From Eubacteriales bacterium (GTDB taxonomy: Bacteria > Bacillota > Clostridia > Lachnospirales > Lachnospiraceae), in contig JAUNPS010000011.1 in assembly GCA_030536575.1 (NCBI GenBank), forward strand, positions 1 to 64,000: a stretch of DNA of 64,000 bases, written 5' to 3'. Under the pieces are notes generated by a model. It had not been told where the DNA came from, ran no database searches, and was given only the letters and a program-made list of their open reading frames with translations. Below, piece after piece: positions 1-64,000 of the stretch. The position numbers and the translations under genes were made by a program. Each line of letters starts with the position of its first letter. The first letter of the stretch is position 1.

Positions 1-15
1 GGCATAGCCCGCAAG

Positions 16-524
16 CTACGCCGTTTCCCGAAACATTTCTAATACTGTCTTATGAGTGCCGCCCTTTCCCCGGATAAAATATTCCTCCACGAACCATTAA
101 AGTGATACTGCTCCGCAAACAACTGATAATAAAAATAGCACACCCGGCTTGGATCGCCCGGCCTGTAAGTACGGATTATTATTTCCTCATTCGTTTTCTC
201 AATTAGCCGCTCCGTCTCCTCCTGCCCCTTCGCCGTCAATTGAATCAAAAGCGCACGTCTGTCCGCCGAAGCCGTTTTTCGGGCAATCAGCCCCTTTTGT
301 TCAAAATTCCGGATCAGCCGGCTGATATACCCCTTATCCAAATGCAGCGTTTCAATAATTCGGTTTGCACTCATTTCCCTGTTTTGTTTCAGTTCAAACA
401 GGATCCTCGTTTCCGTAACGGAATATCCGGATTCCAGGTAATTGCGGTTCAAAAATCCTTGCAAAACCGTGTAAAAGCGATTAAACTCCCGGATTTGATC
501 GACGGTTTCCCACTTCTTTGCCAT
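16..524 (-). pseudogene. Broken MarR-GNAT fusion regulator
   Basis: The open frame (39-524, 161 codons) begins with a normal MarR winged-helix domain: recognition-helix region SANRIIETLHLDKGYISRLI and wing KTASADRRALLIQLTAKG. After NEEI it jumps directly to IIRTYRPGDPSRVCYFYYQL, which is the start of the acetyltransferase half of MarR-GNAT proteins, so the MarR dimerisation helices are missing (apparent in-frame deletion). After residues HFNGS the homology leaves the frame: the next frame reads FVEEYFIRGKGG and then stops at 16-18, long before a GNAT domain could be complete. Start ATG at 522-524 has a good AGGAG upstream. The DNA-binding domain alone could still be made, but without the usual dimer helices it is probably non-functional. 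Seen: deletion and frameshift. Inferred: loss of function. Confidence 0.75.
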
Positions 525-820
525 AGCCCTTCTCCTTTCATTTAGTTGCCAAAAATTTAGTAGCTTTTGTCAACTAATTTCGAATTCACCGAGCGCCGAT
601 GCTCACGCAAATATAACGAAACATGCTATGCGAGAGCCGTCCATTATCGCGACCGCCGTGCTCTGATTAGAGGGTATTTTTCAATTTACAGAGAATGTCT
701 TTTTTAATGTTGGGGGAATGGTGAAAAAAATAAAATTCAGAAGATGGAGATCAAAGACGATGGTAAATCAGACAGGATAATAGAAGATACTTACTTGAAT
801 AGTAAACATCTTCCCGTTTT
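525..820. other. Intergenic region
   Basis: After the operator at 542-577, nothing more than AT-rich sequence with short frames is seen. No promoter with both elements was found. Confidence 0.5.
542..577. promoter_or_regulatory. MarR-type operator (inverted repeat)
   Basis: TTAGTTGCCAAAA and TTTTGTCAACTAA form a 13-bp inverted repeat with one mismatch around a 10-bp spacer, 18-53 bp upstream of the MarR start codon. TAGTTG/CAACTA half sites are typical of MarR-family autoregulatory operators, so this is probably the original control site of the broken regulator. Confidence 0.65.
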
Positions 821-1420
821 TTAATCCCGAAAATATTTTAGCATTTGTACCAATATAGGACTTTCTGCTATTTCATCTTTATCTCTGTCACGCTGGCCGA
901 ACTGGACAAATTGTGAAGCTGAATAAAAATCATATAATTGGGGATTGCTGGCACATTCTATGTAAACTGTTTTACCGCCAATGATAAATTGCGCCTCCTG
1001 TACTTTATGACAAGCCAGTGCCAATAACTCTTTTCCAGGAATTGACGCGTTCAAATCGGGATTAAAGTTTTTGCCTAACTGAGCGATCAGAGGCATAGAA
1101 ACCAGATAGCGGTCAAGTTCCCCATCGAACTGAGAAAATTTTAATATACGCTTTTTAAATGTTTTGCTTAATGCGTTCCCTGTAATAGCAACAAATTTAT
1201 TTGCGAGAGTGAAATATCCAACGAATTTTGGCTGTTCACTGTCAGAAAAAACCAGATAAGTCATAGCAATTCGCTGCTTAGCAAATCCAATCGCTTTTGT
1301 CTGTATAAAATTTTCGACGTCTGTATTTTGCCGACACATGAAACAAGAGAGGACAGCCTGCAGCTTATCCTCTCCGTATGTGTCGAGCATTTCTAAAAGA
1401 TTCAGCTCTATATAATCCAT
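821..1420 (-). CDS. GNAT-fold protein, probable toxin of a two-gene module
   Basis: 199 residues. The second half fits a GNAT acetyltransferase of the TacT-like type: YLVSMPLIAQLGKNF matches the strand that precedes the acetyl-CoA loop, IPGKELLALACHKVQEA the following helix, and YIECASNPQLYDFYSASQFVQFG the C-terminal FY..FGF strand. The acetyl-CoA loop is degenerate (NASIPGKELL rather than QGxGxG/A), so catalysis is uncertain. The ATG overlaps the stop of the preceding small gene by one base (TAATG), indicating translational coupling. Partner size and order, small gene first and GNAT second, resemble GNAT toxin-antitoxin modules that acetylate aminoacyl-tRNA; that role is inferred. The two genes look AT-richer than the core genes of this window, consistent with an accessory module. 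Confidence 0.6.
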   Translation of the reverse strand: MDYIELNLLEMLDTYGEDKLQAVLSCFMCRQNTDVENFIQTKAIGFAKQRIAMTYLVFSDSEQPKFVGYFTLANKFVAITGNALSKTFKKRILKFSQFDGELDRYLVSMPLIAQLGKNFNPDLNASIPGKELLALACHKVQEAQFIIGGKTVYIECASNPQLYDFYSASQFVQFGQRDRDKDEIAESPILVQMLKYFRD

Positions 1421-1599
1421 TACAATTTATCTCCAAAAAACGCTTTGATATTTTGTGTACCTTTTAATTCCTTTACATTGCAGCTATAGGAAACCGGCTT
1501 TGTCGCAATAGCGGCAGCTTTTTCCAATGCTTCCACAAAAGCAGCAGCGGAGTCTTTGTCATGGATTACAATATTTTTTTTGATACTTTGTGTTGCCAT
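1420..1599 (-). CDS. Small partner protein, probable antitoxin
   Basis: 59 residues starting MATQSIKKNIVIHDKD. The ATG at 1597-1599 is chosen because GGGAG lies 8 bases upstream; an upstream ATG (1615-1617) has no such site. The N-terminal K-K-N-I-V-I strand followed by a helix (AAAFVEALEKAA) looks like a short ribbon or strand-helix antitoxin, but I do not recognise a named family. Its stop overlaps the start of the GNAT-fold gene by one base, so the two are made from one message. Function as antitoxin is inferred from size, order and coupling. Confidence 0.6.
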   Translation of the reverse strand: MATQSIKKNIVIHDKDSAAAFVEALEKAAAIATKPVSYSCNVKELKGTQNIKAFFGDKL

Positions 1600-1632
1600 G
1601 TGCTTCACTCCCTTCAATTTCTTTTCAATGCC

Positions 1633-1661
1633 AGTATAGCCGTTTTTTTGAAAAATAGCAA
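1633..1661 (-). promoter_or_regulatory. Promoter of the toxin-antitoxin-like module
   Basis: On the minus strand TTGCTA, a 17-base spacer and TATACT, ending 34 bases before the small gene's ATG. Good match to a housekeeping sigma promoter. Confidence 0.65.
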
Positions 1662-1790
1662 TCCTTTCACAACAGTATATGATAAAAAGCGGCGGCGAAA
1701 ATAGACGTAAACATTAAGGACAGAGCCTTTTGGTTACAATTATGTTCTCGGAAACTCAATAGCAAATAGACAGACACACCGCATAGCAAA

Positions 1791-1816
1791 AGGATGTGCC
1801 GCAAGCGACACATCCT
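1791..1816 (-). terminator. Terminator of the GH18 gene
   Basis: AGGATGTGCCGC/GCGACACATCCT hairpin (one mismatch) just downstream of the GH18 stop, followed on the minus strand by TTTTG. An A-rich and a T-rich flank on the two sides may let it work in both directions. Confidence 0.7.
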
Positions 1817-1844
1817 CCCTTTTGTTTGAAGGTAACAGTTCTGA

Positions 1845-3539
1845 TTAATTACTTACATACTTCAGCAGCACATCCCACACACTGGCCCGTTCAAAGCCCA
1901 GCTTCCATGCAGAAACGCCGCCCAATCCGTACTCTTGTACCAGCTTCACCTTTTCCTCCAGAGACGCCTCATTCTCCAGCCAAATCTGGCAGAAATAGCC
2001 CTCTCCATCCGTAAACTCCGCATAATCCTGCCCAGTCGTCTCGTCCCATGTCGCTGTCGCTCCATTCTCGGAAACGAGATATTCTGCGGTGTCCATGCCA
2101 TAGGCATTACTGATCACATTCCCTTCGCTGTCGGTCTGCCACAGGCGCGTATAAAACGGGATGCCAAGGACAATCTTCTCCGCCGGAACCCCTGCTGCCA
2201 GCGTATTCTGGACACCCGCCGTCGCAAAGGGCAGCGAAGCCACAGAACCCGCATCAGAACCAACATAATGTTCGTCATATCCCATAATGATCACATAGTC
2301 AACCACCTCGGCCTGCTCATCCCGGTGATAATGTGTATTAAAGTCCATAGGTACGGGATCATCCACGGACAGCACCAGCCCGTTCTTCCGGCATTTTACA
2401 GACAGCTCCCTTAAAAACTGAATGTACGCATCCCCAGCCTCCTCCGGAATGGCTTCAAAATCCACATTAATGCCATCAATGTCATAACGGATGGCAGAGG
2501 CAACGAGCTGGTTAATCAGCGTTTTTCTGGAGCTCGTATTCGAAAGAACCGTGGTCGTGTCGATTTCCGTGCTAAAATTATCCACTAACGCCCAGACTTC
2601 CATATTTTGTCCATGAGCAGTTGTCACATAGTCTGGGTTCGCCAGGGACGAGATATCTCCATCATTAGAGATGATCGAGAACCATGTGGGGGAAATGGTA
2701 TTGACGCCTTTTACGTCCGCAATATCCTGCAAAAGATTGTAATTCGACTCCTGGCTGGTCACCTGGTGCCATACCATGTTAATCTTATAATCTTTCTGGA
2801 TACTGGTATATTCCGGTTCCACAAAATCGGTGGTCAGGGTTTCGGTGTAAAGGGTTCCCAGGCGTTTATTCTGAATGTAACCGATGCAGCCATCCTGTGT
2901 CACGACTTTTGTCCAATCTTCCATCTGTTCCAGCACAGTCACTTTGTCGCCTTTCGCAACATCGGTCACAATCGGGCTCTTGATTCCGCCAAGAGTCCGC
3001 ACGACGCTTTTTTTCTTCAGTTCGGCCCGCGTAACGTCCCCATATTGATACGTAAGAACCACTCTGGCCGGTTCCTGATAGATTTCATAATCCAGCGCCG
3101 TGTACTGCTGCACGAAATCTGCCGCAATGTAGGCCTGGCCCCCGTTTACTTTTACGATCACGTAGCTTGTCTCAGTCCGGTCGCCGGATACCGAATATTC
3201 CTGCTCTCCTGCTGCAATCTCAATGACATCCGTTGGCGTCGTGTAAACCATCAGACTTTCATTCGCATCCCAGTAAAAGCGGGTATTCAGATATTCCTTT
3301 ACGACTTCGTAATTCAGGTACGCGATTCCGTCTTCCAGAATCCCTTTTTCTTCCAGAATCTGATCCTGGAGTACCAGGGCCATTTCATTTTCCGCGGACA
3401 CTCCGAAGTATTCGGAAAGCTCCACGCGTTCATCCGTAGGTGTGTACTTCTCGACGAGTCTGCTGATGATCCCGATGGCTCCCACAATCAGAATCAGGAG
3501 CAGGACTGCTGCTATGACCGATAGGGTCTTTTTCTTCAT
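1845..3539 (-). CDS. Membrane-anchored GH18 glycosidase with SH3b domain
   Basis: 564 residues from the ATG at 3537-3539, chosen for the GGGGAGGT upstream; the open frame extends further but without a site. An N-terminal hydrophobic segment (about 6-28) anchors or exports it. Next comes a region resembling the copper-amine-oxidase-N/stalk domain, then a bacterial SH3 domain (KVTVLEQMEDWTKVV ... GCIGYI), then a GH18 barrel. The catalytic DxxDxDxE signature is present as DGINVDFE, with the acid Glu near residue 362, and MGYDEHY and GIPFYTRLW match the YaaH/spore-cortex branch of GH18. Likely cell-wall or spore-cortex N-acetylglucosaminyl hydrolase acting outside the membrane. It is a single-gene unit with its own terminator; a TATAAT lies near 3703 on the minus strand. 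Confidence 0.85.
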   Translation of the reverse strand: MKKKTLSVIAAVLLLILIVGAIGIISRLVEKYTPTDERVELSEYFGVSAENEMALVLQDQILEEKGILEDGIAYLNYEVVKEYLNTRFYWDANESLMVYTTPTDVIEIAAGEQEYSVSGDRTETSYVIVKVNGGQAYIAADFVQQYTALDYEIYQEPARVVLTYQYGDVTRAELKKKSVVRTLGGIKSPIVTDVAKGDKVTVLEQMEDWTKVVTQDGCIGYIQNKRLGTLYTETLTTDFVEPEYTSIQKDYKINMVWHQVTSQESNYNLLQDIADVKGVNTISPTWFSIISNDGDISSLANPDYVTTAHGQNMEVWALVDNFSTEIDTTTVLSNTSSRKTLINQLVASAIRYDIDGINVDFEAIPEEAGDAYIQFLRELSVKCRKNGLVLSVDDPVPMDFNTHYHRDEQAEVVDYVIIMGYDEHYVGSDAGSVASLPFATAGVQNTLAAGVPAEKIVLGIPFYTRLWQTDSEGNVISNAYGMDTAEYLVSENGATATWDETTGQDYAEFTDGEGYFCQIWLENEASLEEKVKLVQEYGLGGVSAWKLGFERASVWDVLLKYVSN

Positions 3540-3764
3540 GCATTTGTACCTCCCCTGCTGTTTTCTTATGTTGCTCCCTCCATTGTCATGCGCTGCTGCG
3601 TAACGCGCATCCATCCGGCAATGCGGATGGGAATACCTTCCTGAAAACTGCCGGCAATGCCGTCTTTTGGGCACTGTCCTGCGTTTTCCTGTCCATTATA
3701 ACATATCCCTTAGGGGTTTGACGACCTCTTTCGACATTTTTTCTTGCATGGTTTTTCCATGTTT

Positions 3765-3927
3765 GTTACTGTTCACTCGTACCTCGTTCCAGTAACGATT
3801 CACAGGCTCATTTTAAGTTTTGCTTCGCAAAAGAGCCTGCTCACACCTGAATCACGTTCTTACGTACCTGAGCCCTAAAGGACTAGCTTCGCGTCGCAGC
3901 TAAGTGCTCAGGTACTGTCTGAACAAT
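3765..3927. repeat. Dispersed intergenic repeat, copy 1
   Basis: About 163 bp nearly identical to 21876-22013, differing mainly by a 24-bp insertion (CCTAAAGG...) in the last hairpin. The unit contains three inverted repeats: GTTACTG/CCAGTAAC, AGGCTCATTTT/AAAAGAGCCT and the terminal GTACCTGAGC/GCTCAGGTAC. It lies between the GH18 gene and the small protein gene, not inside any gene. Confidence 0.85.
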
Positions 3928-3969
3928 AATCCATGTTTCACTATATGAGGGGACTTTTCCAAAAGGAGA

Positions 3970-4200
3970 TTACTTTTGACGGACATGGTCAAATCCAATG
4001 CCGATAATTTCGTCTTCGTCGTCCTGGACATAGTCGCGCATGTAGCTGCACTCTTCTCCGGTGGCGCAGGCTCTGGCGATCTGACGTGGATTACTGGGGC
4101 GCCCATTCAGCCAGAGACGCAGGCCCTCCTGGTAATAGCACTGCAGCTCTTGACAGAGGGGATCTGGTTTTCTTGGTTTTGCTCTTCGAATGTGGTTCAC
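3970..4200 (-). CDS. Small conserved-looking protein of unknown function
   Basis: 76 residues, starting with GTG at 4198-4200 preceded closely by AAGGGAA. Composition and the ordered motif EGLRLWLNGRPSNPRQIARA followed by EECSYMRDY and a C-terminal IGIGFDHV look like a genuine small protein; I recall similar short proteins in Lachnospiraceae but know no function. No membrane segment or signal. A promoter-like element lies 250 bp upstream (4454-4482). Start is uncertain because the ribosome site is very close to GTG. Confidence 0.55.
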   Translation of the reverse strand: MNHIRRAKPRKPDPLCQELQCYYQEGLRLWLNGRPSNPRQIARACATGEECSYMRDYVQDDEDEIIGIGFDHVRQK

Positions 4201-4659
4201 TTCCCTTCGAAAGCCGGTATTCCTTTCAGTGCGGTGTGATATATTATTCCGGCTTGTATTTTTAAGAGAAAATAATAGGGTGATCTGGGAGCTGATCGGT
4301 TCCTTCGGCCATGCATCCGGGTAAACGGGCGGACAGCGTCAGGGATTCTACAGTCAGGGTAAGGTACTTCATTTAAATGCTTCTTGGAAAAATGCGAGAG
4401 ATTCGCATAGATAAAAAGAATTTTTGAAACCATATCATTTTCTCTTGTTGTTCATTATATAAAATCTTTTCCCAGAATGCAAGTTTTATTTTTGCAGATG
4501 CGATTTTTTTCATCGACAATATTCGACATTTCTTTACGCCGTCTCCAAAAACAGCCGCCCGCCCCGCCAACCCAGCCCACCAATACCGGAAAACTTCCAC
4601 CACCACAGCCCCTGCCGTTCCCATTTGCAAAAAGTGGCAAAAGATTTTATTCTACTATC
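4201..4659. other. Intergenic region without a supported gene
   Basis: Several overlapping minus-strand frames exist but none has a ribosome site plus protein-like content. It holds the minus-strand promoter and hairpin at 4390-4482; the rest is unexplained. Confidence 0.5.
4390..4482 (-). promoter_or_regulatory. Promoter followed by a short hairpin (possible attenuator or small RNA)
   Basis: Minus strand TTGCAT (4477-4482), 17 bases, TATAAT (4454-4459). About 45 bases after the expected start the transcript forms ATGCGA/TCGCAT with a 5-base loop and then TTTTT (around 4390-4406). This could end a ~60-nt RNA or attenuate the small gene at 3970-4200. Sequence pattern seen; function inferred. 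Confidence 0.4.
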
Positions 4660-4688
4660 TTTACATTCGGAAGTATTGTAGTTATAAT
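4660..4688 (+). promoter_or_regulatory. Promoter of mecA
   Basis: TTTACA (4660-4665), 17-base spacer, TATAAT (4683-4688). It lies 355 bases before the mecA start, so the transcript carries a long leader formed by the tandem repeats at 4697-4977. Confidence 0.65.
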
Positions 4689-4696
4689 ATAACCTA

Positions 4697-4980
4697 CCAG
4701 AAGATGCACAGCATCTTTAGCAGGCCCTACGCAGTAAGCGCCTGCGTACCTCGCAGAGGCTGGGAGGTTAACGAAGAAAAATGGACAACATTTTTTTGAG
4801 TCTTTCTTCCGGCGCGAAGCGCTCTCTACTTAACCAGAAGGCGCACAGCATCTTTAGCAGGCCTTACGCAGTAAGCGCCCGCGTACCTCGCAGAGGCTGG
4901 GAGGTTAACGAAGAAAAATGGACAACATTTTTTGAGTCTTTCCTCCGGCGTGAAGCGCTCTCTACTTAACCAGAAGGCGC
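4697..4980. repeat. Two tandem ~137-bp repeats in the mecA leader
   Basis: The segment beginning CCAGAAG is repeated with starts at 4697, 4834 and 4970 (the third is only the first ~11 bp), so the periods are 137 and 136. Copies differ by a few substitutions and one T. Each unit has a GGGAGG followed 12 bases later by ATGG, and small inverted repeats (CTTAC/GTAAG, CTGCG/CGCAG). The first unit also starts with AGATGC/GCATCT, lost in the second. The frame through the second unit is open for 62 codons, but repeated DNA with no recognisable domain makes a real protein doubtful. Confidence 0.85.
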
Positions 4981-5042
4981 CTCCCCCGCGCCCCGCCATC
5001 CGCCTCCCCTCAGAACAACCCTTTCAGTTAGGACGTGAAAAA

Positions 5043-5792
5043 ATGAAAATAGAAAAAATCAACGACAACCAAATCCGCTGCACCCTCACCAAAGAAGACC
5101 TCGCCACCCGCGAACTCAAACTCAGCGAACTCGCCTACGGCACCGAAAAAGCCAAATCCCTCTTCCGCGACATGATGCAGCAAGCCGCCTACGAATTCGG
5201 CTTCGAAGCCAACGACATCCCCCTGATGATCGAAGCCATCCCCCTCTCCCCGGAATCCATCATCCTCATCATCACCAAAGTGGAAGATCCCGAAGAGCTC
5301 GACACCCGCTTCGCCAAATTCGCCCCGGCCGCTCCCGGCACCGACACCCCTTCCAACTCCCCCATCCCGGCGAAGATGGAAGGCGCCGACGACATCCTGG
5401 GCCTCTTTAACAAACTTCACGAAGCCCACAAAAAAGTGGCCGAACACCTGAAAAACGCCTCCGCCGAAGCCGAAGAGTCCCCGGAAGTGCCCTTTAACCT
5501 CACCCGTCTCTACCGCTTCGCCGACCTGGACACCGTTATTCGTGCCGCCCACGTGCTGGAGACCCACTACCAGGGCATAAACACCTTGTACCGCAGTCCC
5601 TCCACGAAAGAATACCACCTGATCATCAGTAAATCCGACCACACCCCGGAGGAATTTAACAAAATCTGCAACATCCTCTCCGAATACGCCGTAAACACCA
5701 AATACGTTCCCGGCATGAACGCCTTCTACAAGGAACACATGGAATGCGTCATCGAAGAACAAGCCCTCCAAAAACTTGCCGGACTCGCCTAA
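5043..5792 (+). CDS. mecA: Adaptor protein MecA
   Basis: 249 residues from ATG 5043, with AGGACG upstream; the upstream open frame is repeat DNA. The N-terminal domain MKIEKINDNQIRCTLTKEDL and ELAYGTEKAKSLFRDMMQQA is characteristic of MecA, followed by an acidic linker (about 90-150) and a C-terminal domain with LYRFADLDTVIRAAH. MecA proteins bring substrates to the ClpCP protease (ComK in Bacillus). The gene stands alone behind the repeat leader. Codon use is strongly C-ending. Length agrees with family members of 200-250 residues. Confidence 0.9.
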   Translation: MKIEKINDNQIRCTLTKEDLATRELKLSELAYGTEKAKSLFRDMMQQAAYEFGFEANDIPLMIEAIPLSPESIILIITKVEDPEELDTRFAKFAPAAPGTDTPSNSPIPAKMEGADDILGLFNKLHEAHKKVAEHLKNASAEAEESPEVPFNLTRLYRFADLDTVIRAAHVLETHYQGINTLYRSPSTKEYHLIISKSDHTPEEFNKICNILSEYAVNTKYVPGMNAFYKEHMECVIEEQALQKLAGLA

Positions 5793-5810
5793 CCCCCAGC
5801 GGGGTTGGGC
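5788..5810 (+). terminator. Hairpin after mecA
   Basis: CCTAACCCC-CAGC-GGGGTTGGG hairpin overlapping the mecA stop. It has no clear T run, so it may stabilise the 3' end rather than terminate by itself. Confidence 0.4.
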
Positions 5811-5835
5811 CGTTGGGCCGTTTCCCTGTACATTT

Positions 5836-6870
5836 TCACAAAAACCAAATAAGAAGCCTTATCCCTATCAGAATCCCCGCCATGACACCGACCACCAGAG
5901 CATGGCGCTTCCACGTCAGTTTCATATAACCGGCAAATTCCCGCAGCAGCGCATTCAGCGTAAAATACCACTTTGTCTTTGACCCAAACCCAACACATTT
6001 CATTCCCTGCCCTCTGGCAAGGAGCAGCGCCCGAAACACATGATAAGCTGTGGTAACAAGGATAACCTTCGGGTTTTCTTTCTCCATCAGCCTTCTTGAA
6101 AACAACAGATTTTCCTCCGTAGACACGGACTTTGTTTCCATCAGAATCCGATCTTTATCCACACCTTTCTCCATGGCATAAGCTGCCATCGCCTCTCCCT
6201 CCGGGATATCCTCGCCGGGACCTTGCCCGCCGGAGAGAACCAGCACCGCATTTGGATTATAGGCCAATAGCTCGATCCCTTTATCAATCCGCGCTGCCAG
6301 AAGAGGAGTTACCCGCGTCCCAAGAATTCCGGCTCCGAGTACCACAATGTAATCCGCATTCCGCCTCTTTTTCAGGTGTATCAGGTTCAGCAGGGCGGAA
6401 AACGTATACATGGACATCACTACCAGCACATAAGCCGCAGAAAAGCTAATGATCGAATAGAGCAGCGTACCGAAGGTACGTCCTGCCAGATCCCCAATCC
6501 TGGGCCAGATGGCCAGATACGCATACAAAAGCGCCGCAAAAAGCAGGGACAGCAGGTTCGACGGTTTCAGCCCTTCATGCCTGATTACCTTGATGCCTTC
6601 CACAAAAAACATCACGACCATGAATCCCGGCAGCGCCAGGACACAGAGCATCACGGCTATAAACAAGACAATCAGAATCCCGATGAGCCAGTCATAGGAC
6701 GCCAGTTGGTCAGCGTATTCCAATATTGCAAAGAACAGAAAAAGCGCCAGACATGCCAGCATCCCCCAAAAAGAAACACCGCTCCACAGTGTCCTTGGGT
6801 CATGCACCATGATCCCCGCATAGATAAAAACCGATAGCAAGAACAGAATAAACGTAATCTCACACAGCAT
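5836..6870 (-). CDS. YdcF/SanA/ElyC-family membrane protein (DUF218)
   Basis: 344 residues, start ATG with GGGAGGGTG upstream. About five hydrophobic segments fill the first ~170 residues, then a DUF218 domain: YIVVLGAGI, VLVLSGGQGPGEDIPEGEAM, TKSVSTEENLLFSR and VILVTTAYHVFRA, then another membrane segment at the C-terminus. DUF218 proteins are linked to envelope polysaccharide or vancomycin-barrier functions, but their chemistry is not settled. It is probably a single-gene unit; the gap to metF carries a hairpin repeat (6950-6989). Confidence 0.85.
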   Translation of the reverse strand: MLCEITFILFLLSVFIYAGIMVHDPRTLWSGVSFWGMLACLALFLFFAILEYADQLASYDWLIGILIVLFIAVMLCVLALPGFMVVMFFVEGIKVIRHEGLKPSNLLSLLFAALLYAYLAIWPRIGDLAGRTFGTLLYSIISFSAAYVLVVMSMYTFSALLNLIHLKKRRNADYIVVLGAGILGTRVTPLLAARIDKGIELLAYNPNAVLVLSGGQGPGEDIPEGEAMAAYAMEKGVDKDRILMETKSVSTEENLLFSRRLMEKENPKVILVTTAYHVFRALLLARGQGMKCVGFGSKTKWYFTLNALLREFAGYMKLTWKRHALVVGVMAGILIGIRLLIWFL

Positions 6871-6949
6871 TTTTCACCCTCCCGCCCGTTTTACCATAGA
6901 ACAAAGAAAAGGGAAACAGCTTCCTTACGAAACGTCTCCCTCGTTACCA

Positions 6950-6989
6950 TTCAGACAGTACCTGAGCACTTAGCTGCTCAGGTACGTAA
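6950..6989. repeat. Dispersed intergenic repeat, partial inverted copy 3
   Basis: Reverse complement of the terminal hairpin of the repeats at 3765 and 21876: GTACCTGAGCA, 6-base loop, TGCTCAGGTAC, an 11-bp perfect stem with the same flanks (TTAC before, TGTCTGAA after). It lies 6 bp past the metF stop and may act as a 3' end stabiliser. Confidence 0.8.
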
Positions 6990-6994
6990 TTTTA

Positions 6995-7873
6995 TCAGAT
7001 TCCAGCCTGCTTCAGCAGCTCCGGCACCTTCGACTCCCATCCCAGCGCCATAATATGTACGCCCTGGCAGTACGGCCGGCATTCCTTAATAATCCTTGCG
7101 GCAATCTCCACACCCGTAATCCCGGCCTTTGTCTTTTCCTTATCCTTCTTCAGCTCTTCGATCATCTCATCGGGAACATGGATTCCAGCCACATTATTAT
7201 TCATGAATTTCGCCATACCGGCGGATTTCGGGATAATGATCCCCACCTGCACCGGCTTGCCAAACTGTTTCGCCTTCTCCATAAACTTAATAAACTTCTC
7301 CGGCTCAAAAACAGCCTGCGTCTGGAAATAATCCGCGCCCGCGCGCACCTTCCGCTCCATCTTCGCAAGCTGCGCATCCACAGAGTCGCTGCACGGAGAC
7401 ACAACCGCACCCTTCGCAAAGGAAGGCGGCTCGCCAACCAGCGGATTTCCACCCAGATCTTCGCCCTCTTCCAGCTTCTTCACCGTATGGATCAGCGAAA
7501 CGGAATCCAGGTCAAAGACCGGTTTCGCCTGGGGATGGTCGCCCATCTTCGTATGGTCGCCGGTCAAAAGCAGCAGGTTTTCAATGCCTAACATGGCTGC
7601 GCTTAAAAGATCCGACTGCAACGCGATCCGGTTCCGGTCACGGCATGTAAGCTGATAAATCGGGGTCAGCCCTTCATCCTTCAGGACTTTACACGTCGCC
7701 AGGGAACCCAGACGCATCACGGAAGACTGGTTATCGGTCACATTAACCGCCGTAATGCCGCTCAGATACGTCTTGGCTTCTTCCACCACATGTTCGATAT
7801 GGATTCCTTTTGGCGGGCCAACTTCTGCAGAAACTACAAATTCACCACGTTCAAATAACTCTGTAATTTTCAT
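6995..7873 (-). CDS. metF: Methylenetetrahydrofolate reductase MetF
   Basis: 292 residues, complete TIM-barrel MetF family protein binding FAD and 5,10-methylene-tetrahydrofolate. Recognisable motifs are FVVSAEVGPPKG at the N-terminus (catalytic Glu region), VNVTDNQSS, YQLTCRDRNR, LLLTGDH and GADYFQTQAVFEP. As last gene of rnfC2-metV-metF it is the catalytic subunit of the methyl-branch reductase that makes methyl-tetrahydrofolate for the Wood-Ljungdahl pathway. Gap to metV is 36 bp. The gene set is like the one described for Acetobacterium woodii. Confidence 0.92.
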   Translation of the reverse strand: MKITELFERGEFVVSAEVGPPKGIHIEHVVEEAKTYLSGITAVNVTDNQSSVMRLGSLATCKVLKDEGLTPIYQLTCRDRNRIALQSDLLSAAMLGIENLLLLTGDHTKMGDHPQAKPVFDLDSVSLIHTVKKLEEGEDLGGNPLVGEPPSFAKGAVVSPCSDSVDAQLAKMERKVRAGADYFQTQAVFEPEKFIKFMEKAKQFGKPVQVGIIIPKSAGMAKFMNNNVAGIHVPDEMIEELKKDKEKTKAGITGVEIAARIIKECRPYCQGVHIMALGWESKVPELLKQAGI

Positions 7874-7909
7874 TGTACATTGCTCCTAATCGTTTTATAG
7901 TTTAACCAT

Positions 7910-8530
7910 TTACTTGGATACTTCATCGTCGGTCGCAAAATTCCGTATCTGGGTCGGACATTTCAGCACATCCAGCCGTCCGATCTGGGCCAGACGCCGG
8001 TAAATCCGTTCCCAACCGCATTCCATCTCGCCGTCCACTTCGCATTTGCCGTCTTTCGAACCGCCGCACTGGCCATTCACCAGGCTCTTGGAACAGGCGG
8101 TAATTGGGCAGATGCCTCCGGTCAGGTTCAGATAACATTCCCCGCACTGGTCGCAGTTATATTCCAGCGGAGTCACGCCCTGGAAGCCCGGCAGCGGATA
8201 GGTATCGCAGGCCGCGCACACCTTTTTCTCCTCAAAATATTCGGCAATGGTCTGCACGCCCACGCCGCAGGAAAATACCAGAATCACATCGGCAGCTTCG
8301 ATCTCCTCTTTGTGGGATTCCAGGCGAAGCTTCATGTTATCGGGATTACAGATATAATCCGTCGTGATAATTCCCGTAACTTTTCCTTCCGCGGCCAGCT
8401 CTTTCTGGAGCTCTTCCGCTTCTTTTTCCGGGAAGCGGACTTCCTTGCAACCCTGGCAGTTGATGATAAAGGCTTTTTCTCCCGCCAGTGATACGATCGT
8501 TTCCTTTTCTTTTAACTGGGTAATTAACAT
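7910..8530 (-). CDS. metV: MetV, zinc/corrinoid-family subunit of the MTHF reductase complex
   Basis: 206 residues of the MTHFR C-terminal (MetV) family. Cysteine motifs are NCQGC near 25, CGVGVQT near 90 and the dense block CDQCGECYLNLTGGICPI, CSKSLVNGQCGG, KCEVDGEMECGW. MetV is needed with MetF for activity and may carry metal or bridge to the electron-donating subunit. Its C-terminal block is nearly the same as residues ~130-190 of the neighbouring RnfC2 protein, so the two genes share a duplicated domain. It begins 1 bp after the rnfC2 stop. Confidence 0.9.
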   Translation of the reverse strand: MLITQLKEKETIVSLAGEKAFIINCQGCKEVRFPEKEAEELQKELAAEGKVTGIITTDYICNPDNMKLRLESHKEEIEAADVILVFSCGVGVQTIAEYFEEKKVCAACDTYPLPGFQGVTPLEYNCDQCGECYLNLTGGICPITACSKSLVNGQCGGSKDGKCEVDGEMECGWERIYRRLAQIGRLDVLKCPTQIRNFATDDEVSK

Positions 8531-8531
8531 A

Positions 8532-10496
8532 TCACTTCATCCCCCTTACCGCATTTTTTCCGGCTTTAATCTTCGTTACCAACGGGATCTTGGAGGAACA
8601 GATATACTCGCAGCACCTGCATTCCACGCAGTCCATCACGTTCTGGTCCTTCATGCCCTGCCAGTTCTCCTCATCCGCATACTTCGCGAAATACAGCGGC
8701 GAGAGTTCCATGGGACATACATCCACGCAGCGTCCGCACTTGATACACGGCTGTTCCTTCGTGTGGTCGGTATCCACGGCAATGATGCCGTTCGAACCCT
8801 TCATCATCGGCACGTTCAGATCAGAGAGGGCAAATCCCATCATCGGCCCACCCATCTTTACGGTCACGTCGCCGTCGGTTTCGCCGCAGCAGTAGTCGAT
8901 CAGGTCTTTGACGTTCGTACCGATCTTCACAATAAAGTTCCCCGGCTTTTTGATGTGTTCGCCGGTCACGGTGGCAACGCGCTCGATTAACGGCATGCCG
9001 GTCTGGATGGCGTCGGAAATGGCTTTGACCGTGCTGATATTGCTCACAACAACGCCCACGTCCGCAGGCAGCCCGCCGCTGGGAACGATTCTTCCCGTCA
9101 CGCGCTTGATCAGCGTTTTCTCAGCGCCCTGGGGGTACTTCGTCTTCGCCACGAACACTTCCATCTCATCGATCCCGGCTACCTTTTCCTGCATCAGGGC
9201 AATGGCATCCGGCTTATTATCCTCGATGACGATCAGGCCCTTCTGGGCTCCGGTGGTCTTTAAAACGGCTTTCAGTCCGAAAATAATATCGTCGGCAAAC
9301 TCCAGAAGTACGCGGTGGTCGGCGGTCAGCATCGGTTCGCATTCGCAGCCGTTTAACAGGATGGTGTCAACCGGCTTCGCGGGTTTTAACTTCACGCAGG
9401 TGGGGAATCCCGCGCCGCCCATGCCGACGATCCCGGCTTCGCGGATGATGTCAATGATCTCGTCCGGCGTCAGGCTGTCCAGATCTTTATGGGGCTGTAC
9501 GGACTCGTGCAGCGTGTTTTTCCCATCGGATTCGATCACCACGGCCGTCATCTCACAGCCTCTGGTGGCATGCATCCGGGGTTCGATGGCTACAACGGTT
9601 CCGCTGACGCTGGAATGTACCGGCGCACTGATGAATCCGGCCGCTTCGCCGATCTTCTGTCCGACTTTTACGGTGTCGCCCACCTGTACGATCGGGTTCG
9701 CCGGAGCGCCTAAATGCTGAGACATCTGAATCACGACGGTCTTCGGTTCCGGGAACCGCTCCAGGGCAATGCCTTCGCTGCGTTCTTTCCGCTCAGAAGG
9801 ATGGACGCCGCCGTAGTAGCCGGCAAGACGCTCTTCACGGACGGATTTCACATAGTCCTGAACGACCTTGAAATTTACTTTCGAATAGTCGCGGACCTGT
9901 ACCGGCTGGTTCAAAAATTCTTCCAGACGGCCCTGTTTTTCCAGCCTGCGGTAGATTTTTTCCCAGGCGCAGTCTTTTTCGCTGTCGACTTCGCATTTTC
10001 CGTTCTTGGCGCCGCCGCACTGGCCGTTCACCAGGCTCTTGGAGCAGTCCACGATGGGACAGATGCCGCCGGTGATGTTTAAGTAGCACTGGGCGCAGGC
10101 GTCACAGCTCTTTTTCGTCAGGGCCATGCCGTGGTGGCCGGTGTAGTTCAGGGAGTTGCTGGCCGCGTATACGGGAACGTCCGCCAGGTCTGCCACGGTC
10201 TGGATGCCAAGGCCGCAGGCCGCTACGAGGACATGCTCAGTCCCTTCGGGGATCAGGTCTTTCAGTTTTTTCTCCGTATGCATTTTGTTGCACAGGAAAT
10301 CCACGCATGCGGTTCCTGTGACGGATTTTCCCGCTTCGGAAACAATGGCCTCAAGTTCGCCGCAGTCAGGCTCTTCGACGGTCACAAATTCCTTAAAGCA
10401 CTTGTTACAGGCGAGGATGAACAGATGATCTTTATCGGCCAGCAAAGACGTCAGTTCATCGCGCTGTTTTAACTGATACTTGGTGTAGTTTTCCAA
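8532..10496 (-). CDS. rnfC2: RnfC2: MetV-like domain fused to RnfC (NADH-oxidising subunit of MTHFR)
   Basis: 654 residues, start TTG at 10494-10496 with AGGAGG 8 bases upstream. Residues ~1-200 are a MetV-like domain (ACNKC, CGLGIQT, CDACAQCYLNITGGICPI, CSKSLVNGQCGG). Residues ~235-655 are RnfC-like: barrel-sandwich segment, the NADH/flavin loop GMGGAGFPTCVKL, the SLBB region and two [4Fe-4S] motifs, CIKCGRCVDVCP near 584 and CVECRCCEYIC near 623. In acetogens this protein feeds electrons from NADH to MetVF. First gene of the operon; expression depends on the TATACT at 10560. No other rnf gene lies in the window. Confidence 0.9.
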   Translation of the reverse strand: MENYTKYQLKQRDELTSLLADKDHLFILACNKCFKEFVTVEEPDCGELEAIVSEAGKSVTGTACVDFLCNKMHTEKKLKDLIPEGTEHVLVAACGLGIQTVADLADVPVYAASNSLNYTGHHGMALTKKSCDACAQCYLNITGGICPIVDCSKSLVNGQCGGAKNGKCEVDSEKDCAWEKIYRRLEKQGRLEEFLNQPVQVRDYSKVNFKVVQDYVKSVREERLAGYYGGVHPSERKERSEGIALERFPEPKTVVIQMSQHLGAPANPIVQVGDTVKVGQKIGEAAGFISAPVHSSVSGTVVAIEPRMHATRGCEMTAVVIESDGKNTLHESVQPHKDLDSLTPDEIIDIIREAGIVGMGGAGFPTCVKLKPAKPVDTILLNGCECEPMLTADHRVLLEFADDIIFGLKAVLKTTGAQKGLIVIEDNKPDAIALMQEKVAGIDEMEVFVAKTKYPQGAEKTLIKRVTGRIVPSGGLPADVGVVVSNISTVKAISDAIQTGMPLIERVATVTGEHIKKPGNFIVKIGTNVKDLIDYCCGETDGDVTVKMGGPMMGFALSDLNVPMMKGSNGIIAVDTDHTKEQPCIKCGRCVDVCPMELSPLYFAKYADEENWQGMKDQNVMDCVECRCCEYICSSKIPLVTKIKAGKNAVRGMK

Positions 10497-10559
10497 TTAC
10501 TCACCCTCCTTATTGAATGGTTCCGCAAACAGCTTCGCTTTGCATTTCATACCTGTTTC

Positions 10560-10568
10560 AGTATACCA
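10560..10568 (-). promoter_or_regulatory. Extended -10 promoter before rnfC2
   Basis: Minus strand TGGTATACT, a TGnTATACT extended -10 element, 64 bp before the TTG start and downstream of the DUF1858 terminator. No good -35 is seen. The same GGTATACTGAAAC string precedes the permease pair at 12746. Confidence 0.5.
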
Positions 10569-10618
10569 CAATTCTCCAATATCCGCCATATAAGATTGCT
10601 TATTTGGCGGTAAAAAAA

Positions 10619-10643
10619 CTGCCGACAGTTCCCCTGCCGACAG
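10619..10643 (-). terminator. Terminator of the DUF1858 gene
   Basis: As RNA (minus strand) CUGUCGGCAG, 5-base loop, CUGUCGGCAG pairs fully with two G-U pairs, and is followed by seven T. In DNA it looks like a direct repeat, so it is easily missed. Confidence 0.8.
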
Positions 10644-10657
10644 AAAAAAGGTTCCTT

Positions 10658-10867
10658 TTATTTTGCCTCCTGGCTCTCCAGAAACGCGTTTACTCTGGCT
10701 ACCAGCAGATCCGGATCGATGCCGTGTACAATCGCGGCTTCCTCCAGGCTCTCGCCCTGCGCGGAGGGGCATCCTACGCAATGCATCCCGCCAGCCATCA
10801 GGACCGCGGCCATATTCGGATCTGTATTCAGAATCTCACCAATGATCATATCCTTCGTGATTTTCAT
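10658..10867 (-). CDS. DUF1858 domain protein
   Basis: 69 residues matching the DUF1858 family: [40 protein letters not shown], then a short helix. The conserved CxxC (HCVGCPS) resembles the N-terminal domain found with hybrid-cluster and ScdA-type proteins, thought to be redox or metal linked; its job is unknown. It has its own strong promoter and terminator, so it is a single-gene unit upstream of rnfC2. Confidence 0.85.
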
Positions 10868-10905
10868 TTTGGTCTTTGACCTCCTTTAGCTTTCAATTTG
10901 CCCCT

Positions 10906-10934
10906 ATTATAATACGTTTTTTTTGATTATGCAA
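10906..10934 (-). promoter_or_regulatory. Promoter of the DUF1858 gene
   Basis: Minus strand TTGCAT (10929-10934), 17-base A-rich spacer, TATAAT (10906-10911), about 38 bp before the ATG. Confidence 0.7.
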
Positions 10935-10965
10935 GGCGCCTATGAAAAAGTATCGCACAAAAACC

Positions 10966-11796
10966 TCAGCCTTTCACCGCACCGCCGATCGTCAGCGCCT
11001 TTTCCACCTGCTCGCTGAAAATCAAATAGATCGCAATCGTCGGAATGCTGGAAATGACAAAACACGCGCCCATTGCCCCCCAATCCGTGGAATGCTGCCC
11101 CACAAAAGACGACAGTCCAATCGGCAGCGTCTTCACCGCCGGCTTGGAAATCAGGATCGACGCCAGCGTATATTCATTCCAGATGTTCAAAAACGCGAAA
11201 ATCAATGCCGTAGAAATCGCCGGTTTCACCAGCGGCACCATAATATGAAGAAACGTCTTCGTCACGCTGGCCCCATCCAGAAACGCCGACTCCTCCATCT
11301 CCTTTGGCAGCGACCGGAAAGAGGTGGAAATGACCATGCTGGTAAATGCCAGATTGAACGCAATGTACGGAATAATCAGCGCGAAATAGGTATTCGCAAT
11401 ATGCAGCTTCTTCACCAAAATTGCCAACGGAATAATGATCACCTGGGTCGGAATGAACAGACCCAGCGTCAGATAATTGACCGCTGCATTCTTTAATTTC
11501 CAGGTCATCCGGGTCGTCGCATACGCAAAAGGCAGCGCCAGCACCAGAATCCCAAACACGGACACAAGTGTGACCAGAATGCTGTTCCGAAAATAAACCG
11601 GGAGGTCAAATGCGTTTACCGCACGCACATAGTTGTCAAACTGCGGGTTCATCGTGGGCCCAAACGGATTCGTAAAAAAGATTTCATTGTTCGTCTTCAG
11701 CGAATAAAACAGCAGATAAAGCAAAGGATAGATACAGATCACGCTGAATAATACCAGCAATGCAATGACAATATAATCGGATACTTTTCGCTTCAT
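10966..11796 (-). CDS. Sugar ABC transporter permease (MalG-type, CUT1)
   Basis: 276 residues with six predicted membrane segments and the cytoplasmic EAA loop EESAFLDGASVTKTFLHIMV followed by P, which contacts the ATPase. It follows the other permease gene by 14 bp. No binding protein, ATPase, glycosidase or regulator is adjacent, so substrate cannot be told. CUT1 importers of Firmicutes commonly borrow the shared MsmX/MsmK ATPase, but the lack of a binding protein is unusual. Confidence 0.9.
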   Translation of the reverse strand: MKRKVSDYIVIALLVLFSVICIYPLLYLLFYSLKTNNEIFFTNPFGPTMNPQFDNYVRAVNAFDLPVYFRNSILVTLVSVFGILVLALPFAYATTRMTWKLKNAAVNYLTLGLFIPTQVIIIPLAILVKKLHIANTYFALIIPYIAFNLAFTSMVISTSFRSLPKEMEESAFLDGASVTKTFLHIMVPLVKPAISTALIFAFLNIWNEYTLASILISKPAVKTLPIGLSSFVGQHSTDWGAMGACFVISSIPTIAIYLIFSEQVEKALTIGGAVKG

Positions 11797-11810
11797 GCTC
11801 CATTCCTCCC

Positions 11811-12686
11811 TTAATCTTCTTTAAAGCTGAACAATTTATTGATCAAAAAAGTGGCAAGCAGACACTGGAGAACCAGAATGACCGCCGAAGTACAGCCATA
11901 TCCGTATTCGCCTACCGTAAACGCCGAGCGGAACGTCATGTACGTCAGCGTATACGTCGCCGTTCCGGGACCGCCCTTGGTCAGCAGGTTCATATGCGCG
12001 AACGCATTTAACCCTCCGGTGATCGCAAAGACGAAACACATCCGATAGGTATCTTTCAGCATTGGAAGCAAGATCCGCAAATTGATCTGCATATTCGTCG
12101 CGCCGTCAATCCTGGCCGCTTCCAGGTAATCCTCCGGAATGGATTTCGCCCCGGAATACATGATCGTAAACTGGTATCCGGTGAATTGCCAGACATTTAC
12201 GAAGGCTACCGCTACGATTGCCCAGTTCAGATCCGAAAGCCAATTCTGCCGGTAAGAAAGCCCCAGCGCCGCGAACAGGTTATTCAAAAGTCCAAACTCC
12301 GGATCGTAAATCGCCGACCAGAGCTGGCAGACCACGGTAATGGACAATACCACCGGGATGAAAAATGAAGAACGGAAAAAGCGTTTGAACGGCACCTTGT
12401 TATTCATCAGCGCGAACATCAAAAGCGTCGCCAGCCCCATCTGGAACACCACTAAAATCACCGCGAAAATTATCCCATTTTTCATTGACTCATAAAACAG
12501 ATCGTCCGTAAATAATTCCTTATAGTTGTCCAATCCGGTAAATACCGCTTCCGTCAGCCCATCCCACTCAAAAAAGCTCTTATAGAATGTCTGCAAAATC
12601 GGGTAAAATACCACCACCGTAAAAACCAGGAGGGCCGGAAGCGTATACAGCGCAATAACCCTCTTATTTCCCAACATTTTCTCCAT
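11811..12686 (-). CDS. Sugar ABC transporter permease (MalF-type, CUT1)
   Basis: 291 residues, six membrane segments, EAA loop YLEAARIDGATNMQINLRIL followed by LP. Pairs with the MalG-type permease downstream to form the transmembrane channel. First gene of a two-gene unit with a TGGTATACT extended -10 near 12746. Confidence 0.9.
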   Translation of the reverse strand: MEKMLGNKRVIALYTLPALLVFTVVVFYPILQTFYKSFFEWDGLTEAVFTGLDNYKELFTDDLFYESMKNGIIFAVILVVFQMGLATLLMFALMNNKVPFKRFFRSSFFIPVVLSITVVCQLWSAIYDPEFGLLNNLFAALGLSYRQNWLSDLNWAIVAVAFVNVWQFTGYQFTIMYSGAKSIPEDYLEAARIDGATNMQINLRILLPMLKDTYRMCFVFAITGGLNAFAHMNLLTKGGPGTATYTLTYMTFRSAFTVGEYGYGCTSAVILVLQCLLATFLINKLFSFKED

Positions 12687-12745
12687 CTCTTTCGCTCCTC
12701 TCTCATCGGTCGTTTTCCCGTTTCCCGGTTCTGTTTGATGGTTTC

Positions 12746-12754
12746 AGTATACCA
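12746..12754 (-). promoter_or_regulatory. Extended -10 promoter before the permease pair
   Basis: Minus strand TGGTATACT, followed by GAAAC as at the rnfC2 promoter. A correct -35 is not obvious, which would fit an activator-dependent promoter. Confidence 0.4.
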
Positions 12755-12919
12755 TACGCCTCCTGTAAAACTTTAGGATTCATCAGGGCAAAATCTGAAA
12801 AAAACAGGACTGTTTGTTATACCGTCCTGCCTTTTCCCCGCCGTTTACCCGCTCCCCCCCAGGCGTCTGAATGTGCCTGAAAAAGTACATGATTTTCCCT
12901 CTTTTTACAAATATTTCAC

Positions 12920-12948
12920 TTGTAAATCGACCTGAATTGTATTAGAAT
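12920..12948 (+). promoter_or_regulatory. Promoter of the ferredoxin gene
   Basis: TTGTAA (12920-12925), 17-base spacer, TAGAAT (12943-12948), 35 bp before the ATG. Confidence 0.65.
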
Positions 12949-12982
12949 GATTAAAAGCCAAAACATAAGGAGGATAAATACT

Positions 12983-13153
12983 ATGGCATATGTAATTACC
13001 GACGATTGTGTATCTTGTGGTTCCTGTGCAGCCGTATGTCCGGCTGATGCGATCAGCGAAGGCGATGGCAAATACGTAATCGATGCAGACGCTTGCCTTG
13101 AGTGCGGAACCTGCGAAGCAGAATGTCCGAACGAAGCGATCAAACCCGAATAA
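12983..13153 (+). CDS. 2[4Fe-4S] ferredoxin, clostridial type
   Basis: 56 residues from ATG 12983 with GGAGG 9 bases upstream. Two cluster motifs are seen, CVSCGSCAAVCPADAI and CLECGTCEAECPNEAI, the arrangement of clostridial ferredoxins, with an acidic overall charge. A soluble low-potential electron carrier, e.g. between pyruvate:ferredoxin oxidoreductase, hydrogenase and the acetogenic enzymes. Single-gene unit with its own promoter and terminator. Confidence 0.93.
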   Translation: MAYVITDDCVSCGSCAAVCPADAISEGDGKYVIDADACLECGTCEAECPNEAIKPE

Positions 13154-13166
13154 GACGAAAAAAGCA

Positions 13167-13200
13167 GGGGTGCCGCCCATAAAGCAGCATCCCCTTTTTT
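13167..13200 (+). terminator. Terminator of the ferredoxin gene
   Basis: GGGGTGC/GCATCCCC hairpin with one bulge followed by a T run (13195 onward). The T run also borders the convergent secreted-protein gene. Confidence 0.75.
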
Positions 13201-13207
13201 TGTTCTC

Positions 13208-14815
13208 CTATTTCACACCTTTTACGCCAAGATATGTCTCAATCATACCAATATACGGCTTCAGCAGCGTCTCAAACGCCTCGTCAAAATCATCCGTCGA
13301 CTCTCCGATGACGATTTCCCCGTTCAGCTCCATTCCCGCAGCCTCCAGCGCCTCCGTAACGTCCGCCATCACCGCTTCCATATCCTCGTCTTCCACTTCA
13401 TCGTTTCTTCCGATCATCGCCTCTGCCGATTTATAGGAATAAGTATAGAACGTATTCGCCAGTTCCGCATCCGCATCTACAGCGCCTTCAATTCCATTCT
13501 CAAACAACTGCGCCAGTACAAACAGCCCCTCCGGCATATTCGTCTGCGTCGCGTGCAGATTGCTCCCATTATAATAACCATACACCAGGTACGTAAACGC
13601 CAGTGTGTCATCCTTTTCCACGATTTCCCCGTCATAGTACCAGAACGCCATCTTCAGGCAGGCCGTAAGGTCGAAAGCGCCCTTGTTTGACAGGGCAATG
13701 TTATAGCATTCCACCGCTTTTTCATAATCCGGAGCCACCTCTTCGCCGATGTCATTCGTCCATCCGGAGGTACAGTAATCGCCCAGATACCGTGGCCCCT
13801 TGAAATCCGTCGTCGCAACCACTTCCGCATCGAACGACCATCTCAGATAATCGATGCCGATATCCATACTCAGCGGGTAATCCGGATAGGTATCCTTATC
13901 AATGTAGAACCGGCTGATCTCCGTATAAGCGCCGCCCTTGCCCAGATAGATCGCATTAAACCGGTAAACCGCAATCTTCAGCTCGATGCCTTCCACCGTA
14001 TCCGTATCGCCGACCATCCCAATCAGCGTATCCATTCCTCTGTACTGGGGTTCTGCGAAGAAAAATACGTCGTCGTATGCAAACGCATTGCGCTGTTCTT
14101 CGCTGAGCTCATTTCTGCTGCTGAACCAGGAATATGCGATCCCCTGGCCGTCCTCGTCCAGACGCTTGACCAAATCCCGATAAGCATACAGTTCTTCCAG
14201 TTTTGCCTGCGCTTCTTCGTTGCCGTCCTCTTTTTCCAGCGCCGCATTGTAATAAGCTTCCGCTTTTGAATAGAACGCGACCTGCTCCGTAAATGTCCGG
14301 TTCTCTGCGGCTTCGATAATCTCTTCATCGCTGCCTTCGATGCTGTGCGGAATGTAGAAATAGCTGTTTCCCATTTCCACCAGCTCCTCCGCGCTCATCT
14401 CTGCCGTATCCCCGAGGTCAAGCAGGGAAATGAAATACTGGTCAACCACTTCTTCCAGCGTCATATTTTCCTTCACAGTAACCGTCTGAGTAAAACTGCC
14501 CTGGCTGTTTTCCGCTGTAATTTCTGCCTCGCCTACGCCCTTGGCCCAGATCACGCCCTGTTCGTCCACCGTCACAACGCTTTCATCCGAGGAACTCCAG
14601 GTAACGCCGGAAGCCGCCGCATCATCCGTATAAGCAATGAGCGTCGCCTTCTCTCCCCGCGTCTCATCCACCATCACATCATACCCGATCAACAGATCCG
14701 TGAGCCCGGAAATACTTGTAATCGCACCTTCCCCGGCCTCCGCGCCATTTGCGGGAAGGAGCATGCTCCCCGCCATCGCTGCCACTGTCAGCATTGCAAA
14801 CCATTGTTTCTTCAT
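13208..14815 (-). CDS. Secreted protein with Big2 domain and Sel1/TPR-like repeats
   Basis: 535 residues with a clear signal peptide (MKKQWFAMLTVAAMAGSMLL, cleavage near AEA). Residues ~30-115 resemble a bacterial Ig-like group 2 domain (VTWSSSDESVVTVDEQGVI, GEAEITAEN). The rest is helical with segments such as YSKAEAYYNAALEKEDGNEEA and YEKAVECYNIALSNKGAFDL that look like TPR/Sel1 repeats. Very acidic. Exported or surface-exposed; the exact role is unknown. It is divergent from the two-component system at 14995, so the pair may be functionally linked. Confidence 0.75.
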   Translation of the reverse strand: MKKQWFAMLTVAAMAGSMLLPANGAEAGEGAITSISGLTDLLIGYDVMVDETRGEKATLIAYTDDAAASGVTWSSSDESVVTVDEQGVIWAKGVGEAEITAENSQGSFTQTVTVKENMTLEEVVDQYFISLLDLGDTAEMSAEELVEMGNSYFYIPHSIEGSDEEIIEAAENRTFTEQVAFYSKAEAYYNAALEKEDGNEEAQAKLEELYAYRDLVKRLDEDGQGIAYSWFSSRNELSEEQRNAFAYDDVFFFAEPQYRGMDTLIGMVGDTDTVEGIELKIAVYRFNAIYLGKGGAYTEISRFYIDKDTYPDYPLSMDIGIDYLRWSFDAEVVATTDFKGPRYLGDYCTSGWTNDIGEEVAPDYEKAVECYNIALSNKGAFDLTACLKMAFWYYDGEIVEKDDTLAFTYLVYGYYNGSNLHATQTNMPEGLFVLAQLFENGIEGAVDADAELANTFYTYSYKSAEAMIGRNDEVEDEDMEAVMADVTEALEAAGMELNGEIVIGESTDDFDEAFETLLKPYIGMIETYLGVKGVK

Positions 14816-14880
14816 GTTATCCTCCTGTTCGATAAGTAATTTTGACTATATTTTACAATCAGATGCCAAAGTCATTGTGT

Positions 14881-14890
14881 CACAATTGTG
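14881..14890. promoter_or_regulatory. Palindrome in the divergent promoter region
   Basis: CACAATTGTG, a perfect 10-bp palindrome between the divergent secreted-protein gene and the response-regulator gene, 28 bp upstream of the regulator's -35. Candidate binding site for the response regulator. Confidence 0.35.
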
Positions 14891-14917
14891 TTTTTTTATC
14901 TTTCTTTCACATTTCCG

Positions 14918-14946
14918 TTGAAAATTTGCACAGAATCATCTAAAAT
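14918..14946 (+). promoter_or_regulatory. Promoter of the two-component system
   Basis: TTGAAA (14918-14923), 17-base spacer, TAAAAT (14941-14946), 49 bp before the GTG start. Confidence 0.65.
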
Positions 14947-14994
14947 ACTCTCAGGATTCTTAGTAAATAGTACAAATGAAAAGGAAGATCACAC

Positions 14995-15678
14995 GTGCAA
15001 ACCTATACCATTTTAATTTGCGATGATGACAGCACCGTGCGGGACAGCCTGGCGGACTACTGCGCCCACGAAGGCTTTGCGGCCGTATGCGCAAGTACGG
15101 CGGAGGATGCGCTGGAAATCATCCGCCACCGCAGCATTGACCTCGTCGTCCTGGACATTATGCTGCCAGGGCAAAGCGGTCTGGAAGCCTGTCAGGAAAT
15201 CCGGAAGCTCTGCGACGTGCCGATTCTCATGCTGAGTGCCAAGGGAACCACCTTCGACCGCATCACCGGTCTGGAAACCGGCGCGGACGACTATGTCCCG
15301 AAACCCTTCTCTCCCAGGGAAGTCATGATCCGCATCCGGCGGGTCCTGGAACGCCGGGACGCCGTCGTAAAACCGCGGACGCTTTCCCTTGCGGAACTGA
15401 CCGTTTTCCCCGAAAGCAACCAGGTCACGGTCAACGGCCAAACGATCAGCCTCACCGCCAAGGAAACCCAGGTACTGGCCTTCTTAATCGGCAATGCCGG
15501 AAAGATCACCACCCGCGAACAGATTTTAAATGCCGTCTGGGGCTACGAATATTTCGGCGATACCCGCGTTGTGGATACGCTGGTCAAACGCATCCGGAAG
15601 AAAATCATACAGGAGGACGTCCATTTCGCGCTTTCCTCCGCCTACGGCATGGGCTATAAAATCGAGGAAATCAAATGA
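14995..15678 (+). CDS. OmpR-family response regulator
   Basis: 227 residues, start GTG at 14995 with AAGGAAG upstream. Receiver domain with acidic pair CDDD, phospho-acceptor Asp54 (LVVLDIMLPG) and Lys in YVPKPFSP. C-terminal winged helix with TAKETQVLAFLIGNAG and VWGYEYFGDTRVVDTLVKRI. It binds DNA when phosphorylated by the partner kinase, whose ATG overlaps its stop. Targets are unknown; the divergent secreted protein is a candidate. Confidence 0.93.
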   Translation: MQTYTILICDDDSTVRDSLADYCAHEGFAAVCASTAEDALEIIRHRSIDLVVLDIMLPGQSGLEACQEIRKLCDVPILMLSAKGTTFDRITGLETGADDYVPKPFSPREVMIRIRRVLERRDAVVKPRTLSLAELTVFPESNQVTVNGQTISLTAKETQVLAFLIGNAGKITTREQILNAVWGYEYFGDTRVVDTLVKRIRKKIIQEDVHFALSSAYGMGYKIEEIK

Positions 15679-16940
15679 AGAAAACACATTCGAACCTGCA
15701 TTACGCGCTTCTCCTTCTCCTGTTGTACATCGCCGGGCTGTTGATCGGTTACTGCCTGTTCTGGCAGCTTCCGGCTTATAAGCAGCTAACGCAGCTTCAG
15801 ACAAAGGCACGGTCGCTCGCCCAGGAGTATTCCGCTGTGGGGGCAGAGGCTATTGTTCCCATAGACAATGTAACGATCCATATCGCGGTTTTTAATGCGG
15901 AAAAAGAGTGCATCTATTTCTACGCATCCGGAGAAGAACAGCTCGACGCGCTCAATGCCATCGATGCAAACGTCCTTAAGCGAATCCAGAACAATCTGGA
16001 TAGTCTGATGGCCGGAAAAGAAACCAGCTATGTAACGCTGAATTTTTACGACGACGCCGAATACCGCGGCGCACTGGGAATCGTCGGCGTTCCGCTTCTC
16101 ACGGACGGTTCCGTAACCGGAGCGCTCTTTCTGTTCCGCAATTATTTCACGATTTACAGTACCTTTGTGATTTTTCTTTATGCATACACGATTCTTTATG
16201 CGCTTTTCTGCGCCTGGGCCATTTTCCGGATCAAGAAAAAGCGCTATCAGGAAGAAGTCGACCGTTTTAAGCGGAATTATGTGGACAATGTGACCCATGC
16301 CCTGAAAACGCCGGTCAGTGCGATCCGCACGTTGGCGGAGTCTCTCTGCGACGAGGTTGTCCCCGATCCGGAACGGCAGAAACTATATTGCAGCCGCATT
16401 CTTCTGGAAGTCAAGAAGCAGGAGCGGATGATCCGCGACATTTTGAAATTGTCGGAGATTCAGAACTGCCAGATGGATTTTTCCAAGACGGCGCTGTCTT
16501 TTGCGCAATGTTTCCGCAATGTGCTGGATTGCTACGCCGAATTATGCGAATATATGGAAATTTCGGTTCATATGCCGGAGGATTTGGAGCAGCTTCCCAT
16601 GCTGTATACGAATGCCGCCTGTATGGAGGAGGTTCTGAAGACGCTTTTGGACAATGCGATGAAGTTTACGCCGGAGGGCGGCGACATCTGGGTGGAGGTT
16701 CGGCAGCAGAAGAACCGCCTTGTTCTCTGTGTCCGGGATAATGGGGTTTCGATCCCGCAAAAGGATCAGGCGCAGATTTTTGAGCGGTTTTTTAAAGGCT
16801 CTGCTCCTGGGAATGAAAATGGAAGCGGGCTGGGGCTGGCCATTGCGAAGGAAATTTTGGATGGGCTTCAGGAGAAAATCTGGGTGGAAAGTGAGCCGGA
16901 AAAAGGAGCGGCCTTTTCTTTTACGATTGCAATGCGCTAA
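15675..16940 (+). CDS. Sensor histidine kinase
   Basis: 421 residues. Two membrane segments (about 11-32 and 155-175) flank an extracytoplasmic sensor of ~120 residues. The kinase core has the H box NVTHALKTPVSAI (His208), N box LLDNAMKFTP, and G boxes VRDNGVSI and GSGLGLAIAKE. Start overlaps the regulator stop (ATGA), so the two are coupled. Signal unknown. Confidence 0.93.
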   Translation: MKKTHSNLHYALLLLLLYIAGLLIGYCLFWQLPAYKQLTQLQTKARSLAQEYSAVGAEAIVPIDNVTIHIAVFNAEKECIYFYASGEEQLDALNAIDANVLKRIQNNLDSLMAGKETSYVTLNFYDDAEYRGALGIVGVPLLTDGSVTGALFLFRNYFTIYSTFVIFLYAYTILYALFCAWAIFRIKKKRYQEEVDRFKRNYVDNVTHALKTPVSAIRTLAESLCDEVVPDPERQKLYCSRILLEVKKQERMIRDILKLSEIQNCQMDFSKTALSFAQCFRNVLDCYAELCEYMEISVHMPEDLEQLPMLYTNAACMEEVLKTLLDNAMKFTPEGGDIWVEVRQQKNRLVLCVRDNGVSIPQKDQAQIFERFFKGSAPGNENGSGLGLAIAKEILDGLQEKIWVESEPEKGAAFSFTIAMR

Positions 16941-16941
16941 A

Positions 16942-17004
16942 AAACAGCAGTTTTTGCCGCTCAGCCGGGTCATTTACGCCCGCTTCGGACAGAAACTGCT
17001 GTTT
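16942..17004. terminator. Bidirectional terminator
   Basis: AAACAGCAGTTT and AAACTGCTGTTT form a 12-bp perfect inverted repeat with a 39-base loop, flanked by T runs on both strands, between the convergent kinase gene and the MerR-like gene. Confidence 0.65.
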
Positions 17005-17008
17005 TTGT

Positions 17009-17794
17009 TTATTTACCCCAAAAGAAAAAGCGTTTTTTCCTGGTTTCGTCTTCGGTGCGTTCTTTTGCGGCTGCCACCAGTTTGTGTTTTTTCTGGTGGG
17101 CGCGGATGCTCTCGTCGAGCTGGCGGTAGCGGGCTTCTTCTTTTTCTTCCCGGAGCTGCATCAGCATGTCCATTCCTTTCAGGACGGAGTCGGAGATGCG
17201 GTCTTCCAGTTCCTGGTTGTTTTCCTGGAGGGTCTGGCGGAAGACGTTTTCCATGATGGATTCGAAGCTTGCGAGGCGATCCAGGTTTACGCCCAGTTGT
17301 AAGAGTTCTTTGGTGTCTTTTCCAGTCAGGATTTGTTCTTTTTCGTCAGGCGGGTTTTCCGAGGTGGTTTCCTGGTTTTTCTTCTGGGATTTTTCTGAGG
17401 TAGATTTCTGGTTTTGTTCCTGAGTTTTCTCTGATGTGGTTTTCTGGCTCTTTTCCTGCGGTGTTTCCGTGGAATTTTTCGGCTGTGGTACTTCGGTTTC
17501 CGGTTTTACCAGTTTGGCTTCGAGGGTCTGCATGGCCTCGGCTTCGTCCAGGCTTTTCAGCGCCCGTTTATTCAGTTCCGGCAGGAGTACCTTGATGGCT
17601 TTTAGTTGGAAGCCTCTTTCTTTCAGTTCTTTGATATTCTGGAAGGTGCGAATATTTTCCTCGGTATAGTAACGGTGTCCCAGCTCCGTTCTGGGTATCG
17701 GAAGGCCCAGCTCTTCTTCCCAGTAGCGGAGGACGTGCGCCTCCACGGATACTTTTGCGGCGGCGTCGGATATCAGATACCGTGTTTCCTCCAT
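17009..17794 (-). CDS. MerR-like DNA-binding protein with low-complexity linker
   Basis: 261 residues from the ATG at 17792-17794 (GGAGGGGAG upstream). Residues ~1-75 are a MerR-type winged helix: YLISDAAAKVSVEAHVLRYW, ELGHRYYTEENIRTFQNIKE. A hydrophilic linker (~95-150) carries imperfect repeats of the type SEKSQKKNQETTSE, followed by a helical region (LDRLASFESIMENVFRQTLQ) and a Lys/Arg-rich C-terminus ending FFFWGK. No metal- or drug-binding motif is seen. Similar MerR-like proteins follow dnaB in related genomes, possibly chromosome- or sporulation-related; not certain. Confidence 0.8.
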   Translation of the reverse strand: MEETRYLISDAAAKVSVEAHVLRYWEEELGLPIPRTELGHRYYTEENIRTFQNIKELKERGFQLKAIKVLLPELNKRALKSLDEAEAMQTLEAKLVKPETEVPQPKNSTETPQEKSQKTTSEKTQEQNQKSTSEKSQKKNQETTSENPPDEKEQILTGKDTKELLQLGVNLDRLASFESIMENVFRQTLQENNQELEDRISDSVLKGMDMLMQLREEKEEARYRQLDESIRAHQKKHKLVAAAKERTEDETRKKRFFFWGK

Positions 17795-17920
17795 GTTCTC
17801 CCCTCCACAACGATAGATTTTTTTCACCGTACTTATTATAGCACAGGAAGTTCCCGTTGAGTATGAAAACATATCGCAGAAAACGACAGGAACGGCGGGG
17901 CCGCCCCGCGCAGGCCAAAA

Positions 17921-17939
17921 GGCGGGGCCTCGCCCCGCC
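17921..17939 (-). terminator. Terminator of the gdpP-rplI-dnaB operon
   Basis: GGCGGGGC-CTC-GCCCCGCC, a perfect 8-bp GC stem immediately after the dnaB stop, with TTTT following on the minus strand. Confidence 0.75.
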
Positions 17940-17942
17940 TTC

Positions 17943-19271
17943 CTACTTCTTCATATTCGCAAACTTCGTATAATTCGGCAGCCATACCAGCTCCACCGTC
18001 CCAATCGGGCCGTTTCGCTGTTTCGCGATGATGATCTCCGCGATGCCTTTCTTGTCGGTGTCGTGGTTATAGTAGTCGTCGCGGTAAATGAACATCACCA
18101 CGTCCGCATCCTGCTCGATGGCCCCGGACTCACGCAAGTCCGAAAGCATCGGCCTGTGATCCGGCCTCTGCTCCACCGCCCGGCTCAGCTGCGACAGCGC
18201 CACCACCGGCACATTCAGCTCCCTCGCCACCTCTTTTAACGACCTGGAAATATCCGAAATCTCCTGCTGCCTGGAATCCGTCTTCTTACTTCCCGTCATG
18301 AGCTGTAAATAGTCGATGATAATAATCCCCAGATTATGCTCCAGCTTATACTTCCGGCACTTGGAGCGCAGCTCCCCGATCGAAATACCCGGCGTGTCGT
18401 CGATGATCAGATTCGACCGCCCGATCACCCCGGCTCCCTCGATCAATTTCCCCCAGTCCTCATCCGACAGATTCCCCGTCCGCAAAGACTGCGAATCCAC
18501 CTTCGATTCCAGCGAAAAAAGACGGTTCACCAACTGCTCCTTCGACATTTCCAGGCTGAAGATCGCCACCGTCTGGTTACACTTAAACGCCATATGCTGC
18601 GCGATATTCAGCACAAAAGCCGTCTTTCCCATCGAGGGACGGGCGGCGATCAAAATCAGATCCGAAGGCTGGAACCCGGACGTCTTATAATCCAGATCCA
18701 CAAACCCCGTCGGAATCCCGGTCACGCTTCCTTTATTTTTCGAGGCCGCTTCGATGCGGTCCAGCGCGTTTAAGACCACCTGCTTAATGGGAACAAATTC
18801 GCCCGTCGTCCGCTTCTGCACCAGATCAAAAATCTTTTTCTCCGTCTCTTCCAGGATATCCTCCGTCTTTTCATTGGCCAGATAACAGGTGTTGGCAATT
18901 TCCTCAGTCACTTTGATCAGCTTGCGCAGCATAGACTTGTCCCGGACAATCTCCGCATAAGAGCGGGCATTCGTTGAAGTCGGAACCACATTTAACAGCT
19001 CCCGCACAAACTCCATGCTGCTGATCTCCGGCGGCACTTCCTTTTCCCGAAGACGATCCTGAAGGGTCACCAGATCCACCGGCTTCCCCTCATTATACAG
19101 CTCCACCATAGCCTCAAACAGGACGCCATACTGATGCTGGTAGAAATCTTCACTGGTGATGATCTCAGAAGCCGTCATAATCGCATCCCGATCCATCAGC
19201 ATGGAACCGATCACGGACTGCTCCGCCTCCGCACTGTGGGGCAGAACCCGTTTTATGAGCGCTTCTTCCAT
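17943..19271 (-). CDS. dnaB: Replicative DNA helicase DnaB
   Basis: 442 residues. N-terminal domain with PHSAEAEQSVIGSMLMD; RecA-like ATPase with Walker A ARPSMGKTAF (about 210), Walker B LGIIIIDYLQLM, and LSQLSRAVEQRPDHRPMLSD followed by RESGAIEQDADVV. The hexamer unwinds DNA 5' to 3' at the replication fork (named DnaC in Bacillus subtilis). Full length, no intein. Last gene of gdpP-rplI-dnaB, a conserved Firmicutes order; gap to rplI is 25 bp. Confidence 0.96.
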   Translation of the reverse strand: MEEALIKRVLPHSAEAEQSVIGSMLMDRDAIMTASEIITSEDFYQHQYGVLFEAMVELYNEGKPVDLVTLQDRLREKEVPPEISSMEFVRELLNVVPTSTNARSYAEIVRDKSMLRKLIKVTEEIANTCYLANEKTEDILEETEKKIFDLVQKRTTGEFVPIKQVVLNALDRIEAASKNKGSVTGIPTGFVDLDYKTSGFQPSDLILIAARPSMGKTAFVLNIAQHMAFKCNQTVAIFSLEMSKEQLVNRLFSLESKVDSQSLRTGNLSDEDWGKLIEGAGVIGRSNLIIDDTPGISIGELRSKCRKYKLEHNLGIIIIDYLQLMTGSKKTDSRQQEISDISRSLKEVARELNVPVVALSQLSRAVEQRPDHRPMLSDLRESGAIEQDADVVMFIYRDDYYNHDTDKKGIAEIIIAKQRNGPIGTVELVWLPNYTKFANMKK

Positions 19272-19296
19272 GAATTTTCCTCCAATGTCCGCGCGC

Positions 19297-19743
19297 TTAC
19301 GCTTCGGTTACGTGCACCTTCAGCTCTGCCGTCACCTTCGGGTGCAGCTTAATCGGAACCATGGTCACGCCGAGGGTTTTGATGGGGCTTGGAAGCTGGA
19401 TTTTCTTTTTGTCCAGTTCCAGGGAAAGCTGGGCTTTCGCCGCTTCCGCGATTTCTTTCGAGGAAACGGAACCGAAGGTTTTTCCGCCTTCGCCCACTTT
19501 AATCGAAACGGTGATGGATTTCTGGCCGATTTCCTCGGCTAAGGCTCTGGCCGCGTCAAGCTGCTCCTGCGCCACCTTTTCCGCATGCGCGTTCTGCAGT
19601 TTTAAGTCGTTTAAATTCTTGGCGGTAGCTTCCACGCCTAATTTTTTCGGGAACAGCATGTTCCGGGCGTATCCGTCGCTTACATTTACCATATCGCCCT
19701 TTTTCCCAAGGGATTTTACGTCTTCTAATAAAATTACTTTCAT
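19297..19743 (-). CDS. rplI: 50S ribosomal protein L9
   Basis: 148 residues; signature [34 protein letters not shown], then the long helix and the C-terminal domain with [15 protein letters not shown]. Binds 23S rRNA at the base of the L1 stalk. Its ribosome site (GGAGCG) lies in the 3' end of gdpP, which ends 1 bp before, so the two are probably coupled. Confidence 0.97.
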
Positions 19744-19744
19744 G

Positions 19745-21796
19745 TCAAATCGCTCCTTCTTCCGTCATTTTTGTCAGGACTTCTTTTAATTTCTTCACGG
19801 CTTCGTCCAAGGTTACGCCGTCTAACTGTGCGCCTGCAATGTTCATATGGCCGCCTCCGCCCATCCGTTCCATAATAATCTGAACGTTTACTTCATCGAT
19901 GGCCCTGGCGCTGATATAAATGCGGTTATTAAAATTCGTCAGCACGAAGGAGGCCTTCACGCCGATGATATTCAGCAGCTCATTCGCCGCCTGGGCGCCC
20001 ACCACGGTGGGGCTGTCAATGTTTTCGCTGGGACAGCGGCTGATGGCGTAGCAGTCCATGTAGACTTCCGCATGGCGCACGGCTTCCGCCCTGGCCTTAT
20101 AGGCGCTCATATCGTTCCGGAACAGCTTGCGCACACGGGTCACATCCGCGCCGCAGCGGCGCAGGAACGCGGCGGCCTCGAAGGTACGCACGCCGGTCTT
20201 GGCAACGAAATTATTCGTATCGATGATAATTCCGGCATAAATACTGTCCGCTTCAATGCTCTTTAAGCGAACGTCATCTGAAAAATACTGCAAAATCTCC
20301 GCAACCATCTCACACGCGGAGGACGCATACGGCTCGATATACGAAAGCACCGCATTTTTAATGACTTCGCTGCTCTGCCGGTGATGATCGAGAACAACAA
20401 TCGTCTTCGTCTGCGACAGCAGTTCTTCGCACTCGCACATGCTTGGGCGGTTCGTATCCACCACCACCAATACCGTGTGGGAGTTCACGATCTCCATGGC
20501 CCGCTCGTGCTTGACGAACATGTCTTCGTCGTATTCCCGGCTTTCCAGGAACATGTTGATCCAGGGGCGGATGGAACCGTTAATCTCGCCGATGACAATG
20601 TGGGCTTTTTTATTCATCATCTGAGCCGCCCGGTAAATCCCCACCGCCGCGCCAAAGGAATCAATATCCGTAATCTTGTGTCCCATCACGACCACTTCGT
20701 CCGCGCTGCCGATAAATTCCCGGAGGGCATGGGCCTTCACACGGGCTTTCACACGGGTGCTCTTCTCCATCTGCTGGGACTTTCCGCCGTAATAGGAAAT
20801 CTGGTCGTGGTCTTTCACCACGGCCTGGTCGCCGCCCCGGCCCAGGGCCAGTTCGATGGCAATCCTGGAAAATTCGCAGTTCTGCACATAGCCGCTGCCG
20901 CCTACGCCGATGCCGATACTGAGCGTCACGCTCATCTCGTTACCGATATTCACGGCCTTGACTTCTTCCAGGAGGGAGAAGCGGTTGGCTTTCAGCTCTT
21001 CCAGGTATTTGTTTTTGATGATCATGAAATATTTGTCTTTTTCCAGCTTTTTCACAACGCCGTCGTAAGCGGAAATGTATTTATTAATCTTCCGGTCGAT
21101 CAGGGCCACCAAAAGGGAACGGCGCACCTCCTCGATGCTGTCAAGGGCCTCGTCGTAGTTGTCCAGATAGATCAGTCCGGCCACCATCTTCTGTTCGTCG
21201 TTTTCCCGCTTATACTTCACGAGTTCGGTATTGTCGAACAGATACATGGCAATCATGAAATTCTCGCCTTCCGGCACTTCTACCAGGGTCACAGACTTGG
21301 TCAGGCTCTCGATGGAAACCTTTTGAAGCCTGGCGCTGAAGTCCTGTTCGCCGAAATGCACCTGCAAACTGGTCTCTTCTTCCAGCCGGGCAATCGTACC
21401 GGAACCGATCTCCGGGAACAGCCCGGCGATATTTTTCTTATACTGCCTGTCCTTGCCGACGACTTTACAGAAGGCCTCGTTCATCCAGATGACCTTTCCC
21501 TCGCCGTCCAACAGGGCATACGGGATCGAAAACTCATTCAGAAGCGTCTTCTGGATCTGGCCGTACTGGGTGGCGAAGGAGATCATTTCGTTCATAATGC
21601 TTGGCTTATAATGGAAGAACATGACCAGCGCCATCACCGTATACAGGAGGAAAAAGACCGATACGATCGCGCCCGCCTTCACATTTACCATGTAGACGGC
21701 CGCATTCATGACCAGGAGGAACACGAGCATGACCATCGGCCACTGCATATAGGATTTTAATTTTCCGCTGTATTGAACTTTTTTCTTCTTTTTCAT
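19745..21796 (-). CDS. gdpP: Cyclic-di-AMP phosphodiesterase GdpP
   Basis: 683 residues from the ATG at 21794-21796. The upstream ATG is rejected because it overlaps the -10 element TATGAT. Two membrane segments at the N-terminus, a PAS-like domain ([20 protein letters not shown]), a degenerate GGDEF domain ([17 protein letters not shown]), then the DHH domain ([31 protein letters not shown]) and DHHA1 ([13 protein letters not shown]). Hydrolyses c-di-AMP, which controls potassium and wall balance. First gene of the operon. Confidence 0.95.
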
Positions 21797-21826
21797 CGCG
21801 ATCTCCAATGAATGTATTCTCCCCAT

Positions 21827-21832
21827 ATCATA
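21827..21832 (-). promoter_or_regulatory. -10 element of the gdpP promoter
   Basis: Minus strand TATGAT, 30 bp before the chosen ATG. The -35 region is weak. It decides the gdpP start because the only upstream ATG lies inside this element. Confidence 0.5.
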
Positions 21833-21875
21833 CCATTTTTTTTACGGCGTGGGAAGAACTTTTTCATATGCTGTC

Positions 21876-22016
21876 GTTACTGTTCACTCGTACCTCGTTC
21901 CAGTAACGAATCGCAGGCTCATTTTAAGTTTTGCTTCGCAAAAGAGCCTGCTCACACCTGAATCACGTTCTTACGTACCTGAGCAGCTAAGTGCTCAGGT
22001 ACTGCCTGAACAGTAT
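21876..22016. repeat. Dispersed intergenic repeat, copy 2
   Basis: About 138-bp unit nearly identical to 3765-3927, without the 24-bp insertion. It holds three stem-loops ending with GTACCTGAGCA, loop GCTAAG, TGCTCAGGTAC, and sits between gdpP and the GNAT gene. Next to it ACAGTAT-C-ATACTGT forms another small hairpin overlapping the GNAT stop. Confidence 0.85.
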
Positions 22017-22501
22017 CATACTGTCCTATGGTAAGCAATCCGCGGCGCTCCGTTCTCCAGGAAAATGCGGCCGCAGCGTTGAAATCCATTTTTCTCCAGG
22101 ACATGCTGCATGATGTGATTGTCCTCGTGGGTGTCGATGCGGATGTTCCCGCACTGTGCGAATACCCAGTCAAAGCATTTTCCGGCGGCGCCTTTTTTCA
22201 GCCCTGCCGAAGCAACGCGGTGCACGGCGGTGTAGGGCGCATCGTTTAACCACTGGCCGTCATAAATCTCCCGGTAGGTGGGATCTTCCCCCGGAAAGAC
22301 GCCGAAGACGGCCTGAATCTGTCCGTCTTCTTCGCATACGTAGAGGTGCTTTTCCTGTATGTCCTGTTCAACCAGTTCTCTTTGCGGGTAGCCGTTTACC
22401 CATTGATTTGGATTCCCGTTTTCCCGCATAACCTGACGGGCCCTGGCGTAGATGGCCAGGATCGTGTCCAGGTCTTCGGGGGCGGCATTGCGAAAGCTCA
22501 T
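22016..22501 (-). CDS. GNAT family N-acetyltransferase
   Basis: 161 residues from ATG 22499-22501 (GGAGG 7 bases upstream). Typical small-molecule GNAT: MSFRNAAPEDLDTILAIYAR, GQWLNDAPYTAVHRVA, KKGAAGKCFDWVF, IRIDTHEDNHIMQHVLEKNG followed by F. The acetyl-CoA loop K-K-G-A-A-G-K is present. Substrate unknown. It is 22 bp from the secreted protein gene and probably cotranscribed. Confidence 0.88.
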   Translation of the reverse strand: MSFRNAAPEDLDTILAIYARARQVMRENGNPNQWVNGYPQRELVEQDIQEKHLYVCEEDGQIQAVFGVFPGEDPTYREIYDGQWLNDAPYTAVHRVASAGLKKGAAGKCFDWVFAQCGNIRIDTHEDNHIMQHVLEKNGFQRCGRIFLENGAPRIAYHRTV

Positions 22502-22523
22502 ATCATTTCCTCCTTTGGGTTTC

Positions 22524-23279
22524 TTACTTCCATTTGATCGTGTAATAACCGGAAGTGTCCGCATTTTCAGAGGAACGAGACACCTGGATGTAGTAGGTGC
22601 CTGCCGGGAATTTGCTCTTCGAAACGACTTTTTTCGAGCCGTTCCAGAGGTAGAACTTGTTTCCGCTGATGCTCTGGTTCGCATTCGCCGAGGTGACCTG
22701 GAACTGGATCCAGCTGTTCGCTTTCGCGGTAAAGGCGAAGGTGACGCGCTGGGCTTTTTTCACAACGATCTTGTAATAGTCGGTTTTGTTTCCTTTTTCT
22801 CCGGCCTGCAGCAAACCCTGAATGGTCTTATTCTGCGCGATTTTCACAGCTTTGGACTGGCTTGCGCCGCTTTTTTCCGTCACAGCCTTGAAGGAATACT
22901 TCAGCTTGTAGTTCGTGCTCTCCACCTGAAGGTAGTAGGTGCCTTTCTTTACCGCATAGACGGTTTGATAATTTCCGTTTGCCGAGAGCAATGTTTTGTA
23001 GGTTTCCAGTCTTTTTTTCTGATTATTACACAGGCGGACGCTCAAAGAAAGCTTCTTCGAACCCTTCCCGATCCCGTAGCCCTGGACGGTGAGATAGCCG
23101 GGCTTCGGCACGACGATTTTATAGTAGTACACGTCGCCGTCTTCCTGTACTTTGTTCGTGATCCATTTATTCGCGGTCAGCGTTTTCGTTTTCGTGGCTG
23201 CCAGCGTGGTCGTTCCGCACAGCATCCCCAGCAGGAGCGCCAGTATCACAGCGCCAAAAAGCTTTTTCCCTTTTTTCAT
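22524..23279 (-). CDS. Secreted protein with two PPC-like beta domains
   Basis: 251 residues with a signal peptide (MKKGKKLFGAVILALLLGML, cleavage near LAA). Two related beta-rich units follow, each with a W-I-x-x or G-x-x-x opening and a G-T-Y-Y-I/L-Q-V strand: DVYYYKIVVPKPGYLTVQGY ... KKGTYYLQVE, and DYYKIVVKKAQRVTFAF ... PAGTYYIQVS. This is like the bacterial pre-peptidase C-terminal fold. Lys-rich and surface-exposed or released. No enzyme domain is present. Confidence 0.75.
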   Translation of the reverse strand: MKKGKKLFGAVILALLLGMLCGTTTLAATKTKTLTANKWITNKVQEDGDVYYYKIVVPKPGYLTVQGYGIGKGSKKLSLSVRLCNNQKKRLETYKTLLSANGNYQTVYAVKKGTYYLQVESTNYKLKYSFKAVTEKSGASQSKAVKIAQNKTIQGLLQAGEKGNKTDYYKIVVKKAQRVTFAFTAKANSWIQFQVTSANANQSISGNKFYLWNGSKKVVSKSKFPAGTYYIQVSRSSENADTSGYYTIKWK

Positions 23280-23355
23280 ACCAAAACCCTCACTTTCTGT
23301 TCAAATGTTCTATGGAACTATCTTACCACATCCCGCCTTCCTTTACAACAAAAAA

Positions 23356-23382
23356 CCCCGGACGCCAATCGGCATCCAGGGG
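23356..23382 (-). terminator. Terminator of the rpsF-ssb-rpsR operon
   Basis: Minus strand CCCCTGGATGCC, loop GATT, GGCGTCCGGGG followed by TTTTTT, just after the rpsR stop. Confidence 0.88.
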
Positions 23383-23394
23383 CTTTCGTATCTT

Positions 23395-23658
23395 TTAGTC
23401 CATCACATACGGCATCAGCGCCAAATGACGTGCTCTCTTAATGGCAACGGTCAGCGCTCTCTGATGCTTCGCACAGTTTCCGGTAATTCTTCTCGGAAGA
23501 ATCTTACCTCTCTCGGATACGTATCTTTTTAATTTATTAACGTCCTTGTAATCGATTTCGTTATTCTCTTTTCCGCAGAATACACAAACTTTTTTTCTTC
23601 TGCGTCCGCCTCTTCTCTTCATCGGAGAATCGCCGCGCTCTGCTTTATTATATGGCAT
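23395..23658 (-). CDS. rpsR: 30S ribosomal protein S18
   Basis: 87 residues with [38 protein letters not shown] and [19 protein letters not shown]. Cys pair CVFC plus Cys in GNCAKH marks a zinc-binding (C+) S18. It binds with S6 to the 16S platform. Last gene of rpsF-ssb-rpsR. Confidence 0.97.
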
Positions 23659-23692
23659 GTCCCTAACCTCCTTTTGGATTTTCGCTTATCGC

Positions 23693-24163
23693 TTAATTAA
23701 ATGGTAACTCCTCGTCGATACCATCTGGAATATTCATGAATCCGTCCCCTACTGCCGCACTGGGTGCAGGCTTTGACGCAGGCGCTGCCGGCTGCTGGTA
23801 ATTCTGATGATAACCCGCATCGCTGCCGCCAGCCATGGAAGCTGCTTTACTCTCAGCGAACTCCTGATCCTCCACTACCACGTCCGTGGTATAGACCTTC
23901 TGGCCATCCCGGTTCGTGTAGCTGCCAGTCTGAATACGTCCGGTCACGACTACCTTTAAGCCCTGGCGGAAATACTTCTCAGCAAACTCCGCGCTCCGCC
24001 CAAACGCAACGCATCCGATAAAATCTGCGGTATTCTCTCCGTCCCGGCGGAATCTCCGGTCCACGGCCAGGGTATATCTGGCAACCGCGGTGGCATTCTC
24101 CCCGGCGGAATAACGCACTTCAGGATCTCGTGTTAAGCGCCCCATTAAAATGACTTTATTCAT
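23693..24163 (-). CDS. ssb: Single-stranded DNA-binding protein
   Basis: 156 residues: MNKVILMGRLTRDPEVRYSA, the OB fold to ~105 (FIGCVAFGRSAEFAEKYFRQ), a Gly/Pro/Gln/Ala-rich linker, and the acidic tail DGIDEELPFN. The tail normally ends in DDDxPF; here an extra N follows PF, a small deviation that could affect partner docking. Confidence 0.96.
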   Translation of the reverse strand: MNKVILMGRLTRDPEVRYSAGENATAVARYTLAVDRRFRRDGENTADFIGCVAFGRSAEFAEKYFRQGLKVVVTGRIQTGSYTNRDGQKVYTTDVVVEDQEFAESKAASMAGGSDAGYHQNYQQPAAPASKPAPSAAVGDGFMNIPDGIDEELPFN

Positions 24164-24183
24164 ATAATCTCCTACTTTCTGGC

Positions 24184-24471
24184 TTATGCTTCCGGTCTAA
24201 CGCACAGGAATCTGATTACATTTTCCATAATACGCACGCGTCTTTCCACTTCTGCCGGGCAGGTAGAATCTGCTTCAAACTGGATGAAATAATAGAATCC
24301 TTCTCTCATCTTCTGGATTTCGTAAGCCAGTCTTCTTTTTCCCCAATCATCGACATTCGTGATGGTTCCACCGAAACGGGTAATGTACTCTTTTACTTTT
24401 TCGATGGTAGCTGTTCTCGCGTCATCCTCGATTTTGGCGTTGACAACAACTGCTAATTCGTACTTGTTCAT
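24184..24471 (-). CDS. rpsF: 30S ribosomal protein S6
   Basis: 95 residues: MNKYELAVVVNAKIEDD, VDDWGKRRLAYEIQKMREGF, YYFIQFEAD and VRIMENVIRFLCVR. Forms a dimer with S18. GGAGGTGC precedes the ATG. The leader between promoter and start (~80 nt) can fold CUCCCC/GGGG stems; an S6:S18 autoregulatory leader is possible but its conserved CCG bulge was not identified. Confidence 0.97.
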   Translation of the reverse strand: MNKYELAVVVNAKIEDDARTATIEKVKEYITRFGGTITNVDDWGKRRLAYEIQKMREGFYYFIQFEADSTCPAEVERRVRIMENVIRFLCVRPEA

Positions 24472-24552
24472 GCTTCTCGCACCTCCTTATGGTCTCTGGC
24501 CCCTCACTTTGCATGGGGAGCAAGGAATAAAAATAATATATCACGAAGGTAA

Positions 24553-24581
24553 ATGATAGCATAAAAAGTCCCGTTAATCAA
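24553..24581 (-). promoter_or_regulatory. Promoter of rpsF operon inside the end of the DUF951 gene
   Basis: Minus strand TTGATT (24576-24581), 17-base spacer, TATCAT (24553-24558). The -35 overlaps the last codons and stop of the DUF951 gene. Confidence 0.75.
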
Positions 24582-24759
24582 GCTTTTTTTTCAAATCCCG
24601 CGTATTTTTTTCCACCAATTTCCGGGCAATCATGATCTGGTGGCCGCAGCCCATGCATTTTAAGCGAAAATCCGCGCCCACCCGGAGAATTTCCCATTCC
24701 TGGCTCCCGCAGGGATGCTGTTTTTTTAATTTGACGATATCGCCTACTTCATAATTCAT
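24574..24759 (-). CDS. DUF951 protein
   Basis: 61 residues from the ATG at 24757-24759 (GGATGAG upstream; a GTG two codons earlier is possible). Family signature: YEVGDIVKLKKQHPCGSQEW, ILRVGADFRLKCMGCGHQIM, RKLVEKNTRDLKK. CxxC (CMGCGH) and the SH3-like beta fold suggest nucleic-acid or metal binding; function unknown. Directly after the sirtuin gene and before the S6 operon, the usual place for this family in Clostridia. Confidence 0.9.
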   Translation of the reverse strand: MNYEVGDIVKLKKQHPCGSQEWEILRVGADFRLKCMGCGHQIMIARKLVEKNTRDLKKKLD

Positions 24760-24765
24760 AGCCAC

Positions 24766-25482
24766 TCATCCAATCTGTGAAAGAATTTCGCCGATGCTGC
24801 CCTGGACGACCAGGTCTGCGTTCTTATCTCTGGGCGTCACGGATTTATTGATAACCACCAGTTTATTTCCACGGTAGTAGTCTACCAGGCCTGCCGCCGG
24901 GTACACCACCAGGGAGGTTCCGCCGATGATCAGCACGTCCGCGTTCGCAATGTAATGCATTGCCTTCGAAAGAATCTCGTTATCCAGCCCCTCCTCGTAC
25001 AGCACTACATCCGGCTTCATGATTCCGCCGCATGCGCAGCGCGGGATTCCTTCCGACTCCAAAATAGCCCTGGCATCACAGAATTTCCCGCATTTCATGC
25101 AGTAGTTCCGGTGTACGCTGCCGTGCAGTTCCAAAACCTCCTGGCTCCCGGCCATCTGGTGCAGCCCGTCGATGTTCTGGGTAATGACGGCTTTCAGCTT
25201 GCCCTTGGCCTCCAGTTCGGCCAGCTTTTTATGGGCCGCGTTTGGCTGTGCGGTCAGGCAGAGCATTTTATCCCGGTAAAACCGGTAGAATTCCTCCGGA
25301 TACCGCAGGAAAAAACTGTGGCTTAAAATCGTTTCCGGCGGATAATCGTAGGTCTGGTTATAGAGCCCGTCCGTGCTTCGAAAGTCCGGAATGCCGCTTT
25401 CTGTGGAGACGCCGGCCCCACCGAAAAAGACGATGTTCGAGCTGCCGTCCACGATTTCCTTTAATTTTGCAATACTGTCCAT
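24766..25482 (-). CDS. NAD-dependent protein deacylase, sirtuin family
   Basis: 238 residues from the ATG at 25480-25482 (GGGGG upstream). Motifs: FFGGAGVSTESGIPDFRS for NAD binding, TQNIDGLHQMAGS and catalytic His in VLELHGSVH, zinc Cys in CMKCGKFCDAR and CACGG, then GGTSLVVYPAAGL. Removes acetyl or other acyl groups from lysine using NAD. Follows sortase by 71 bp and precedes DUF951 with a 6-bp gap, so it may be part of the regulator-kinase-sortase transcript. Confidence 0.94.
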   Translation of the reverse strand: MDSIAKLKEIVDGSSNIVFFGGAGVSTESGIPDFRSTDGLYNQTYDYPPETILSHSFFLRYPEEFYRFYRDKMLCLTAQPNAAHKKLAELEAKGKLKAVITQNIDGLHQMAGSQEVLELHGSVHRNYCMKCGKFCDARAILESEGIPRCACGGIMKPDVVLYEEGLDNEILSKAMHYIANADVLIIGGTSLVVYPAAGLVDYYRGNKLVVINKSVTPRDKNADLVVQGSIGEILSQIG

Positions 25483-25553
25483 GCCATTTCCCCCTTTTTC
25501 TGAAGCGGCGGCCAATGCCTGCCGCATTGTTTTGCATTGCCCCAAATACGCGT

Positions 25554-26507
25554 CTATTTCGCCGCGTAAGTCCTGACCAGCTTCCCCTGTACCACGAAAC
25601 GGGTCGTCTCGTCTCCGGTGCAGGTGGACAGGGTCACGATCTTATCCGAGGAAGTCACCTCCACGTCTGCGGTGTCCACCTGGGACTGCATCATCGCCAC
25701 GTCCAGATAGTCCTGAAATTCTGTGCGTGTGCCAAAATTTAAATTATAGGTGCTGCTGACCGTGCCGACGGTTGTGCAGTTGAAAATTTCATATTTGTAA
25801 ATGCGTGTCGGAGTGTAAATCCAGAAATAGTGATCCGAATCGTACACGCCGTCTTCCAGGAATTTTCGCAGGGTGCCGAACATGGAGCCGTCTTTCATGT
25901 TGTGTCCGTAGATGATTGTATTGTCATCCTGGAAATTCACGTCATTGAGATAGTCCATGAAAATGCATCCGGCAAAATTTTCCACCCCTTCGAAGGTGCG
26001 GTGCAGATAATACTCATTATCTTCCCCCTGGGTCACTGGATAGCTGATATCCAGCGCACCCACTTTCAGCCAGCCGATAATGTCCTCATTGATCGCCTGA
26101 AGGCTCTCGAAATCCACCGGATTCTTCATATAATAGATCTTTTTCTTTTTAACTTCTCCGGTTTCCGAGTCGGTTTCGGTCTCGTAGGTAAAGGCCTCCG
26201 TATCCTCCTCTGCGGCCTTGCTGGCCTCTTCCGTGGAATCCGTGGAATCGGCTTCACTCCCAGTCACAACCACGCCGTCTTCCGGCTCGGCGGCCGCCTG
26301 CGTCTCCTCCTCCGGAACGTCCGGTTCTTCCGGGTTTTCGAGATCCGCATACCGCTCCAGGGCGCTGTATTCGTCGCTGCCCTGCTTATAATCCAGATAA
26401 ATGCTTACTAATTTATATGCAGAAAAGCAGAACACGCCCAGGGCAATGATCAGAATCATTGTCCGAAGCACGGATCCTGCTCTTCTTTTCTTTCTGTTTT
26501 GCTTCAT
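25554..26507 (-). CDS. srtB: Class B sortase
   Basis: 317 residues. N-terminal membrane anchor (~14-35), then an acidic, Glu/Thr-rich linker (~50-125), then the sortase B domain: YGHNMKDGSMFGTLRKF with catalytic His near 201, LSTCTG with Cys296 and TRFVVQGKL with Arg303. Cleaves a sorting motif and joins surface proteins to peptidoglycan or pilin. Its ATG overlaps the stop of the histidine kinase (ATGA). The long acidic linker is unusual for SrtB. No substrate with an obvious sorting motif is beside it. Confidence 0.92.
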   Translation of the reverse strand: MKQNRKKRRAGSVLRTMILIIALGVFCFSAYKLVSIYLDYKQGSDEYSALERYADLENPEEPDVPEEETQAAAEPEDGVVVTGSEADSTDSTEEASKAAEEDTEAFTYETETDSETGEVKKKKIYYMKNPVDFESLQAINEDIIGWLKVGALDISYPVTQGEDNEYYLHRTFEGVENFAGCIFMDYLNDVNFQDDNTIIYGHNMKDGSMFGTLRKFLEDGVYDSDHYFWIYTPTRIYKYEIFNCTTVGTVSSTYNLNFGTRTEFQDYLDVAMMQSQVDTADVEVTSSDKIVTLSTCTGDETTRFVVQGKLVRTYAAK

Positions 26508-27664
26508 TTCAGCCTTCCCTTCTTTTTCGCTGCCGGCTGTTCCTGATGGCTTGGCAGGCGCACCGTAAACCGGGTGCTGTAGCTGCTGCTGGATGCTTCG
26601 ATGGTTCCGCCGTGGAGCTCCGTGATTTCTCTCGCAATGGAAAGGCCCAGGCCCGCGCCTCCGGTCTGGCTGGATCTGGCGTTATCCACCCGGTAGAATT
26701 TCTCAAATATCGAAGTCAGCTTCTGCTGGGGAATGGGGTCGCCCTGGTTTGTGAAAACGATCACAATCAGGTTCCGCTCCCGGCTGGCCTGGATGTCGAT
26801 GTTCGTCCCCGGATAGCTGTAGGCAATGGCATTGCGCAGAAGATTGTCGAATACCCGTGCCAATTTGTCCGGGTCGCCGTCCACGATCAGGTCGTCGTCC
26901 GTGTGAATGGAGCAAGTCAGGGACTTGCTTCCCAGGACGGCGTAGCTCTCGTCCGCGAGCTGTTCCAGCATCAGGGAAAGGTTTACCCGCTCTTTTTCCA
27001 GGACAATGTCCTGAAGGTTAAACCGGGTGATCTCGAAAAATTCGTTGATCAGCTCGCCCAGCCGCAGGGATTTTTCCAGCGCAATGTGCGTATATTTGAC
27101 CCGCTCATCCCGCTCCATCTCCGGCTGCTCGTCCAGCATGGTCAGATAGGCGATGATCGACGTCAGCGGCGTCTTCAGGTCGTGGGCCAGAAAGACGACC
27201 AGATCGTTTTTCTTCTGTTCGCTTTCATTGGCAGCCAGTTCCCGGCGGCGAAGGGTCATTTTCAGGGTATTCAGCCGCTCCGCGATGGGGCGCAGCTCCG
27301 GCTCCAGCGTCACCGGCTCATCGGATTCGCTTAAAATATTTTCGATCTCCTGGCCGATTTCCTGAAGATAATTCGTGATTTTCGAAATCGCGAAATAGAA
27401 GAAGATCAAAAACAGCAGAATAAATCCCAACGCAACGAGCAGGTCTTTATTATCCATAAAAATCCGCCCGTACCACAGATCGGCCTGCGCGTGGGTCATG
27501 CCGCACCGCTCCATCAGGGAAATCGCCATCTCCTGAAACCCGTCCTGGAACAGGCCGTCGATCAGAAGGACTAAAATCCCGTATCCCACGGCCAGAGCCA
27601 GGAAGGTGGACACAATCGTCCGCAGCATCAGGCTCCATTTTAGTGTTCGGTAATTATTTTTCAA
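26504..27664 (-). CDS. Sensor histidine kinase (VanS/CroS-like layout)
   Basis: 386 residues, start TTG at 27662-27664. Two membrane segments (about 13-33 and 77-97), HAMP-like region, H box FLAHDLKTPLTSI (His161), N box LLRNAIAYSYPG, G boxes FTNQGDPI and GGAGLGLSIAREI. It overlaps the regulator gene by 11 bp and the sortase by 4 bp. Probably senses the envelope and controls wall or surface genes. Confidence 0.93.
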   Translation of the reverse strand: MKNNYRTLKWSLMLRTIVSTFLALAVGYGILVLLIDGLFQDGFQEMAISLMERCGMTHAQADLWYGRIFMDNKDLLVALGFILLFLIFFYFAISKITNYLQEIGQEIENILSESDEPVTLEPELRPIAERLNTLKMTLRRRELAANESEQKKNDLVVFLAHDLKTPLTSIIAYLTMLDEQPEMERDERVKYTHIALEKSLRLGELINEFFEITRFNLQDIVLEKERVNLSLMLEQLADESYAVLGSKSLTCSIHTDDDLIVDGDPDKLARVFDNLLRNAIAYSYPGTNIDIQASRERNLIVIVFTNQGDPIPQQKLTSIFEKFYRVDNARSSQTGGAGLGLSIAREITELHGGTIEASSSSYSTRFTVRLPSHQEQPAAKKKGRLK

Positions 27665-28349
27665 CCCGGTATCCCACTCCCCAGACGGTCTTGATGAAAT
27701 CCGACTTTCCTGTGGGGCCGCTCATTTTTTCCCGCAGGTGGCGGATATGTACCATGACCGTATTGTTGCTGTTTTTGTAGTATTTTTCTTTCCAGACCTG
27801 CTCGAAGAGCTGTTCGGAGCTGATCACCTGGCCCCTGTTTTCGCAGAGGATCCACAGAATGTCAAATTCGATGGGCGTCAGCGTCAGTTTCTTTTCATTA
27901 TAAATGCATTCGTGAGTGTTCCGGTTCAGCAGAAGCCCGGCGAAGTCGATGATATCTTCCTGGGCTTTGCTGCCTTCGTTGTATTTTGTGAAGCGGCGAA
28001 GCTGAGCTTTGACTCTGGCCACCAGTTCCAGGGGGTTAAAGGGCTTGGCGATGTAGTCGTCAGCCCCCAGAGTCAGCCCGTTGATTTTATCCATGTATTC
28101 GGTTTTTGCCGTCAGCATGATGACCGGGAAGGTGTAGGTTTCCCGGATTTTCTGTAAAATCGTGAAGCCGTCGATATCCGGCAGCATCACATCCAGAAGC
28201 GCCATGTCCGGTTTCTCCTCCTCAACCAGACGAAGCGCGTCGCGTCCGCAGTAGCACTTGATCACATCGTAGTTTTCATTTTGCAGATAGAGCGCTACCA
28301 CATCGGTAATCTCCCTTTCATCATCTACGATCAGTATTTTACTCCCCAT
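27654..28349 (-). CDS. OmpR-family response regulator (VanR-like)
   Basis: 231 residues; ATG with AGGAGGACAAA upstream. Receiver with Asp53 (MALLDVMLPD), Lys in YIAKPFNPLE, then winged helix (LTPIEFDILWILCENRGQVI, NTVMVHIRHLREKM). First gene of the regulator-kinase-sortase unit, 39 bp after the asnS stop. Confidence 0.93.
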   Translation of the reverse strand: MGSKILIVDDEREITDVVALYLQNENYDVIKCYCGRDALRLVEEEKPDMALLDVMLPDIDGFTILQKIRETYTFPVIMLTAKTEYMDKINGLTLGADDYIAKPFNPLELVARVKAQLRRFTKYNEGSKAQEDIIDFAGLLLNRNTHECIYNEKKLTLTPIEFDILWILCENRGQVISSEQLFEQVWKEKYYKNSNNTVMVHIRHLREKMSGPTGKSDFIKTVWGVGYRVEK

Positions 28350-28388
28350 TTTGTCCTCCTATTTCTTTCCTGCCTGGGCTTTTGATTC

Positions 28389-29780
28389 TTACAGTTCGCA
28401 GTTTCCGACCGTCCGCGGGAATGGAACCACGTCGCGGATGTTCCCCATGCCGGTCACGTACATCACCAGACGCTCGAAGCCAAGGCCGAATCCGGCGTGG
28501 TGGGTGGAACCGTATTTCCGGAGGTCGAGGTAGAATTCATAGTCTTCCTTGCGCAGATGCAGCTCTTCCATCCGGGCAACCAGGGTGTCGTAGTCGTCCT
28601 CTCTCTGGCTGCCGCCGATGATCTCGCCGATGCCCGGCACCAGGCAGTCCATAGCCGCTACGGTCTTCTTGTCTTCGTTCAGTTTCATATAGAAGGCTTT
28701 GATTTCCTTCGGATAGTCGGTGACGAAGACCGGACGTTTGAAGATCTGCTCGGTCAGATAGCGCTCGTGCTCAGTCTGGAGGTCGCAGCCCCAGGATACT
28801 TTGTATTCGAATTTGTCGTTGTTCTTTTCGAGAAGCTCGATGGCTTCGGTGTAGGTCACATGGCCGAAATCGGAATTTACCACGTGCTCCAGGCGCTCGA
28901 TGAGGCCCTTGTCCACAAAGGAATTGAAAAAGGCCATCTCTTCCGGAGCGTGCTCCATCGCGTAACGGATGACGAATTTCAGCATGCTTTCCGCCAGTAT
29001 CATGTCGTCTTTCAGGTCTGCGAAGGCAATTTCCGGCTCGATCATCCAGAATTCCGCCGCGTGGCGGGTAGTGTTCGAATTCTCGGCGCGGAAGGTGGGG
29101 CCAAAGGTGTAGATGTTCCGGAAGGCCTGGGCGTAGGTTTCGCCGTCGAGCTGGCCGCTGACGGTGAGGTTCGTGGCTTTTCCGAAGAAGTCTTTGGAGT
29201 AGTCTACGGAGCCGTCCGGGGTCTTCGGAATGTTATTCAGATCCATGGTGGTCACCTGGAACATTTCGCCTGCACCTTCACAGTCGCTGCTGGTGATCAG
29301 CGGGGTGTGCACATACACGAAGTCTCTTTCCTGGAAAAACTGATGAATCGCATAGGCCAGGAGGGAGCGCACGCGGAAAACTGCCTGGAAGGCGTTCGTC
29401 CGGGGGCGCAGGTGGGAAATCGTGCGCAGGTATTCGAAGCTGTGGCGCTTTTTCTGGAGCGGGTAGTCCGGGGCGGAAGCGCCTTCCAGGGTGATTTCGG
29501 TGGCCTGGATTTCGAAGGGCTGCTTGGCCTGGGGCGTCGCTACCAGGGTTCCTTTTACGATGATGGCTGCGCCGACATTAATTTTTGTGATTTCTGCAAA
29601 GTTTTCCTGGGTATCGTGGTAAACGATCTGCAGGGTTTCGAAAAAAGTCCCGTCGTGGAGGACAATGAAGCCGAAGGCTTTCGAATCGCGGTTGCTGCGT
29701 ACCCAGCCGCCGACTTGTATTTCTTTGTCGAGATAGGCTTCCCGGTTTTTAAAAATTTCTCTTACGGTTGTTAAATTCAT
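28389..29780 (-). CDS. asnS: Asparaginyl-tRNA synthetase
   Basis: 463 residues. OB-fold anticodon domain ([20 protein letters not shown]) then class II core: motif 2 [20 protein letters not shown] and motif 3 [15 protein letters not shown]. Ends [12 protein letters not shown], close to the usual PFPRTPxxxxF end. Charges tRNA-Asn. No T-box leader is seen upstream. Confidence 0.96.
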
Positions 29781-29835
29781 GGTCTTGATTCCTTTTTCTG
29801 ATTTTTTAACGGCGCCTGGCCGTTTTTCTTGTTAT

Positions 29836-29864
29836 AGTATAGCCTATTCGCTCCAGGGATGCAA
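29836..29864 (-). promoter_or_regulatory. Promoter of asnS
   Basis: Minus strand TTGCAT (29859-29864), 17-base spacer, TATACT (29836-29841), 56 bp before the ATG. A hairpin AACGGC/GCCGTT lies in the short leader. Confidence 0.7.
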
Positions 29865-29885
29865 GCCGGGGACTGGGATTTTCTT

Positions 29886-32111
29886 CTAAAATTGCAGGAT
29901 TTCTGTTTCCGCGAAGGCCTCTGCCATGTCAAAAGCGGTGATCTGTTCGTCGCTTACCAGATAAAAAGTATCGCCAATGTAGCAGCCGCGCAGATCCCAG
30001 GTGTCTACATAGTCGCCCTGGCTGGCTTTCAGGCTGTGGGCCATCTGGTTTTGGAAGCCGTCAGCGTCGGTGTAGGAAAAGACCAGGTAATTGGTATCTA
30101 CGGCCAGGCCGATGAGGTTCTTTTCCGGGTCGGCCAGGATGGCTTTATAATTGGAGATGCCCGGACAGCTATAGGTGTCTTCGATCACGTATTTGCAGAT
30201 TTCCGTTACATTCGACGGGTCGGAGACGTCAAACATGGACAGTTTGATTCCTTTCGAAATTCCGGTATCCGGGTCGGTTTCGTAGCCAATGCCGAGAAGC
30301 CGGTCTGTCCCGTAAAAATGCAGGTAGGAGGAAAATCCGGTCACTTTCAGTTCGCCCAGGATTGTCGGGTTTTCGGGGTCTGACAGGTCTACGGAAAACA
30401 GGGGATCCACGTTTCGGTAGGTGACAAAGTAGCCGGTGTCCTGGAGGAAGCGGGCGGACTGGATGGTTTCGCCCTGGGCCAGGTCGGTGATCTGTCCGCA
30501 GACATTCATTTCTTCGTCAAGGACGTACAGAGCATTCTTTGTCGTGGCGTCCTCGTAAACAGTGGTCACAACCCGCAGATTTCCATTCCATTCGTTCATG
30601 GAAAAGCTGTTGTTTAGATAGCCTTTTACAGCGCCCGCCGCTTCCGGGGTAAGCTGGCCGTCCTGGTAGGCGCAGCGCAGGATTTTCGTGTAGTTGCCGC
30701 CGGATTCCGTCCACTGGTTCATGACAATGTAGATGTTTTCCTGGCTTACGTAATAATCGGAAGCGCCGGAGACAAAGGCTTTCTGGTCGCAGATGGTGTC
30801 CGGATTTTCCAGGTCGATGGCAGCCGCTACCAGATAGGAACTGCTCTGGTATTCATAGGGAAGGTAAATATCGTCTGCGGAAAGCGCTTCCCCGTCTGCC
30901 AGCGGAATGAAAATACTGCCGCTTCGCTCTTTTTTCAGAACCGGGAAGTATTCGCTGAATACGTACAGGTAGTTTCCGTTTTTCCGGGATGTCCGGTAGG
31001 AACCGCTGAGGGAGGTCTGTCCGGCGAGAACCGGTGCGGTTCGGTCGGAAATGTCGTAGGTGTAGATTTGGGTGACTTCCTGTTCGTTCATCCAATAGGT
31101 GTCCGAGTCGTTGTTTTTGTCCAGCGTGACTTCGTAGGTGGTGCCGATCAGGGTCAGGCGGTCGCCGTCCAGGTACATTTCGGAGACGGTGACGCTGCTG
31201 GACTGGTCGGGGACGGCGGTTTCGGACTGTTGGGTCAGGGTGCTGCCGTCGGCCTGGATGATGCGGAAGCTGCCGGTGGTGTCCAGGATGTAGAAGTATT
31301 GGCCGTCGGTTTTTACGACGTCGCCTTCGTCTACGCCGAGTTCCTGGAGGTTGGTTTTGGAGTAGTCGGAGCTTTCGTCCACGGCTGCGCTTTCGATTGC
31401 CATGGTTCCTGATGACATGGAGGAGACGTCCGCGCTGGCGTCTTCCATTACTTCGCCTTCCAGGAGGACGCCGACGCCGCGGGCGTATAAGGTGTCGCTG
31501 GTGTCGCTTATGGAGTAAAAGTTCTCTTTTAATTTTTCATAAAGTTCGTCGTAGCTTTCGGCGGGGTGGAAGGCGGAGGTGGCGGCTTCAGCCGTCGCGG
31601 CGTCTTCGTCGGTGTTTTCCGGCACCCCTGTTTCGGCCAGGGCGCTTTCCTCGGCCGCCTCTTCTGCTGCGTTTTCCGGGGCCGCCGTTTCGGACACAGC
31701 GCTGCCGCCAGTGGCGTTTTCGGCCGCGCTTTCCGGGGCCGCTGCCAGCGTCACCTCCGCCGTATCCTCCAGCATCTCTTGCTCTTCCGCGATGTCCTCG
31801 GCTGCATTTTCCGGCGCTGCCATTTCAGCCTCGGTGCTACCCCCGGTCTCCGCCGTCGTCACCGCCCGGCTCTTCGCCGTCTCATTCCCCTTCACCGTCC
31901 CATCCTCCGCAATCCGCCCGGCCTGCCACACCCCCACCGCCAGCACCAGCAGCGCCGCCGCCACCCCGCCGACCCGGTAAACCGGGAACCGCCTCCGCTC
32001 CTGCCTGGTTCCTTTCAGCCGCTTTTCCATCTCCTCCGGCTCCAGGCTCTTCGGTACTTCCACATTTTCCGCACTATCCTGAATTTCCTTCATCCATTTC
32101 TTATCATCCAT
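29886..32111 (-). CDS. Membrane-anchored beta-propeller protein, probable anti-sigma factor
   Basis: 741 residues from the ATG at 32109-32111 (GGAGG 7 bases upstream). Residues ~1-50 are cytoplasmic and charged (KKWMKEIQDSAENVEVPKSL), next a membrane segment (VGGVAAALLVLAVGVWQA), then a long Ala/Glu/Thr-rich stretch (~70-170) with repeats like ETAAPENAAEEAAEESALAE, then an extracellular beta-propeller of the pfam Beta_propel type (NLQELGVDEGDVVKTDGQYF, MYLDGDRLTLIGTTYEV). It starts 12 bp after the ECF sigma gene, so it likely holds the sigma factor at the membrane. No zinc-binding anti-sigma motif is seen. Confidence 0.8.
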   Translation of the reverse strand: MDDKKWMKEIQDSAENVEVPKSLEPEEMEKRLKGTRQERRRFPVYRVGGVAAALLVLAVGVWQAGRIAEDGTVKGNETAKSRAVTTAETGGSTEAEMAAPENAAEDIAEEQEMLEDTAEVTLAAAPESAAENATGGSAVSETAAPENAAEEAAEESALAETGVPENTDEDAATAEAATSAFHPAESYDELYEKLKENFYSISDTSDTLYARGVGVLLEGEVMEDASADVSSMSSGTMAIESAAVDESSDYSKTNLQELGVDEGDVVKTDGQYFYILDTTGSFRIIQADGSTLTQQSETAVPDQSSSVTVSEMYLDGDRLTLIGTTYEVTLDKNNDSDTYWMNEQEVTQIYTYDISDRTAPVLAGQTSLSGSYRTSRKNGNYLYVFSEYFPVLKKERSGSIFIPLADGEALSADDIYLPYEYQSSSYLVAAAIDLENPDTICDQKAFVSGASDYYVSQENIYIVMNQWTESGGNYTKILRCAYQDGQLTPEAAGAVKGYLNNSFSMNEWNGNLRVVTTVYEDATTKNALYVLDEEMNVCGQITDLAQGETIQSARFLQDTGYFVTYRNVDPLFSVDLSDPENPTILGELKVTGFSSYLHFYGTDRLLGIGYETDPDTGISKGIKLSMFDVSDPSNVTEICKYVIEDTYSCPGISNYKAILADPEKNLIGLAVDTNYLVFSYTDADGFQNQMAHSLKASQGDYVDTWDLRGCYIGDTFYLVSDEQITAFDMAEAFAETEILQF

Positions 32112-32123
32112 GGTCAATCCTCC

Positions 32124-32642
32124 TTACTGCCTCGTCAACATTTTTTCCAGCTTCTTCAGTGCCCGCGCCTGCTTCGACCGAACCGTATTATGGCTCTGCC
32201 CCAGAAACGTCCCGATCTCCCTGCTGGTATACCCCGCAAAAAGATTCATCGACAAAATCAGCCGTTCCTCATCCAAAAGCCGCGCAAACGCCATCTTCAC
32301 ATCCAACTGATCGTTCCAATCCCCCTCCTGGGCCTCCAGCTCCTCCGGAAGCTCCTCGGTCTTCTGCAGATACATCTTCAGCCGCATCCGACACTTATTC
32401 GACAAAATCCGGAAAATCCACGCCCGGAAAGACTCTACCCTGCGAAGCCCCGGAATCTGAACCCAGGCATCCAGTACCGTATCGCTCACCACATCCTCCG
32501 CATCCTGGGGATTCTTCAGCGTATACAGCGCAAACCGATACATTTCCCGGTATACCTGCTTATAAAGCTCTGCAAAACTGGCCGTATCCCCTTTTCGCGC
32601 TTTTCGTACCAGTTCCACCTCGTTTTCGATAGAATTGTGCAT
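32124..32642 (-). CDS. ECF-type RNA polymerase sigma factor
   Basis: 172 residues, ATG with perfect GGAGGTGATC. Region 2: FAELYKQVYREMYRFALYTL, NPQDAEDVVSDTVLDAWVQI, RAWIFRILSNKC. Region 4: LFAGYTSREIGTFLGQSHNT, VRSKQARALKKLEKML. Directs RNA polymerase to a stress or envelope regulon, probably controlled by the next gene. Upstream on the minus strand GCAAC and a TGTATC-like -10 could form an autoregulated promoter. Confidence 0.93.
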   Translation of the reverse strand: MHNSIENEVELVRKARKGDTASFAELYKQVYREMYRFALYTLKNPQDAEDVVSDTVLDAWVQIPGLRRVESFRAWIFRILSNKCRMRLKMYLQKTEELPEELEAQEGDWNDQLDVKMAFARLLDEERLILSMNLFAGYTSREIGTFLGQSHNTVRSKQARALKKLEKMLTRQ

Positions 32643-32741
32643 CCGATCACCTCCCGTTTCTTCTTCCTTTATTGATACAGTGTCATCTTTTTCCCGGATT
32701 GTTGCAATGAAATAAAAAAAATATAAACATTTTCAATTTAT

Positions 32742-32770
32742 TTGCTTTTTCTTTTTTCTTGTCATATAAT
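32742..32770 (+). promoter_or_regulatory. Promoter of the DUF624 gene
   Basis: TTGCTT (32742-32747), 17-base spacer, TATAAT (32765-32770), 52 bp before the ATG. Divergent from the sigma-factor gene. Confidence 0.7.
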
Positions 32771-32821
32771 AAAGGACAGAATTCATTTACGAAAATAAAA
32801 GTACCAAGTGAGGAAAAAGTT

Positions 32822-33712
32822 ATGGATCGTATTTTTAACATGGATAATAAGTTCTTCACCTTCATGGGCCGGGTCGCCGACCTCATGATCCTGAACGTGC
32901 TCTTTATTATCTGCTGCATCCCGATTGTCACCATTGGCGCATCCGTTACCGCCATGTACTACGTCACCCTGAAAATTATCCGGAATGAAGATTCTTACAT
33001 AGCCCGCAGCTTCTTCAAGTCCTTTAAGGAAAACTTCAAGCAGTCCACCATCGTCTGGCTGATCTTCCTGGCCGGAGGCATCCTGCTGGTATTGGATTTT
33101 ATGATCATGCGGCAGGTCGAAGGCTCCTTCTCCACCGTTGTGACCTACGGGCTTGGCATCATCACCCTGGTTTACGCCATGGTACTGCTGTATGTTTTCC
33201 CCGTAATCTCCAGATTTTATAATACCACAAAAAACATCCTGCGAAACGCCCTTCTCATGTCCATCCGTCATCTTCCCTCGACACTGGCCATGCTGGCGAT
33301 TACCGTGATCCCCGTGCTTCTGACTCTTTTTATCGCAGAAGTCCTGGTGTACGGCTCCGTTGTCTGGATTATGGTCGGTTTCGCCCTGATCGCCCTCGCG
33401 AATTCCTGGTTCTTTAACCGGATCTTTAACAAATACATTCCCGAAGATGAGCAGGAAACCGATGAGGAGGAAGAGCTCGAAGATATCGGCGACTGGAGCG
33501 AACCGATCCCCGGCGTCACCCCGATTCCTTCCTTTGCAAGGAAAACCGAAGAGCCTTCCGACGAAGCGGAAGAAGCCCCGGCAGAAATCGAGGATACCTC
33601 GGAAGACTCCTCCGAGGATAGCGCTGACGACACAGAAGCTCCTTCCGAAGACACCGCTGACGACACAGATACTGCTGACGGCGAAGAAGCTTCCCCCGCA
33701 GAAACCGAATAA
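32822..33712 (+). CDS. DUF624 (YesL-like) membrane protein with long acidic tail
   Basis: 296 residues from ATG 32822 (GAGG upstream). Residues 1-210 are YesL/DUF624 with about five membrane segments: MDRIFNMDNKFFTFMGRVAD, LNVLFIICCIPIVTIGASVT, YVTLKIIRNEDSYIARSFFK. Residues ~215-296 are a hydrophilic tail, very rich in Asp, Glu, Ser and Ala (EDTSEDSSEDSADDTE). DUF624 genes normally sit in sugar ABC operons with YesM/YesN; here it is alone, and the tail is not usual for the family. Function unknown. Confidence 0.88.
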   Translation: MDRIFNMDNKFFTFMGRVADLMILNVLFIICCIPIVTIGASVTAMYYVTLKIIRNEDSYIARSFFKSFKENFKQSTIVWLIFLAGGILLVLDFMIMRQVEGSFSTVVTYGLGIITLVYAMVLLYVFPVISRFYNTTKNILRNALLMSIRHLPSTLAMLAITVIPVLLTLFIAEVLVYGSVVWIMVGFALIALANSWFFNRIFNKYIPEDEQETDEEEELEDIGDWSEPIPGVTPIPSFARKTEEPSDEAEEAPAEIEDTSEDSSEDSADDTEAPSEDTADDTDTADGEEASPAETE

Positions 33713-33737
33713 TCCTTTCGAACGAGTACACGAACAC

Positions 33738-33765
33738 AAAGGGCCGGCACATTGCCAGCCCTTTT
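33738..33765. terminator. Bidirectional terminator
   Basis: AAAGGGCCGGC-ACATT-GCCAGCCCTTT hairpin between the convergent DUF624 and hydrolase genes, flanked by TTTTC on the plus strand and TTTGTG on the minus strand. Confidence 0.75.
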
Positions 33766-33766
33766 C

Positions 33767-34705
33767 TTACGCCTTCTCTATCCGCGCTTCCAGCCACTCC
33801 CAAATGTCCGCAAACACCTGCTCCCGGTCCGTCTCCTTCAAAATCTCATGCCTGTCTGTCTCATACAGACGGCACGCAATGTCCTTCACCCCGACACGCT
33901 CCAGACTCTCCGCCGCCTTCCGGACACCCTTTCCGAAATTCCCCACCGGGTCGTCCGCGCCTGCCACGAAAAACACCGGAAGTTCCTTTGGCATCCGCGC
34001 CAGATACTCCGGGCTTGCGATTTTGTACAGGCTGTAAAACAGATTGTAATAGCCATTCAGCGTAAACAGGAAATTACAGGCCGGATCCGCGCAATACGCA
34101 TCCACCTGCTCTTCATCCTTCGAAAGCCAGTCGTGCCGCGTCCGCGGATTCTCGATACATCGGTTAAAGCCCCCGAACGCGATCTGATCGATCAGCTTGC
34201 TGCGGTAATGCCACCCGGTAACCTGCGCCATTCCCCAGCTAAGGGCCATCCCAGCCCAGGCCTCTCCCCGGCTATGCCATCCGGTTCCTGAAATCACAGC
34301 CCCAGTCAGGCCGTCTCCGTAGCAGCACAGGTATTGTCTCGCCAGAAACGAACCCATACTATGTCCCAGCAAAAAATACGGCACGTCCGGGTATTCTGCC
34401 TCAAACCTCCGGTGCAGCCGGTTCATATCCCGCAGCAGCGTGCGGTTTCCATCCTTTTCCGCGAAAAATCCCCAGTCCTCCTGGGAAGACACCGACTTTC
34501 CATGTCCCAGATGGTCATTTCCCACCACGACCACACCTCTGTCCGCCAGAAAACGTGCGAACTCGTCATAACGCTCGATATGCTCCACCATTCCATGGGC
34601 AATCTGCAGAACCGCCTTCACGTCCCCGTCCGGCCGCCAGCAAATCGCGTGAATACGGGTAATCCCATCGTTCGACTGATAAGTAAACTCTTTTTTCGTA
34701 CACAT
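33767..34705 (-). CDS. Alpha/beta hydrolase, monoacylglycerol lipase-like
   Basis: 312 residues of the lysophospholipase/Hydrolase_4 family: AVLQIAHGMVEHIERYDEFA, VVGNDHLGHGKS, nucleophile elbow YFLLGHSMGSFLARQY (Ser), late Asp in VFFVAGADDPVGNFG and His in YETDRHEILKE. Cytoplasmic, no signal peptide. Probably hydrolyses monoacylglycerols or related esters. Single-gene unit. Confidence 0.9.
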   Translation of the reverse strand: MCTKKEFTYQSNDGITRIHAICWRPDGDVKAVLQIAHGMVEHIERYDEFARFLADRGVVVVGNDHLGHGKSVSSQEDWGFFAEKDGNRTLLRDMNRLHRRFEAEYPDVPYFLLGHSMGSFLARQYLCCYGDGLTGAVISGTGWHSRGEAWAGMALSWGMAQVTGWHYRSKLIDQIAFGGFNRCIENPRTRHDWLSKDEEQVDAYCADPACNFLFTLNGYYNLFYSLYKIASPEYLARMPKELPVFFVAGADDPVGNFGKGVRKAAESLERVGVKDIACRLYETDRHEILKETDREQVFADIWEWLEARIEKA

Positions 34706-34738
34706 ACCTCCACCGCCTTTTCTTCCGGATTTGGTGCT

Positions 34739-34768
34739 ATTTTACCATAACTCTCCGCCCCCATGCAA
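34739..34768 (-). promoter_or_regulatory. Promoter of the hydrolase gene
   Basis: Minus strand TTGCAT (34763-34768), 18-base spacer, TAAAAT (34739-34744), 34 bp before the ATG. Confidence 0.55.
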
Positions 34769-34847
34769 TGTTTTCCCGAAAGAATAGCGCCGCCCATAAT
34801 TGTATGGAGTTAATCGTAAAATAGTTTGAATTCGTGTCGGTATAATT

Positions 34848-36239
34848 CTATTTCACCTTCCAATATCCAAAACGCTTTCCGCCTTCACGAATAATCCTTC
34901 CCTGTTCCGAAAGTTTCTTCATTGTACGCTGTACCGATGCGATAGATTTCCCTGTCCTGGCAGCTATTTGCTTTTGATTCAGTTTATTGTTTTCGGATAG
35001 AAGATAAATGATTTGATTTCCCAAAACATCTTCTAAAACATCAGTTAAAACGTCATTTTGATGTTTTGGATTTTCTGCATTTTTCTTTTTGCTTTCTTCT
35101 GCCCATACCTCCCGAAGATTTCTGTAAAACACAACCACAAAATCATCTTTTTCTGTTCTGAATTCTACCTTACATCCAGCGGCATCACACAAATCCTTAA
35201 TACGTTTAAGTCCGGTAGCAAAAGTCTCCATATCCTTTGAATAATACAGAACACCTGTAATTACCTTATTTCTGCGAATTGCCTTTTTGTTGCCATCTAA
35301 AAATTCCTCCGGTGTATGGCCTTTCGGAAATCCGCCGGTTGTGTGAATTTCAATCCTGTCTTTAAAAACATCAATCTCATTACACTGATTGTTATGATAC
35401 AATCTGTGTCCATAAGAGTTAATGACTGCTTCCCGGATAGCTTCCACCGGTATTTCCGGTGTTTCTACTCGCTCAAGGCCTATTATGTCCGCTTTCCAGT
35501 CCATCGCATCAATGATATACTGCTCACACACCTTGCTTAGCCCTATAATAGAACCTTTATCCTCTCGACGAATATCTGTAAAAGTTGCCTTCACATTTGT
35601 AGCAAACTTTGCCATCTGAACATCGTTTGTCGTACACGGGCAAAATAAAGCGGCTCCTGCATTTAAAAGATGTATTCCATCTTTGGCGAAAAGATCCAAC
35701 TTTTCCAAAACTACAATCGGATCGTCTGAATTAAATTCAATTCTGCCGACAGCTTTCGCTTTCGTCAAATAGGACTTAAACGCTGCCATATCAATATCTT
35801 CTATCGTATACTCGGATGGCCGTTTTTCCCAACTGTATTTCTCTCCGCCCCTGGCTAACAGCATCTCCGAATACATTTCCTGCGACATAACAAGATCTTC
35901 ATCTGCTTGTCTGATACGCGCAACATTATGGGCAAGATAGGGTTGCTGATCTCCAGAGAACTTTACATATACCGTCTGCTTTCCACCTTCAAATGTCTTA
36001 ATCGTAACTTCTGCGAAAATGGACGGTGTAATATGATTCTTAATCGCCTGACTTACTTTACGCAAAGTCTCATCGTTTATCACTTGCCCTAACACATCGC
36101 CATTGTTTCTGACGCCAAAATACAGTTCGCCGGAACCATGCTTATTCAAAATAGCAACGATGGATGTGATAGCTTCCTTTAATTCACCGGTTGTTTTCTT
36201 GTATTCTATTTGTTCTGTTTCTATTCCAATATTTTCCAT
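34848..36239 (-). CDS. AlbA_2/Schlafen-type ATP-binding protein with winged helix
   Basis: 463 residues from ATG 36237-36239 (AGGTGG upstream). N-terminal AlbA_2 domain (EYKKTTGELKEAITSIVAIL, GELYFGVRNNGDVLGQ), middle GHKL-like ATP-binding segment (EAIREAVINSYGHRLYHNN), C-terminal winged helix (NKLNQKQIAARTGKSIASVQ). Usually described as a putative transcription regulator; several are in mobile or defence settings. The DNA is clearly AT-richer than both neighbours, and a decayed frame lies just upstream, so it is probably acquired. Confidence 0.85.
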   Translation of the reverse strand: MENIGIETEQIEYKKTTGELKEAITSIVAILNKHGSGELYFGVRNNGDVLGQVINDETLRKVSQAIKNHITPSIFAEVTIKTFEGGKQTVYVKFSGDQQPYLAHNVARIRQADEDLVMSQEMYSEMLLARGGEKYSWEKRPSEYTIEDIDMAAFKSYLTKAKAVGRIEFNSDDPIVVLEKLDLFAKDGIHLLNAGAALFCPCTTNDVQMAKFATNVKATFTDIRREDKGSIIGLSKVCEQYIIDAMDWKADIIGLERVETPEIPVEAIREAVINSYGHRLYHNNQCNEIDVFKDRIEIHTTGGFPKGHTPEEFLDGNKKAIRRNKVITGVLYYSKDMETFATGLKRIKDLCDAAGCKVEFRTEKDDFVVVFYRNLREVWAEESKKKNAENPKHQNDVLTDVLEDVLGNQIIYLLSENNKLNQKQIAARTGKSIASVQRTMKKLSEQGRIIREGGKRFGYWKVK

Positions 36240-36291
36240 TAAACCACCTGCCTTTACGATTTTCCTGAAGCTCAGAAAATCGATCAAATAA

Positions 36292-36450
36292 TTATTCTCC
36301 GGTTTCTTCACTGTACTCTATAATTTCAGCAGTTTCAAAATCAAACGCATTCTCCTCCGCTGTTTTTCTGAATCTCTCCACAAATTTCGAATTTTCACCG
36401 AAATGTGTATAATCTTTTGGTAAAGTAAATAGCGTTGACTTGCTTTTATT
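36292..36450 (-). pseudogene. Decayed reading frame upstream of the AlbA_2 gene
   Basis: A 52-codon frame bounded by stops, with no ATG, GTG or TTG near its beginning, ends 53 bp before the AlbA_2 start. Its translation (LPKDYTHFGENSKFVERFRK, then TAEENAFDFETAEIIEYSEE) has a coding-like composition and no repeats. I do not recognise the family. It is read as the 3' end of a lost partner gene or as a leader frame with a non-standard start. Confidence 0.45.
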
Positions 36451-36460
36451 TTACACCAGG

Positions 36461-36485
36461 AGCCAGATTTTTCAAGAGTCTGGCT
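36461..36485. terminator. Hairpin with T run (plus-strand terminator or 5' leader hairpin)
   Basis: AGCCAGA, 11-base loop, TCTGGCT followed on the plus strand by TCTTTTT. No plus-strand gene precedes it; on the minus strand it would lie in the first bases of the AlbA_2 transcript. Confidence 0.4.
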
Positions 36486-36494
36486 TCTTTTTCT

Positions 36495-36523
36495 ATTATA
36501 ACGATAGGACTTTTTATAAGCAA
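36495..36523 (-). promoter_or_regulatory. Promoter of the AlbA_2 unit
   Basis: Minus strand TTGCTT (36518-36523), 17-base spacer, TATAAT (36495-36500). Its -35 touches the T run of the GH95 terminator. Confidence 0.6.
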
Positions 36524-36529
36524 AAAAAA

Positions 36530-36562
36530 GGAGCTGCAACACTATTTTAGTGCAACAGCCCC
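36530..36562 (-). terminator. Terminator of the GH95/GH42/ABC operon
   Basis: GGAGCTGCAACACT/AGTGCAACAGCCCC hairpin with a small internal mismatch, followed on the minus strand by eight T, 13 bp after the GH95 stop. Confidence 0.85.
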
Positions 36563-36574
36563 TACTGTCCGCGC

Positions 36575-38983
36575 CTAGCGGCCCGAAGGCCCGCTCCCCA
36601 AACTCCCCTCAAGCCTAATCACCACCCCGCCATCCGCTTCGATTTCCAAATCCCACCTCCCCTCCTTCTCCTCAGAACTCCTCCTGCTCCCATCCGGCAA
36701 AACCGCCCAAAACGGCTCCCTACAAGCCACCTTCATCCTCCCATCCATCTGAGGCCGAAGCCGCGCCTCCTTCAAATGCTTCTCCTCCCACCGAATATCC
36801 ACACAGCATCCTCCCCGCGCCACCAGCCCCGTCACCTCCCCCTTCTCCCAAAAATCCGGCAGCGCCGGAAGCAGCTCCAAACACCCCATATGGCTTTGCA
36901 TCAGCGTCTCCGCAATCCCCGCCGTCACCCCAAAATTCCCATCAATCTGAAAAATCTCCTTCTCCCCAACCGACTCCCCCAAAGGCGGATGCAGACTAAA
37001 CAAATTCGGATACACACAACTCCCCAAAAAATAACGCAAATGCGTCTCCACCTGCCCGCCATCCGAAAGCCTTGCATAAAAATTCGTCAGCCACGCTTCC
37101 GTCCACCCAATCCGCAGCGGATTCCCTTCCGTCCTCCGCTCCAGCGTCCGGTACACAGCCGGAATCAATTCCGGCGTATCACGCCGGTTCATCTGCGCAA
37201 ACGGATGCAGCCCAACCAGATGCGCAAAATGCCGGTGCCCCGGATCGCATTCTTCAAAGTCCCTGCTCCATTCCATCAACTGACCCAGCTCCCCCACCGA
37301 AAATCCCGGAATCCGTTCCAATGCTTCCGCAATCTCCTGTTCCAATTCCGGCCCCTCCTGCAAAATCCTGCACACTTCCCGCGTATTTTCCAAAAGCTCC
37401 CGAATCAAACTTCGATCCATCGTACTGGAATCGCTGACGCTGCACACCCTGCCCTGCGCGTCATAAAAACTGTTCTCCGGCGACGTAGAAGGACTGGAAT
37501 GCAGCTTCCCATCTTTCCCCTCCCGAAGCCAGTCAAGGCAAAATCTTGCCGCCCCGCGCAAAATGGGATAGGCCGTCTCCCGCAAAAACGTGCGGTCATT
37601 TGTATACAAGTAGTGCTGGTATAAGTGCGTCGAAAGCCACACGCCCGCCATCGGCCAGTAAGCCCATTTGACATTTCCGCCAACCGGAGACGTCTGCCTC
37701 CACAAATCCACATTGTGAAAAACCGCCCATCCCCGGCAGCCGCAGGTCTCCCGCGCCGTCTCCTCACCCGCCTTCGCCAGCTCTTCCAGCATGGAAATCA
37801 GCGGCTCTTCACACTCGCTCAACGCGCACGGGCCTGCCAGCCAATAATTCATTTCAAGATTAATATTCGTCGTCCAGTTACAGCTCCATCCCGGCCGAAG
37901 CTCCTCGCTCCAAATCCCCTGCAAATTCGCTGGCTGCGAAAACCGGCTCTTCTTTTGTGAAGAACAGATTAACAGATACCGTCCATATTGGAAGAGCAAT
38001 GCATAGAGTCCCGGATCACCCTTCCCGTCGGATTTCTTACACGCCGCAAGCCGTTCTTCCGTAGAAAATCGCTCCATTTCTCCATTGCCAATCTTTAACT
38101 GTACCCGGTCAAAAAGGGCTTTATGACTATCGGTACTCCTCTTTCTCAGCACCGCATACGGCTCGCCCTGTACACGCCGAATCGATTCCTCCGCCAACGC
38201 CGCCATCTTTTCATAAGAGGTTTCCATTGGACTGCAATATCCGCAAAACCCATTCTCCGCCGCCGTCAGAAGCGTAACCTTTGTCATATTCCGTATTCGA
38301 ATTCCATCCCGGCTGTAAGTAACGTCCCCATCCGTACCGCATGCCCGCATAACGATGCAATACCGCATCCCGCCGCCATATACCACCGGCTCCTCGCTTT
38401 CCACATAATTCGGCTCCGTATGCACCGGCGCTTCCCCAAGCAGCATATAGCCGAAATCAGACGCCATTTCCGTACTTTCCAGAATACTTGACAGCTTCAC
38501 GCAGATTTCGAGCGGTTTTTCCGCCGTAATCCGAATCGCCAGAAGACCGTCTCTGCCCGAAACAAAACTTTCCGTCCTCACCTCGCCAAATCCGCAGACA
38601 CAGGAAGACCTGGCGCAGGCATCCGCAAGAAGTAGCTCCCTTCGATATCCGCCATACGTCTCCATCCCGCAAAACCGGACGGACACAACACCCGCAGGCA
38701 TATACGCCTCGTTCCACGGCCCCATCATAGTCTCCGTCATAAGCCTTTCCGCTTCAAAATATTGCTCTTCGTCAATCAACGCGCGGACAGCCTCCAGCGT
38801 CTCCCGTTTTACCTTTACCGTCTTCTCCACGCCCGGTTTTCCAGACCAAAGCGTATCCATATTTAAAGGAAGGCGAAACTCCGGAAAATTCCCATATACC
38901 ATTGCGCCCAGCGCGCCGTTTCCAATCGGAAGCGCCTCCGAAAAACGCCCCGCCGAAGTTTTATACCACAGTCTGTCCTCCAT
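36575..38983 (-). CDS. GH95 glycosidase (alpha-L-fucosidase / alpha-L-galactosidase)
   Basis: 802 residues from the ATG at 38981-38983, which lies inside the 3' end of the GH42 gene. GH95 signatures: LWYKTSAGRFSEALPIGNGA, LNMDTLWSG, NWTTNINLEMNYWLAGPCAL (the two catalytic Asn), SPSTSPENSF (general-acid Glu) and QIDGNFGVTAGIAE (Asp that activates the Asn pair). No signal peptide, so it works in the cytoplasm on imported oligosaccharides. GH95 enzymes invert alpha-1,2-L-fucose, and some prefer L-galactose. One change: LNMDTLWSG where LNEDTLWSG is usual. Ends the operon. Confidence 0.93.
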   Translation of the reverse strand: MEDRLWYKTSAGRFSEALPIGNGALGAMVYGNFPEFRLPLNMDTLWSGKPGVEKTVKVKRETLEAVRALIDEEQYFEAERLMTETMMGPWNEAYMPAGVVSVRFCGMETYGGYRRELLLADACARSSCVCGFGEVRTESFVSGRDGLLAIRITAEKPLEICVKLSSILESTEMASDFGYMLLGEAPVHTEPNYVESEEPVVYGGGMRYCIVMRACGTDGDVTYSRDGIRIRNMTKVTLLTAAENGFCGYCSPMETSYEKMAALAEESIRRVQGEPYAVLRKRSTDSHKALFDRVQLKIGNGEMERFSTEERLAACKKSDGKGDPGLYALLFQYGRYLLICSSQKKSRFSQPANLQGIWSEELRPGWSCNWTTNINLEMNYWLAGPCALSECEEPLISMLEELAKAGEETARETCGCRGWAVFHNVDLWRQTSPVGGNVKWAYWPMAGVWLSTHLYQHYLYTNDRTFLRETAYPILRGAARFCLDWLREGKDGKLHSSPSTSPENSFYDAQGRVCSVSDSSTMDRSLIRELLENTREVCRILQEGPELEQEIAEALERIPGFSVGELGQLMEWSRDFEECDPGHRHFAHLVGLHPFAQMNRRDTPELIPAVYRTLERRTEGNPLRIGWTEAWLTNFYARLSDGGQVETHLRYFLGSCVYPNLFSLHPPLGESVGEKEIFQIDGNFGVTAGIAETLMQSHMGCLELLPALPDFWEKGEVTGLVARGGCCVDIRWEEKHLKEARLRPQMDGRMKVACREPFWAVLPDGSRRSSEEKEGRWDLEIEADGGVVIRLEGSLGSGPSGR

Positions 38984-40979
38984 GTCCGGAACCATGCTCC
39001 TTTCTGTACACCCGAACCCCGTAAGGCCCGATCTCCCCGCTCTTCTCACTCCGAAATCCTTCCGGCTCCTCGATCTTACACGCCTCTTCCGTATGATTCA
39101 GCGCAAACAAATAATCCGCCTTCTGTCCCTTCCGCATCACCAGTTCCACGCCCTCCGGCGTTTGTCCATATCCGGAAATTCCCGCCTCTTCCAGCAAATC
39201 TCCGACAAAAAGCTCCAGAATCTTTTGCTCCGGCTCCGTGCCAAGATAATAAACCTTGCCCTTCCCATACGCATTGACCGAAACCGCAGGCTGCCCTTTA
39301 TAAAATTCCGATTCATAAACAGCCAGCGGCTTTGCCGTAGTCAGAGACAGAATATCCGCCCATTTCCTGGCCGTTCCCTCCGTCCCCTTATAGGACAGCT
39401 TTACATCCTTCCAGATCAGGCCGTCATAGTCCTCGATCACCGCTCCGACCGCCTCAGACAGCCGCCCCGGCAATGGCCTGTCCGCCATACACACATTGTT
39501 CCAATTCTTTACGCCCGTCCGCATGGTCAAAACCAGGATTCCTCCGCCCGAAACATAAGAAAGAAACTTATCCTCCAACTCCGGCCGCATCAAATACTGT
39601 AACGGCGCAACCAAAACCGGATACGCTTCAAAGGAATCCTCCTCACGGATAAACTCCACAGATACATTATGCGAGTAAAAAGCCTGATAATATTTCTGTA
39701 TTTCTTCCACATAACTCAGCTCCGGATGCTGCGGCTGAATCTGAATCGCCCAGTCCTGATCGTAAGAAAACAAAAACGCCGCCTGCCCTCTTGTGTAAAC
39801 CCCGGAAATATCCTCCAGAACCGGCGTCATCTGCTCGATAGCCTGTTTTAACTCCCGATAACGTCTCCCCGGAACCCCATTATGCGGCAAAATCCCATGC
39901 CAGAACTGCTCCGTCCCAAAAAGGCAGGTACGCCACCGAAAATACAGAATGGTATCCGCGCCATGCGCAATGCTCTGCACCGTCCACAGCTTCAACTGCC
40001 CCGGCCGCGGCGCCTGCCCGATCACCCCGCCCCCGGTTGGCCCCGCCTGCATCTCCATCATCCAGAAATTCTGATGTTTAACGCTTCGGATAAAATCCAT
40101 ACACCCCGCAACCTCATAGGACGGCTGTCCGGGCGCTTCAAAATAGTACCCATAAGGGTATTGATCATTGGACGCAAAATCCAGCTCCTCCCCATAGGAA
40201 AAATAGTCGGTCTTGTCATAAAATCCCATCAGATTATGGGTAATCCGCTGGTGCGGGCAGATTTCACGGAGAATTTTCACCTGTTCATGGGAAAAATCGA
40301 TCACCAAATCCGAACAGAACCGCTTCCAATCCAGCAAAAGCGAAGGATTATGTACCGTCGGCGTCTGCCTGGGCGCAGGAATCTGTTCAAAACGATCATA
40401 AGTCTGGCTCCAGAACACGGTTCCCCATTCTTCATTCAGCCGTTCAATCGTCTTATATTTCCTTTCCAGCCATCCATGAAAGGCCCGTCTGCAGCTCTCA
40501 CACATGCACAGATCTCCATGGCTGTTTCCAAGTTCGTTGTCAATCTGCCACGCGAACACGTAAGGATTGCCCTTATAATGCTCCGCCATTGCCGTCACAA
40601 TCCGCCTGACATGCTTCCGGTAACTTTCATTGCTCTGGCAGTCGTGATGCCGCCCGCCAAAGCCCTTCCGCTGCCCCTGGGAATCCACGGGCAGAATCGA
40701 CGGCTCCTTTTCGATCAGCCAGGCCGGAGGGGCCGCCGTCGGCGTTCCAAGCATTGTAAAAATCCCCTGCTTTCCCAGAATTTCAATCGCTTCATCCAGC
40801 CACGCAAAGTCAAACCGCCCTTCCTCCGGCTCCATTTTATGCCAGGCAAACTCTGCCATCCGCACAACCTGCAAGCCCATTTCCCGCATCATCCGGGCAT
40901 CCTGCTCCCAACGCTCCCTCGGCCAGTGCTCCGGGTAATAATCCGCTCCGAATCGAAACTGCCGCATCCTGTCTTCCAT
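38961..40979 (-). CDS. GH42 beta-galactosidase
   Basis: 672 residues. GADYYPEHWPRERWEQDARM at the N-terminus, acid/base Glu in WQIDNELG, nucleophile Glu in NFWMMEMQAGP, zinc Cys in CMCESCRRAF, and a trimerisation domain. Cytoplasmic. Releases galactose from beta-galactosides, or pyranosidic arabinose in some members. Follows the MalG-type permease by 19 bp and overlaps GH95, so both enzymes are made with the importer. With GH95 it could strip a fucosylated galactoside. Confidence 0.94.
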   Translation of the reverse strand: MEDRMRQFRFGADYYPEHWPRERWEQDARMMREMGLQVVRMAEFAWHKMEPEEGRFDFAWLDEAIEILGKQGIFTMLGTPTAAPPAWLIEKEPSILPVDSQGQRKGFGGRHHDCQSNESYRKHVRRIVTAMAEHYKGNPYVFAWQIDNELGNSHGDLCMCESCRRAFHGWLERKYKTIERLNEEWGTVFWSQTYDRFEQIPAPRQTPTVHNPSLLLDWKRFCSDLVIDFSHEQVKILREICPHQRITHNLMGFYDKTDYFSYGEELDFASNDQYPYGYYFEAPGQPSYEVAGCMDFIRSVKHQNFWMMEMQAGPTGGGVIGQAPRPGQLKLWTVQSIAHGADTILYFRWRTCLFGTEQFWHGILPHNGVPGRRYRELKQAIEQMTPVLEDISGVYTRGQAAFLFSYDQDWAIQIQPQHPELSYVEEIQKYYQAFYSHNVSVEFIREEDSFEAYPVLVAPLQYLMRPELEDKFLSYVSGGGILVLTMRTGVKNWNNVCMADRPLPGRLSEAVGAVIEDYDGLIWKDVKLSYKGTEGTARKWADILSLTTAKPLAVYESEFYKGQPAVSVNAYGKGKVYYLGTEPEQKILELFVGDLLEEAGISGYGQTPEGVELVMRKGQKADYLFALNHTEEACKIEEPEGFRSEKSGEIGPYGVRVYRKEHGSGHGGQTVV

Positions 40980-40998
40980 ATCCTTCCTCCTCCGGTTT

Positions 40999-41820
40999 TT
41001 ATCCTTTCACCGCTCCCGCAACCATTCCGTCAATAATATACTTCTGCCCCATCAGATACACCAGCACCACCGGCGCGGACGACACCAAAATATAGGCGCA
41101 GACCATATTCCACTGGCTGCTGTACTGGCCAAGGAAATTATAAACCCCAAGCACAATCGTCCATCTGGAAGAACTCTTGATCAGGTACAACGGAAGCTGA
41201 AAATCATTCCACACAAAAACAAACTGCGTAATAAAAAGCGTTACCACCACCGGCTTCATAAGCGGCAGCATAATTTTCACAAACAGGCGGATCGCGCTGC
41301 ATCCGTCCATAATTCCCGCCTCATCCATTTCCTGGGGAAGCGAACCGACAAACCCGTATACCAGAAAAACCGTCTGGGGAATGAACATCCCGATGTACAC
41401 CATAATCATTCCGATGTAAGAATCCATCATGTGGATCGTCTGAAGCATTTCCACCAGCGCAATGATCTGCACGGGGACAATCATCCCGATCAGGAAAAAC
41501 GCATACACCTTATTATTAAAAGAATCCCTGCGCCTGCTCAAAACATAACCGGCCGTCGTCCCCAGAAGCACGGAACCTCCTACGCTCGCCACGGTGATCA
41601 GGACGCTGTTCAGAAAAGCACGTACAATGTTTGTCTTTGCAAAAATGTCGCTAAAATTACTGAATTGCCATTCCTGCGGAAGCTTCAGCGTCAAAATTGC
41701 CGTTTCTGCCGGGGTTTTAAAGGCATTGACCACGATCAGAAGAAGCGGGATCAGCACCACCAGGCTGAAAATCCACGTGCAGATTTCCATGACCCTCAAT
41801 TTTATTTTCTGTGCCCTCAT
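40999..41820 (-). CDS. Sugar ABC transporter permease (MalG-type)
   Basis: 273 residues from the ATG at 41818-41820, which overlaps the stop of the MalF-type gene (ATGA). Six membrane segments; EAA loop EMDEAGIMDGCSAIRLFVKI. Inner-membrane half of the importer of this locus; shared ATPase presumed elsewhere. Confidence 0.93.
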   Translation of the reverse strand: MRAQKIKLRVMEICTWIFSLVVLIPLLLIVVNAFKTPAETAILTLKLPQEWQFSNFSDIFAKTNIVRAFLNSVLITVASVGGSVLLGTTAGYVLSRRRDSFNNKVYAFFLIGMIVPVQIIALVEMLQTIHMMDSYIGMIMVYIGMFIPQTVFLVYGFVGSLPQEMDEAGIMDGCSAIRLFVKIMLPLMKPVVVTLFITQFVFVWNDFQLPLYLIKSSSRWTIVLGVYNFLGQYSSQWNMVCAYILVSSAPVVLVYLMGQKYIIDGMVAGAVKG

Positions 41821-42692
41821 GAAACCTTCGCCTCCCATTTTCCAAAAATACCGTTAATAAACGCAAAGAAGACAACGACTAAAATCGTCAGCAGCACATT
41901 TGCCGCACATCCGGTTGATAAGGCCCCGCTTCCAAAATAGGAATAAATCGTCGTATTCAAAACCTGCGTCGACATACCGGGCCCGCCGTTTGTCAGGGCA
42001 ATGATGATATCGAATACCTTCAGTCCGCCGATCACGCACAGCAGCACATTGACGCTCACCGAAGAAATCATAAGCGGCAATGTAATTTTCCAGAATTTTG
42101 TCCACGCGTTCGCCCCGTCGATGGCAGCCGATTCGTAGCAATCCTGAGGAACCACCTGCAGTCCGGCCAGATAAATCACCATGCAATATCCGGCTCCCTT
42201 CCACACATCGACCAGCATCACCATATACATTGCCGTATCCGGATTCCCCAGCCAGTCATAATGCGCCAGCGTCTTGGAAAACAGCCCCAAAAACTGAGCC
42301 ACCAGCCCGGTGTCCGGAAGGAGCATTGCCACAAACACTTTCCCGACGATCAGCGTACTTAAGATAACCGGCAGATAAAACACCGCTCTCAGAATATTGC
42401 GGCTCTTCATTTTGGTATTCAAAAGCAGCGCAAGCCCGAAGCCGACGACATTTTTCAGGATCGTGGTGACAATCATAAAGGAAAAGGTATTCTTCATCCC
42501 TGTCAGGAACCGTTTCTGCTGAAGCAGGCGGATGTAATTTTCAAGCCCGACAAATTCCAGCTCCTGGGTATAAATCGTCCGGTTTGTAAAAGAATAAATA
42601 ACGCCCAGAATACTGGGAGCTATATAAAACACAATGTATACGGCCAAAGTCAATATTAAAAAGTAACGCGGATACATTTTTTTCTTGATCAT
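41817..42692 (-). CDS. Sugar ABC transporter permease (MalF-type)
   Basis: 291 residues, six membrane segments, EAA loop YESAAIDGANAWTKFWKITL. Follows the binding protein gene by 71 bp; downstream permease is coupled. Confidence 0.93.
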   Translation of the reverse strand: MIKKKMYPRYFLILTLAVYIVFYIAPSILGVIYSFTNRTIYTQELEFVGLENYIRLLQQKRFLTGMKNTFSFMIVTTILKNVVGFGLALLLNTKMKSRNILRAVFYLPVILSTLIVGKVFVAMLLPDTGLVAQFLGLFSKTLAHYDWLGNPDTAMYMVMLVDVWKGAGYCMVIYLAGLQVVPQDCYESAAIDGANAWTKFWKITLPLMISSVSVNVLLCVIGGLKVFDIIIALTNGGPGMSTQVLNTTIYSYFGSGALSTGCAANVLLTILVVVFFAFINGIFGKWEAKVS

Positions 42693-42763
42693 GTTTCGTC
42701 CTCCTGTCTAAAAAAGGGATGTGTACGGAATTTCTCCATACACATCCCGTCCCGCGGAATCCT

Positions 42764-44077
42764 TTAGAATCCTTCCATTCCGAGCGCCACGCAGATGGCG
42801 TCACGGTATTCGTCATACTGTTCGCAGAATTCGTCCGGAGTCATATTGTTCATGAAAACTTCCTGCATTAACTGGCAGAAGGTATCCCAGTCCTGTCCCT
42901 GAATCACGGAGTTGTGAGAAACGTGCGTTCCATAGGTGCCGTCGCTTAACGCATCCATTAATTTCTGGGTGGCAGGCGTATACTGGGAACTGGAAATTCC
43001 TTTAAAAATAGACGCGGAACCGATGGTGTCATAGAAAGCCTGTAAATTTTCATCGGAAGCCGACCAGTTCAGGAAATGTTTGCATACGTCAATATTTTTG
43101 CTGTAGCTGGAAATGTACCATTCACAGCAGGTCGACGCGTAGATTGTGTCATTTTCGCCAATATAATAGGGGATCAGCTCCAGCTTGTCCGAGGTGCCCT
43201 CGCCAAATGTCGTTTCCAGGGAGCTGAACCAGGAAGTCAGGCCAATGCTTACGCCGCACTCATTGTTCGCAACCGCATTCTGTAAGCCGTCCCAAGACTG
43301 CGACATAAAATTGTCGCCGAAGTATCCGGCTGCCGCCCAGTCGTAAACGTCCTGGAGCATGGCCTTCCAGCTTTCGCTGTCCGCATATTTCATCTGATTC
43401 GTGTTGAACTTATTCACCAGATCCGGATCTTTTTCCCAGTCCGCGTGGATTCCCGAAGAGGTAATGTTTCCGCACATCCAGGAATCGCCTGCGCCGCTGT
43501 AGAACGGAATATAGTCGTTTTCCTTCAGCACCTCAAAGGCCGCAACCAGCTCTTCTTTTGAAGTCGGGACTTCCAGCCCACATGCCTCGAACACTTCTTT
43601 ATTTACGCAGAACCCCCAGTAGTCCTGGCTCGCAATCGGCAGTCCGTACAACTTATCGTCAAAGTACCGGAAAGATGAGGTATCCGAAAGCTTATCCACC
43701 CAGGGTTCGTCGGAAAGGTCTACCAGGTTCTTGTCCGCGATCATGTAGGTCAGCTCAGAAGGAGAAGCCGAATTCATCACAATGTCTCCAAGCTCTCCGG
43801 TTGCAAACTGGGATTTGATTACCTCCGAAGCGGTCTGGCTCGGCAGAATGATGACTTCAATCTCCACGCCGAATTCTTCCATGTAATCGTCCACCAGCTT
43901 CTGATACGCGTCGTTCCACCAGTCCTCGGCGGTCGTCAGGGTAATGGCTCTTCCCTCCAGATCTTCTCTTGTCATACTGTAAACGGAGGAATCCTCCTCC
44001 GCGGAAGCACACACGCCCAAGCATCCGGTTCCCAAAAGCATCATACCAAGCGCCGCAGCAATCATTCGTTTCTTCAT
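42764..44077 (-). CDS. Sugar ABC transporter substrate-binding protein
   Basis: 437 residues from ATG 44075-44077 (GGAGGG upstream). Signal peptide MKKRMIAAALGMMLLGTGCL then CASAEEDSS; the Cys in LLGTGC is not in a canonical lipobox, so lipid anchoring is uncertain. Family 1 extracellular binding fold: GRAITLTTAEDWWNDAYQKL, SQFATGELGDIVMNSASPSE, FYSGAGDSWMCGN. Captures an oligosaccharide for the two permeases. TATAAT lies at 44111-44116 with no good -35, consistent with activation by the adjacent YesN-type regulator. Confidence 0.92.
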   Translation of the reverse strand: MKKRMIAAALGMMLLGTGCLGVCASAEEDSSVYSMTREDLEGRAITLTTAEDWWNDAYQKLVDDYMEEFGVEIEVIILPSQTASEVIKSQFATGELGDIVMNSASPSELTYMIADKNLVDLSDEPWVDKLSDTSSFRYFDDKLYGLPIASQDYWGFCVNKEVFEACGLEVPTSKEELVAAFEVLKENDYIPFYSGAGDSWMCGNITSSGIHADWEKDPDLVNKFNTNQMKYADSESWKAMLQDVYDWAAAGYFGDNFMSQSWDGLQNAVANNECGVSIGLTSWFSSLETTFGEGTSDKLELIPYYIGENDTIYASTCCEWYISSYSKNIDVCKHFLNWSASDENLQAFYDTIGSASIFKGISSSQYTPATQKLMDALSDGTYGTHVSHNSVIQGQDWDTFCQLMQEVFMNNMTPDEFCEQYDEYRDAICVALGMEGF

Positions 44078-44205
44078 TTTGAATCCCTCCATTTTTTTCT
44101 TGATGTACTCATTATAGCCTTCCTTTTTTGTATAAAAAATAGATTTTCTAAAGGTAAACTTGGACTTTTTCATCATATTTTCACATATGTACAGCGAAAG
44201 AGGGG

Positions 44206-44234
44206 TTGTTTTTCGTCATAAGCTGCGCTATGCT
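44206..44234 (+). promoter_or_regulatory. Promoter of the YesM/YesN-type regulator pair
   Basis: TTGTTT (44206-44211), 17-base spacer, TATGCT (44229-44234), about 120 bp before the kinase ATG; divergent from the binding-protein gene. Confidence 0.5.
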
Positions 44235-44356
44235 ATTCTTATCACTGTCTTTCGCGAAGCGGAAAACGAAAATTTAGAGACAGCGGCATGCCCTGGACAT
44301 TTTCCTGCATACGGATGTTCCCGGCGATGCCCGAAATAGAAACAAGGAGGGGGACA

Positions 44357-46186
44357 ATGGAAAAACGGAAACACCGGAGTTTTCTGGCAACGATCATTCT
44401 TCATAACTGTCTGTATGTGTTCGCCCTTGTTTTCCTGTTTTTGGTCATTTATCTGGAAATGCAGATTTCCGATACCAGGAAATCCCATCAGAATATCCTG
44501 GAAGCCTTTGCCGAAAAAAGCGGCTCCCAGATTGAAGACCTGGTTGGCGATATGGAAAAAATGAGCTATAACATTGCCGCTTCCGATACGGTTCTTAGCG
44601 CACTGAAAAACGCCGGAAACTATACCGGCTCCAATAATTATTTCGACCTCGCTCCCAGTGAACGCCGCGACCTGCTGAACCTCGTACAAATTTTTGCCGG
44701 GCCCAATATCGGGAAGAAAAATATTGCCATCATCTCCTCTCTGGGGGATTCCATGGCCCTGGGAAATTATGAAACCATCAGCTACAGCCGGGAAGAAATG
44801 CAGAACCTGTCCCGCATGGAAACCTTCCAGACCCCAACGGTCAGCAAATATCTGGTAAGTCCCGGTGAAGACCTCTACGGCCGCATTTCCATTCCGGTCT
44901 TTTCCTTTGTCCGGATCATCGCCGACGAATTCGGGCAATATGGTTATGTGGAAATTCAGGACTCCGCAGCCACTCTGGATTCCATCCTCTGTGATTCCCT
45001 GGACAGCCTGCACATTTCCACGGTCATCACTTATAACGGAGATTTCTTTTATGCATCGGACAGCGAAGTTTCCGACTGGGCTTCGCTGAACGCCATCCTG
45101 CCGGAAAGCGGGCAGGATCAGGAATCCATTAAAATTTCCATTGATGGAAAACCCTACCTGCTCTACACCATTGATCTGAAAAAATATGATCTTGTCATTT
45201 ATTCTTTAAGCTCTATGGCAGACATTTATAAAAAATCATTCCAACAGGCATTTTTTATCATCCTTCTTGGCATCCTGTTAATGATCCTGGTCGGCTGCAT
45301 CAGCATTGTGATCAATAACCGCCTGTACGCGCCGGTCAAAGAGCTTCGGGAAAAAATGGAAGCCCTCCCTCCGGATCAGCTCCAAATCGACCTGTCCGAC
45401 CACACGGAAAACGACGAAATCGAACTGTTTCACCATGCCTTTCAGAAGATGCTCGACAGCATCCGCAAGCAGAATGACGAACTGTTAAACCGCAGGCTCC
45501 GGGAACTGCAGCTCTCCTACCAGGCGCTTCAAACCCAGGTCAGCCCCCATTTCCTGTACAACACGCTTTCGGTCATCGGCTTGAAAGGCGAGCTGGGCGG
45601 AAATCCGGAAATCATGGATATGTGCTCTTACCTGACGAAAATGATGTCGTATTCCCTGGATACCAGTACCTCCATTGTGCCCTTTTCCCAGGAAATCGAG
45701 TACATGCAGTATTATTTGCAGCTTATGAAATACCGTTATCTGGACAAGCTGGAATACCGCACACAGATCGATGAATCTCTGACCTCTCTGGAGGTTCCGA
45801 AGTTTATTTTGCAGCCTATTGTGGAAAACTGTTTTACACATGGATTTAAAAACAGCCTGAAGGAGACTTTTCTTCTTTCTGTTTATATTGAGAAAGCTCC
45901 GGACGGATGGCTGATTCGTGTGGAAGATAACGGAACCGGATTTTCGGAGGAGGATAAAAACCGCGTTTACCAGGAAGCCGCTTACGTGCGCGATTGTGTG
46001 GAAAATCCGAATGCGGATTTTGTAAACCATATCCATGGAATCGGTCTTGTGAACACCTATGCGCGCCTTCTGCTCGGTCTTTCCGGAAATGTTACGCTGC
46101 ATATTGGGGAAAGTGCGATGCAGGGAGGATTAGTCGAAATTCATTACGAGGAGTCTGTTGCAATCGTCGGAGGTGAGGAACATTGA
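44357..46186 (+). CDS. YesM-type sensor histidine kinase (HisKA_7TM-less, His_kinase family)
   Basis: 609 residues from ATG 44357 (AGGAGGGGG upstream). Membrane segment ~13-33, an extracellular sensor of ~260 residues, second membrane segment ~295-320, HAMP, then the His_kinase domain QTQVSPHFLYNTLSVIGLKG (His398) and an ATPase domain (QPIVENCFTHGFKN, RVEDNGTGF, GIGLVNTYARL). Senses an outside sugar signal and phosphorylates the next gene product. Overlaps that gene (TTGA). Divergent from the importer it probably controls. Confidence 0.93.
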   Translation: MEKRKHRSFLATIILHNCLYVFALVFLFLVIYLEMQISDTRKSHQNILEAFAEKSGSQIEDLVGDMEKMSYNIAASDTVLSALKNAGNYTGSNNYFDLAPSERRDLLNLVQIFAGPNIGKKNIAIISSLGDSMALGNYETISYSREEMQNLSRMETFQTPTVSKYLVSPGEDLYGRISIPVFSFVRIIADEFGQYGYVEIQDSAATLDSILCDSLDSLHISTVITYNGDFFYASDSEVSDWASLNAILPESGQDQESIKISIDGKPYLLYTIDLKKYDLVIYSLSSMADIYKKSFQQAFFIILLGILLMILVGCISIVINNRLYAPVKELREKMEALPPDQLQIDLSDHTENDEIELFHHAFQKMLDSIRKQNDELLNRRLRELQLSYQALQTQVSPHFLYNTLSVIGLKGELGGNPEIMDMCSYLTKMMSYSLDTSTSIVPFSQEIEYMQYYLQLMKYRYLDKLEYRTQIDESLTSLEVPKFILQPIVENCFTHGFKNSLKETFLLSVYIEKAPDGWLIRVEDNGTGFSEEDKNRVYQEAAYVRDCVENPNADFVNHIHGIGLVNTYARLLLGLSGNVTLHIGESAMQGGLVEIHYEESVAIVGGEEH

Positions 46187-47394
46187 TCTGTCGTATTGTT
46201 GTCGTGGAAGACGAGCCTGCTATCCAGCAGGGAATCGTCGCCTTAATTCAGCGTCTGGACTTGCCCGTCCAGGTCATTGCCAGCTACGATACCGGCGAGG
46301 CGGCGCTGAAAAATCTTTTCGAAGACAAGCCGCATATTATCATCACGGATATTCAGATGCCTGCAATGACCGGGCTGGAGCTGATCAGCCGCATAAAACA
46401 GCAGGGCTATGAGGCGGAATATTTGATTCTGAGCGGCTATGCGGATTTTGAATATGTGCGGACCGCCCTGAAGCTCAGCGTCAACAATTATCTTTTAAAG
46501 CCTCCGCGTATGCGGGAACTCTACGATTCCCTCCGGTATCTCTGCCAAAAACAGGAGCAGGCAATTTATGAAAAGAAGCGGCTTCTCCTGCTGGATCTGC
46601 TCCATCAGCGCAGAAGCGTCCGAACTGAAGACCTCAATCCGGAAAGTCTCTGCGCTTCGCTCATCCTTTTTGGGATTGGAGCCGGCGGGCGGCCAAAATC
46701 CGCCGAAGAGTTACCGAACCTGAATCAATGGAACTGCCAGTCTCTTCTGGATTTTCTACGGGAGAAGCATGCTTTTTCCGAGAATTTATGGGTTATTGAC
46801 GAATACGATCCGACGGTCAAGGCCATTGTGATGTTTACGGATTCCTATGAGCCGGTTCCCTCGGCCTTTCTTCAGATTTTGCAGCAATTTGGCGCGCAGT
46901 TCCAGCTTCCGATGACCTTTGTCGTCAGTTCCAAGATCGACGACCTGAGCAGCCTGCCCGATGTGAATACGCGCTGCCTTCAATATCTGCTTCAGAGTTC
47001 TGCCTCCGGCAAAGATCAAATCATTTATGAAGCTTTAAAGGATTCCTCAAATAACCTTCAGCTAAACGATGCCATCCAGGCACTGTACACAGCAGTCTGC
47101 GAACGCTATTGGGAAGATATCAATTTTAAAGACTTCGCAAAAAAATACGGCTACCACCAGGGCTACCTGATGGCACAGTTCGCAAAAGTCTATGAAATTC
47201 CTCCAAAGAAGCTCCTGATGCAGAAACGGATGGAAAAAGCCATGGAGCTGCTCGCCAAAAGCCAGCTCCGCATTAAAGATATTGCAGAAATGGTCGGTTA
47301 TACGGACGTCGCCTACTTCAACCGCGTTTTCAAAGAAAACACCGGCACCACCCCCAAGCTGTACCGCGAATCCCACGGCGTCCCCTCCCCCTGA
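46183..47394 (+). CDS. YesN-type response regulator with AraC DNA-binding domain
   Basis: 403 residues, start TTG at 46183 with GGAGGTGAGG upstream, overlapping the kinase stop. Receiver with Asp56 (HIIITDIQMPAMTG), Lys in YLLKPPRM, a linker domain, and C-terminal AraC helix-turn-helix pair: FKDFAKKYGYHQGYLMAQFA and RIKDIAEMVGYTDVAYFNRV. Activator, likely of the binding-protein/permease/GH42/GH95 operon. Confidence 0.94.
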   Translation: MICRIVVVEDEPAIQQGIVALIQRLDLPVQVIASYDTGEAALKNLFEDKPHIIITDIQMPAMTGLELISRIKQQGYEAEYLILSGYADFEYVRTALKLSVNNYLLKPPRMRELYDSLRYLCQKQEQAIYEKKRLLLLDLLHQRRSVRTEDLNPESLCASLILFGIGAGGRPKSAEELPNLNQWNCQSLLDFLREKHAFSENLWVIDEYDPTVKAIVMFTDSYEPVPSAFLQILQQFGAQFQLPMTFVVSSKIDDLSSLPDVNTRCLQYLLQSSASGKDQIIYEALKDSSNNLQLNDAIQALYTAVCERYWEDINFKDFAKKYGYHQGYLMAQFAKVYEIPPKKLLMQKRMEKAMELLAKSQLRIKDIAEMVGYTDVAYFNRVFKENTGTTPKLYRESHGVPSP

Positions 47395-47464
47395 GGTCAG
47401 CTCCCACCCGCCCTCCTTTTCCCGATTTGCGAAAAGTTTTTCTGTCCTTTTCCCAAATCTGTGC

Positions 47465-47470
47465 TATAAT
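47465..47470 (+). promoter_or_regulatory. -10 element before the ROK gene
   Basis: TATAAT 51 bp before the ATG; the -35 is weak, which may reflect regulated expression. Confidence 0.4.
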
Positions 47471-47520
47471 CATTTGTATGATGAATAAACTATGTACCGT
47501 TTTTAAAAAGGAGGCCCGCC

Positions 47521-48672
47521 ATGATCACCGGAAGCAAGGAACTGATCCGCGACATTAACTCGCACCTCGTCCTGGAAACCATCGTAAACGACGGGCCCAT
47601 TTCCAGGGCCGACCTCTCCAAAAAACTCGGCCTCACCAAAGCCACCATCTCCTCCCTGGTCCAACTCCTGATCGACGAAAACCTCGTCATCGAAATCGGC
47701 AGCGCCCAAACCGAAAAAGGCCGAAAACCCATCCTCCTGGACCTAAACCAGCGGGAAGGCCACGTCATTTCCCTGGATCTTGGCGTAGACACCATCACCG
47801 TCCTGACCTGCGACCTGCGCGGAACCCACTGCCGCTTAAAACAATACCCGAACAATGCCTCCGGCCAGGAAATCCTTCCCCTCCTGAAGTCCATCCTGCG
47901 CCAGACCATCGACCGCCTTCCCCCTGCCAAATGCGGCATCGCCGGAATCAGCCTCGGCATCCACGGCGTCGTCCACCAGAACCAGGCCGTTTTCACCCCC
48001 TACTACTCCCTGGAAGGCCAAAACCTGGCCGCACTTTTGCAGGAAGCCTTCCAGATCCCCGTTTTCATGGAAAACGAAGCGAACCTGTCCGTGCTGGGCG
48101 AACGCACCTTTTCCTTCGACTACCCGAACCTGATCAACCTCAGCGTCCACTCCGGCATCGGCCTCGGCATCCTCATCGACGACAAGCTCTACACCGGCCG
48201 AAACGGCTACGCCGGCGAATTCGGCCACACCATCGTCGTCCCGGACGGCCGCCCCTGCCCCTGCGGGAACCACGGCTGCATCGAACAATACGCCTCCGAG
48301 CGCGCCATCCTCCGGGCCATCTCCGAAAAAAAAGGCCGCACAGTCACCCTTGACCAGTTCATTGCCCTCTATAACCAAAAAGACGCCGACGCCCTGCAGT
48401 CCATGGATGACTTCATCCTCTACATGAGCATCGGCATCAACAACCTCCTGAACACCTTTAACCCGGACGCCATTGTCATCAACAGCTCCTTTACCATCTA
48501 CCTGCCCGGCATCACAGACATGCTGCGGGCGGCGCTGAAAAACCGGATGGATAAGTATTGCGTGCTGCTGCCGTCGGGGCTGCAGGATACGGCGATCCTG
48601 CTGGGCGGGGCGTGTGTGGTGATTAAGAATTTTCTGGGGATTGAGCGGCTGTGCCTGCCGCAGCGAAAATGA
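47521..48672 (+). CDS. ROK-family transcriptional regulator (XylR/NagC type)
   Basis: 383 residues. N-terminal winged helix (DGPISRADLSKKLGLTKATI, SSLVQLLIDENLV), then a ROK sugar-kinase-like fold with ISLDLGVDTITVLTCDLRG, LGIHGVV, MENEANLSVLGE, NLSVHSGIGLGILIDDKLY and the zinc motif CPCGNHGCIE. Represses sugar genes until its sugar binds. Could serve either half of the glycan island. Codons are unusually C-rich in the third position. Confidence 0.93.
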   Translation: MITGSKELIRDINSHLVLETIVNDGPISRADLSKKLGLTKATISSLVQLLIDENLVIEIGSAQTEKGRKPILLDLNQREGHVISLDLGVDTITVLTCDLRGTHCRLKQYPNNASGQEILPLLKSILRQTIDRLPPAKCGIAGISLGIHGVVHQNQAVFTPYYSLEGQNLAALLQEAFQIPVFMENEANLSVLGERTFSFDYPNLINLSVHSGIGLGILIDDKLYTGRNGYAGEFGHTIVVPDGRPCPCGNHGCIEQYASERAILRAISEKKGRTVTLDQFIALYNQKDADALQSMDDFILYMSIGINNLLNTFNPDAIVINSSFTIYLPGITDMLRAALKNRMDKYCVLLPSGLQDTAILLGGACVVIKNFLGIERLCLPQRK

Positions 48673-48684
48673 CGAATGGCTGCT

Positions 48685-48945
48685 TTAATCATCAAGCAGC
48701 CATTCGTTTGCCAACGCATTCCCAATCGACGCGATTGAAACGCTTGAACCAATATTGTCAGCAAGAAACAGGATAATTTTACGCAGCAGGACCGGATCTG
48801 TGATCTGCTTTTGCCCTCTTCGTTTTTCCCGTATCTCGAAGCCATAAAAATCAAGGAACTCACGCAGCGAAAGCGAAAGCATTTTGATCTCCACGCATCT
48901 TCCGATTTAGTTGCACAGGATAGCATAAACTTTCATTTTTTTCAA
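48685..48945 (-). pseudogene. Remnant of a DUF4143/AAA_14 ATPase gene
   Basis: The surviving frame (48685-48894; 69 codons from GTG) reads VEIKMLSLSLREFLDFYGFE, then REKRRGQKQITDPVLLRKII and ADNIGSSVSIASIGNALANE. In full-length DUF4143 ATPases the first part (GRxVEIKMLPLSFREFLDF) and the second (about 70 residues later) are separated, and an AAA domain of ~130 residues precedes them; a C-terminal domain follows. Here the AAA half, the middle and the C-terminus are all missing. A promoter (TTGAAA at 48940-48945, 17 bases, TATCCT at 48917-48922) remains directly in front, so deletion joined the original promoter region to mid-gene. Not expected to be functional. Confidence 0.75.
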
Positions 48946-48998
48946 GTATTTGCACTCAAATGCAAAAACTTTCATTTTTCGACAGCCATTTGCCTTCC

Positions 48999-49715
48999 CT
49001 AATCAATCTCCCAAAACTGATAATGCTCCCGCAAAACCCTCTCAATACTCTGATAATCCCTCTCCTCCAACAAAGAAATCATCTCCTCATGAAGCTGAAG
49101 AAACTTCTCCACCTGCCTCTGCTCCAGCACCCTCTCCACCGTCTTCGTCCTCGACGGCGTCGTAATCCTGTCCACATACTCATACATATTGCACAAAAGC
49201 CGGTTCTCCGTAATCCTTGCCAGATACATATGAAACGCATTATCCGCCTGAATCACCTTCTTCGGGTCCGCCGCTTCCCCGCCGACCGCCTCCTTCAGCT
49301 TCTCAAACTCCTCCCGAAGCCCCTCCAGATGCTCCTCCTTCAAAACCCCCATAATCTGGTAAAAAATCCCGGTATCAAAGACCTTCCGCATCTGAATAAT
49401 ATCCGACTTAAACGTTTTCTCCAGAAGAATCCCATACAGCATCGGATCCAGCATCTTCTGATTATAGGTATCGTTGACAAAGGTTCCCTCCGCCCGCTTA
49501 ATATAAACGACCCCATAAGCCTCCAGAATCTTAATCGCCTCGCGCACCGAATTCCGCCCGATCCCAAAGCTCGCACACATCTCCGGCTCCGTAGGGAGCT
49601 TGTCCCCCGGCTTCAGTTCCCCGGCAATAATCGAATCCGTGATCTGCTTCACCACCTGATTCACCACCGATTCCCCGTGAAGTGGTTTTGCGTGAAATAA
49701 ACTTCCTTCTGCCAT
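48999..49715 (-). CDS. GntR-family regulator, FadR (FCD) subfamily
   Basis: 238 residues. Winged helix with VVKQITDSIIAGELKPGDKL, PTEPEMCASFGIGRNSVREA, IKILEAYGVVYIKRAEGTFV; C-terminal FCD helical domain with metal/ligand residues (RKVFDTGIF, NAFHMYLARIT, LHEEMISLL). Last gene after the BKACE gene (22 bp), so it probably senses an intermediate of that pathway and represses the operon. Confidence 0.92.
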   Translation of the reverse strand: MAEGSLFHAKPLHGESVVNQVVKQITDSIIAGELKPGDKLPTEPEMCASFGIGRNSVREAIKILEAYGVVYIKRAEGTFVNDTYNQKMLDPMLYGILLEKTFKSDIIQMRKVFDTGIFYQIMGVLKEEHLEGLREEFEKLKEAVGGEAADPKKVIQADNAFHMYLARITENRLLCNMYEYVDRITTPSRTKTVERVLEQRQVEKFLQLHEEMISLLEERDYQSIERVLREHYQFWEID

Positions 49716-49737
49716 AATCTTCTCCCTTCCTGTTTCT

Positions 49738-50538
49738 TTACCGCACCGTCGTCCCCAGGATCTTCCTCGCTTCCTCTGTCGTCGCCGGTTCTCTTCCCAT
49801 TGCCCGGATCAGCTCCACCAGCCGTTCCACCAACTGCCAGTTGTACTCCGCATCCTCCGTCTCCGTCAGATAATGGCTGTCCTCGAACCCAATCCGCACC
49901 GTGGACGCCCCCATGGCAATCGCCGCCGCCAAAAACGTCCAATCCTGTCTTCCATAATGCGTCACGCCCCACTTCGCATCCGCCGGAACCCTGGAGCGGA
50001 ACGCAATCAAATCCTCGATATTCGCCTGCATGCCGCCCTGCTGCCCGAACACCAGATTATAAAACAGCGGCGTCCGGAACGGAATTTCGCCCCGCAGGCG
50101 CTCGATATTATAAAACATCCCAATATCAAACACCTCAATATCCGGAATCACACCCGCCTTATAAATCTCCTCCGAGCAATACCGGATTTCCGCCGCAGAA
50201 TTGTGATAAACCGCCTCGCCCAGATTCGTCGAACCCGCATTCAGCGAAGCCGTCCCCACCTTCCGGTAAGCCAGCGGCCTGCACCGCTCCTCGATATTCA
50301 TCTCCGACACGCCGCCTGTAGACGCCTGAAAAACAATATCACATTTCTCATCAATCTTCTCAAAACATTCTACCATATAAGAAATATCCGGCGTCAAACT
50401 TCCGTCCGGTTTTCTGCAATGCAGATGCACCATCGACGCTCCGGCCTTCGCCGATCTCGCCACATCCTCCGCCAGTTTTCCCGCATCCACCGGGTCGCCC
50501 GCTCGCACCGGCGCCACCGATACTACAATTTTCTCCAT
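49738..50538 (-). CDS. BKACE-family enzyme (3-keto-5-aminohexanoate cleavage protein, DUF849)
   Basis: 266 residues from ATG 50536-50538 (GAGGTGAAG upstream). TIM-barrel DUF849/BKACE: VVSVAPVRAGDPVDAGKLAE, GASMVHLHCRKPDGSLTPD (zinc His-x-His), VFQASTGG, GTASLNAGSTN, VEVFDIG-type strand and VRIGFEDSHYL. BKACE enzymes condense a beta-keto acid with acetyl-CoA to give acetoacetate and a CoA ester. The specific substrate cannot be told. Overlaps no gene; kinase stop lies 10 bp upstream. Confidence 0.9.
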   Translation of the reverse strand: MEKIVVSVAPVRAGDPVDAGKLAEDVARSAKAGASMVHLHCRKPDGSLTPDISYMVECFEKIDEKCDIVFQASTGGVSEMNIEERCRPLAYRKVGTASLNAGSTNLGEAVYHNSAAEIRYCSEEIYKAGVIPDIEVFDIGMFYNIERLRGEIPFRTPLFYNLVFGQQGGMQANIEDLIAFRSRVPADAKWGVTHYGRQDWTFLAAAIAMGASTVRIGFEDSHYLTETEDAEYNWQLVERLVELIRAMGREPATTEEARKILGTTVR

Positions 50539-50548
50539 CTTCTTCACC

Positions 50549-52030
50549 TCACACAATTCGTTTCACCAAATCACCAAGTGTCTTCTCCGTGCCGACATTT
50601 CCAGGGAAAATAATGTAGGGCCTGCCAGGGAACTTCGCTTCCGCCCCCTGCCTCCACACCGGGATTCCTTTGTCCGCCTGGCCCATCACCAGCGCCTTTC
50701 GGATTCCCAGTCCGCGCACCGCTACATCACTGGACGTAATCCCGCCTTTCGCCAGGATAAACGCCGGTTCCTCCTCCAGCGCGCACACCACATCCGTCAG
50801 CGCCTCCGAAATCCGCACGGAAATCCTCAGGGCCTCCTCCTTGCTTCCGCCCTCCGGAAGCACCAGTTTCCGGCTGGTGTACAGCACCGCCGTGCGGCCA
50901 GTCCGAATCACACGCTCCACTTCCCGGACAGCGCGTTTCGTCTCCGCTTCCAGAGCGCCTTCCTCCGCGGCATGTTCCGTAGAAAATTCCAGGAATTCCA
51001 CTTCCGGCAGCTTCCGAAGCTCCTCCAACTGCTGATTTGTCTTTTTCACATGGGAGCCTACCACGACCAGGCCGCCGTTCGCGCCCTTGCCCGCATTCTC
51101 CAGAAGCTTCTCACGTCCCAGAAAGCCCTGTTCCGTGACGCCGCCTAAGACCTTCGGCACCGCAGCCGCACTCCGAATCAGGAAATGTTTTCCCTTTTCA
51201 AGGGCACCTGCAAGCGCTATCGCGAAGACTTTCAAATCCGCATATTCCAGCGCATTTACTACAATCTGCCGAAAGCCTTCGGCATCGCAGAGCTTCCTCT
51301 CGATCTGCTCATACTGCATCCCGCGCAGCTCTTCCAGTTCAATGCAGAGCACCTCGTCTGCTGGATACCGCCCCAGGCTCTTTTCTGCAATGTATTCCTT
51401 CAAGTCCGAAGCCTGAAATCCAAAAGTCGTATCCTTCGCAAACTCCGTCTCCCCCGCCGGAACCGCCGTCTCGCCTTCCAGGCAATAATGGACGTCTCCA
51501 GCCGTCAGGCGGCCTCCCTCCGGGAAAAACGGACACAAAATCAGCCCGTCCACCGCCGACGCGCCTTCTTCCTCCAGCGCCGCCCGCAGCGTGTCCGTCT
51601 CCAGCGGATAGTGGCCCCGCAGCGTCGAATCCCCTCTGGAAATCAGCAGAAAATCCTTTCCCTGCTCCTTCGAAACCGCCGCCAGGCTCTTCGCGATCTG
51701 CCGGTGCACCTGCTCCGTCTTCTCCTCCGAAAAGCTCCTGGAATTCGTCAGCACATAGAACATCCCATGCTCGTCCTGGAATCCCCGGCGCATCAGGTCT
51801 TCCGTCATTTCCGCGGTTCCCCAGCCGGGAATCCCGCAGTCTGTCTCCGGTGCGGCCGTATATACATAGATATCATGCACCGTCTGCGTACCCGTCGGGT
51901 CGTCGTCCAGCACAACGATCTGGCTTCCCAGGCCGGACACCGCCGCCTGATACCGCGCCTCAATCTCTTCTTTCTGCTCCTCCGTATACGAAGGGTATCG
52001 CTTCTTTAACTCTTCCAGCGTCATTCTCAT
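50549..52030 (-). CDS. Four-carbon acid sugar kinase family protein (DUF1537)
   Basis: 493 residues from ATG 52028-52030 (GGAGAATC upstream). N-terminal domain with IVVLDDDPTGTQTVHDIYVY, FYVLTNSRSFSEEKT, LLISRGDSTLRGHYPLE, ILCPFFPEGGRLT. C-terminal domain with LVVVGSHVKKTNQQLEEL, ILAKGGITSSDVAVRGLGI and IIFPGNVG for ATP. Family members phosphorylate tetronates such as D-threonate, D-erythronate or 2-keto-acids. This is longer (493 versus ~420) than the typical OtnK type. Paired with BKACE and GntR rather than the common PdxA2/OtnC partners. Confidence 0.9.
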   Translation of the reverse strand: MRMTLEELKKRYPSYTEEQKEEIEARYQAAVSGLGSQIVVLDDDPTGTQTVHDIYVYTAAPETDCGIPGWGTAEMTEDLMRRGFQDEHGMFYVLTNSRSFSEEKTEQVHRQIAKSLAAVSKEQGKDFLLISRGDSTLRGHYPLETDTLRAALEEEGASAVDGLILCPFFPEGGRLTAGDVHYCLEGETAVPAGETEFAKDTTFGFQASDLKEYIAEKSLGRYPADEVLCIELEELRGMQYEQIERKLCDAEGFRQIVVNALEYADLKVFAIALAGALEKGKHFLIRSAAAVPKVLGGVTEQGFLGREKLLENAGKGANGGLVVVGSHVKKTNQQLEELRKLPEVEFLEFSTEHAAEEGALEAETKRAVREVERVIRTGRTAVLYTSRKLVLPEGGSKEEALRISVRISEALTDVVCALEEEPAFILAKGGITSSDVAVRGLGIRKALVMGQADKGIPVWRQGAEAKFPGRPYIIFPGNVGTEKTLGDLVKRIV

Positions 52031-52069
52031 ACTCGATTCTCCATTATCCGTTTTAATGCCCCAACACGC

Positions 52070-52258
52070 CGCCAAATCCTATCCTCGGCCTGGGCAGCGC
52101 CGCGCGTCAGCACACATTTCCCATGCACCGACCCGCTCACCGCCAGATTCTATCCTCAGCCTGGGCAGCGCCGCGCGCCAGCACACATTTCCTATGCATC
52201 GACCCGCTCACCGCCAAATTTCATCCCTGGCTGGGGCGGCGCCGCGCGATCGCGGGCA
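52070..52258. repeat. 71-bp tandem repeat, about 2.7 copies
   Basis: Units begin at 52070, 52141 and 52212 (CGCCAAAT or CGCCAGAT), exact spacing 71 bp, third copy cut short at the GH127 stop. The core is CTATCCTC-GGCCTGGGCAGCGCCGCGC followed by CAGCACACATTTCC and GACCCGCTCAC. Between the kinase and GH127 genes; no gene crosses it. GC-rich and able to form stems, so it may end or process the mRNA here. Confidence 0.88.
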
Positions 52259-54214
52259 TCAGCCATAATAAACCTGCATGTACACCCGCATTTCCCCAAA
52301 CGCCCGGTTGTCCCAAGCATAATACGGCACCAGCTTCATCTCCTGCTCCGTAAAGCCCTTCACCCGCAGCGTCTGATACAACGCATCCGCCTCATGCTCC
52401 TCATACACAATCCGCTTCATCTTCCCTCGCAGCGCCACAAACTTCTGCCCCGCGATCTCATCCGTCTCCGCAGAGAACTCCGCCTTCAGCGGCAGATACA
52501 ACTCCGCCAGCGGCGTCCCATCCGCATCCACACCTTCCGCACAATACACCAGCGGCCCTCTCTCCACCGCCGCCTGCCCGGTCGTCTCCTCCACATACGA
52601 ATGCGCCGCCGTCAGCCGCACCTCCATCGGAAGCACCAGCGTAAACTCCATCTCGTCACATCCTGAAATCTCCACCTTCGCATAGCCGTCCGCATCCGCT
52701 GAAAGCTTCTCCCGCTTTCCATCAATCTCGATTTCCGCCTGCGTGCACCATGCCGGAATCCGCAGCCGCACACTTGCCGGAACCTCCGGCGTCCGGTTCT
52801 TCACCGCAAAATGAATCGTCTCCTCAAACGGATACCCCGTCGTCTGCACAATGTCAAACTCCGCGCCATTCTCCAGATGGAAGCTTGCCTCACAGGACTC
52901 ATACATGCCCGTGTAAACACAATCCTTCCCCTGAAGCCACGCATACTCCGCCGCTTCCGCCAGCGTCCGCGCCAGATTCGGCGGGCAGCAATAGCTCAGA
53001 ATATACTCGCTCCTCGTCAGTGGCCAAACCAGCTTATACGGCAGCTCCTTCTCCCGGCGCAGCATATTCTCATAGAAAAATTTCTTTCCATCCATGCTCA
53101 CCGCCGCCAGGTTCGTATTCAGCATCACCCGCTCGATCAGGTCAAAATATTCCGCCTTCGGATTCAGCTGGAACATCCGGTAAGCCCAGAACACCAGCCC
53201 AATAGACGCGCACGTCTCATTATAAGCCGTCGTATTCGGAAGCTGATACTCATACCCATACGCCTGATGCACCAACTGATGCGTGAAGAAATTCCCATAA
53301 GGCGAAGCCCCATTGTACAAAGCCCCGCATCCGCCCGTCACATAAATCTTCTGATTCACCAGGTTCTTCCAGACCTTGTCCAGCACTTCCAGATACTCCG
53401 CGTCCGTCTCCTCCATACAAAGATCCGCCAGACCCGCGTACAGATAATTCGCCCGCACCGCATGCCCGATAATTTTCTCATGCTGCTTCAGCGGAAGCCT
53501 GTCCTGATTATCATCCAGTCCTTCCTTCACACTGTCCCGCAGCGTAATCGCCAGCTTCGCCAGCTCCAGATATTTCTTCTCGCCGGTCACCCGGTACAGT
53601 TCCATCAGCCCCATATAATGGGACGGGCACACCGCCGTTTTGACCTCGCCCTTCCTGGCGCTGTCCTCGTACATTTTCCGCAGATAGTCCGCCGCCTTCT
53701 CCGCCACCTTCAGGAACGAATCCTTTCCGGTCAGACGCTTGTACAGGGCTGCCGTTGTAAACAGATGGCCGAAATTATAGACCTCAAAATCATTGATATT
53801 CGCAAACCGCGCCGCGCCTTTCCCTTCCCGCTCCGCAATGATCTGCTTCGTAGAAATATAGCCGTCCGCCTGCTGCGCACGCCCGATCAGCGCAATGTAA
53901 TCCTCCAGATCCGCCAGCAGCTTCTCATCCTTCCCGGCCGCCGCCGCATACACCGCCGCTTCCATCCATTTATAGAAATCCCCGTCGCCGAAATCCGTCC
54001 CGTCGAAAGACCCTTCCGTCTCTCCCGCACAAATCCGGAAATTCTCCACCACATGGCTGATCTCCTTCTCCTCAAACATGTGCCGAAGGTGCGGAATCGT
54101 TTCCGCCGTCGTCCGGTCAACCACCGTCTTCCAGAAACCTTCCTTCAAAGAAATCTGCCCGAACGGAATCGGTGAAACTTTCGCATAGGGCGATTTTGTC
54201 GTATCTGTCAGCAT
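52259..54214 (-). CDS. GH127 beta-L-arabinofuranosidase
   Basis: 651 residues from ATG 54212-54214 (AGGAGGACAAG upstream). GH127 signs: FWKTVVDRTTAETIPHLRHM, FYKWMEAAVY, YNETCASIGLVFWAYRM (zinc Glu and Cys) and LSYCCPPNLARTLAEAAEYA with the Cys pair, the first being the proposed nucleophile. Cysteine-dependent, retaining; removes beta-L-arabinofuranose from plant hydroxyproline-linked glycans and arabinan side chains. No signal peptide. Third gene after GH42 and the racemase-like gene. Confidence 0.93.
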   Translation of the reverse strand: MLTDTTKSPYAKVSPIPFGQISLKEGFWKTVVDRTTAETIPHLRHMFEEKEISHVVENFRICAGETEGSFDGTDFGDGDFYKWMEAAVYAAAAGKDEKLLADLEDYIALIGRAQQADGYISTKQIIAEREGKGAARFANINDFEVYNFGHLFTTAALYKRLTGKDSFLKVAEKAADYLRKMYEDSARKGEVKTAVCPSHYMGLMELYRVTGEKKYLELAKLAITLRDSVKEGLDDNQDRLPLKQHEKIIGHAVRANYLYAGLADLCMEETDAEYLEVLDKVWKNLVNQKIYVTGGCGALYNGASPYGNFFTHQLVHQAYGYEYQLPNTTAYNETCASIGLVFWAYRMFQLNPKAEYFDLIERVMLNTNLAAVSMDGKKFFYENMLRREKELPYKLVWPLTRSEYILSYCCPPNLARTLAEAAEYAWLQGKDCVYTGMYESCEASFHLENGAEFDIVQTTGYPFEETIHFAVKNRTPEVPASVRLRIPAWCTQAEIEIDGKREKLSADADGYAKVEISGCDEMEFTLVLPMEVRLTAAHSYVEETTGQAAVERGPLVYCAEGVDADGTPLAELYLPLKAEFSAETDEIAGQKFVALRGKMKRIVYEEHEADALYQTLRVKGFTEQEMKLVPYYAWDNRAFGEMRVYMQVYYG

Positions 54215-54315
54215 TCTTGTCCTCCTATCTGAAACGCTCCCGGAAGCCTGGAAATCGGCATGCCGCATTTCCCGCATTTTATCTGACCGGAAGCGCTTTC
54301 CCGCTGAATTTTATT

Positions 54316-54984
54316 TTACAGGCTTCCCTTACTCTCCAGCGCCGCTTTCAGCGCTTTCGCCCCAAATGCCGGGCTGGAAACCGTATATTTCCCAGTTGCC
54401 TCTTCAATGTCTTTCTCGCAGAACGCCATCGATCCCTGGCACAGCAGGATCACATCCACATCCTTCGCCACTTCCTGCGCCTTCGCAATCAGGCATTTCT
54501 TAAACTCTTCCTGTCCGGCCCCAAAAACCTCCACCAGGCCATCCACCAGTTCCACCTGTTTTCCCATCTCCCGCGCAACCCGCAGAATCGTATTCTTCGT
54601 CGGATTCAGCGTCGTCGGCAGCGTTGCCAGAACCCCGATCCGCTTCCCGCTTCTCACCGCGGCCCGGCACATCTCCTCATCGATCCGCACAATCGGCACA
54701 CCCAGATACCGCGCCATCTCCTGGACGCTGTCCGCCGCCTCGCCCACCGACGAGCAAATATTCAAAATCGCCTCCGCGTCATCCTGCACTGCCTGCAAAA
54801 ACAGCCCAAACAGCCTTGCCGCCGCCTTCGCGGTCACATAACCGTGCTCTCTCGTCTCCGCCAGAATCGACGGATCCTGATAGGAAAGAAGCTCTACGCC
54901 CTCCCCCAGATTTTCCTTTACCTCTTTTTCCACCAGTTCAATCAATTCCGGTGTCGTACTCGTGTAAACTAACGCTGCTTTCAT
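54316..54984 (-). CDS. Aspartate/glutamate racemase-like protein
   Basis: 222 residues. Asp/Glu/hydantoin racemase fold: MKAALVYTSTTPELIELVEK, DAEAILNICSSVGEAADSVQ, KRIGVLATLPTTLNPTKNTI, DVILLCQGSMAFCE. The two catalytic Cys are in NICSSVG and LLCQGSM. Substrate unknown; in this setting it may act on a sugar-acid or a 2-substituted acid rather than amino acids. Its ATG overlaps the GH42 stop (ATGA), so it is tied to glycosidase expression. Confidence 0.88.
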   Translation of the reverse strand: MKAALVYTSTTPELIELVEKEVKENLGEGVELLSYQDPSILAETREHGYVTAKAAARLFGLFLQAVQDDAEAILNICSSVGEAADSVQEMARYLGVPIVRIDEEMCRAAVRSGKRIGVLATLPTTLNPTKNTILRVAREMGKQVELVDGLVEVFGAGQEEFKKCLIAKAQEVAKDVDVILLCQGSMAFCEKDIEEATGKYTVSSPAFGAKALKAALESKGSL

Positions 54985-56999
54985 CTTTCTGATTCTCCTT
55001 TCTTTTTCAATACGGCCACATCCCGTCCGGTCAGGGAAAATGCTCCCTCCCGCTCACATTGGTGGGTCAGGTCTTCCCAGATGCCTTCCGGCAGGCGCAC
55101 CGTTTTTTCCGCAATGTCATGATTCAATACAAAATAAAATTTCCCATTCTGGTTTTCCCGGCAGGTGGCTTCCACGCCTTCATCCGCGTCCAGCACCGGC
55201 AAAATCTGCCGCTCCTTGCACAGTCCTCCCAGAAAATCATCCAAAAACGCCGCATCCGGCTGCGTTCCCAGATAAAACGCCTTTCCATTTCCATAGGCAT
55301 GCTCGGTCACGCACGGCTCCCCGGCATAAAAATCCTTTTCATACCTTCCGAGCACCTTCGCGCCCTCCGTGCGAATCCGGTCACACAAAAATCCACTTAC
55401 ATAGGACTTCCCGCTGTCTTCCATCCGAATGCCATTTTGCTCCTCCGGGAACAATGCGTCCGTCTCCTCCACCCAGATACCAAACAGCTCCCGCAGCGGC
55501 CCCGGATAAGCCCCAAACACACAGCGGTCATTTTCATCCGCAAGGCCCGTCATATACGTCCCTACCACGGTTCCGCCCTGTTCCGCAAAGGCCTTCAGCC
55601 TGTTCGCCAGCCCCTCTTTCATCATATAAGCCAGCGGCGCGACAATCATTTTATATTGGCTCAAATCCGCCGTAAATTTCACAATATCCACCGGGATATT
55701 CTTCCTGTGGAACGCCCGGTAATAATGCGCCACCTGCGCCAGGTAATCCATATCACAGGTCGGCCCGCTGCAATTCTCCAGCGCCCACCAGTTATCCCAG
55801 TCAAAGAGGATTCCCACTTCCGCCTTCGTCCGCGCATCCAGAATCTGGCCTCCCAGCCGGTCAAGCTCTTCGCCCAACTGCTCGAACTCCCGGAAAATCC
55901 GGGTATCCGTCCGCCCCGAATGGGAAATGACCGCCCCATGGAACTTCTCCTGGCCGCCCACGGACTGGCGCATCTGGAAATACAGCGCGCTGTCCCCGCC
56001 GTGCGCAATGCCCTGGTAAGCCAGAAGCCGCACCTCGCCGGGCCTCTTCAGCTTATTGTACGGCTGCCAGTTCTGCTGGTTCGGCGACTGCTCGGCCACC
56101 ATATAGGAAGCCCCGTCCTTCAGCCCGCGCATAATGTCATGCTTCAGGGCCGGGAACGCGCTGTCGTCCTTCGGCGACGGATAATTGTCCCACCCCGCAA
56201 AATCCATATTTCGGGTGAGCTGGAACTGATTCAGCTTCTTAATGAACCCGGAAATATTGCTGAACACCGGGATATCCGGCGTAATCCGCCGCAAAACATT
56301 CGCCTCATTTAAGAAGCACTCCTCCGTGGTGTCCGTCACAAACCGCTGATAGTCGAGCTGCTTTGCCGGGAAAAACTTATCGTCGTCATTCCGATCCGTC
56401 GGCAGCATAATCGTATCAAAATCATACACCGTCCGCCCCCAGAATGCCGTATTCCATTTCTCGTTCAGATTCTCGGTGGTGCCATATTTCTTTTTCAGCC
56501 ACAGGCGGAACTTCTTCTCACAGTTCTCGCAATGGCAGAATGTGCTGTACTCATTGGCCACATGCCAGGCCACCAGCCCCGGAAAATCCTTGTACCGAAG
56601 CGCCATCTGCTCCGCCATCGCCGCGGCCCGCTCCCGGTATTTTTCACTGTTGACGCAATAAAAATTCCGCATGCCGTGCGTCCGTTTCAGTCCGTTATTG
56701 TCCACCGGCATGATTTCCGGGTATTTTTTGCTCATCCACTCCGGCTGTGCCGCCGTCGACGTCGCCAAGCAGACGTAAATCCCATTTTCCCAGATAATCG
56801 AAAGGATCTTGTCCAGCCACTCGAACTGATATACCCCTTCTTCCGGCTCCAGCTTCGCCCACGAAAACACCGGGAGCGCCACGTAATTGATATGGCAGCG
56901 TTTAAAATACTCCATGTCCTGGCGAATCGTCGCTTCGTCCCACTGATCCGGATTGTAGTCCCCGCCAAAATAGATGACCGGCGCAATCTGTTTTTCCAT
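54981..56999 (-). CDS. GH42 beta-galactosidase (second)
   Basis: 672 residues from the ATG at 56997-56999, selected for AGGAGGATACG upstream; the open frame continues 33 codons upstream into a permease remnant. YFGGDYNPDQWDEATIRQDM, acid/base Glu in WHVANEYSTF, zinc Cys in CHCENCEKKF, nucleophile Glu in YMVAEQSPNQQNW. Cytoplasmic. Not close in sequence to the GH42 at 38961, e.g. AEQSP instead of MEMQA, so the two likely act on different substrates. Confidence 0.93.
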   Translation of the reverse strand: MEKQIAPVIYFGGDYNPDQWDEATIRQDMEYFKRCHINYVALPVFSWAKLEPEEGVYQFEWLDKILSIIWENGIYVCLATSTAAQPEWMSKKYPEIMPVDNNGLKRTHGMRNFYCVNSEKYRERAAAMAEQMALRYKDFPGLVAWHVANEYSTFCHCENCEKKFRLWLKKKYGTTENLNEKWNTAFWGRTVYDFDTIMLPTDRNDDDKFFPAKQLDYQRFVTDTTEECFLNEANVLRRITPDIPVFSNISGFIKKLNQFQLTRNMDFAGWDNYPSPKDDSAFPALKHDIMRGLKDGASYMVAEQSPNQQNWQPYNKLKRPGEVRLLAYQGIAHGGDSALYFQMRQSVGGQEKFHGAVISHSGRTDTRIFREFEQLGEELDRLGGQILDARTKAEVGILFDWDNWWALENCSGPTCDMDYLAQVAHYYRAFHRKNIPVDIVKFTADLSQYKMIVAPLAYMMKEGLANRLKAFAEQGGTVVGTYMTGLADENDRCVFGAYPGPLRELFGIWVEETDALFPEEQNGIRMEDSGKSYVSGFLCDRIRTEGAKVLGRYEKDFYAGEPCVTEHAYGNGKAFYLGTQPDAAFLDDFLGGLCKERQILPVLDADEGVEATCRENQNGKFYFVLNHDIAEKTVRLPEGIWEDLTHQCEREGAFSLTGRDVAVLKKKGESER

Positions 57000-57135
57000 T
57001 CTTCGTATCCTCCTGTTTTCTTTTACGAAACCCTTCTGCAAATGAAAGAACACTTCCAACGTCGGCAGCGTCGAAAGTACAATTCCTACTATCGTCATAC
57101 CGTAATCCGGCGTAAAGCCGCCGCCGTGTAAATTG
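57000..57135 (-). pseudogene. 3' remnant of a MalG-type permease gene
   Basis: Minus-strand frame reads GGFTPDYGMTIVGIVLSTLP, TLEVFFHLQKGFVKE, then continues in frame into GH42. The intact permease at 57294 ends SGFTPDYGMTMVGIVLSTLP, TLVVFFTLQKAFVEGMVGSV. So the last ~40 codons of a permease are repeated in front of GH42, about 80% identical at DNA level by eye. Confidence 0.88.
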
Positions 57136-57153
57136 GCCTTACACCCTCTTTTC

Positions 57154-57170
57154 TCTACATACTACGTAGG
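57154..57170. promoter_or_regulatory. Operator-like palindrome before GH42
   Basis: TCTACATACTACGTAGG on the plus strand, near-palindromic 17-mer matching CCTACGTACTACATAGG at 60356. Lies just after the expected transcription start, a typical repressor position. Confidence 0.65.
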
Positions 57171-57184
57171 ATGTTTATAAAAAT

Positions 57185-57213
57185 ATTATAGCGTACAAGA
57201 GATTTATTGTAAA
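57185..57213 (-). promoter_or_regulatory. Promoter of the GH42-racemase-GH127 genes
   Basis: Minus strand TTTACA (57208-57213), 17 bases, TATAAT (57185-57190). Flanks match the promoter at 60386-60414 closely, including AATATCAAATTT upstream. Confidence 0.75.
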
Positions 57214-57232
57214 TGGACTTAATATCAAATTT

Positions 57233-57275
57233 GGGGACGCGCTTTTTAGCTATATTGCATAAAAAGCGCGCCCCC
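57233..57275 (-). terminator. Terminator after the second importer operon
   Basis: GGGGCGCGCTTTTT, 13-base loop, AAAAAGCGCGTCCCC on the minus strand, 19 bp after the permease stop and just upstream of the GH42 promoter. Nearly the same hairpin is at 60437. Confidence 0.6.
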
Positions 57276-57293
57276 TGTCCAAAGCATACAAAT

Positions 57294-58109
57294 TTATTTT
57301 ACTGATCCAACCATTCCTTCTACGAATGCCTTCTGTAAGGTAAAGAACACCACCAATGTCGGCAGCGTCGAAAGCACAATTCCCACCATCGTCATGCCAT
57401 AATCCGGCGTAAAGCCCGACGCCAGATTCGAAACCGCCAACGGAAGCGTAAACTTTTTCTCGCTCTGCAGGGCGATCAACGGCCACATATAATTGTTCCA
57501 GCTTGCCATAAACATGAAAATTCCCGCCGCTGCATAGGTCGATTTCATCATTGGCATATAAATACGGAAAAAAATCTGATACTCATTCAGCCCGTCCACC
57601 CGCGCCGCTTCCAGCGTGTCCTTCGGAAAGGCATACGTATTCTGCTTGAAAAAGAAAATCAAAAATGGCGTCCCGATTGCCGGAAGAATAATCGCAAGAT
57701 AGTTATTCAAAAGCCCCAGGTTCGCAAACATCCGGAACATCGGGATAATCTTCGCCGCAAACGGCACCATCATCGACGCAATCAGCGCCATAAACAAAAT
57801 TTCTTTCCCCCTGCTTGGGAAAATCACAAACGCATACCCCGCAATCGAGCAGATCAAAAGCCCCAGAAACGTCACCACAAGCGCCAGAAACAGCGAATTT
57901 CCGAAAGCCCGGAACAGATTTGAATATGAAAACGCATTTTTTACATTTTCAATCAGCTTCGTCCCAAACGTCAGCTTCCCCTGAATAATATCCGAAGAAC
58001 TGTTCGTCATACCGACGATCATCCAGTAAAACGGGAACACACAGACCAGGGAAATGGTCATTAAAAAAATATGTTTGCACGCATTGCCAATTGTCTTCTT
58101 TTTAATCAT
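57294..58109 (-). CDS. Sugar ABC transporter permease (MalG-type, second importer)
   Basis: 271 residues from the ATG at 58107-58109, overlapping the MalF-type gene by 8 bp (a GTG three codons earlier is also possible). Six membrane segments, EAA loop TLEAARVDGLNEYQIFFRIY. C-terminus is the parent of the remnant at 57000. Confidence 0.92.
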   Translation of the reverse strand: MIKKKTIGNACKHIFLMTISLVCVFPFYWMIVGMTNSSSDIIQGKLTFGTKLIENVKNAFSYSNLFRAFGNSLFLALVVTFLGLLICSIAGYAFVIFPSRGKEILFMALIASMMVPFAAKIIPMFRMFANLGLLNNYLAIILPAIGTPFLIFFFKQNTYAFPKDTLEAARVDGLNEYQIFFRIYMPMMKSTYAAAGIFMFMASWNNYMWPLIALQSEKKFTLPLAVSNLASGFTPDYGMTMVGIVLSTLPTLVVFFTLQKAFVEGMVGSVK

Positions 58110-58986
58110 TCTGATCACCCGTCACTTTCTTCTGGAAAATCGTAATTACCACAATAATCAGCAGCACCACGTAAGACACCGCAGATGCATAGCCATAATT
58201 CGGCACAAAGTTAAAGGACAAATCGTAAATATATTCGGAAATGGTTCTGGTCGCATTGCCAGGCCCACCATTCGTCAAGTTCACCACCTCGTCGAAAAGC
58301 TGAAGGGTATTCGTCACCGCCATAATACTGGTCAGAAAGACGATGGGCTTCAGAATCGGAAAGGTAATTTTGAAAAAGGACTGCCGGAAATTTGCTCCGT
58401 CAATCTTCGCCGCTTCATATACGGATTGATCCGTATTCTGGAGCGCCGACAAAAAGAAAATCATAAAATATCCGGTATACCGCCAGATCAATGCCACGAT
58501 AATGACAAATTTCCCCCAAAACGGATCTAACACAAAAGCAATCGGCGTTTCAATAATTCCAAGAGCCAGCAACAGGTTGTTCACAACGCCGTCCAGAGAA
58601 AAAATATTTTTAAAAAGAATCGAATAAGAAATCGGTGAAGTCACGCACGGAAGAAAAATACAGGTACGGTAAAAGCCCCGCAGCTTCAGGTTCGGCGTGT
58701 TTAAAAGCACGGCAATCAACATTGCCAGAAACAGCATAATCGGAATCTGAATTACCGCATAGAGAAGCGTATTTCCAATGGTTGTCCAGAATACGTTGTC
58801 CTTCAACATCCTGGCATAATTGGCCAGTCCGGCAAATGTCAGATTATTCCCCTTTCCAGTCTTCAGGGAAAGTAGGAAGGCCTGTACCATCGGCACATAG
58901 CTGAATACCAGAATGAGTACGGAAGCAACCAGAACCATGCTCCACCCAATCCGTGAATTTTTTTTCTTAAGAGTCTTGCCTTTCAT
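58102..58986 (-). CDS. Sugar ABC transporter permease (MalF-type, second importer)
   Basis: 294 residues from ATG 58984-58986 (AGGAGC upstream; the frame upstream of it has no site). Six membrane segments, EAA loop VYEAAKIDGANFRQSFFKIT. 73 bp after the binding protein gene. Confidence 0.92.
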   Translation of the reverse strand: MKGKTLKKKNSRIGWSMVLVASVLILVFSYVPMVQAFLLSLKTGKGNNLTFAGLANYARMLKDNVFWTTIGNTLLYAVIQIPIMLFLAMLIAVLLNTPNLKLRGFYRTCIFLPCVTSPISYSILFKNIFSLDGVVNNLLLALGIIETPIAFVLDPFWGKFVIIVALIWRYTGYFMIFFLSALQNTDQSVYEAAKIDGANFRQSFFKITFPILKPIVFLTSIMAVTNTLQLFDEVVNLTNGGPGNATRTISEYIYDLSFNFVPNYGYASAVSYVVLLIIVVITIFQKKVTGDQND

Positions 58987-59059
58987 TGCTTCCACAGCTC
59001 CTTTCTGCTGCTTTTTGCGGCGGAAACGGACGCCCGTCTCCGCCGCCTTTCTGCCGCGT

Positions 59060-60334
59060 TTACTGAACGCTTGCGTTAAACTGCGCGGCTGCACTTTCCA
59101 GTTCAGTAGCTAAATCGCTTCCATTTAAGATATTCGGTGTCACAGCCAGAAGGGCGCTCTGAGCCTCGGCGCTGTATACTCCTGTATTTACGGACGGAAT
59201 CTGAGCTTCCCACTCAACCAGTGTCTTGTTGATCTGCTGACCGCTGAAGTATTCGGATTCTGCATCCAGTGCTTCCACTTCGGAGGCCGGGAGGTAGGTT
59301 CCGATGATGTTGTTGCTCTTCAGCAGAGAGTCATACAGTTCCGTGCTTCCCCCAAAGGTGTTCGCCAGGAACTGAGCGGCTGCTTCTGCATTCTCAGAGT
59401 TTTTCAGAACGAACCAGCTCGAACCGCCCTGGTTTGAATAATGGGTAGCGCCCTCGGTGCTCATTTTCGGAATCGGAGCCATTTTCCAGAGACCGCTCTG
59501 GTCTTCACCTGCCATGATCGTGGAGGTGATCCAGCTTCCACGGATAACACATGCAACGTCGCCGCCATTGATCGCGCCCGCGAAGCCTGTCCAGTCGCTG
59601 ACTACCTGACAGAAATCGGATTCGTTCAGTTTCTTGAAGACATCATAGCACTCAGCCAGCGCTTCATTGTCCACAAAATCAGCCTGCCCTTCGTCGTCGG
59701 TGAACCATTTTCCGGTAGACTGAAGCATAATCTGGAACTCAGCGATATCGTTCGGGTTATAGGTCTGGAGCATATGGCCTTTTTCCTTCAGCTTCTCGCC
59801 CAGAGCCAAATATTCTTCCCAGGTCAGATCCTGCATGTCTTCATCCGTCACACCGATTTCTTCCATGTAATCGGTACGATAGAACAATGCCGCCACGCCG
59901 GTATCGAAGGGAACGCCGTAGCCTACGCCTTCATAGGAAACCATTTCCTGTTTATAAGATGCGAAATCGTCATAGGAAATGTAGTCGTCTACCGGAAGAA
60001 ATGCGTCCGGATAAGACATCAGATAGCCCTGTGCATTCAAGTCGCTGATCAGGACAATGTCCGGAAGGTCATCGGTCACGCCGGAAGCCAGAACCGTGTG
60101 GATCTTCTGCAGGCAGTCTGCCTTCGCCATCTCCACAAAGTTCACAGTTACGCTGTCATCCAGGCTGTCCGCAACTTCCATCGAAGTTCCGTTCATCGTC
60201 TTGTCCCATGCCCATACGGTGATTTCAGTGGGTTCTTCCGCGGATACGGTAAGCGCGGAACCGCAGAGAGCGGTGGCAGTCATGCTGAGGGCCATCGCGG
60301 CGCCTGCGGCAGACTTAAACATTTTTTTCTTCAT
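59060..60334 (-). CDS. Sugar ABC transporter substrate-binding protein (second importer)
   Basis: 424 residues, AAGGAG upstream. Signal peptide MKKKMFKSAAGAAMALSMTA with cleavage near VSA; no lipobox Cys, as in the other binding protein of this island, so membrane attachment may use the signal anchor. Family 1 fold: ITVWAWDKTMNG, DLPDIVLISDLNAQGYLMS, VPFDTGVAALFYRTDYM, WTGFAGAINGGDVACVIRGS, SNQGGSSWFVLKNS. Probably binds an oligosaccharide handled by GH42 and GH127. Promoter and palindrome upstream are known copies of those before GH42. Confidence 0.92.
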   Translation of the reverse strand: MKKKMFKSAAGAAMALSMTATALCGSALTVSAEEPTEITVWAWDKTMNGTSMEVADSLDDSVTVNFVEMAKADCLQKIHTVLASGVTDDLPDIVLISDLNAQGYLMSYPDAFLPVDDYISYDDFASYKQEMVSYEGVGYGVPFDTGVAALFYRTDYMEEIGVTDEDMQDLTWEEYLALGEKLKEKGHMLQTYNPNDIAEFQIMLQSTGKWFTDDEGQADFVDNEALAECYDVFKKLNESDFCQVVSDWTGFAGAINGGDVACVIRGSWITSTIMAGEDQSGLWKMAPIPKMSTEGATHYSNQGGSSWFVLKNSENAEAAAQFLANTFGGSTELYDSLLKSNNIIGTYLPASEVEALDAESEYFSGQQINKTLVEWEAQIPSVNTGVYSAEAQSALLAVTPNILNGSDLATELESAAAQFNASVQ

Positions 60335-60355
60335 AAAGATACTTCTCCTTTCCTT

Positions 60356-60372
60356 CCTACGTACTACATAGG
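60356..60372. promoter_or_regulatory. Operator-like palindrome before the binding-protein gene
   Basis: CCTACGTACTACATAGG, a 17-bp palindrome with one mismatched pair, centred ~15 bases after the expected start of transcription. Second copy at 57154. Confidence 0.7.
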
Positions 60373-60385
60373 ATGTTGTAAATAT

Positions 60386-60414
60386 AATATAACACCTTTG
60401 TATTTTGTTGTAAA
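60386..60414 (-). promoter_or_regulatory. Promoter of the second importer operon
   Basis: Minus strand TTTACA (60409-60414), 17 bases, TATATT (60386-60391), 52 bp before the ATG. Confidence 0.75.
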
Positions 60415-60436
60415 CTGACTTAATATCAAATTTAAA

Positions 60437-60472
60437 GGCGCGCTTTTTGGTTATATTTCACAAAAGCGCGCC
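60437..60472 (-). terminator. Hairpin between the Rpn gene and the importer promoter
   Basis: GGCGCGCTTTT/AAAAGCGCGCC perfect 11-bp stem, 11 bp after the Rpn stop. Copy of the hairpin at 57233. T tract is short (TTTAAATTT). Confidence 0.55.
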
Positions 60473-60482
60473 CCTGTCTTTT

Positions 60483-61451
60483 TCACTTTTTCAATTCTTC
60501 TGCGTATGCCGCCTGCTCAGATGTAGGAATCTGAAGAGCGTTCATCGCGCGTTCTGCCGACCAGCCAGTGCTATTCATTAAGTTCTTCAAGGATAAAAGA
60601 ACTCCCTTTACAATCCCCTTTTCAATCCCCTTTTCGATACCTCTCTCTTCCACTCCTTTACTCAAATTACACATCGTCAATACCTCCCTTTCCAGTTCTC
60701 TGGTCATCTGAATCGAAAAATCTTCCTGCAAAATCCTCTTTTTCTCATCCGCTCCCCGCTCAGCGGAAAGAAGCACTTCCAACAATTTCAGAATTCCGGA
60801 ATAATTCTCACCCTCCGCATCCCCCAGACAAATCATCACCGCAGTCAGCAAATCATAATCCCCCCTCTTCTCCCTCACATCCCCCACCAGATTCTCCTCC
60901 CTGATGGAATAACGATTTATGCTGTTCCTGCGCTTCTTCGGCGGATTCATACAAATCCAAATACTGTAAACCTTTTTGATTTTTTCATAATGCGCATCCG
61001 TAAATTCGGTCCCATACTGAGCTGAAATCATGCGGCTGCAATAATAAATCCCACGCTTAATAATCGGATACCCCGGATAAAAATCATTCTGCGCTTCCAC
61101 GTTAATAATCAGCCTCATCCGTTCTCCGGACACCGGCGCCGCAGCCAAAAAACGGATATCATACGTAATCGTCCCTTCACCGATACTGCTGTCCTCCGTC
61201 GCCACGCCCCTGATCCGCTCCGCATCCGCCGCTTCATCCGGATTAACCGCGACTTCCCCAATCTGCGGCGTCCCCTCAATATAATTCTCAGCGATTTCAT
61301 GGACATCACAGGCCCGATACTCATCCAGACAGCTTTTCATAATCCACGCCAGGATCATCTTATTTGCAAGCAGTTTTTTACAGGCCGCATCATAGGATGC
61401 CTTTTCCCCTGCAGCAGTTATGCTTTTTGCCAGTGTATTTTCCACTTCCAT
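60483..61451 (-). CDS. Rpn-family PD-(D/E)XK nuclease (transposase_31-like)
   Basis: 322 residues. N-terminal DAACKKLLANKMILAWIMKS, catalytic core with TITYDIRFLAA and LIINVEAQNDF (D and ExQ), RGIYYCSRMISAQYG, and a C-terminal helical part with repeated GIEKGIEKGIVKG. The family is annotated as recombination-promoting nuclease; recent work links Rpn proteins to phage defence, which is not shown here. Typically multi-copy in Lachnospiraceae. Confidence 0.88.
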   Translation of the reverse strand: MEVENTLAKSITAAGEKASYDAACKKLLANKMILAWIMKSCLDEYRACDVHEIAENYIEGTPQIGEVAVNPDEAADAERIRGVATEDSSIGEGTITYDIRFLAAAPVSGERMRLIINVEAQNDFYPGYPIIKRGIYYCSRMISAQYGTEFTDAHYEKIKKVYSIWICMNPPKKRRNSINRYSIREENLVGDVREKRGDYDLLTAVMICLGDAEGENYSGILKLLEVLLSAERGADEKKRILQEDFSIQMTRELEREVLTMCNLSKGVEERGIEKGIEKGIVKGVLLSLKNLMNSTGWSAERAMNALQIPTSEQAAYAEELKK

Positions 61452-61566
61452 CCGCTGTTCCCTCCATTTTCTGATTTCTTTTAATTTTATCTTACCACAG
61501 CTATTTCAAATAAGCCATAACATTTCTTCCGCCTCCGGAAAATAACGCTCTTTCCTGAAAAATTAA

Positions 61567-62382
61567 TCACTCTTCCTCCGGCAACTCATATAAAAACCCG
61601 CAGTATTCCCTGATCTCTGCGAAATCCACCTCGCACTCTCCTCCAAAAATCCGCACAGGAACCTTCGCGTCAAATCCATAGATGACAGGAAGTTCTTCCT
61701 GTTCCAGATCATAAACAATCACCTTTTCCTTCGCGGGGTCCACAAGCCAATATTCCCGCACCCCCGCGGCACTGTACTTATGAAGCTTCAGCGTCATATC
61801 CTTCTTCTTCGTGCGCTTCGATAAAACCTCAACGATGAAATCCGGCGCGCCATAGACGCAGCGCAGAATCAGCTTCCTCCGGTCGCAAAGAACCAGAACA
61901 TCCGGTTCAACAATCGTTTTCTCATCACAGTCAAGCTGAACATCCGTCGGCGCAGTCAGCACAATGCAGTCCCCTTTTTTCCTGTGAATATAACTTTTCA
62001 GTACACTGGCGATTTCCATACTGATCATCTGATGAAGCGTGGACGGGCCAAGCATTTCATAAAAAACGCCGTCGATCAGCTCCACCCTCTTCTCTTCCGG
62101 AAGCGCATAATAATCCGTTAATGTATAATCGCCCGGCTTTTTCGCCAGATAGGCACATCCGGCCTCGCTTACCCGGTCAGGCCATCTCTTCGACGTGCCG
62201 TAAAGCGTCGGGTCGGTAAACAGCGCTCTCTCCAAAGCGCGCATGGTCGCGAGGCGGGGCGCGGCCGTCACGCCGGAAAAAACTTTCTGGACGGTACTCA
62301 GCGGGATATTCGCAAGTTCGGCAATGGTTTCATTCGTATAGCCAAGTTCTTTTTTACGTGCTTTCAGTTCTTCAACGGTCAT
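61567..62382 (-). CDS. HTH domain fused to Uma2-family endonuclease-like domain
   Basis: 271 residues from ATG 62380-62382 (GGAGAA upstream). An upstream ATG is rejected since it overlaps the -10. Residues 1-65 are a Xre/LacI-like helix-turn-helix (ETIAELANIPLSTVQKVFSG). Residues ~80-270 are Uma2/DUF820 restriction-like: EKRVELIDGVFYEML, TDVQLDCDEKTIVEPDVLVL, PDFIVEVLSKRTKKKDMTLK, YSAAGVREYWLVDP. D, E and K of the PD-(D/E)XK core are present. Natural role unknown. Confidence 0.88.
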   Translation of the reverse strand: MTVEELKARKKELGYTNETIAELANIPLSTVQKVFSGVTAAPRLATMRALERALFTDPTLYGTSKRWPDRVSEAGCAYLAKKPGDYTLTDYYALPEEKRVELIDGVFYEMLGPSTLHQMISMEIASVLKSYIHRKKGDCIVLTAPTDVQLDCDEKTIVEPDVLVLCDRRKLILRCVYGAPDFIVEVLSKRTKKKDMTLKLHKYSAAGVREYWLVDPAKEKVIVYDLEQEELPVIYGFDAKVPVRIFGGECEVDFAEIREYCGFLYELPEEE

Positions 62383-62406
62383 TTCTCCGTCCCCTTTCTT
62401 TCCATT

Positions 62407-62435
62407 AATATACCATTTTGTTTCCATTTTGTCAA
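62407..62435 (-). promoter_or_regulatory. Promoter of the HTH-Uma2 gene
   Basis: Minus strand TTGACA (62430-62435), 17 bases, TATATT (62407-62412); close to consensus. Confidence 0.78.
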
Positions 62436-62586
62436 TTTCTTTTCCATTTCGCACAACAAAAGTTTCGCGCGACAAAATGGATTTCCGGGTTTCCCAAAAA
62501 GAAAAACGCATTGCTCCATAATAGAACAATACGTTTCCTATAAAATATCATTGTTCCGGCAATACGCCAAGCGCCGGGCATCTGGC

Positions 62587-63447
62587 CTACTCCGCCAGCA
62601 AATCCGCCAGCCTCGCAAACTCCTCCAACGTCAGCGCCTCCCCCCGCACACTCGCCGGCATCCCCAGCCGCTCGATCGCCTCCGCGATCTCCTCCTTGGA
62701 AAACGCCAGCTCCTGCGCATTGCTCAATCCATTCTGAAGCGTCTTCCTCCTCTGATTAAAGGACGCCCGGATAATCGCAAACAAAAGCTTCTCATCCTTC
62801 ACCTTCACCGGCGGCTCCTCATAACGCGTCAGCCGGATCACCGCGCTCCCCACATTCGGCCTCGGCATAAAGCAGTTCTGAGGCACATTCGCCGCAAGAT
62901 AAGGCTTCGCATAATACTGCACCGCCAGCGACAGCGCGCCGTAATCCTTACTCCCCGGCCCGGCCTGCATCCGCATGGCAACCTCCTTCTGCACCATAAC
63001 CGTAACGCTTTTAAGGGGAACGCTGCTTTCAAAAAGCCCCATGATAATCGGAGTCGTAATATAATAAGGCAAATTTGCCACGACTTTCATGGGCTGGCCG
63101 CCGTTTCGCTCCTTGGCAAGCTTCGCAAGATCCAGCTTCAGCACATCTTCATTGATAATCTGCACATTGTCATAAGCGCTCAGCGTGTCTTCCAGAATCG
63201 GAATCAAATTTTTATCGATCTCGACGGCCGTCACTTCCCGCGCCGCCTCCGCCAGATACTGGGTCATTGTCCCAATTCCCGGCCCGATTTCCAGCACAAA
63301 ATCCTCTTTCGTAATCTCAGCCGCCGCAATAATCTTATCCAGCACATGCGCGTCAATCAAAAAATTCTGGCCGAATTTCTTCTGAAAGTTAAACTGATAT
63401 TTCTTTAAAATTTCGATCGTCTTCTGTGGATTCGATAATTTTTCCAT
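62587..63447 (-). CDS. rsmA: 16S rRNA dimethyladenosine transferase RsmA (KsgA)
   Basis: 286 residues from ATG 63445-63447 (GGAAAGGG upstream). FQKKFGQNFLID, SAM motif VLEIGPGIGTMTQYLAE, VEIDKNL, catalytic VANLPYYITTPIIM, RPNVGSAVIRL. Dimethylates A1518 and A1519 of 16S rRNA. It follows the tatD-like gene by 1 bp (TGATATG). Confidence 0.95.
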   Translation of the reverse strand: MEKLSNPQKTIEILKKYQFNFQKKFGQNFLIDAHVLDKIIAAAEITKEDFVLEIGPGIGTMTQYLAEAAREVTAVEIDKNLIPILEDTLSAYDNVQIINEDVLKLDLAKLAKERNGGQPMKVVANLPYYITTPIIMGLFESSVPLKSVTVMVQKEVAMRMQAGPGSKDYGALSLAVQYYAKPYLAANVPQNCFMPRPNVGSAVIRLTRYEEPPVKVKDEKLLFAIIRASFNQRRKTLQNGLSNAQELAFSKEEIAEAIERLGMPASVRGEALTLEEFARLADLLAE

Positions 63448-63448
63448 A

Positions 63449-64000
63449 TCATGCCCTTTCCTGCTTTGGAATCCGGTACATCCGCATTGCATTCTCCCAG
63501 GTCGCCTGTTCCGCTTCCTCCCTGGAAATCCCTTTCAGCTCGGCAATCACATCCAGAACATACGCAATGTTCCTGGAGTCATTGCGCTTCCCCCGAAAAG
63601 GCACCGGCGCCAGATACGGACAGTCCGTCTCCACCAAAATCCACTCCAGCGGCACATACTGCGCCACCTCTTTTAACACTCTGGCATTCTTAAAGGTCAC
63701 AACGCCGCCAATCCCGATATAATATCCCAGATTCAGATAATCTCTGGCCATCTCTTTCGAACCGGAATAGCAATGAATAACCCCTCCGGTGCTTCCCGCA
63801 TGCTCCGCCTTCATAATGTCAAAAGTATCCTTCGCCGCCTCCCGGCTGTGAATCACCACCGGAAGCCCCGCTTCCTTCGCCATCGCAAGCTGACGCACAA
63901 ACCACTTCTTCTGAAGCGCATGGGCCTCCTTGTCCCAGTAGTAATCCAGCCCGATCTCGCCCACGGCCACAATCTTTTCCCTGCCGCACAGGCCCTTCAT
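63449..64000 (-). CDS. tatD: TatD-family metal-dependent hydrolase (5' end beyond window)
   Basis: Last 183 codons of the gene; the start lies past 64000. KIVAVGEIGLDYYWDKEAHA, LPVVIHSREAAKDTFDIMKA, GVIHCYSGSKEMARDYLNLG, ETDCPYLAPVPFRGKRNDSR are TatD DNase signatures (metal His, Glu and Asp). Commonly upstream of rsmA in Firmicutes. Confidence 0.95.
   Translation of the reverse strand: MKGLCGREKIVAVGEIGLDYYWDKEAHALQKKWFVRQLAMAKEAGLPVVIHSREAAKDTFDIMKAEHAGSTGGVIHCYSGSKEMARDYLNLGYYIGIGGVVTFKNARVLKEVAQYVPLEWILVETDCPYLAPVPFRGKRNDSRNIAYVLDVIAELKGISREEAEQATWENAMRMYRIPKQERA

Follow-up and report, generated by a model that had tools for sequence, protein, structure and literature searches.

Genes can gain a nearby promoter through tandem duplication or deletion, and among the examples of such promoter capture cited in the available part of PMC11111574 are those of citrate in E. 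coli and of his in Salmonella. A second known kind of change concerns the regulator itself: according to the accessible portion of PMC4052901, the same kind of sugar catabolic genes can stand under unrelated, non-orthologous regulators, with different DNA motifs, from one lineage to another. The locus described here lies in a Lachnospiraceae genome (GCA_030536575.1, contig JAUNPS010000011.1), of which we analysed one continuous stretch of 64,000 nucleotides, hereafter the window, and it appears to combine promoter capture with an exchange of regulators. As in the cases in the available part of PMC11111574, a gene seems to have gained a nearby promoter by duplication and deletion; unlike them, the event here would be natural and old, its scar decayed, with both promoter copies keeping one operator and serving genes that already worked together. 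The accessible portion of PMC4052901 treats LacI-family groups, whereas the window lacks a LacI gene here, and the task seems to fall to a GntR/FCD regulator from a joined module. Judging from literature listings, we found no description of this locus.

Gene order and two copies of one leader

On the minus strand, the locus begins with leader 1 (60335..60482), followed by the gene of an extracellular solute-binding protein (SBP, 59060..60334; Pfam SBP_bac_8 and SBP_bac_1) and those of two ABC permeases carrying Pfam BPD_transp_1, namely P1 (58102..59094, whose true start may be internal to the listed ORF) and the intact P2 (57294..58118), so that a binding protein and two permeases of an ABC sugar importer are present. 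The gap between P2 and the next full gene holds leader 2 (57136..57293) and the remnant of a permease 3' end (the stub, 57000..57134), and no LacI gene. Then come a GH42 glycosidase of 672 aa (54981..56999; Pfam Glyco_hydro_42, 42M and 42C), an Asp/Glu racemase family protein (RACE, 54316..54984) overlapping the GH42 stop, a GH127 protein (beta-L-arabinofuranosidase family, 52259..54277), an acid-sugar kinase type protein with domains SBD_N and NBD_C (50549..52075), a type also named DUF1537, and a beta-keto acid cleavage enzyme family protein (BKACE, 49738..50556). The last gene encodes a GntR/FCD regulator (48999..49715), with a GntR winged helix (PF00392, E 6.3e-19) and an FCD domain (PF07729, E 1.2e-15), the proposed binder of both leaders.

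Three further features of the window were recorded. Between GH127 and the kinase gene, a 71-base G+C-rich unit is present in two and a half tandem copies (52069-52248). The region 38961-47394 carries a second GH42 gene, plus a binding protein followed by two ORFs that distantly resemble the importer's permeases (27-31%); next to them is a histidine kinase, together with a response regulator that carries an AraC-type domain. A gene at 60483-61451, whose matches to Rpn-type PD-(D/E)XK nuclease/transposase are weak and stay under the cut-off, stops 4 bases short of the leader 1 homology and may have had a role in the rearrangement.

The two leaders align along most of their length, as the preliminary description had reported, with 105 identities in 136 columns (local alignment score 105), and the stub aligns with the end of P2 with 92 identities in 110 columns (score 128); the maximum was 30 in each set of 2000 shuffles (dinucleotide shuffles for the leaders), which excludes alignments no better than random. 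When the whole genome was searched at the DNA level with the leader, only these two places were found, the second matching query bases 3-124 at 77% (E 1.7e-17), and there was no third copy. An assembly artefact was thought unlikely as the source of the copies, since they differ at 16-23% of sites. The earlier view that this divergence speaks against a recent event was borne out; the copies are related and arose in this lineage.

Both leaders contain a hairpin, promoter boxes and, just downstream of these boxes, a palindrome, the putative operator. Leader 1 reads TTTACA-17-TATATT (-35 box 60409-60414, -10 box 60386-60391, operator at about 60358-60377) and leader 2 reads TTTACA-17-TATAAT (-35 box 57208-57213, -10 box 57185-57190, operator 57156-57175). 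These two score best among the promoter-like sites of 56900-60700 (10 and 11 of 12); because the interval's total of six such sites does not exceed what shuffles give (mean 5.4), what supports the promoter calls is that the boxes are conserved between the two leaders and, in relatives, ahead of RACE. The hairpins that open the leaders are strong (z -6.4 and -4.7). In these hairpins (57233-57275 and 60435-60474) the lower stem differs between the copies yet pairs in each, one copy using G-U where the other uses G-C. A role as terminators was rejected, because no T-run follows them 3' on the minus strand and a terminator scan did not return them. No Rfam family reached gathering scores in 48000-62600.

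The preliminary description had proposed a copy of about 40 permease codons running in frame towards GH42; copy and frame stand, and the length needs revision. The clear, ungapped match covers 34 codons (P2 codons 235-268), perhaps about 39 when counted from an Asn-Leu pair, and the last codons and stop of P2 are missing, the ribosome-binding site of GH42 lying in the last part of the stub. In comparisons of 102 bases with 12 relatives, a small basis, the stub and the window's own P2 were sisters (FastTree support 0.997; 200/200 neighbour-joining resamplings) and had in common a Thr, a Leu and a Leu found in none of the 12 relatives. The stub has changed faster than P2 (branch lengths 0.154 and 0.038, a fourfold difference in the same tree), and it departs at three residues that are invariant in the 12 relatives and P2. 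The stub and P2 differ at third codon positions in 10 of 16 cases (p 0.016), and in 7 of 8 within the first 72 bases (p 0.003); this excess, in small numbers, may mean that the second permease remained a coding gene for some time before its truncation. The stub would now be untranslated leader RNA.

Importer and GntR modules in relatives

For comparison, we took the best 80 of 364 named GH42 loci, several of which have little upstream sequence. Ten of them carry SBP-P1-P2 on the 5' side of GH42, and all ten have a LacI-family gene (about 340 codons) after P2 and a short distance ahead of GH42; two further genomes (L144, L145) have the same SBP-P1-P2-LacI-GH42 order, giving a LacI gene in 12/12 importer relatives, in the place that leader 2 occupies in the window. 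These loci, from Lachnospiraceae and other Clostridia (L049 Blautia schinkii, L069, L013 and others), share importer and GH42 with the window, and several also have RACE, GH127, kinase and BKACE after GH42; unlike the window, they hold a LacI gene between P2 and GH42, and neither a second leader nor a stub. Control by LacI in these relatives is assumed from gene order. The same-genus locus L015 has LacI-GH42 without this importer. In five loci (L049, L069, L016, L017, L018), importer, LacI, GH42, RACE and GH127 are joined and the fetched stretch has no GntR match, which looks as if one regulator had been kept per fused locus.

In the window's own genome, the best LacI matches reach 31-32% and none exceeds 32%; as the genome is 90.7% complete, a LacI gene could sit in the part that the assembly lacks, only away from this locus. 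Few genomes carry the importer: SBP was found in 3 of 395 genomes and P2 in 15 of 397, own genome included in both counts, with only one other P2 above 53% identity and 13 at 47-53%. A full second transporter 5' of GH42, as a duplication might have left in some relatives, was not seen among the best 80 of the 364 loci, several of them short upstream.

Ten of the 12 importer relatives show no operator AACATCCTACGTAGTATGT in the stretch that was fetched. These ten loci are those that lack GntR (0/10 with the operator, the best sites having 5-7 mismatches). The other two, the near twins L013 and L014, carry both importer and GntR; RACE and SBP are divergent in them, and the operator lies in the gap between the two, immediately ahead of RACE and some 320 bases away from SBP, where it may also play a part for the importer. 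The window's GntR found a match at E 1e-50 in 11 of 397 genomes of the family, the own genome among them. Six of the loci fetched with this gene have GntR, no such importer, and the operator before RACE, which brings the GntR-carrying loci with the operator before RACE to eight.

RACE-GH127-GntR-kinase-BKACE forms a unit in L134, L135 and L138; in L013 it is divergent to the importer, and likewise in L014, where BKACE would lie beyond the contig end. This module has the genes, promoter layout and operator of the window, and differs in that it is separate from or divergent to the importer, with the operator before RACE. In all five loci TTTACA stands upstream of RACE, followed 36-43 bases on by ACATCCTACGT(A/T)G; measured from the nearest TTTACA to ACATCC, the distance is 38 and 39 bases in the window's leaders. 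The palindrome also precedes RACE in L136, L137 and L139, the neighbours of L136 including TRAP-transporter-like proteins on our reading of the translations.

A blastn search of 91 loci with leader 2, made before any motif was drawn and hence cleaner evidence than a consensus count, matched only window-derived loci and L013 and L014 (21 and 20 identical bases). Chance was rejected for these two matches, as the matched bases are the operator before RACE. A site with at most three mismatches to the 20-base consensus AACATCCTACGTWGGATGTT was present in 8 of 13 loci with a GntR homologue versus 0 of 81 without (Fisher p 1e-8, a value that is too small, and 8/13 arises partly by construction, because the consensus was drawn partly from the counted loci, L013 and L014 are near twins, and L154/L155 repeat L015/L019). 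All eight have one such site before RACE, and the GntR loci without it are L024, L140, L141, L142 and L143 (best 5, 4, 8, 5 and 5 mismatches). Leader 2 itself has two mismatches to the consensus and leader 1 four. A palindrome pattern derived from the window matched in none of the relatives.

Within the own genome, the operator occurs with 0 mismatches only in the two leaders and with three mismatches at six other places; the search gave 11 match rows in total versus 23 for the reversed control pattern, so no extra copies stand above background. A weaker GntR-type site, with three mismatches, lies at 13356 in L013 before another putative binding-protein gene, and the same site is at 13115 in L014. 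A TTTATAAA-like motif precedes SBP once or twice in 8 of 10 relatives and not at all in two; we build nothing on it, since its count had no control and TTTATAAA also occurs in leader 2 itself.

Probable origin of the shared promoter and course of events

The preliminary description saw the leader as the importer's own promoter, whose duplication had brought the glycosidases under the transporter's control. Its structural part, a tandem duplication followed by deletion, remains the best reading of the sequence: promoter and downstream gene piece are present as direct copies in the same order, and the order leader-stub-GH42 fits, though no relative with an undeleted second copy was found among the best 80 of the 364 loci. 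Its assignment of the promoter and the direction of control were not supported by the comparison with relatives, where LacI stands before GH42 in every importer locus and the operator is mostly absent from such loci, preceding RACE in those that carry GntR. That description had held that a similar promoter before GH42 in relatives, unrelated to the transporter, would speak against it, and the operator before RACE in six loci without this importer comes close to that. Most likely the promoter, with its putative operator, belongs to the GntR module and is now common to importer and enzymes, as the operator stands before RACE in relatives with GntR, and in the window's genome GntR still closes the operon and no LacI match exceeds 32%. 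The direction of control would then, most likely, be opposite to the one first proposed. That GntR binds the leaders is suggested by the association of gene and operator.

As a whole, we consider the following course of events probable. The leader would have been a GntR/FCD-regulated promoter native to the RACE-GH127-kinase-BKACE-GntR catabolic module. In this lineage, an importer-GH42 module, which has a LacI-type gene in relatives, would have become joined to the catabolic one, with the GntR promoter ending up before the importer. Leader-SBP-P1-P2 may then have been duplicated in tandem, after which deletions would have taken nearly all of the second copy and the LacI gene, leaving leader 2, stub and GH42. 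Loss of the stub's end would have been harmless, the first permease being intact. LacI was most plausibly lost no earlier than the duplication, because P2 is intact in the first copy and the stub's end was lost next to the place of LacI in relatives. The importer genes and the enzyme genes would now be transcribed as separate units, each from its own copy of the one promoter and operator. The position of the operator directly behind the -10 box suggests that GntR would block transcription until a ligand arrives, perhaps an acid-sugar intermediate, a guess from the kinase and BKACE genes.

Several elements could be arranged differently. Leader 2 might be the catabolic promoter in its old place, with a stub-GH42 fragment that had lost LacI inserted between it and RACE, and leader 1 a later copy before the importer. 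This would suit the position of the operator before RACE in relatives and the overlap of GH42 with RACE in the window, as if GH42 had been placed behind that promoter; we nevertheless hold it to be unlikely, since leader and permease would have to be copied separately, whereas one tandem duplication yields both, in order and with the hairpin in both leaders.

Uptake of a second transporter with its leader from another strain, beside a decaying native one, would shift the divergence to the time between strains or species. The third-position excess, as if both copies had long coded for protein, agrees with this, as does the situation in two same-genus genomes, which have no close SBP and best P2 matches of 51% and 33%. 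The Thr, Leu and Leu common to the stub and own P2 alone mean, however, that the donor would have to be close, and we regard such an uptake as quite improbable.

Still less credit can be given to the importer's own promoter having been duplicated and brought before GH42. Leader 1 does precede the importer, the order of the copies fits, and in L013 and L014 the operator lies in the RACE-SBP gap, not far from an importer; this is outweighed by its absence from all importer loci without GntR and by its position before RACE in loci without this importer. A functional stub, whether as leader peptide, N-terminal extension of GH42 or regulatory RNA, is the least probable of all, for although the frame is open over 54 codons from 57161 to the GH42 ATG at 56999 and an ATG in the stub opens a 705-aa ORF, no ribosome-site-like sequence was seen by eye before this stub ATG, GH42 has its own AGGAGG and ATG, which makes a fusion protein unlikely, the stub departs at invariant residues, and folding of 57040-57180 is ordinary (z -1.4), with no Rfam match at gathering scores.

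Returning to the GntR promoter, duplicated with the importer, we put forward more tentatively that one small rearrangement swapped the regulator of the whole pathway: a copy of this promoter may have replaced the promoters of the LacI module, the deletion that trimmed the importer may also have removed LacI, and the scar would show the order of the steps. A shared promoter tells its gene of origin only once relatives are compared. On this comparison, one GntR protein and two operators are predicted, which is open to direct test, and the locus would show a regulon rewired in nature, among gut Lachnospiraceae, with the scar, the probable old state and the new state all legible.
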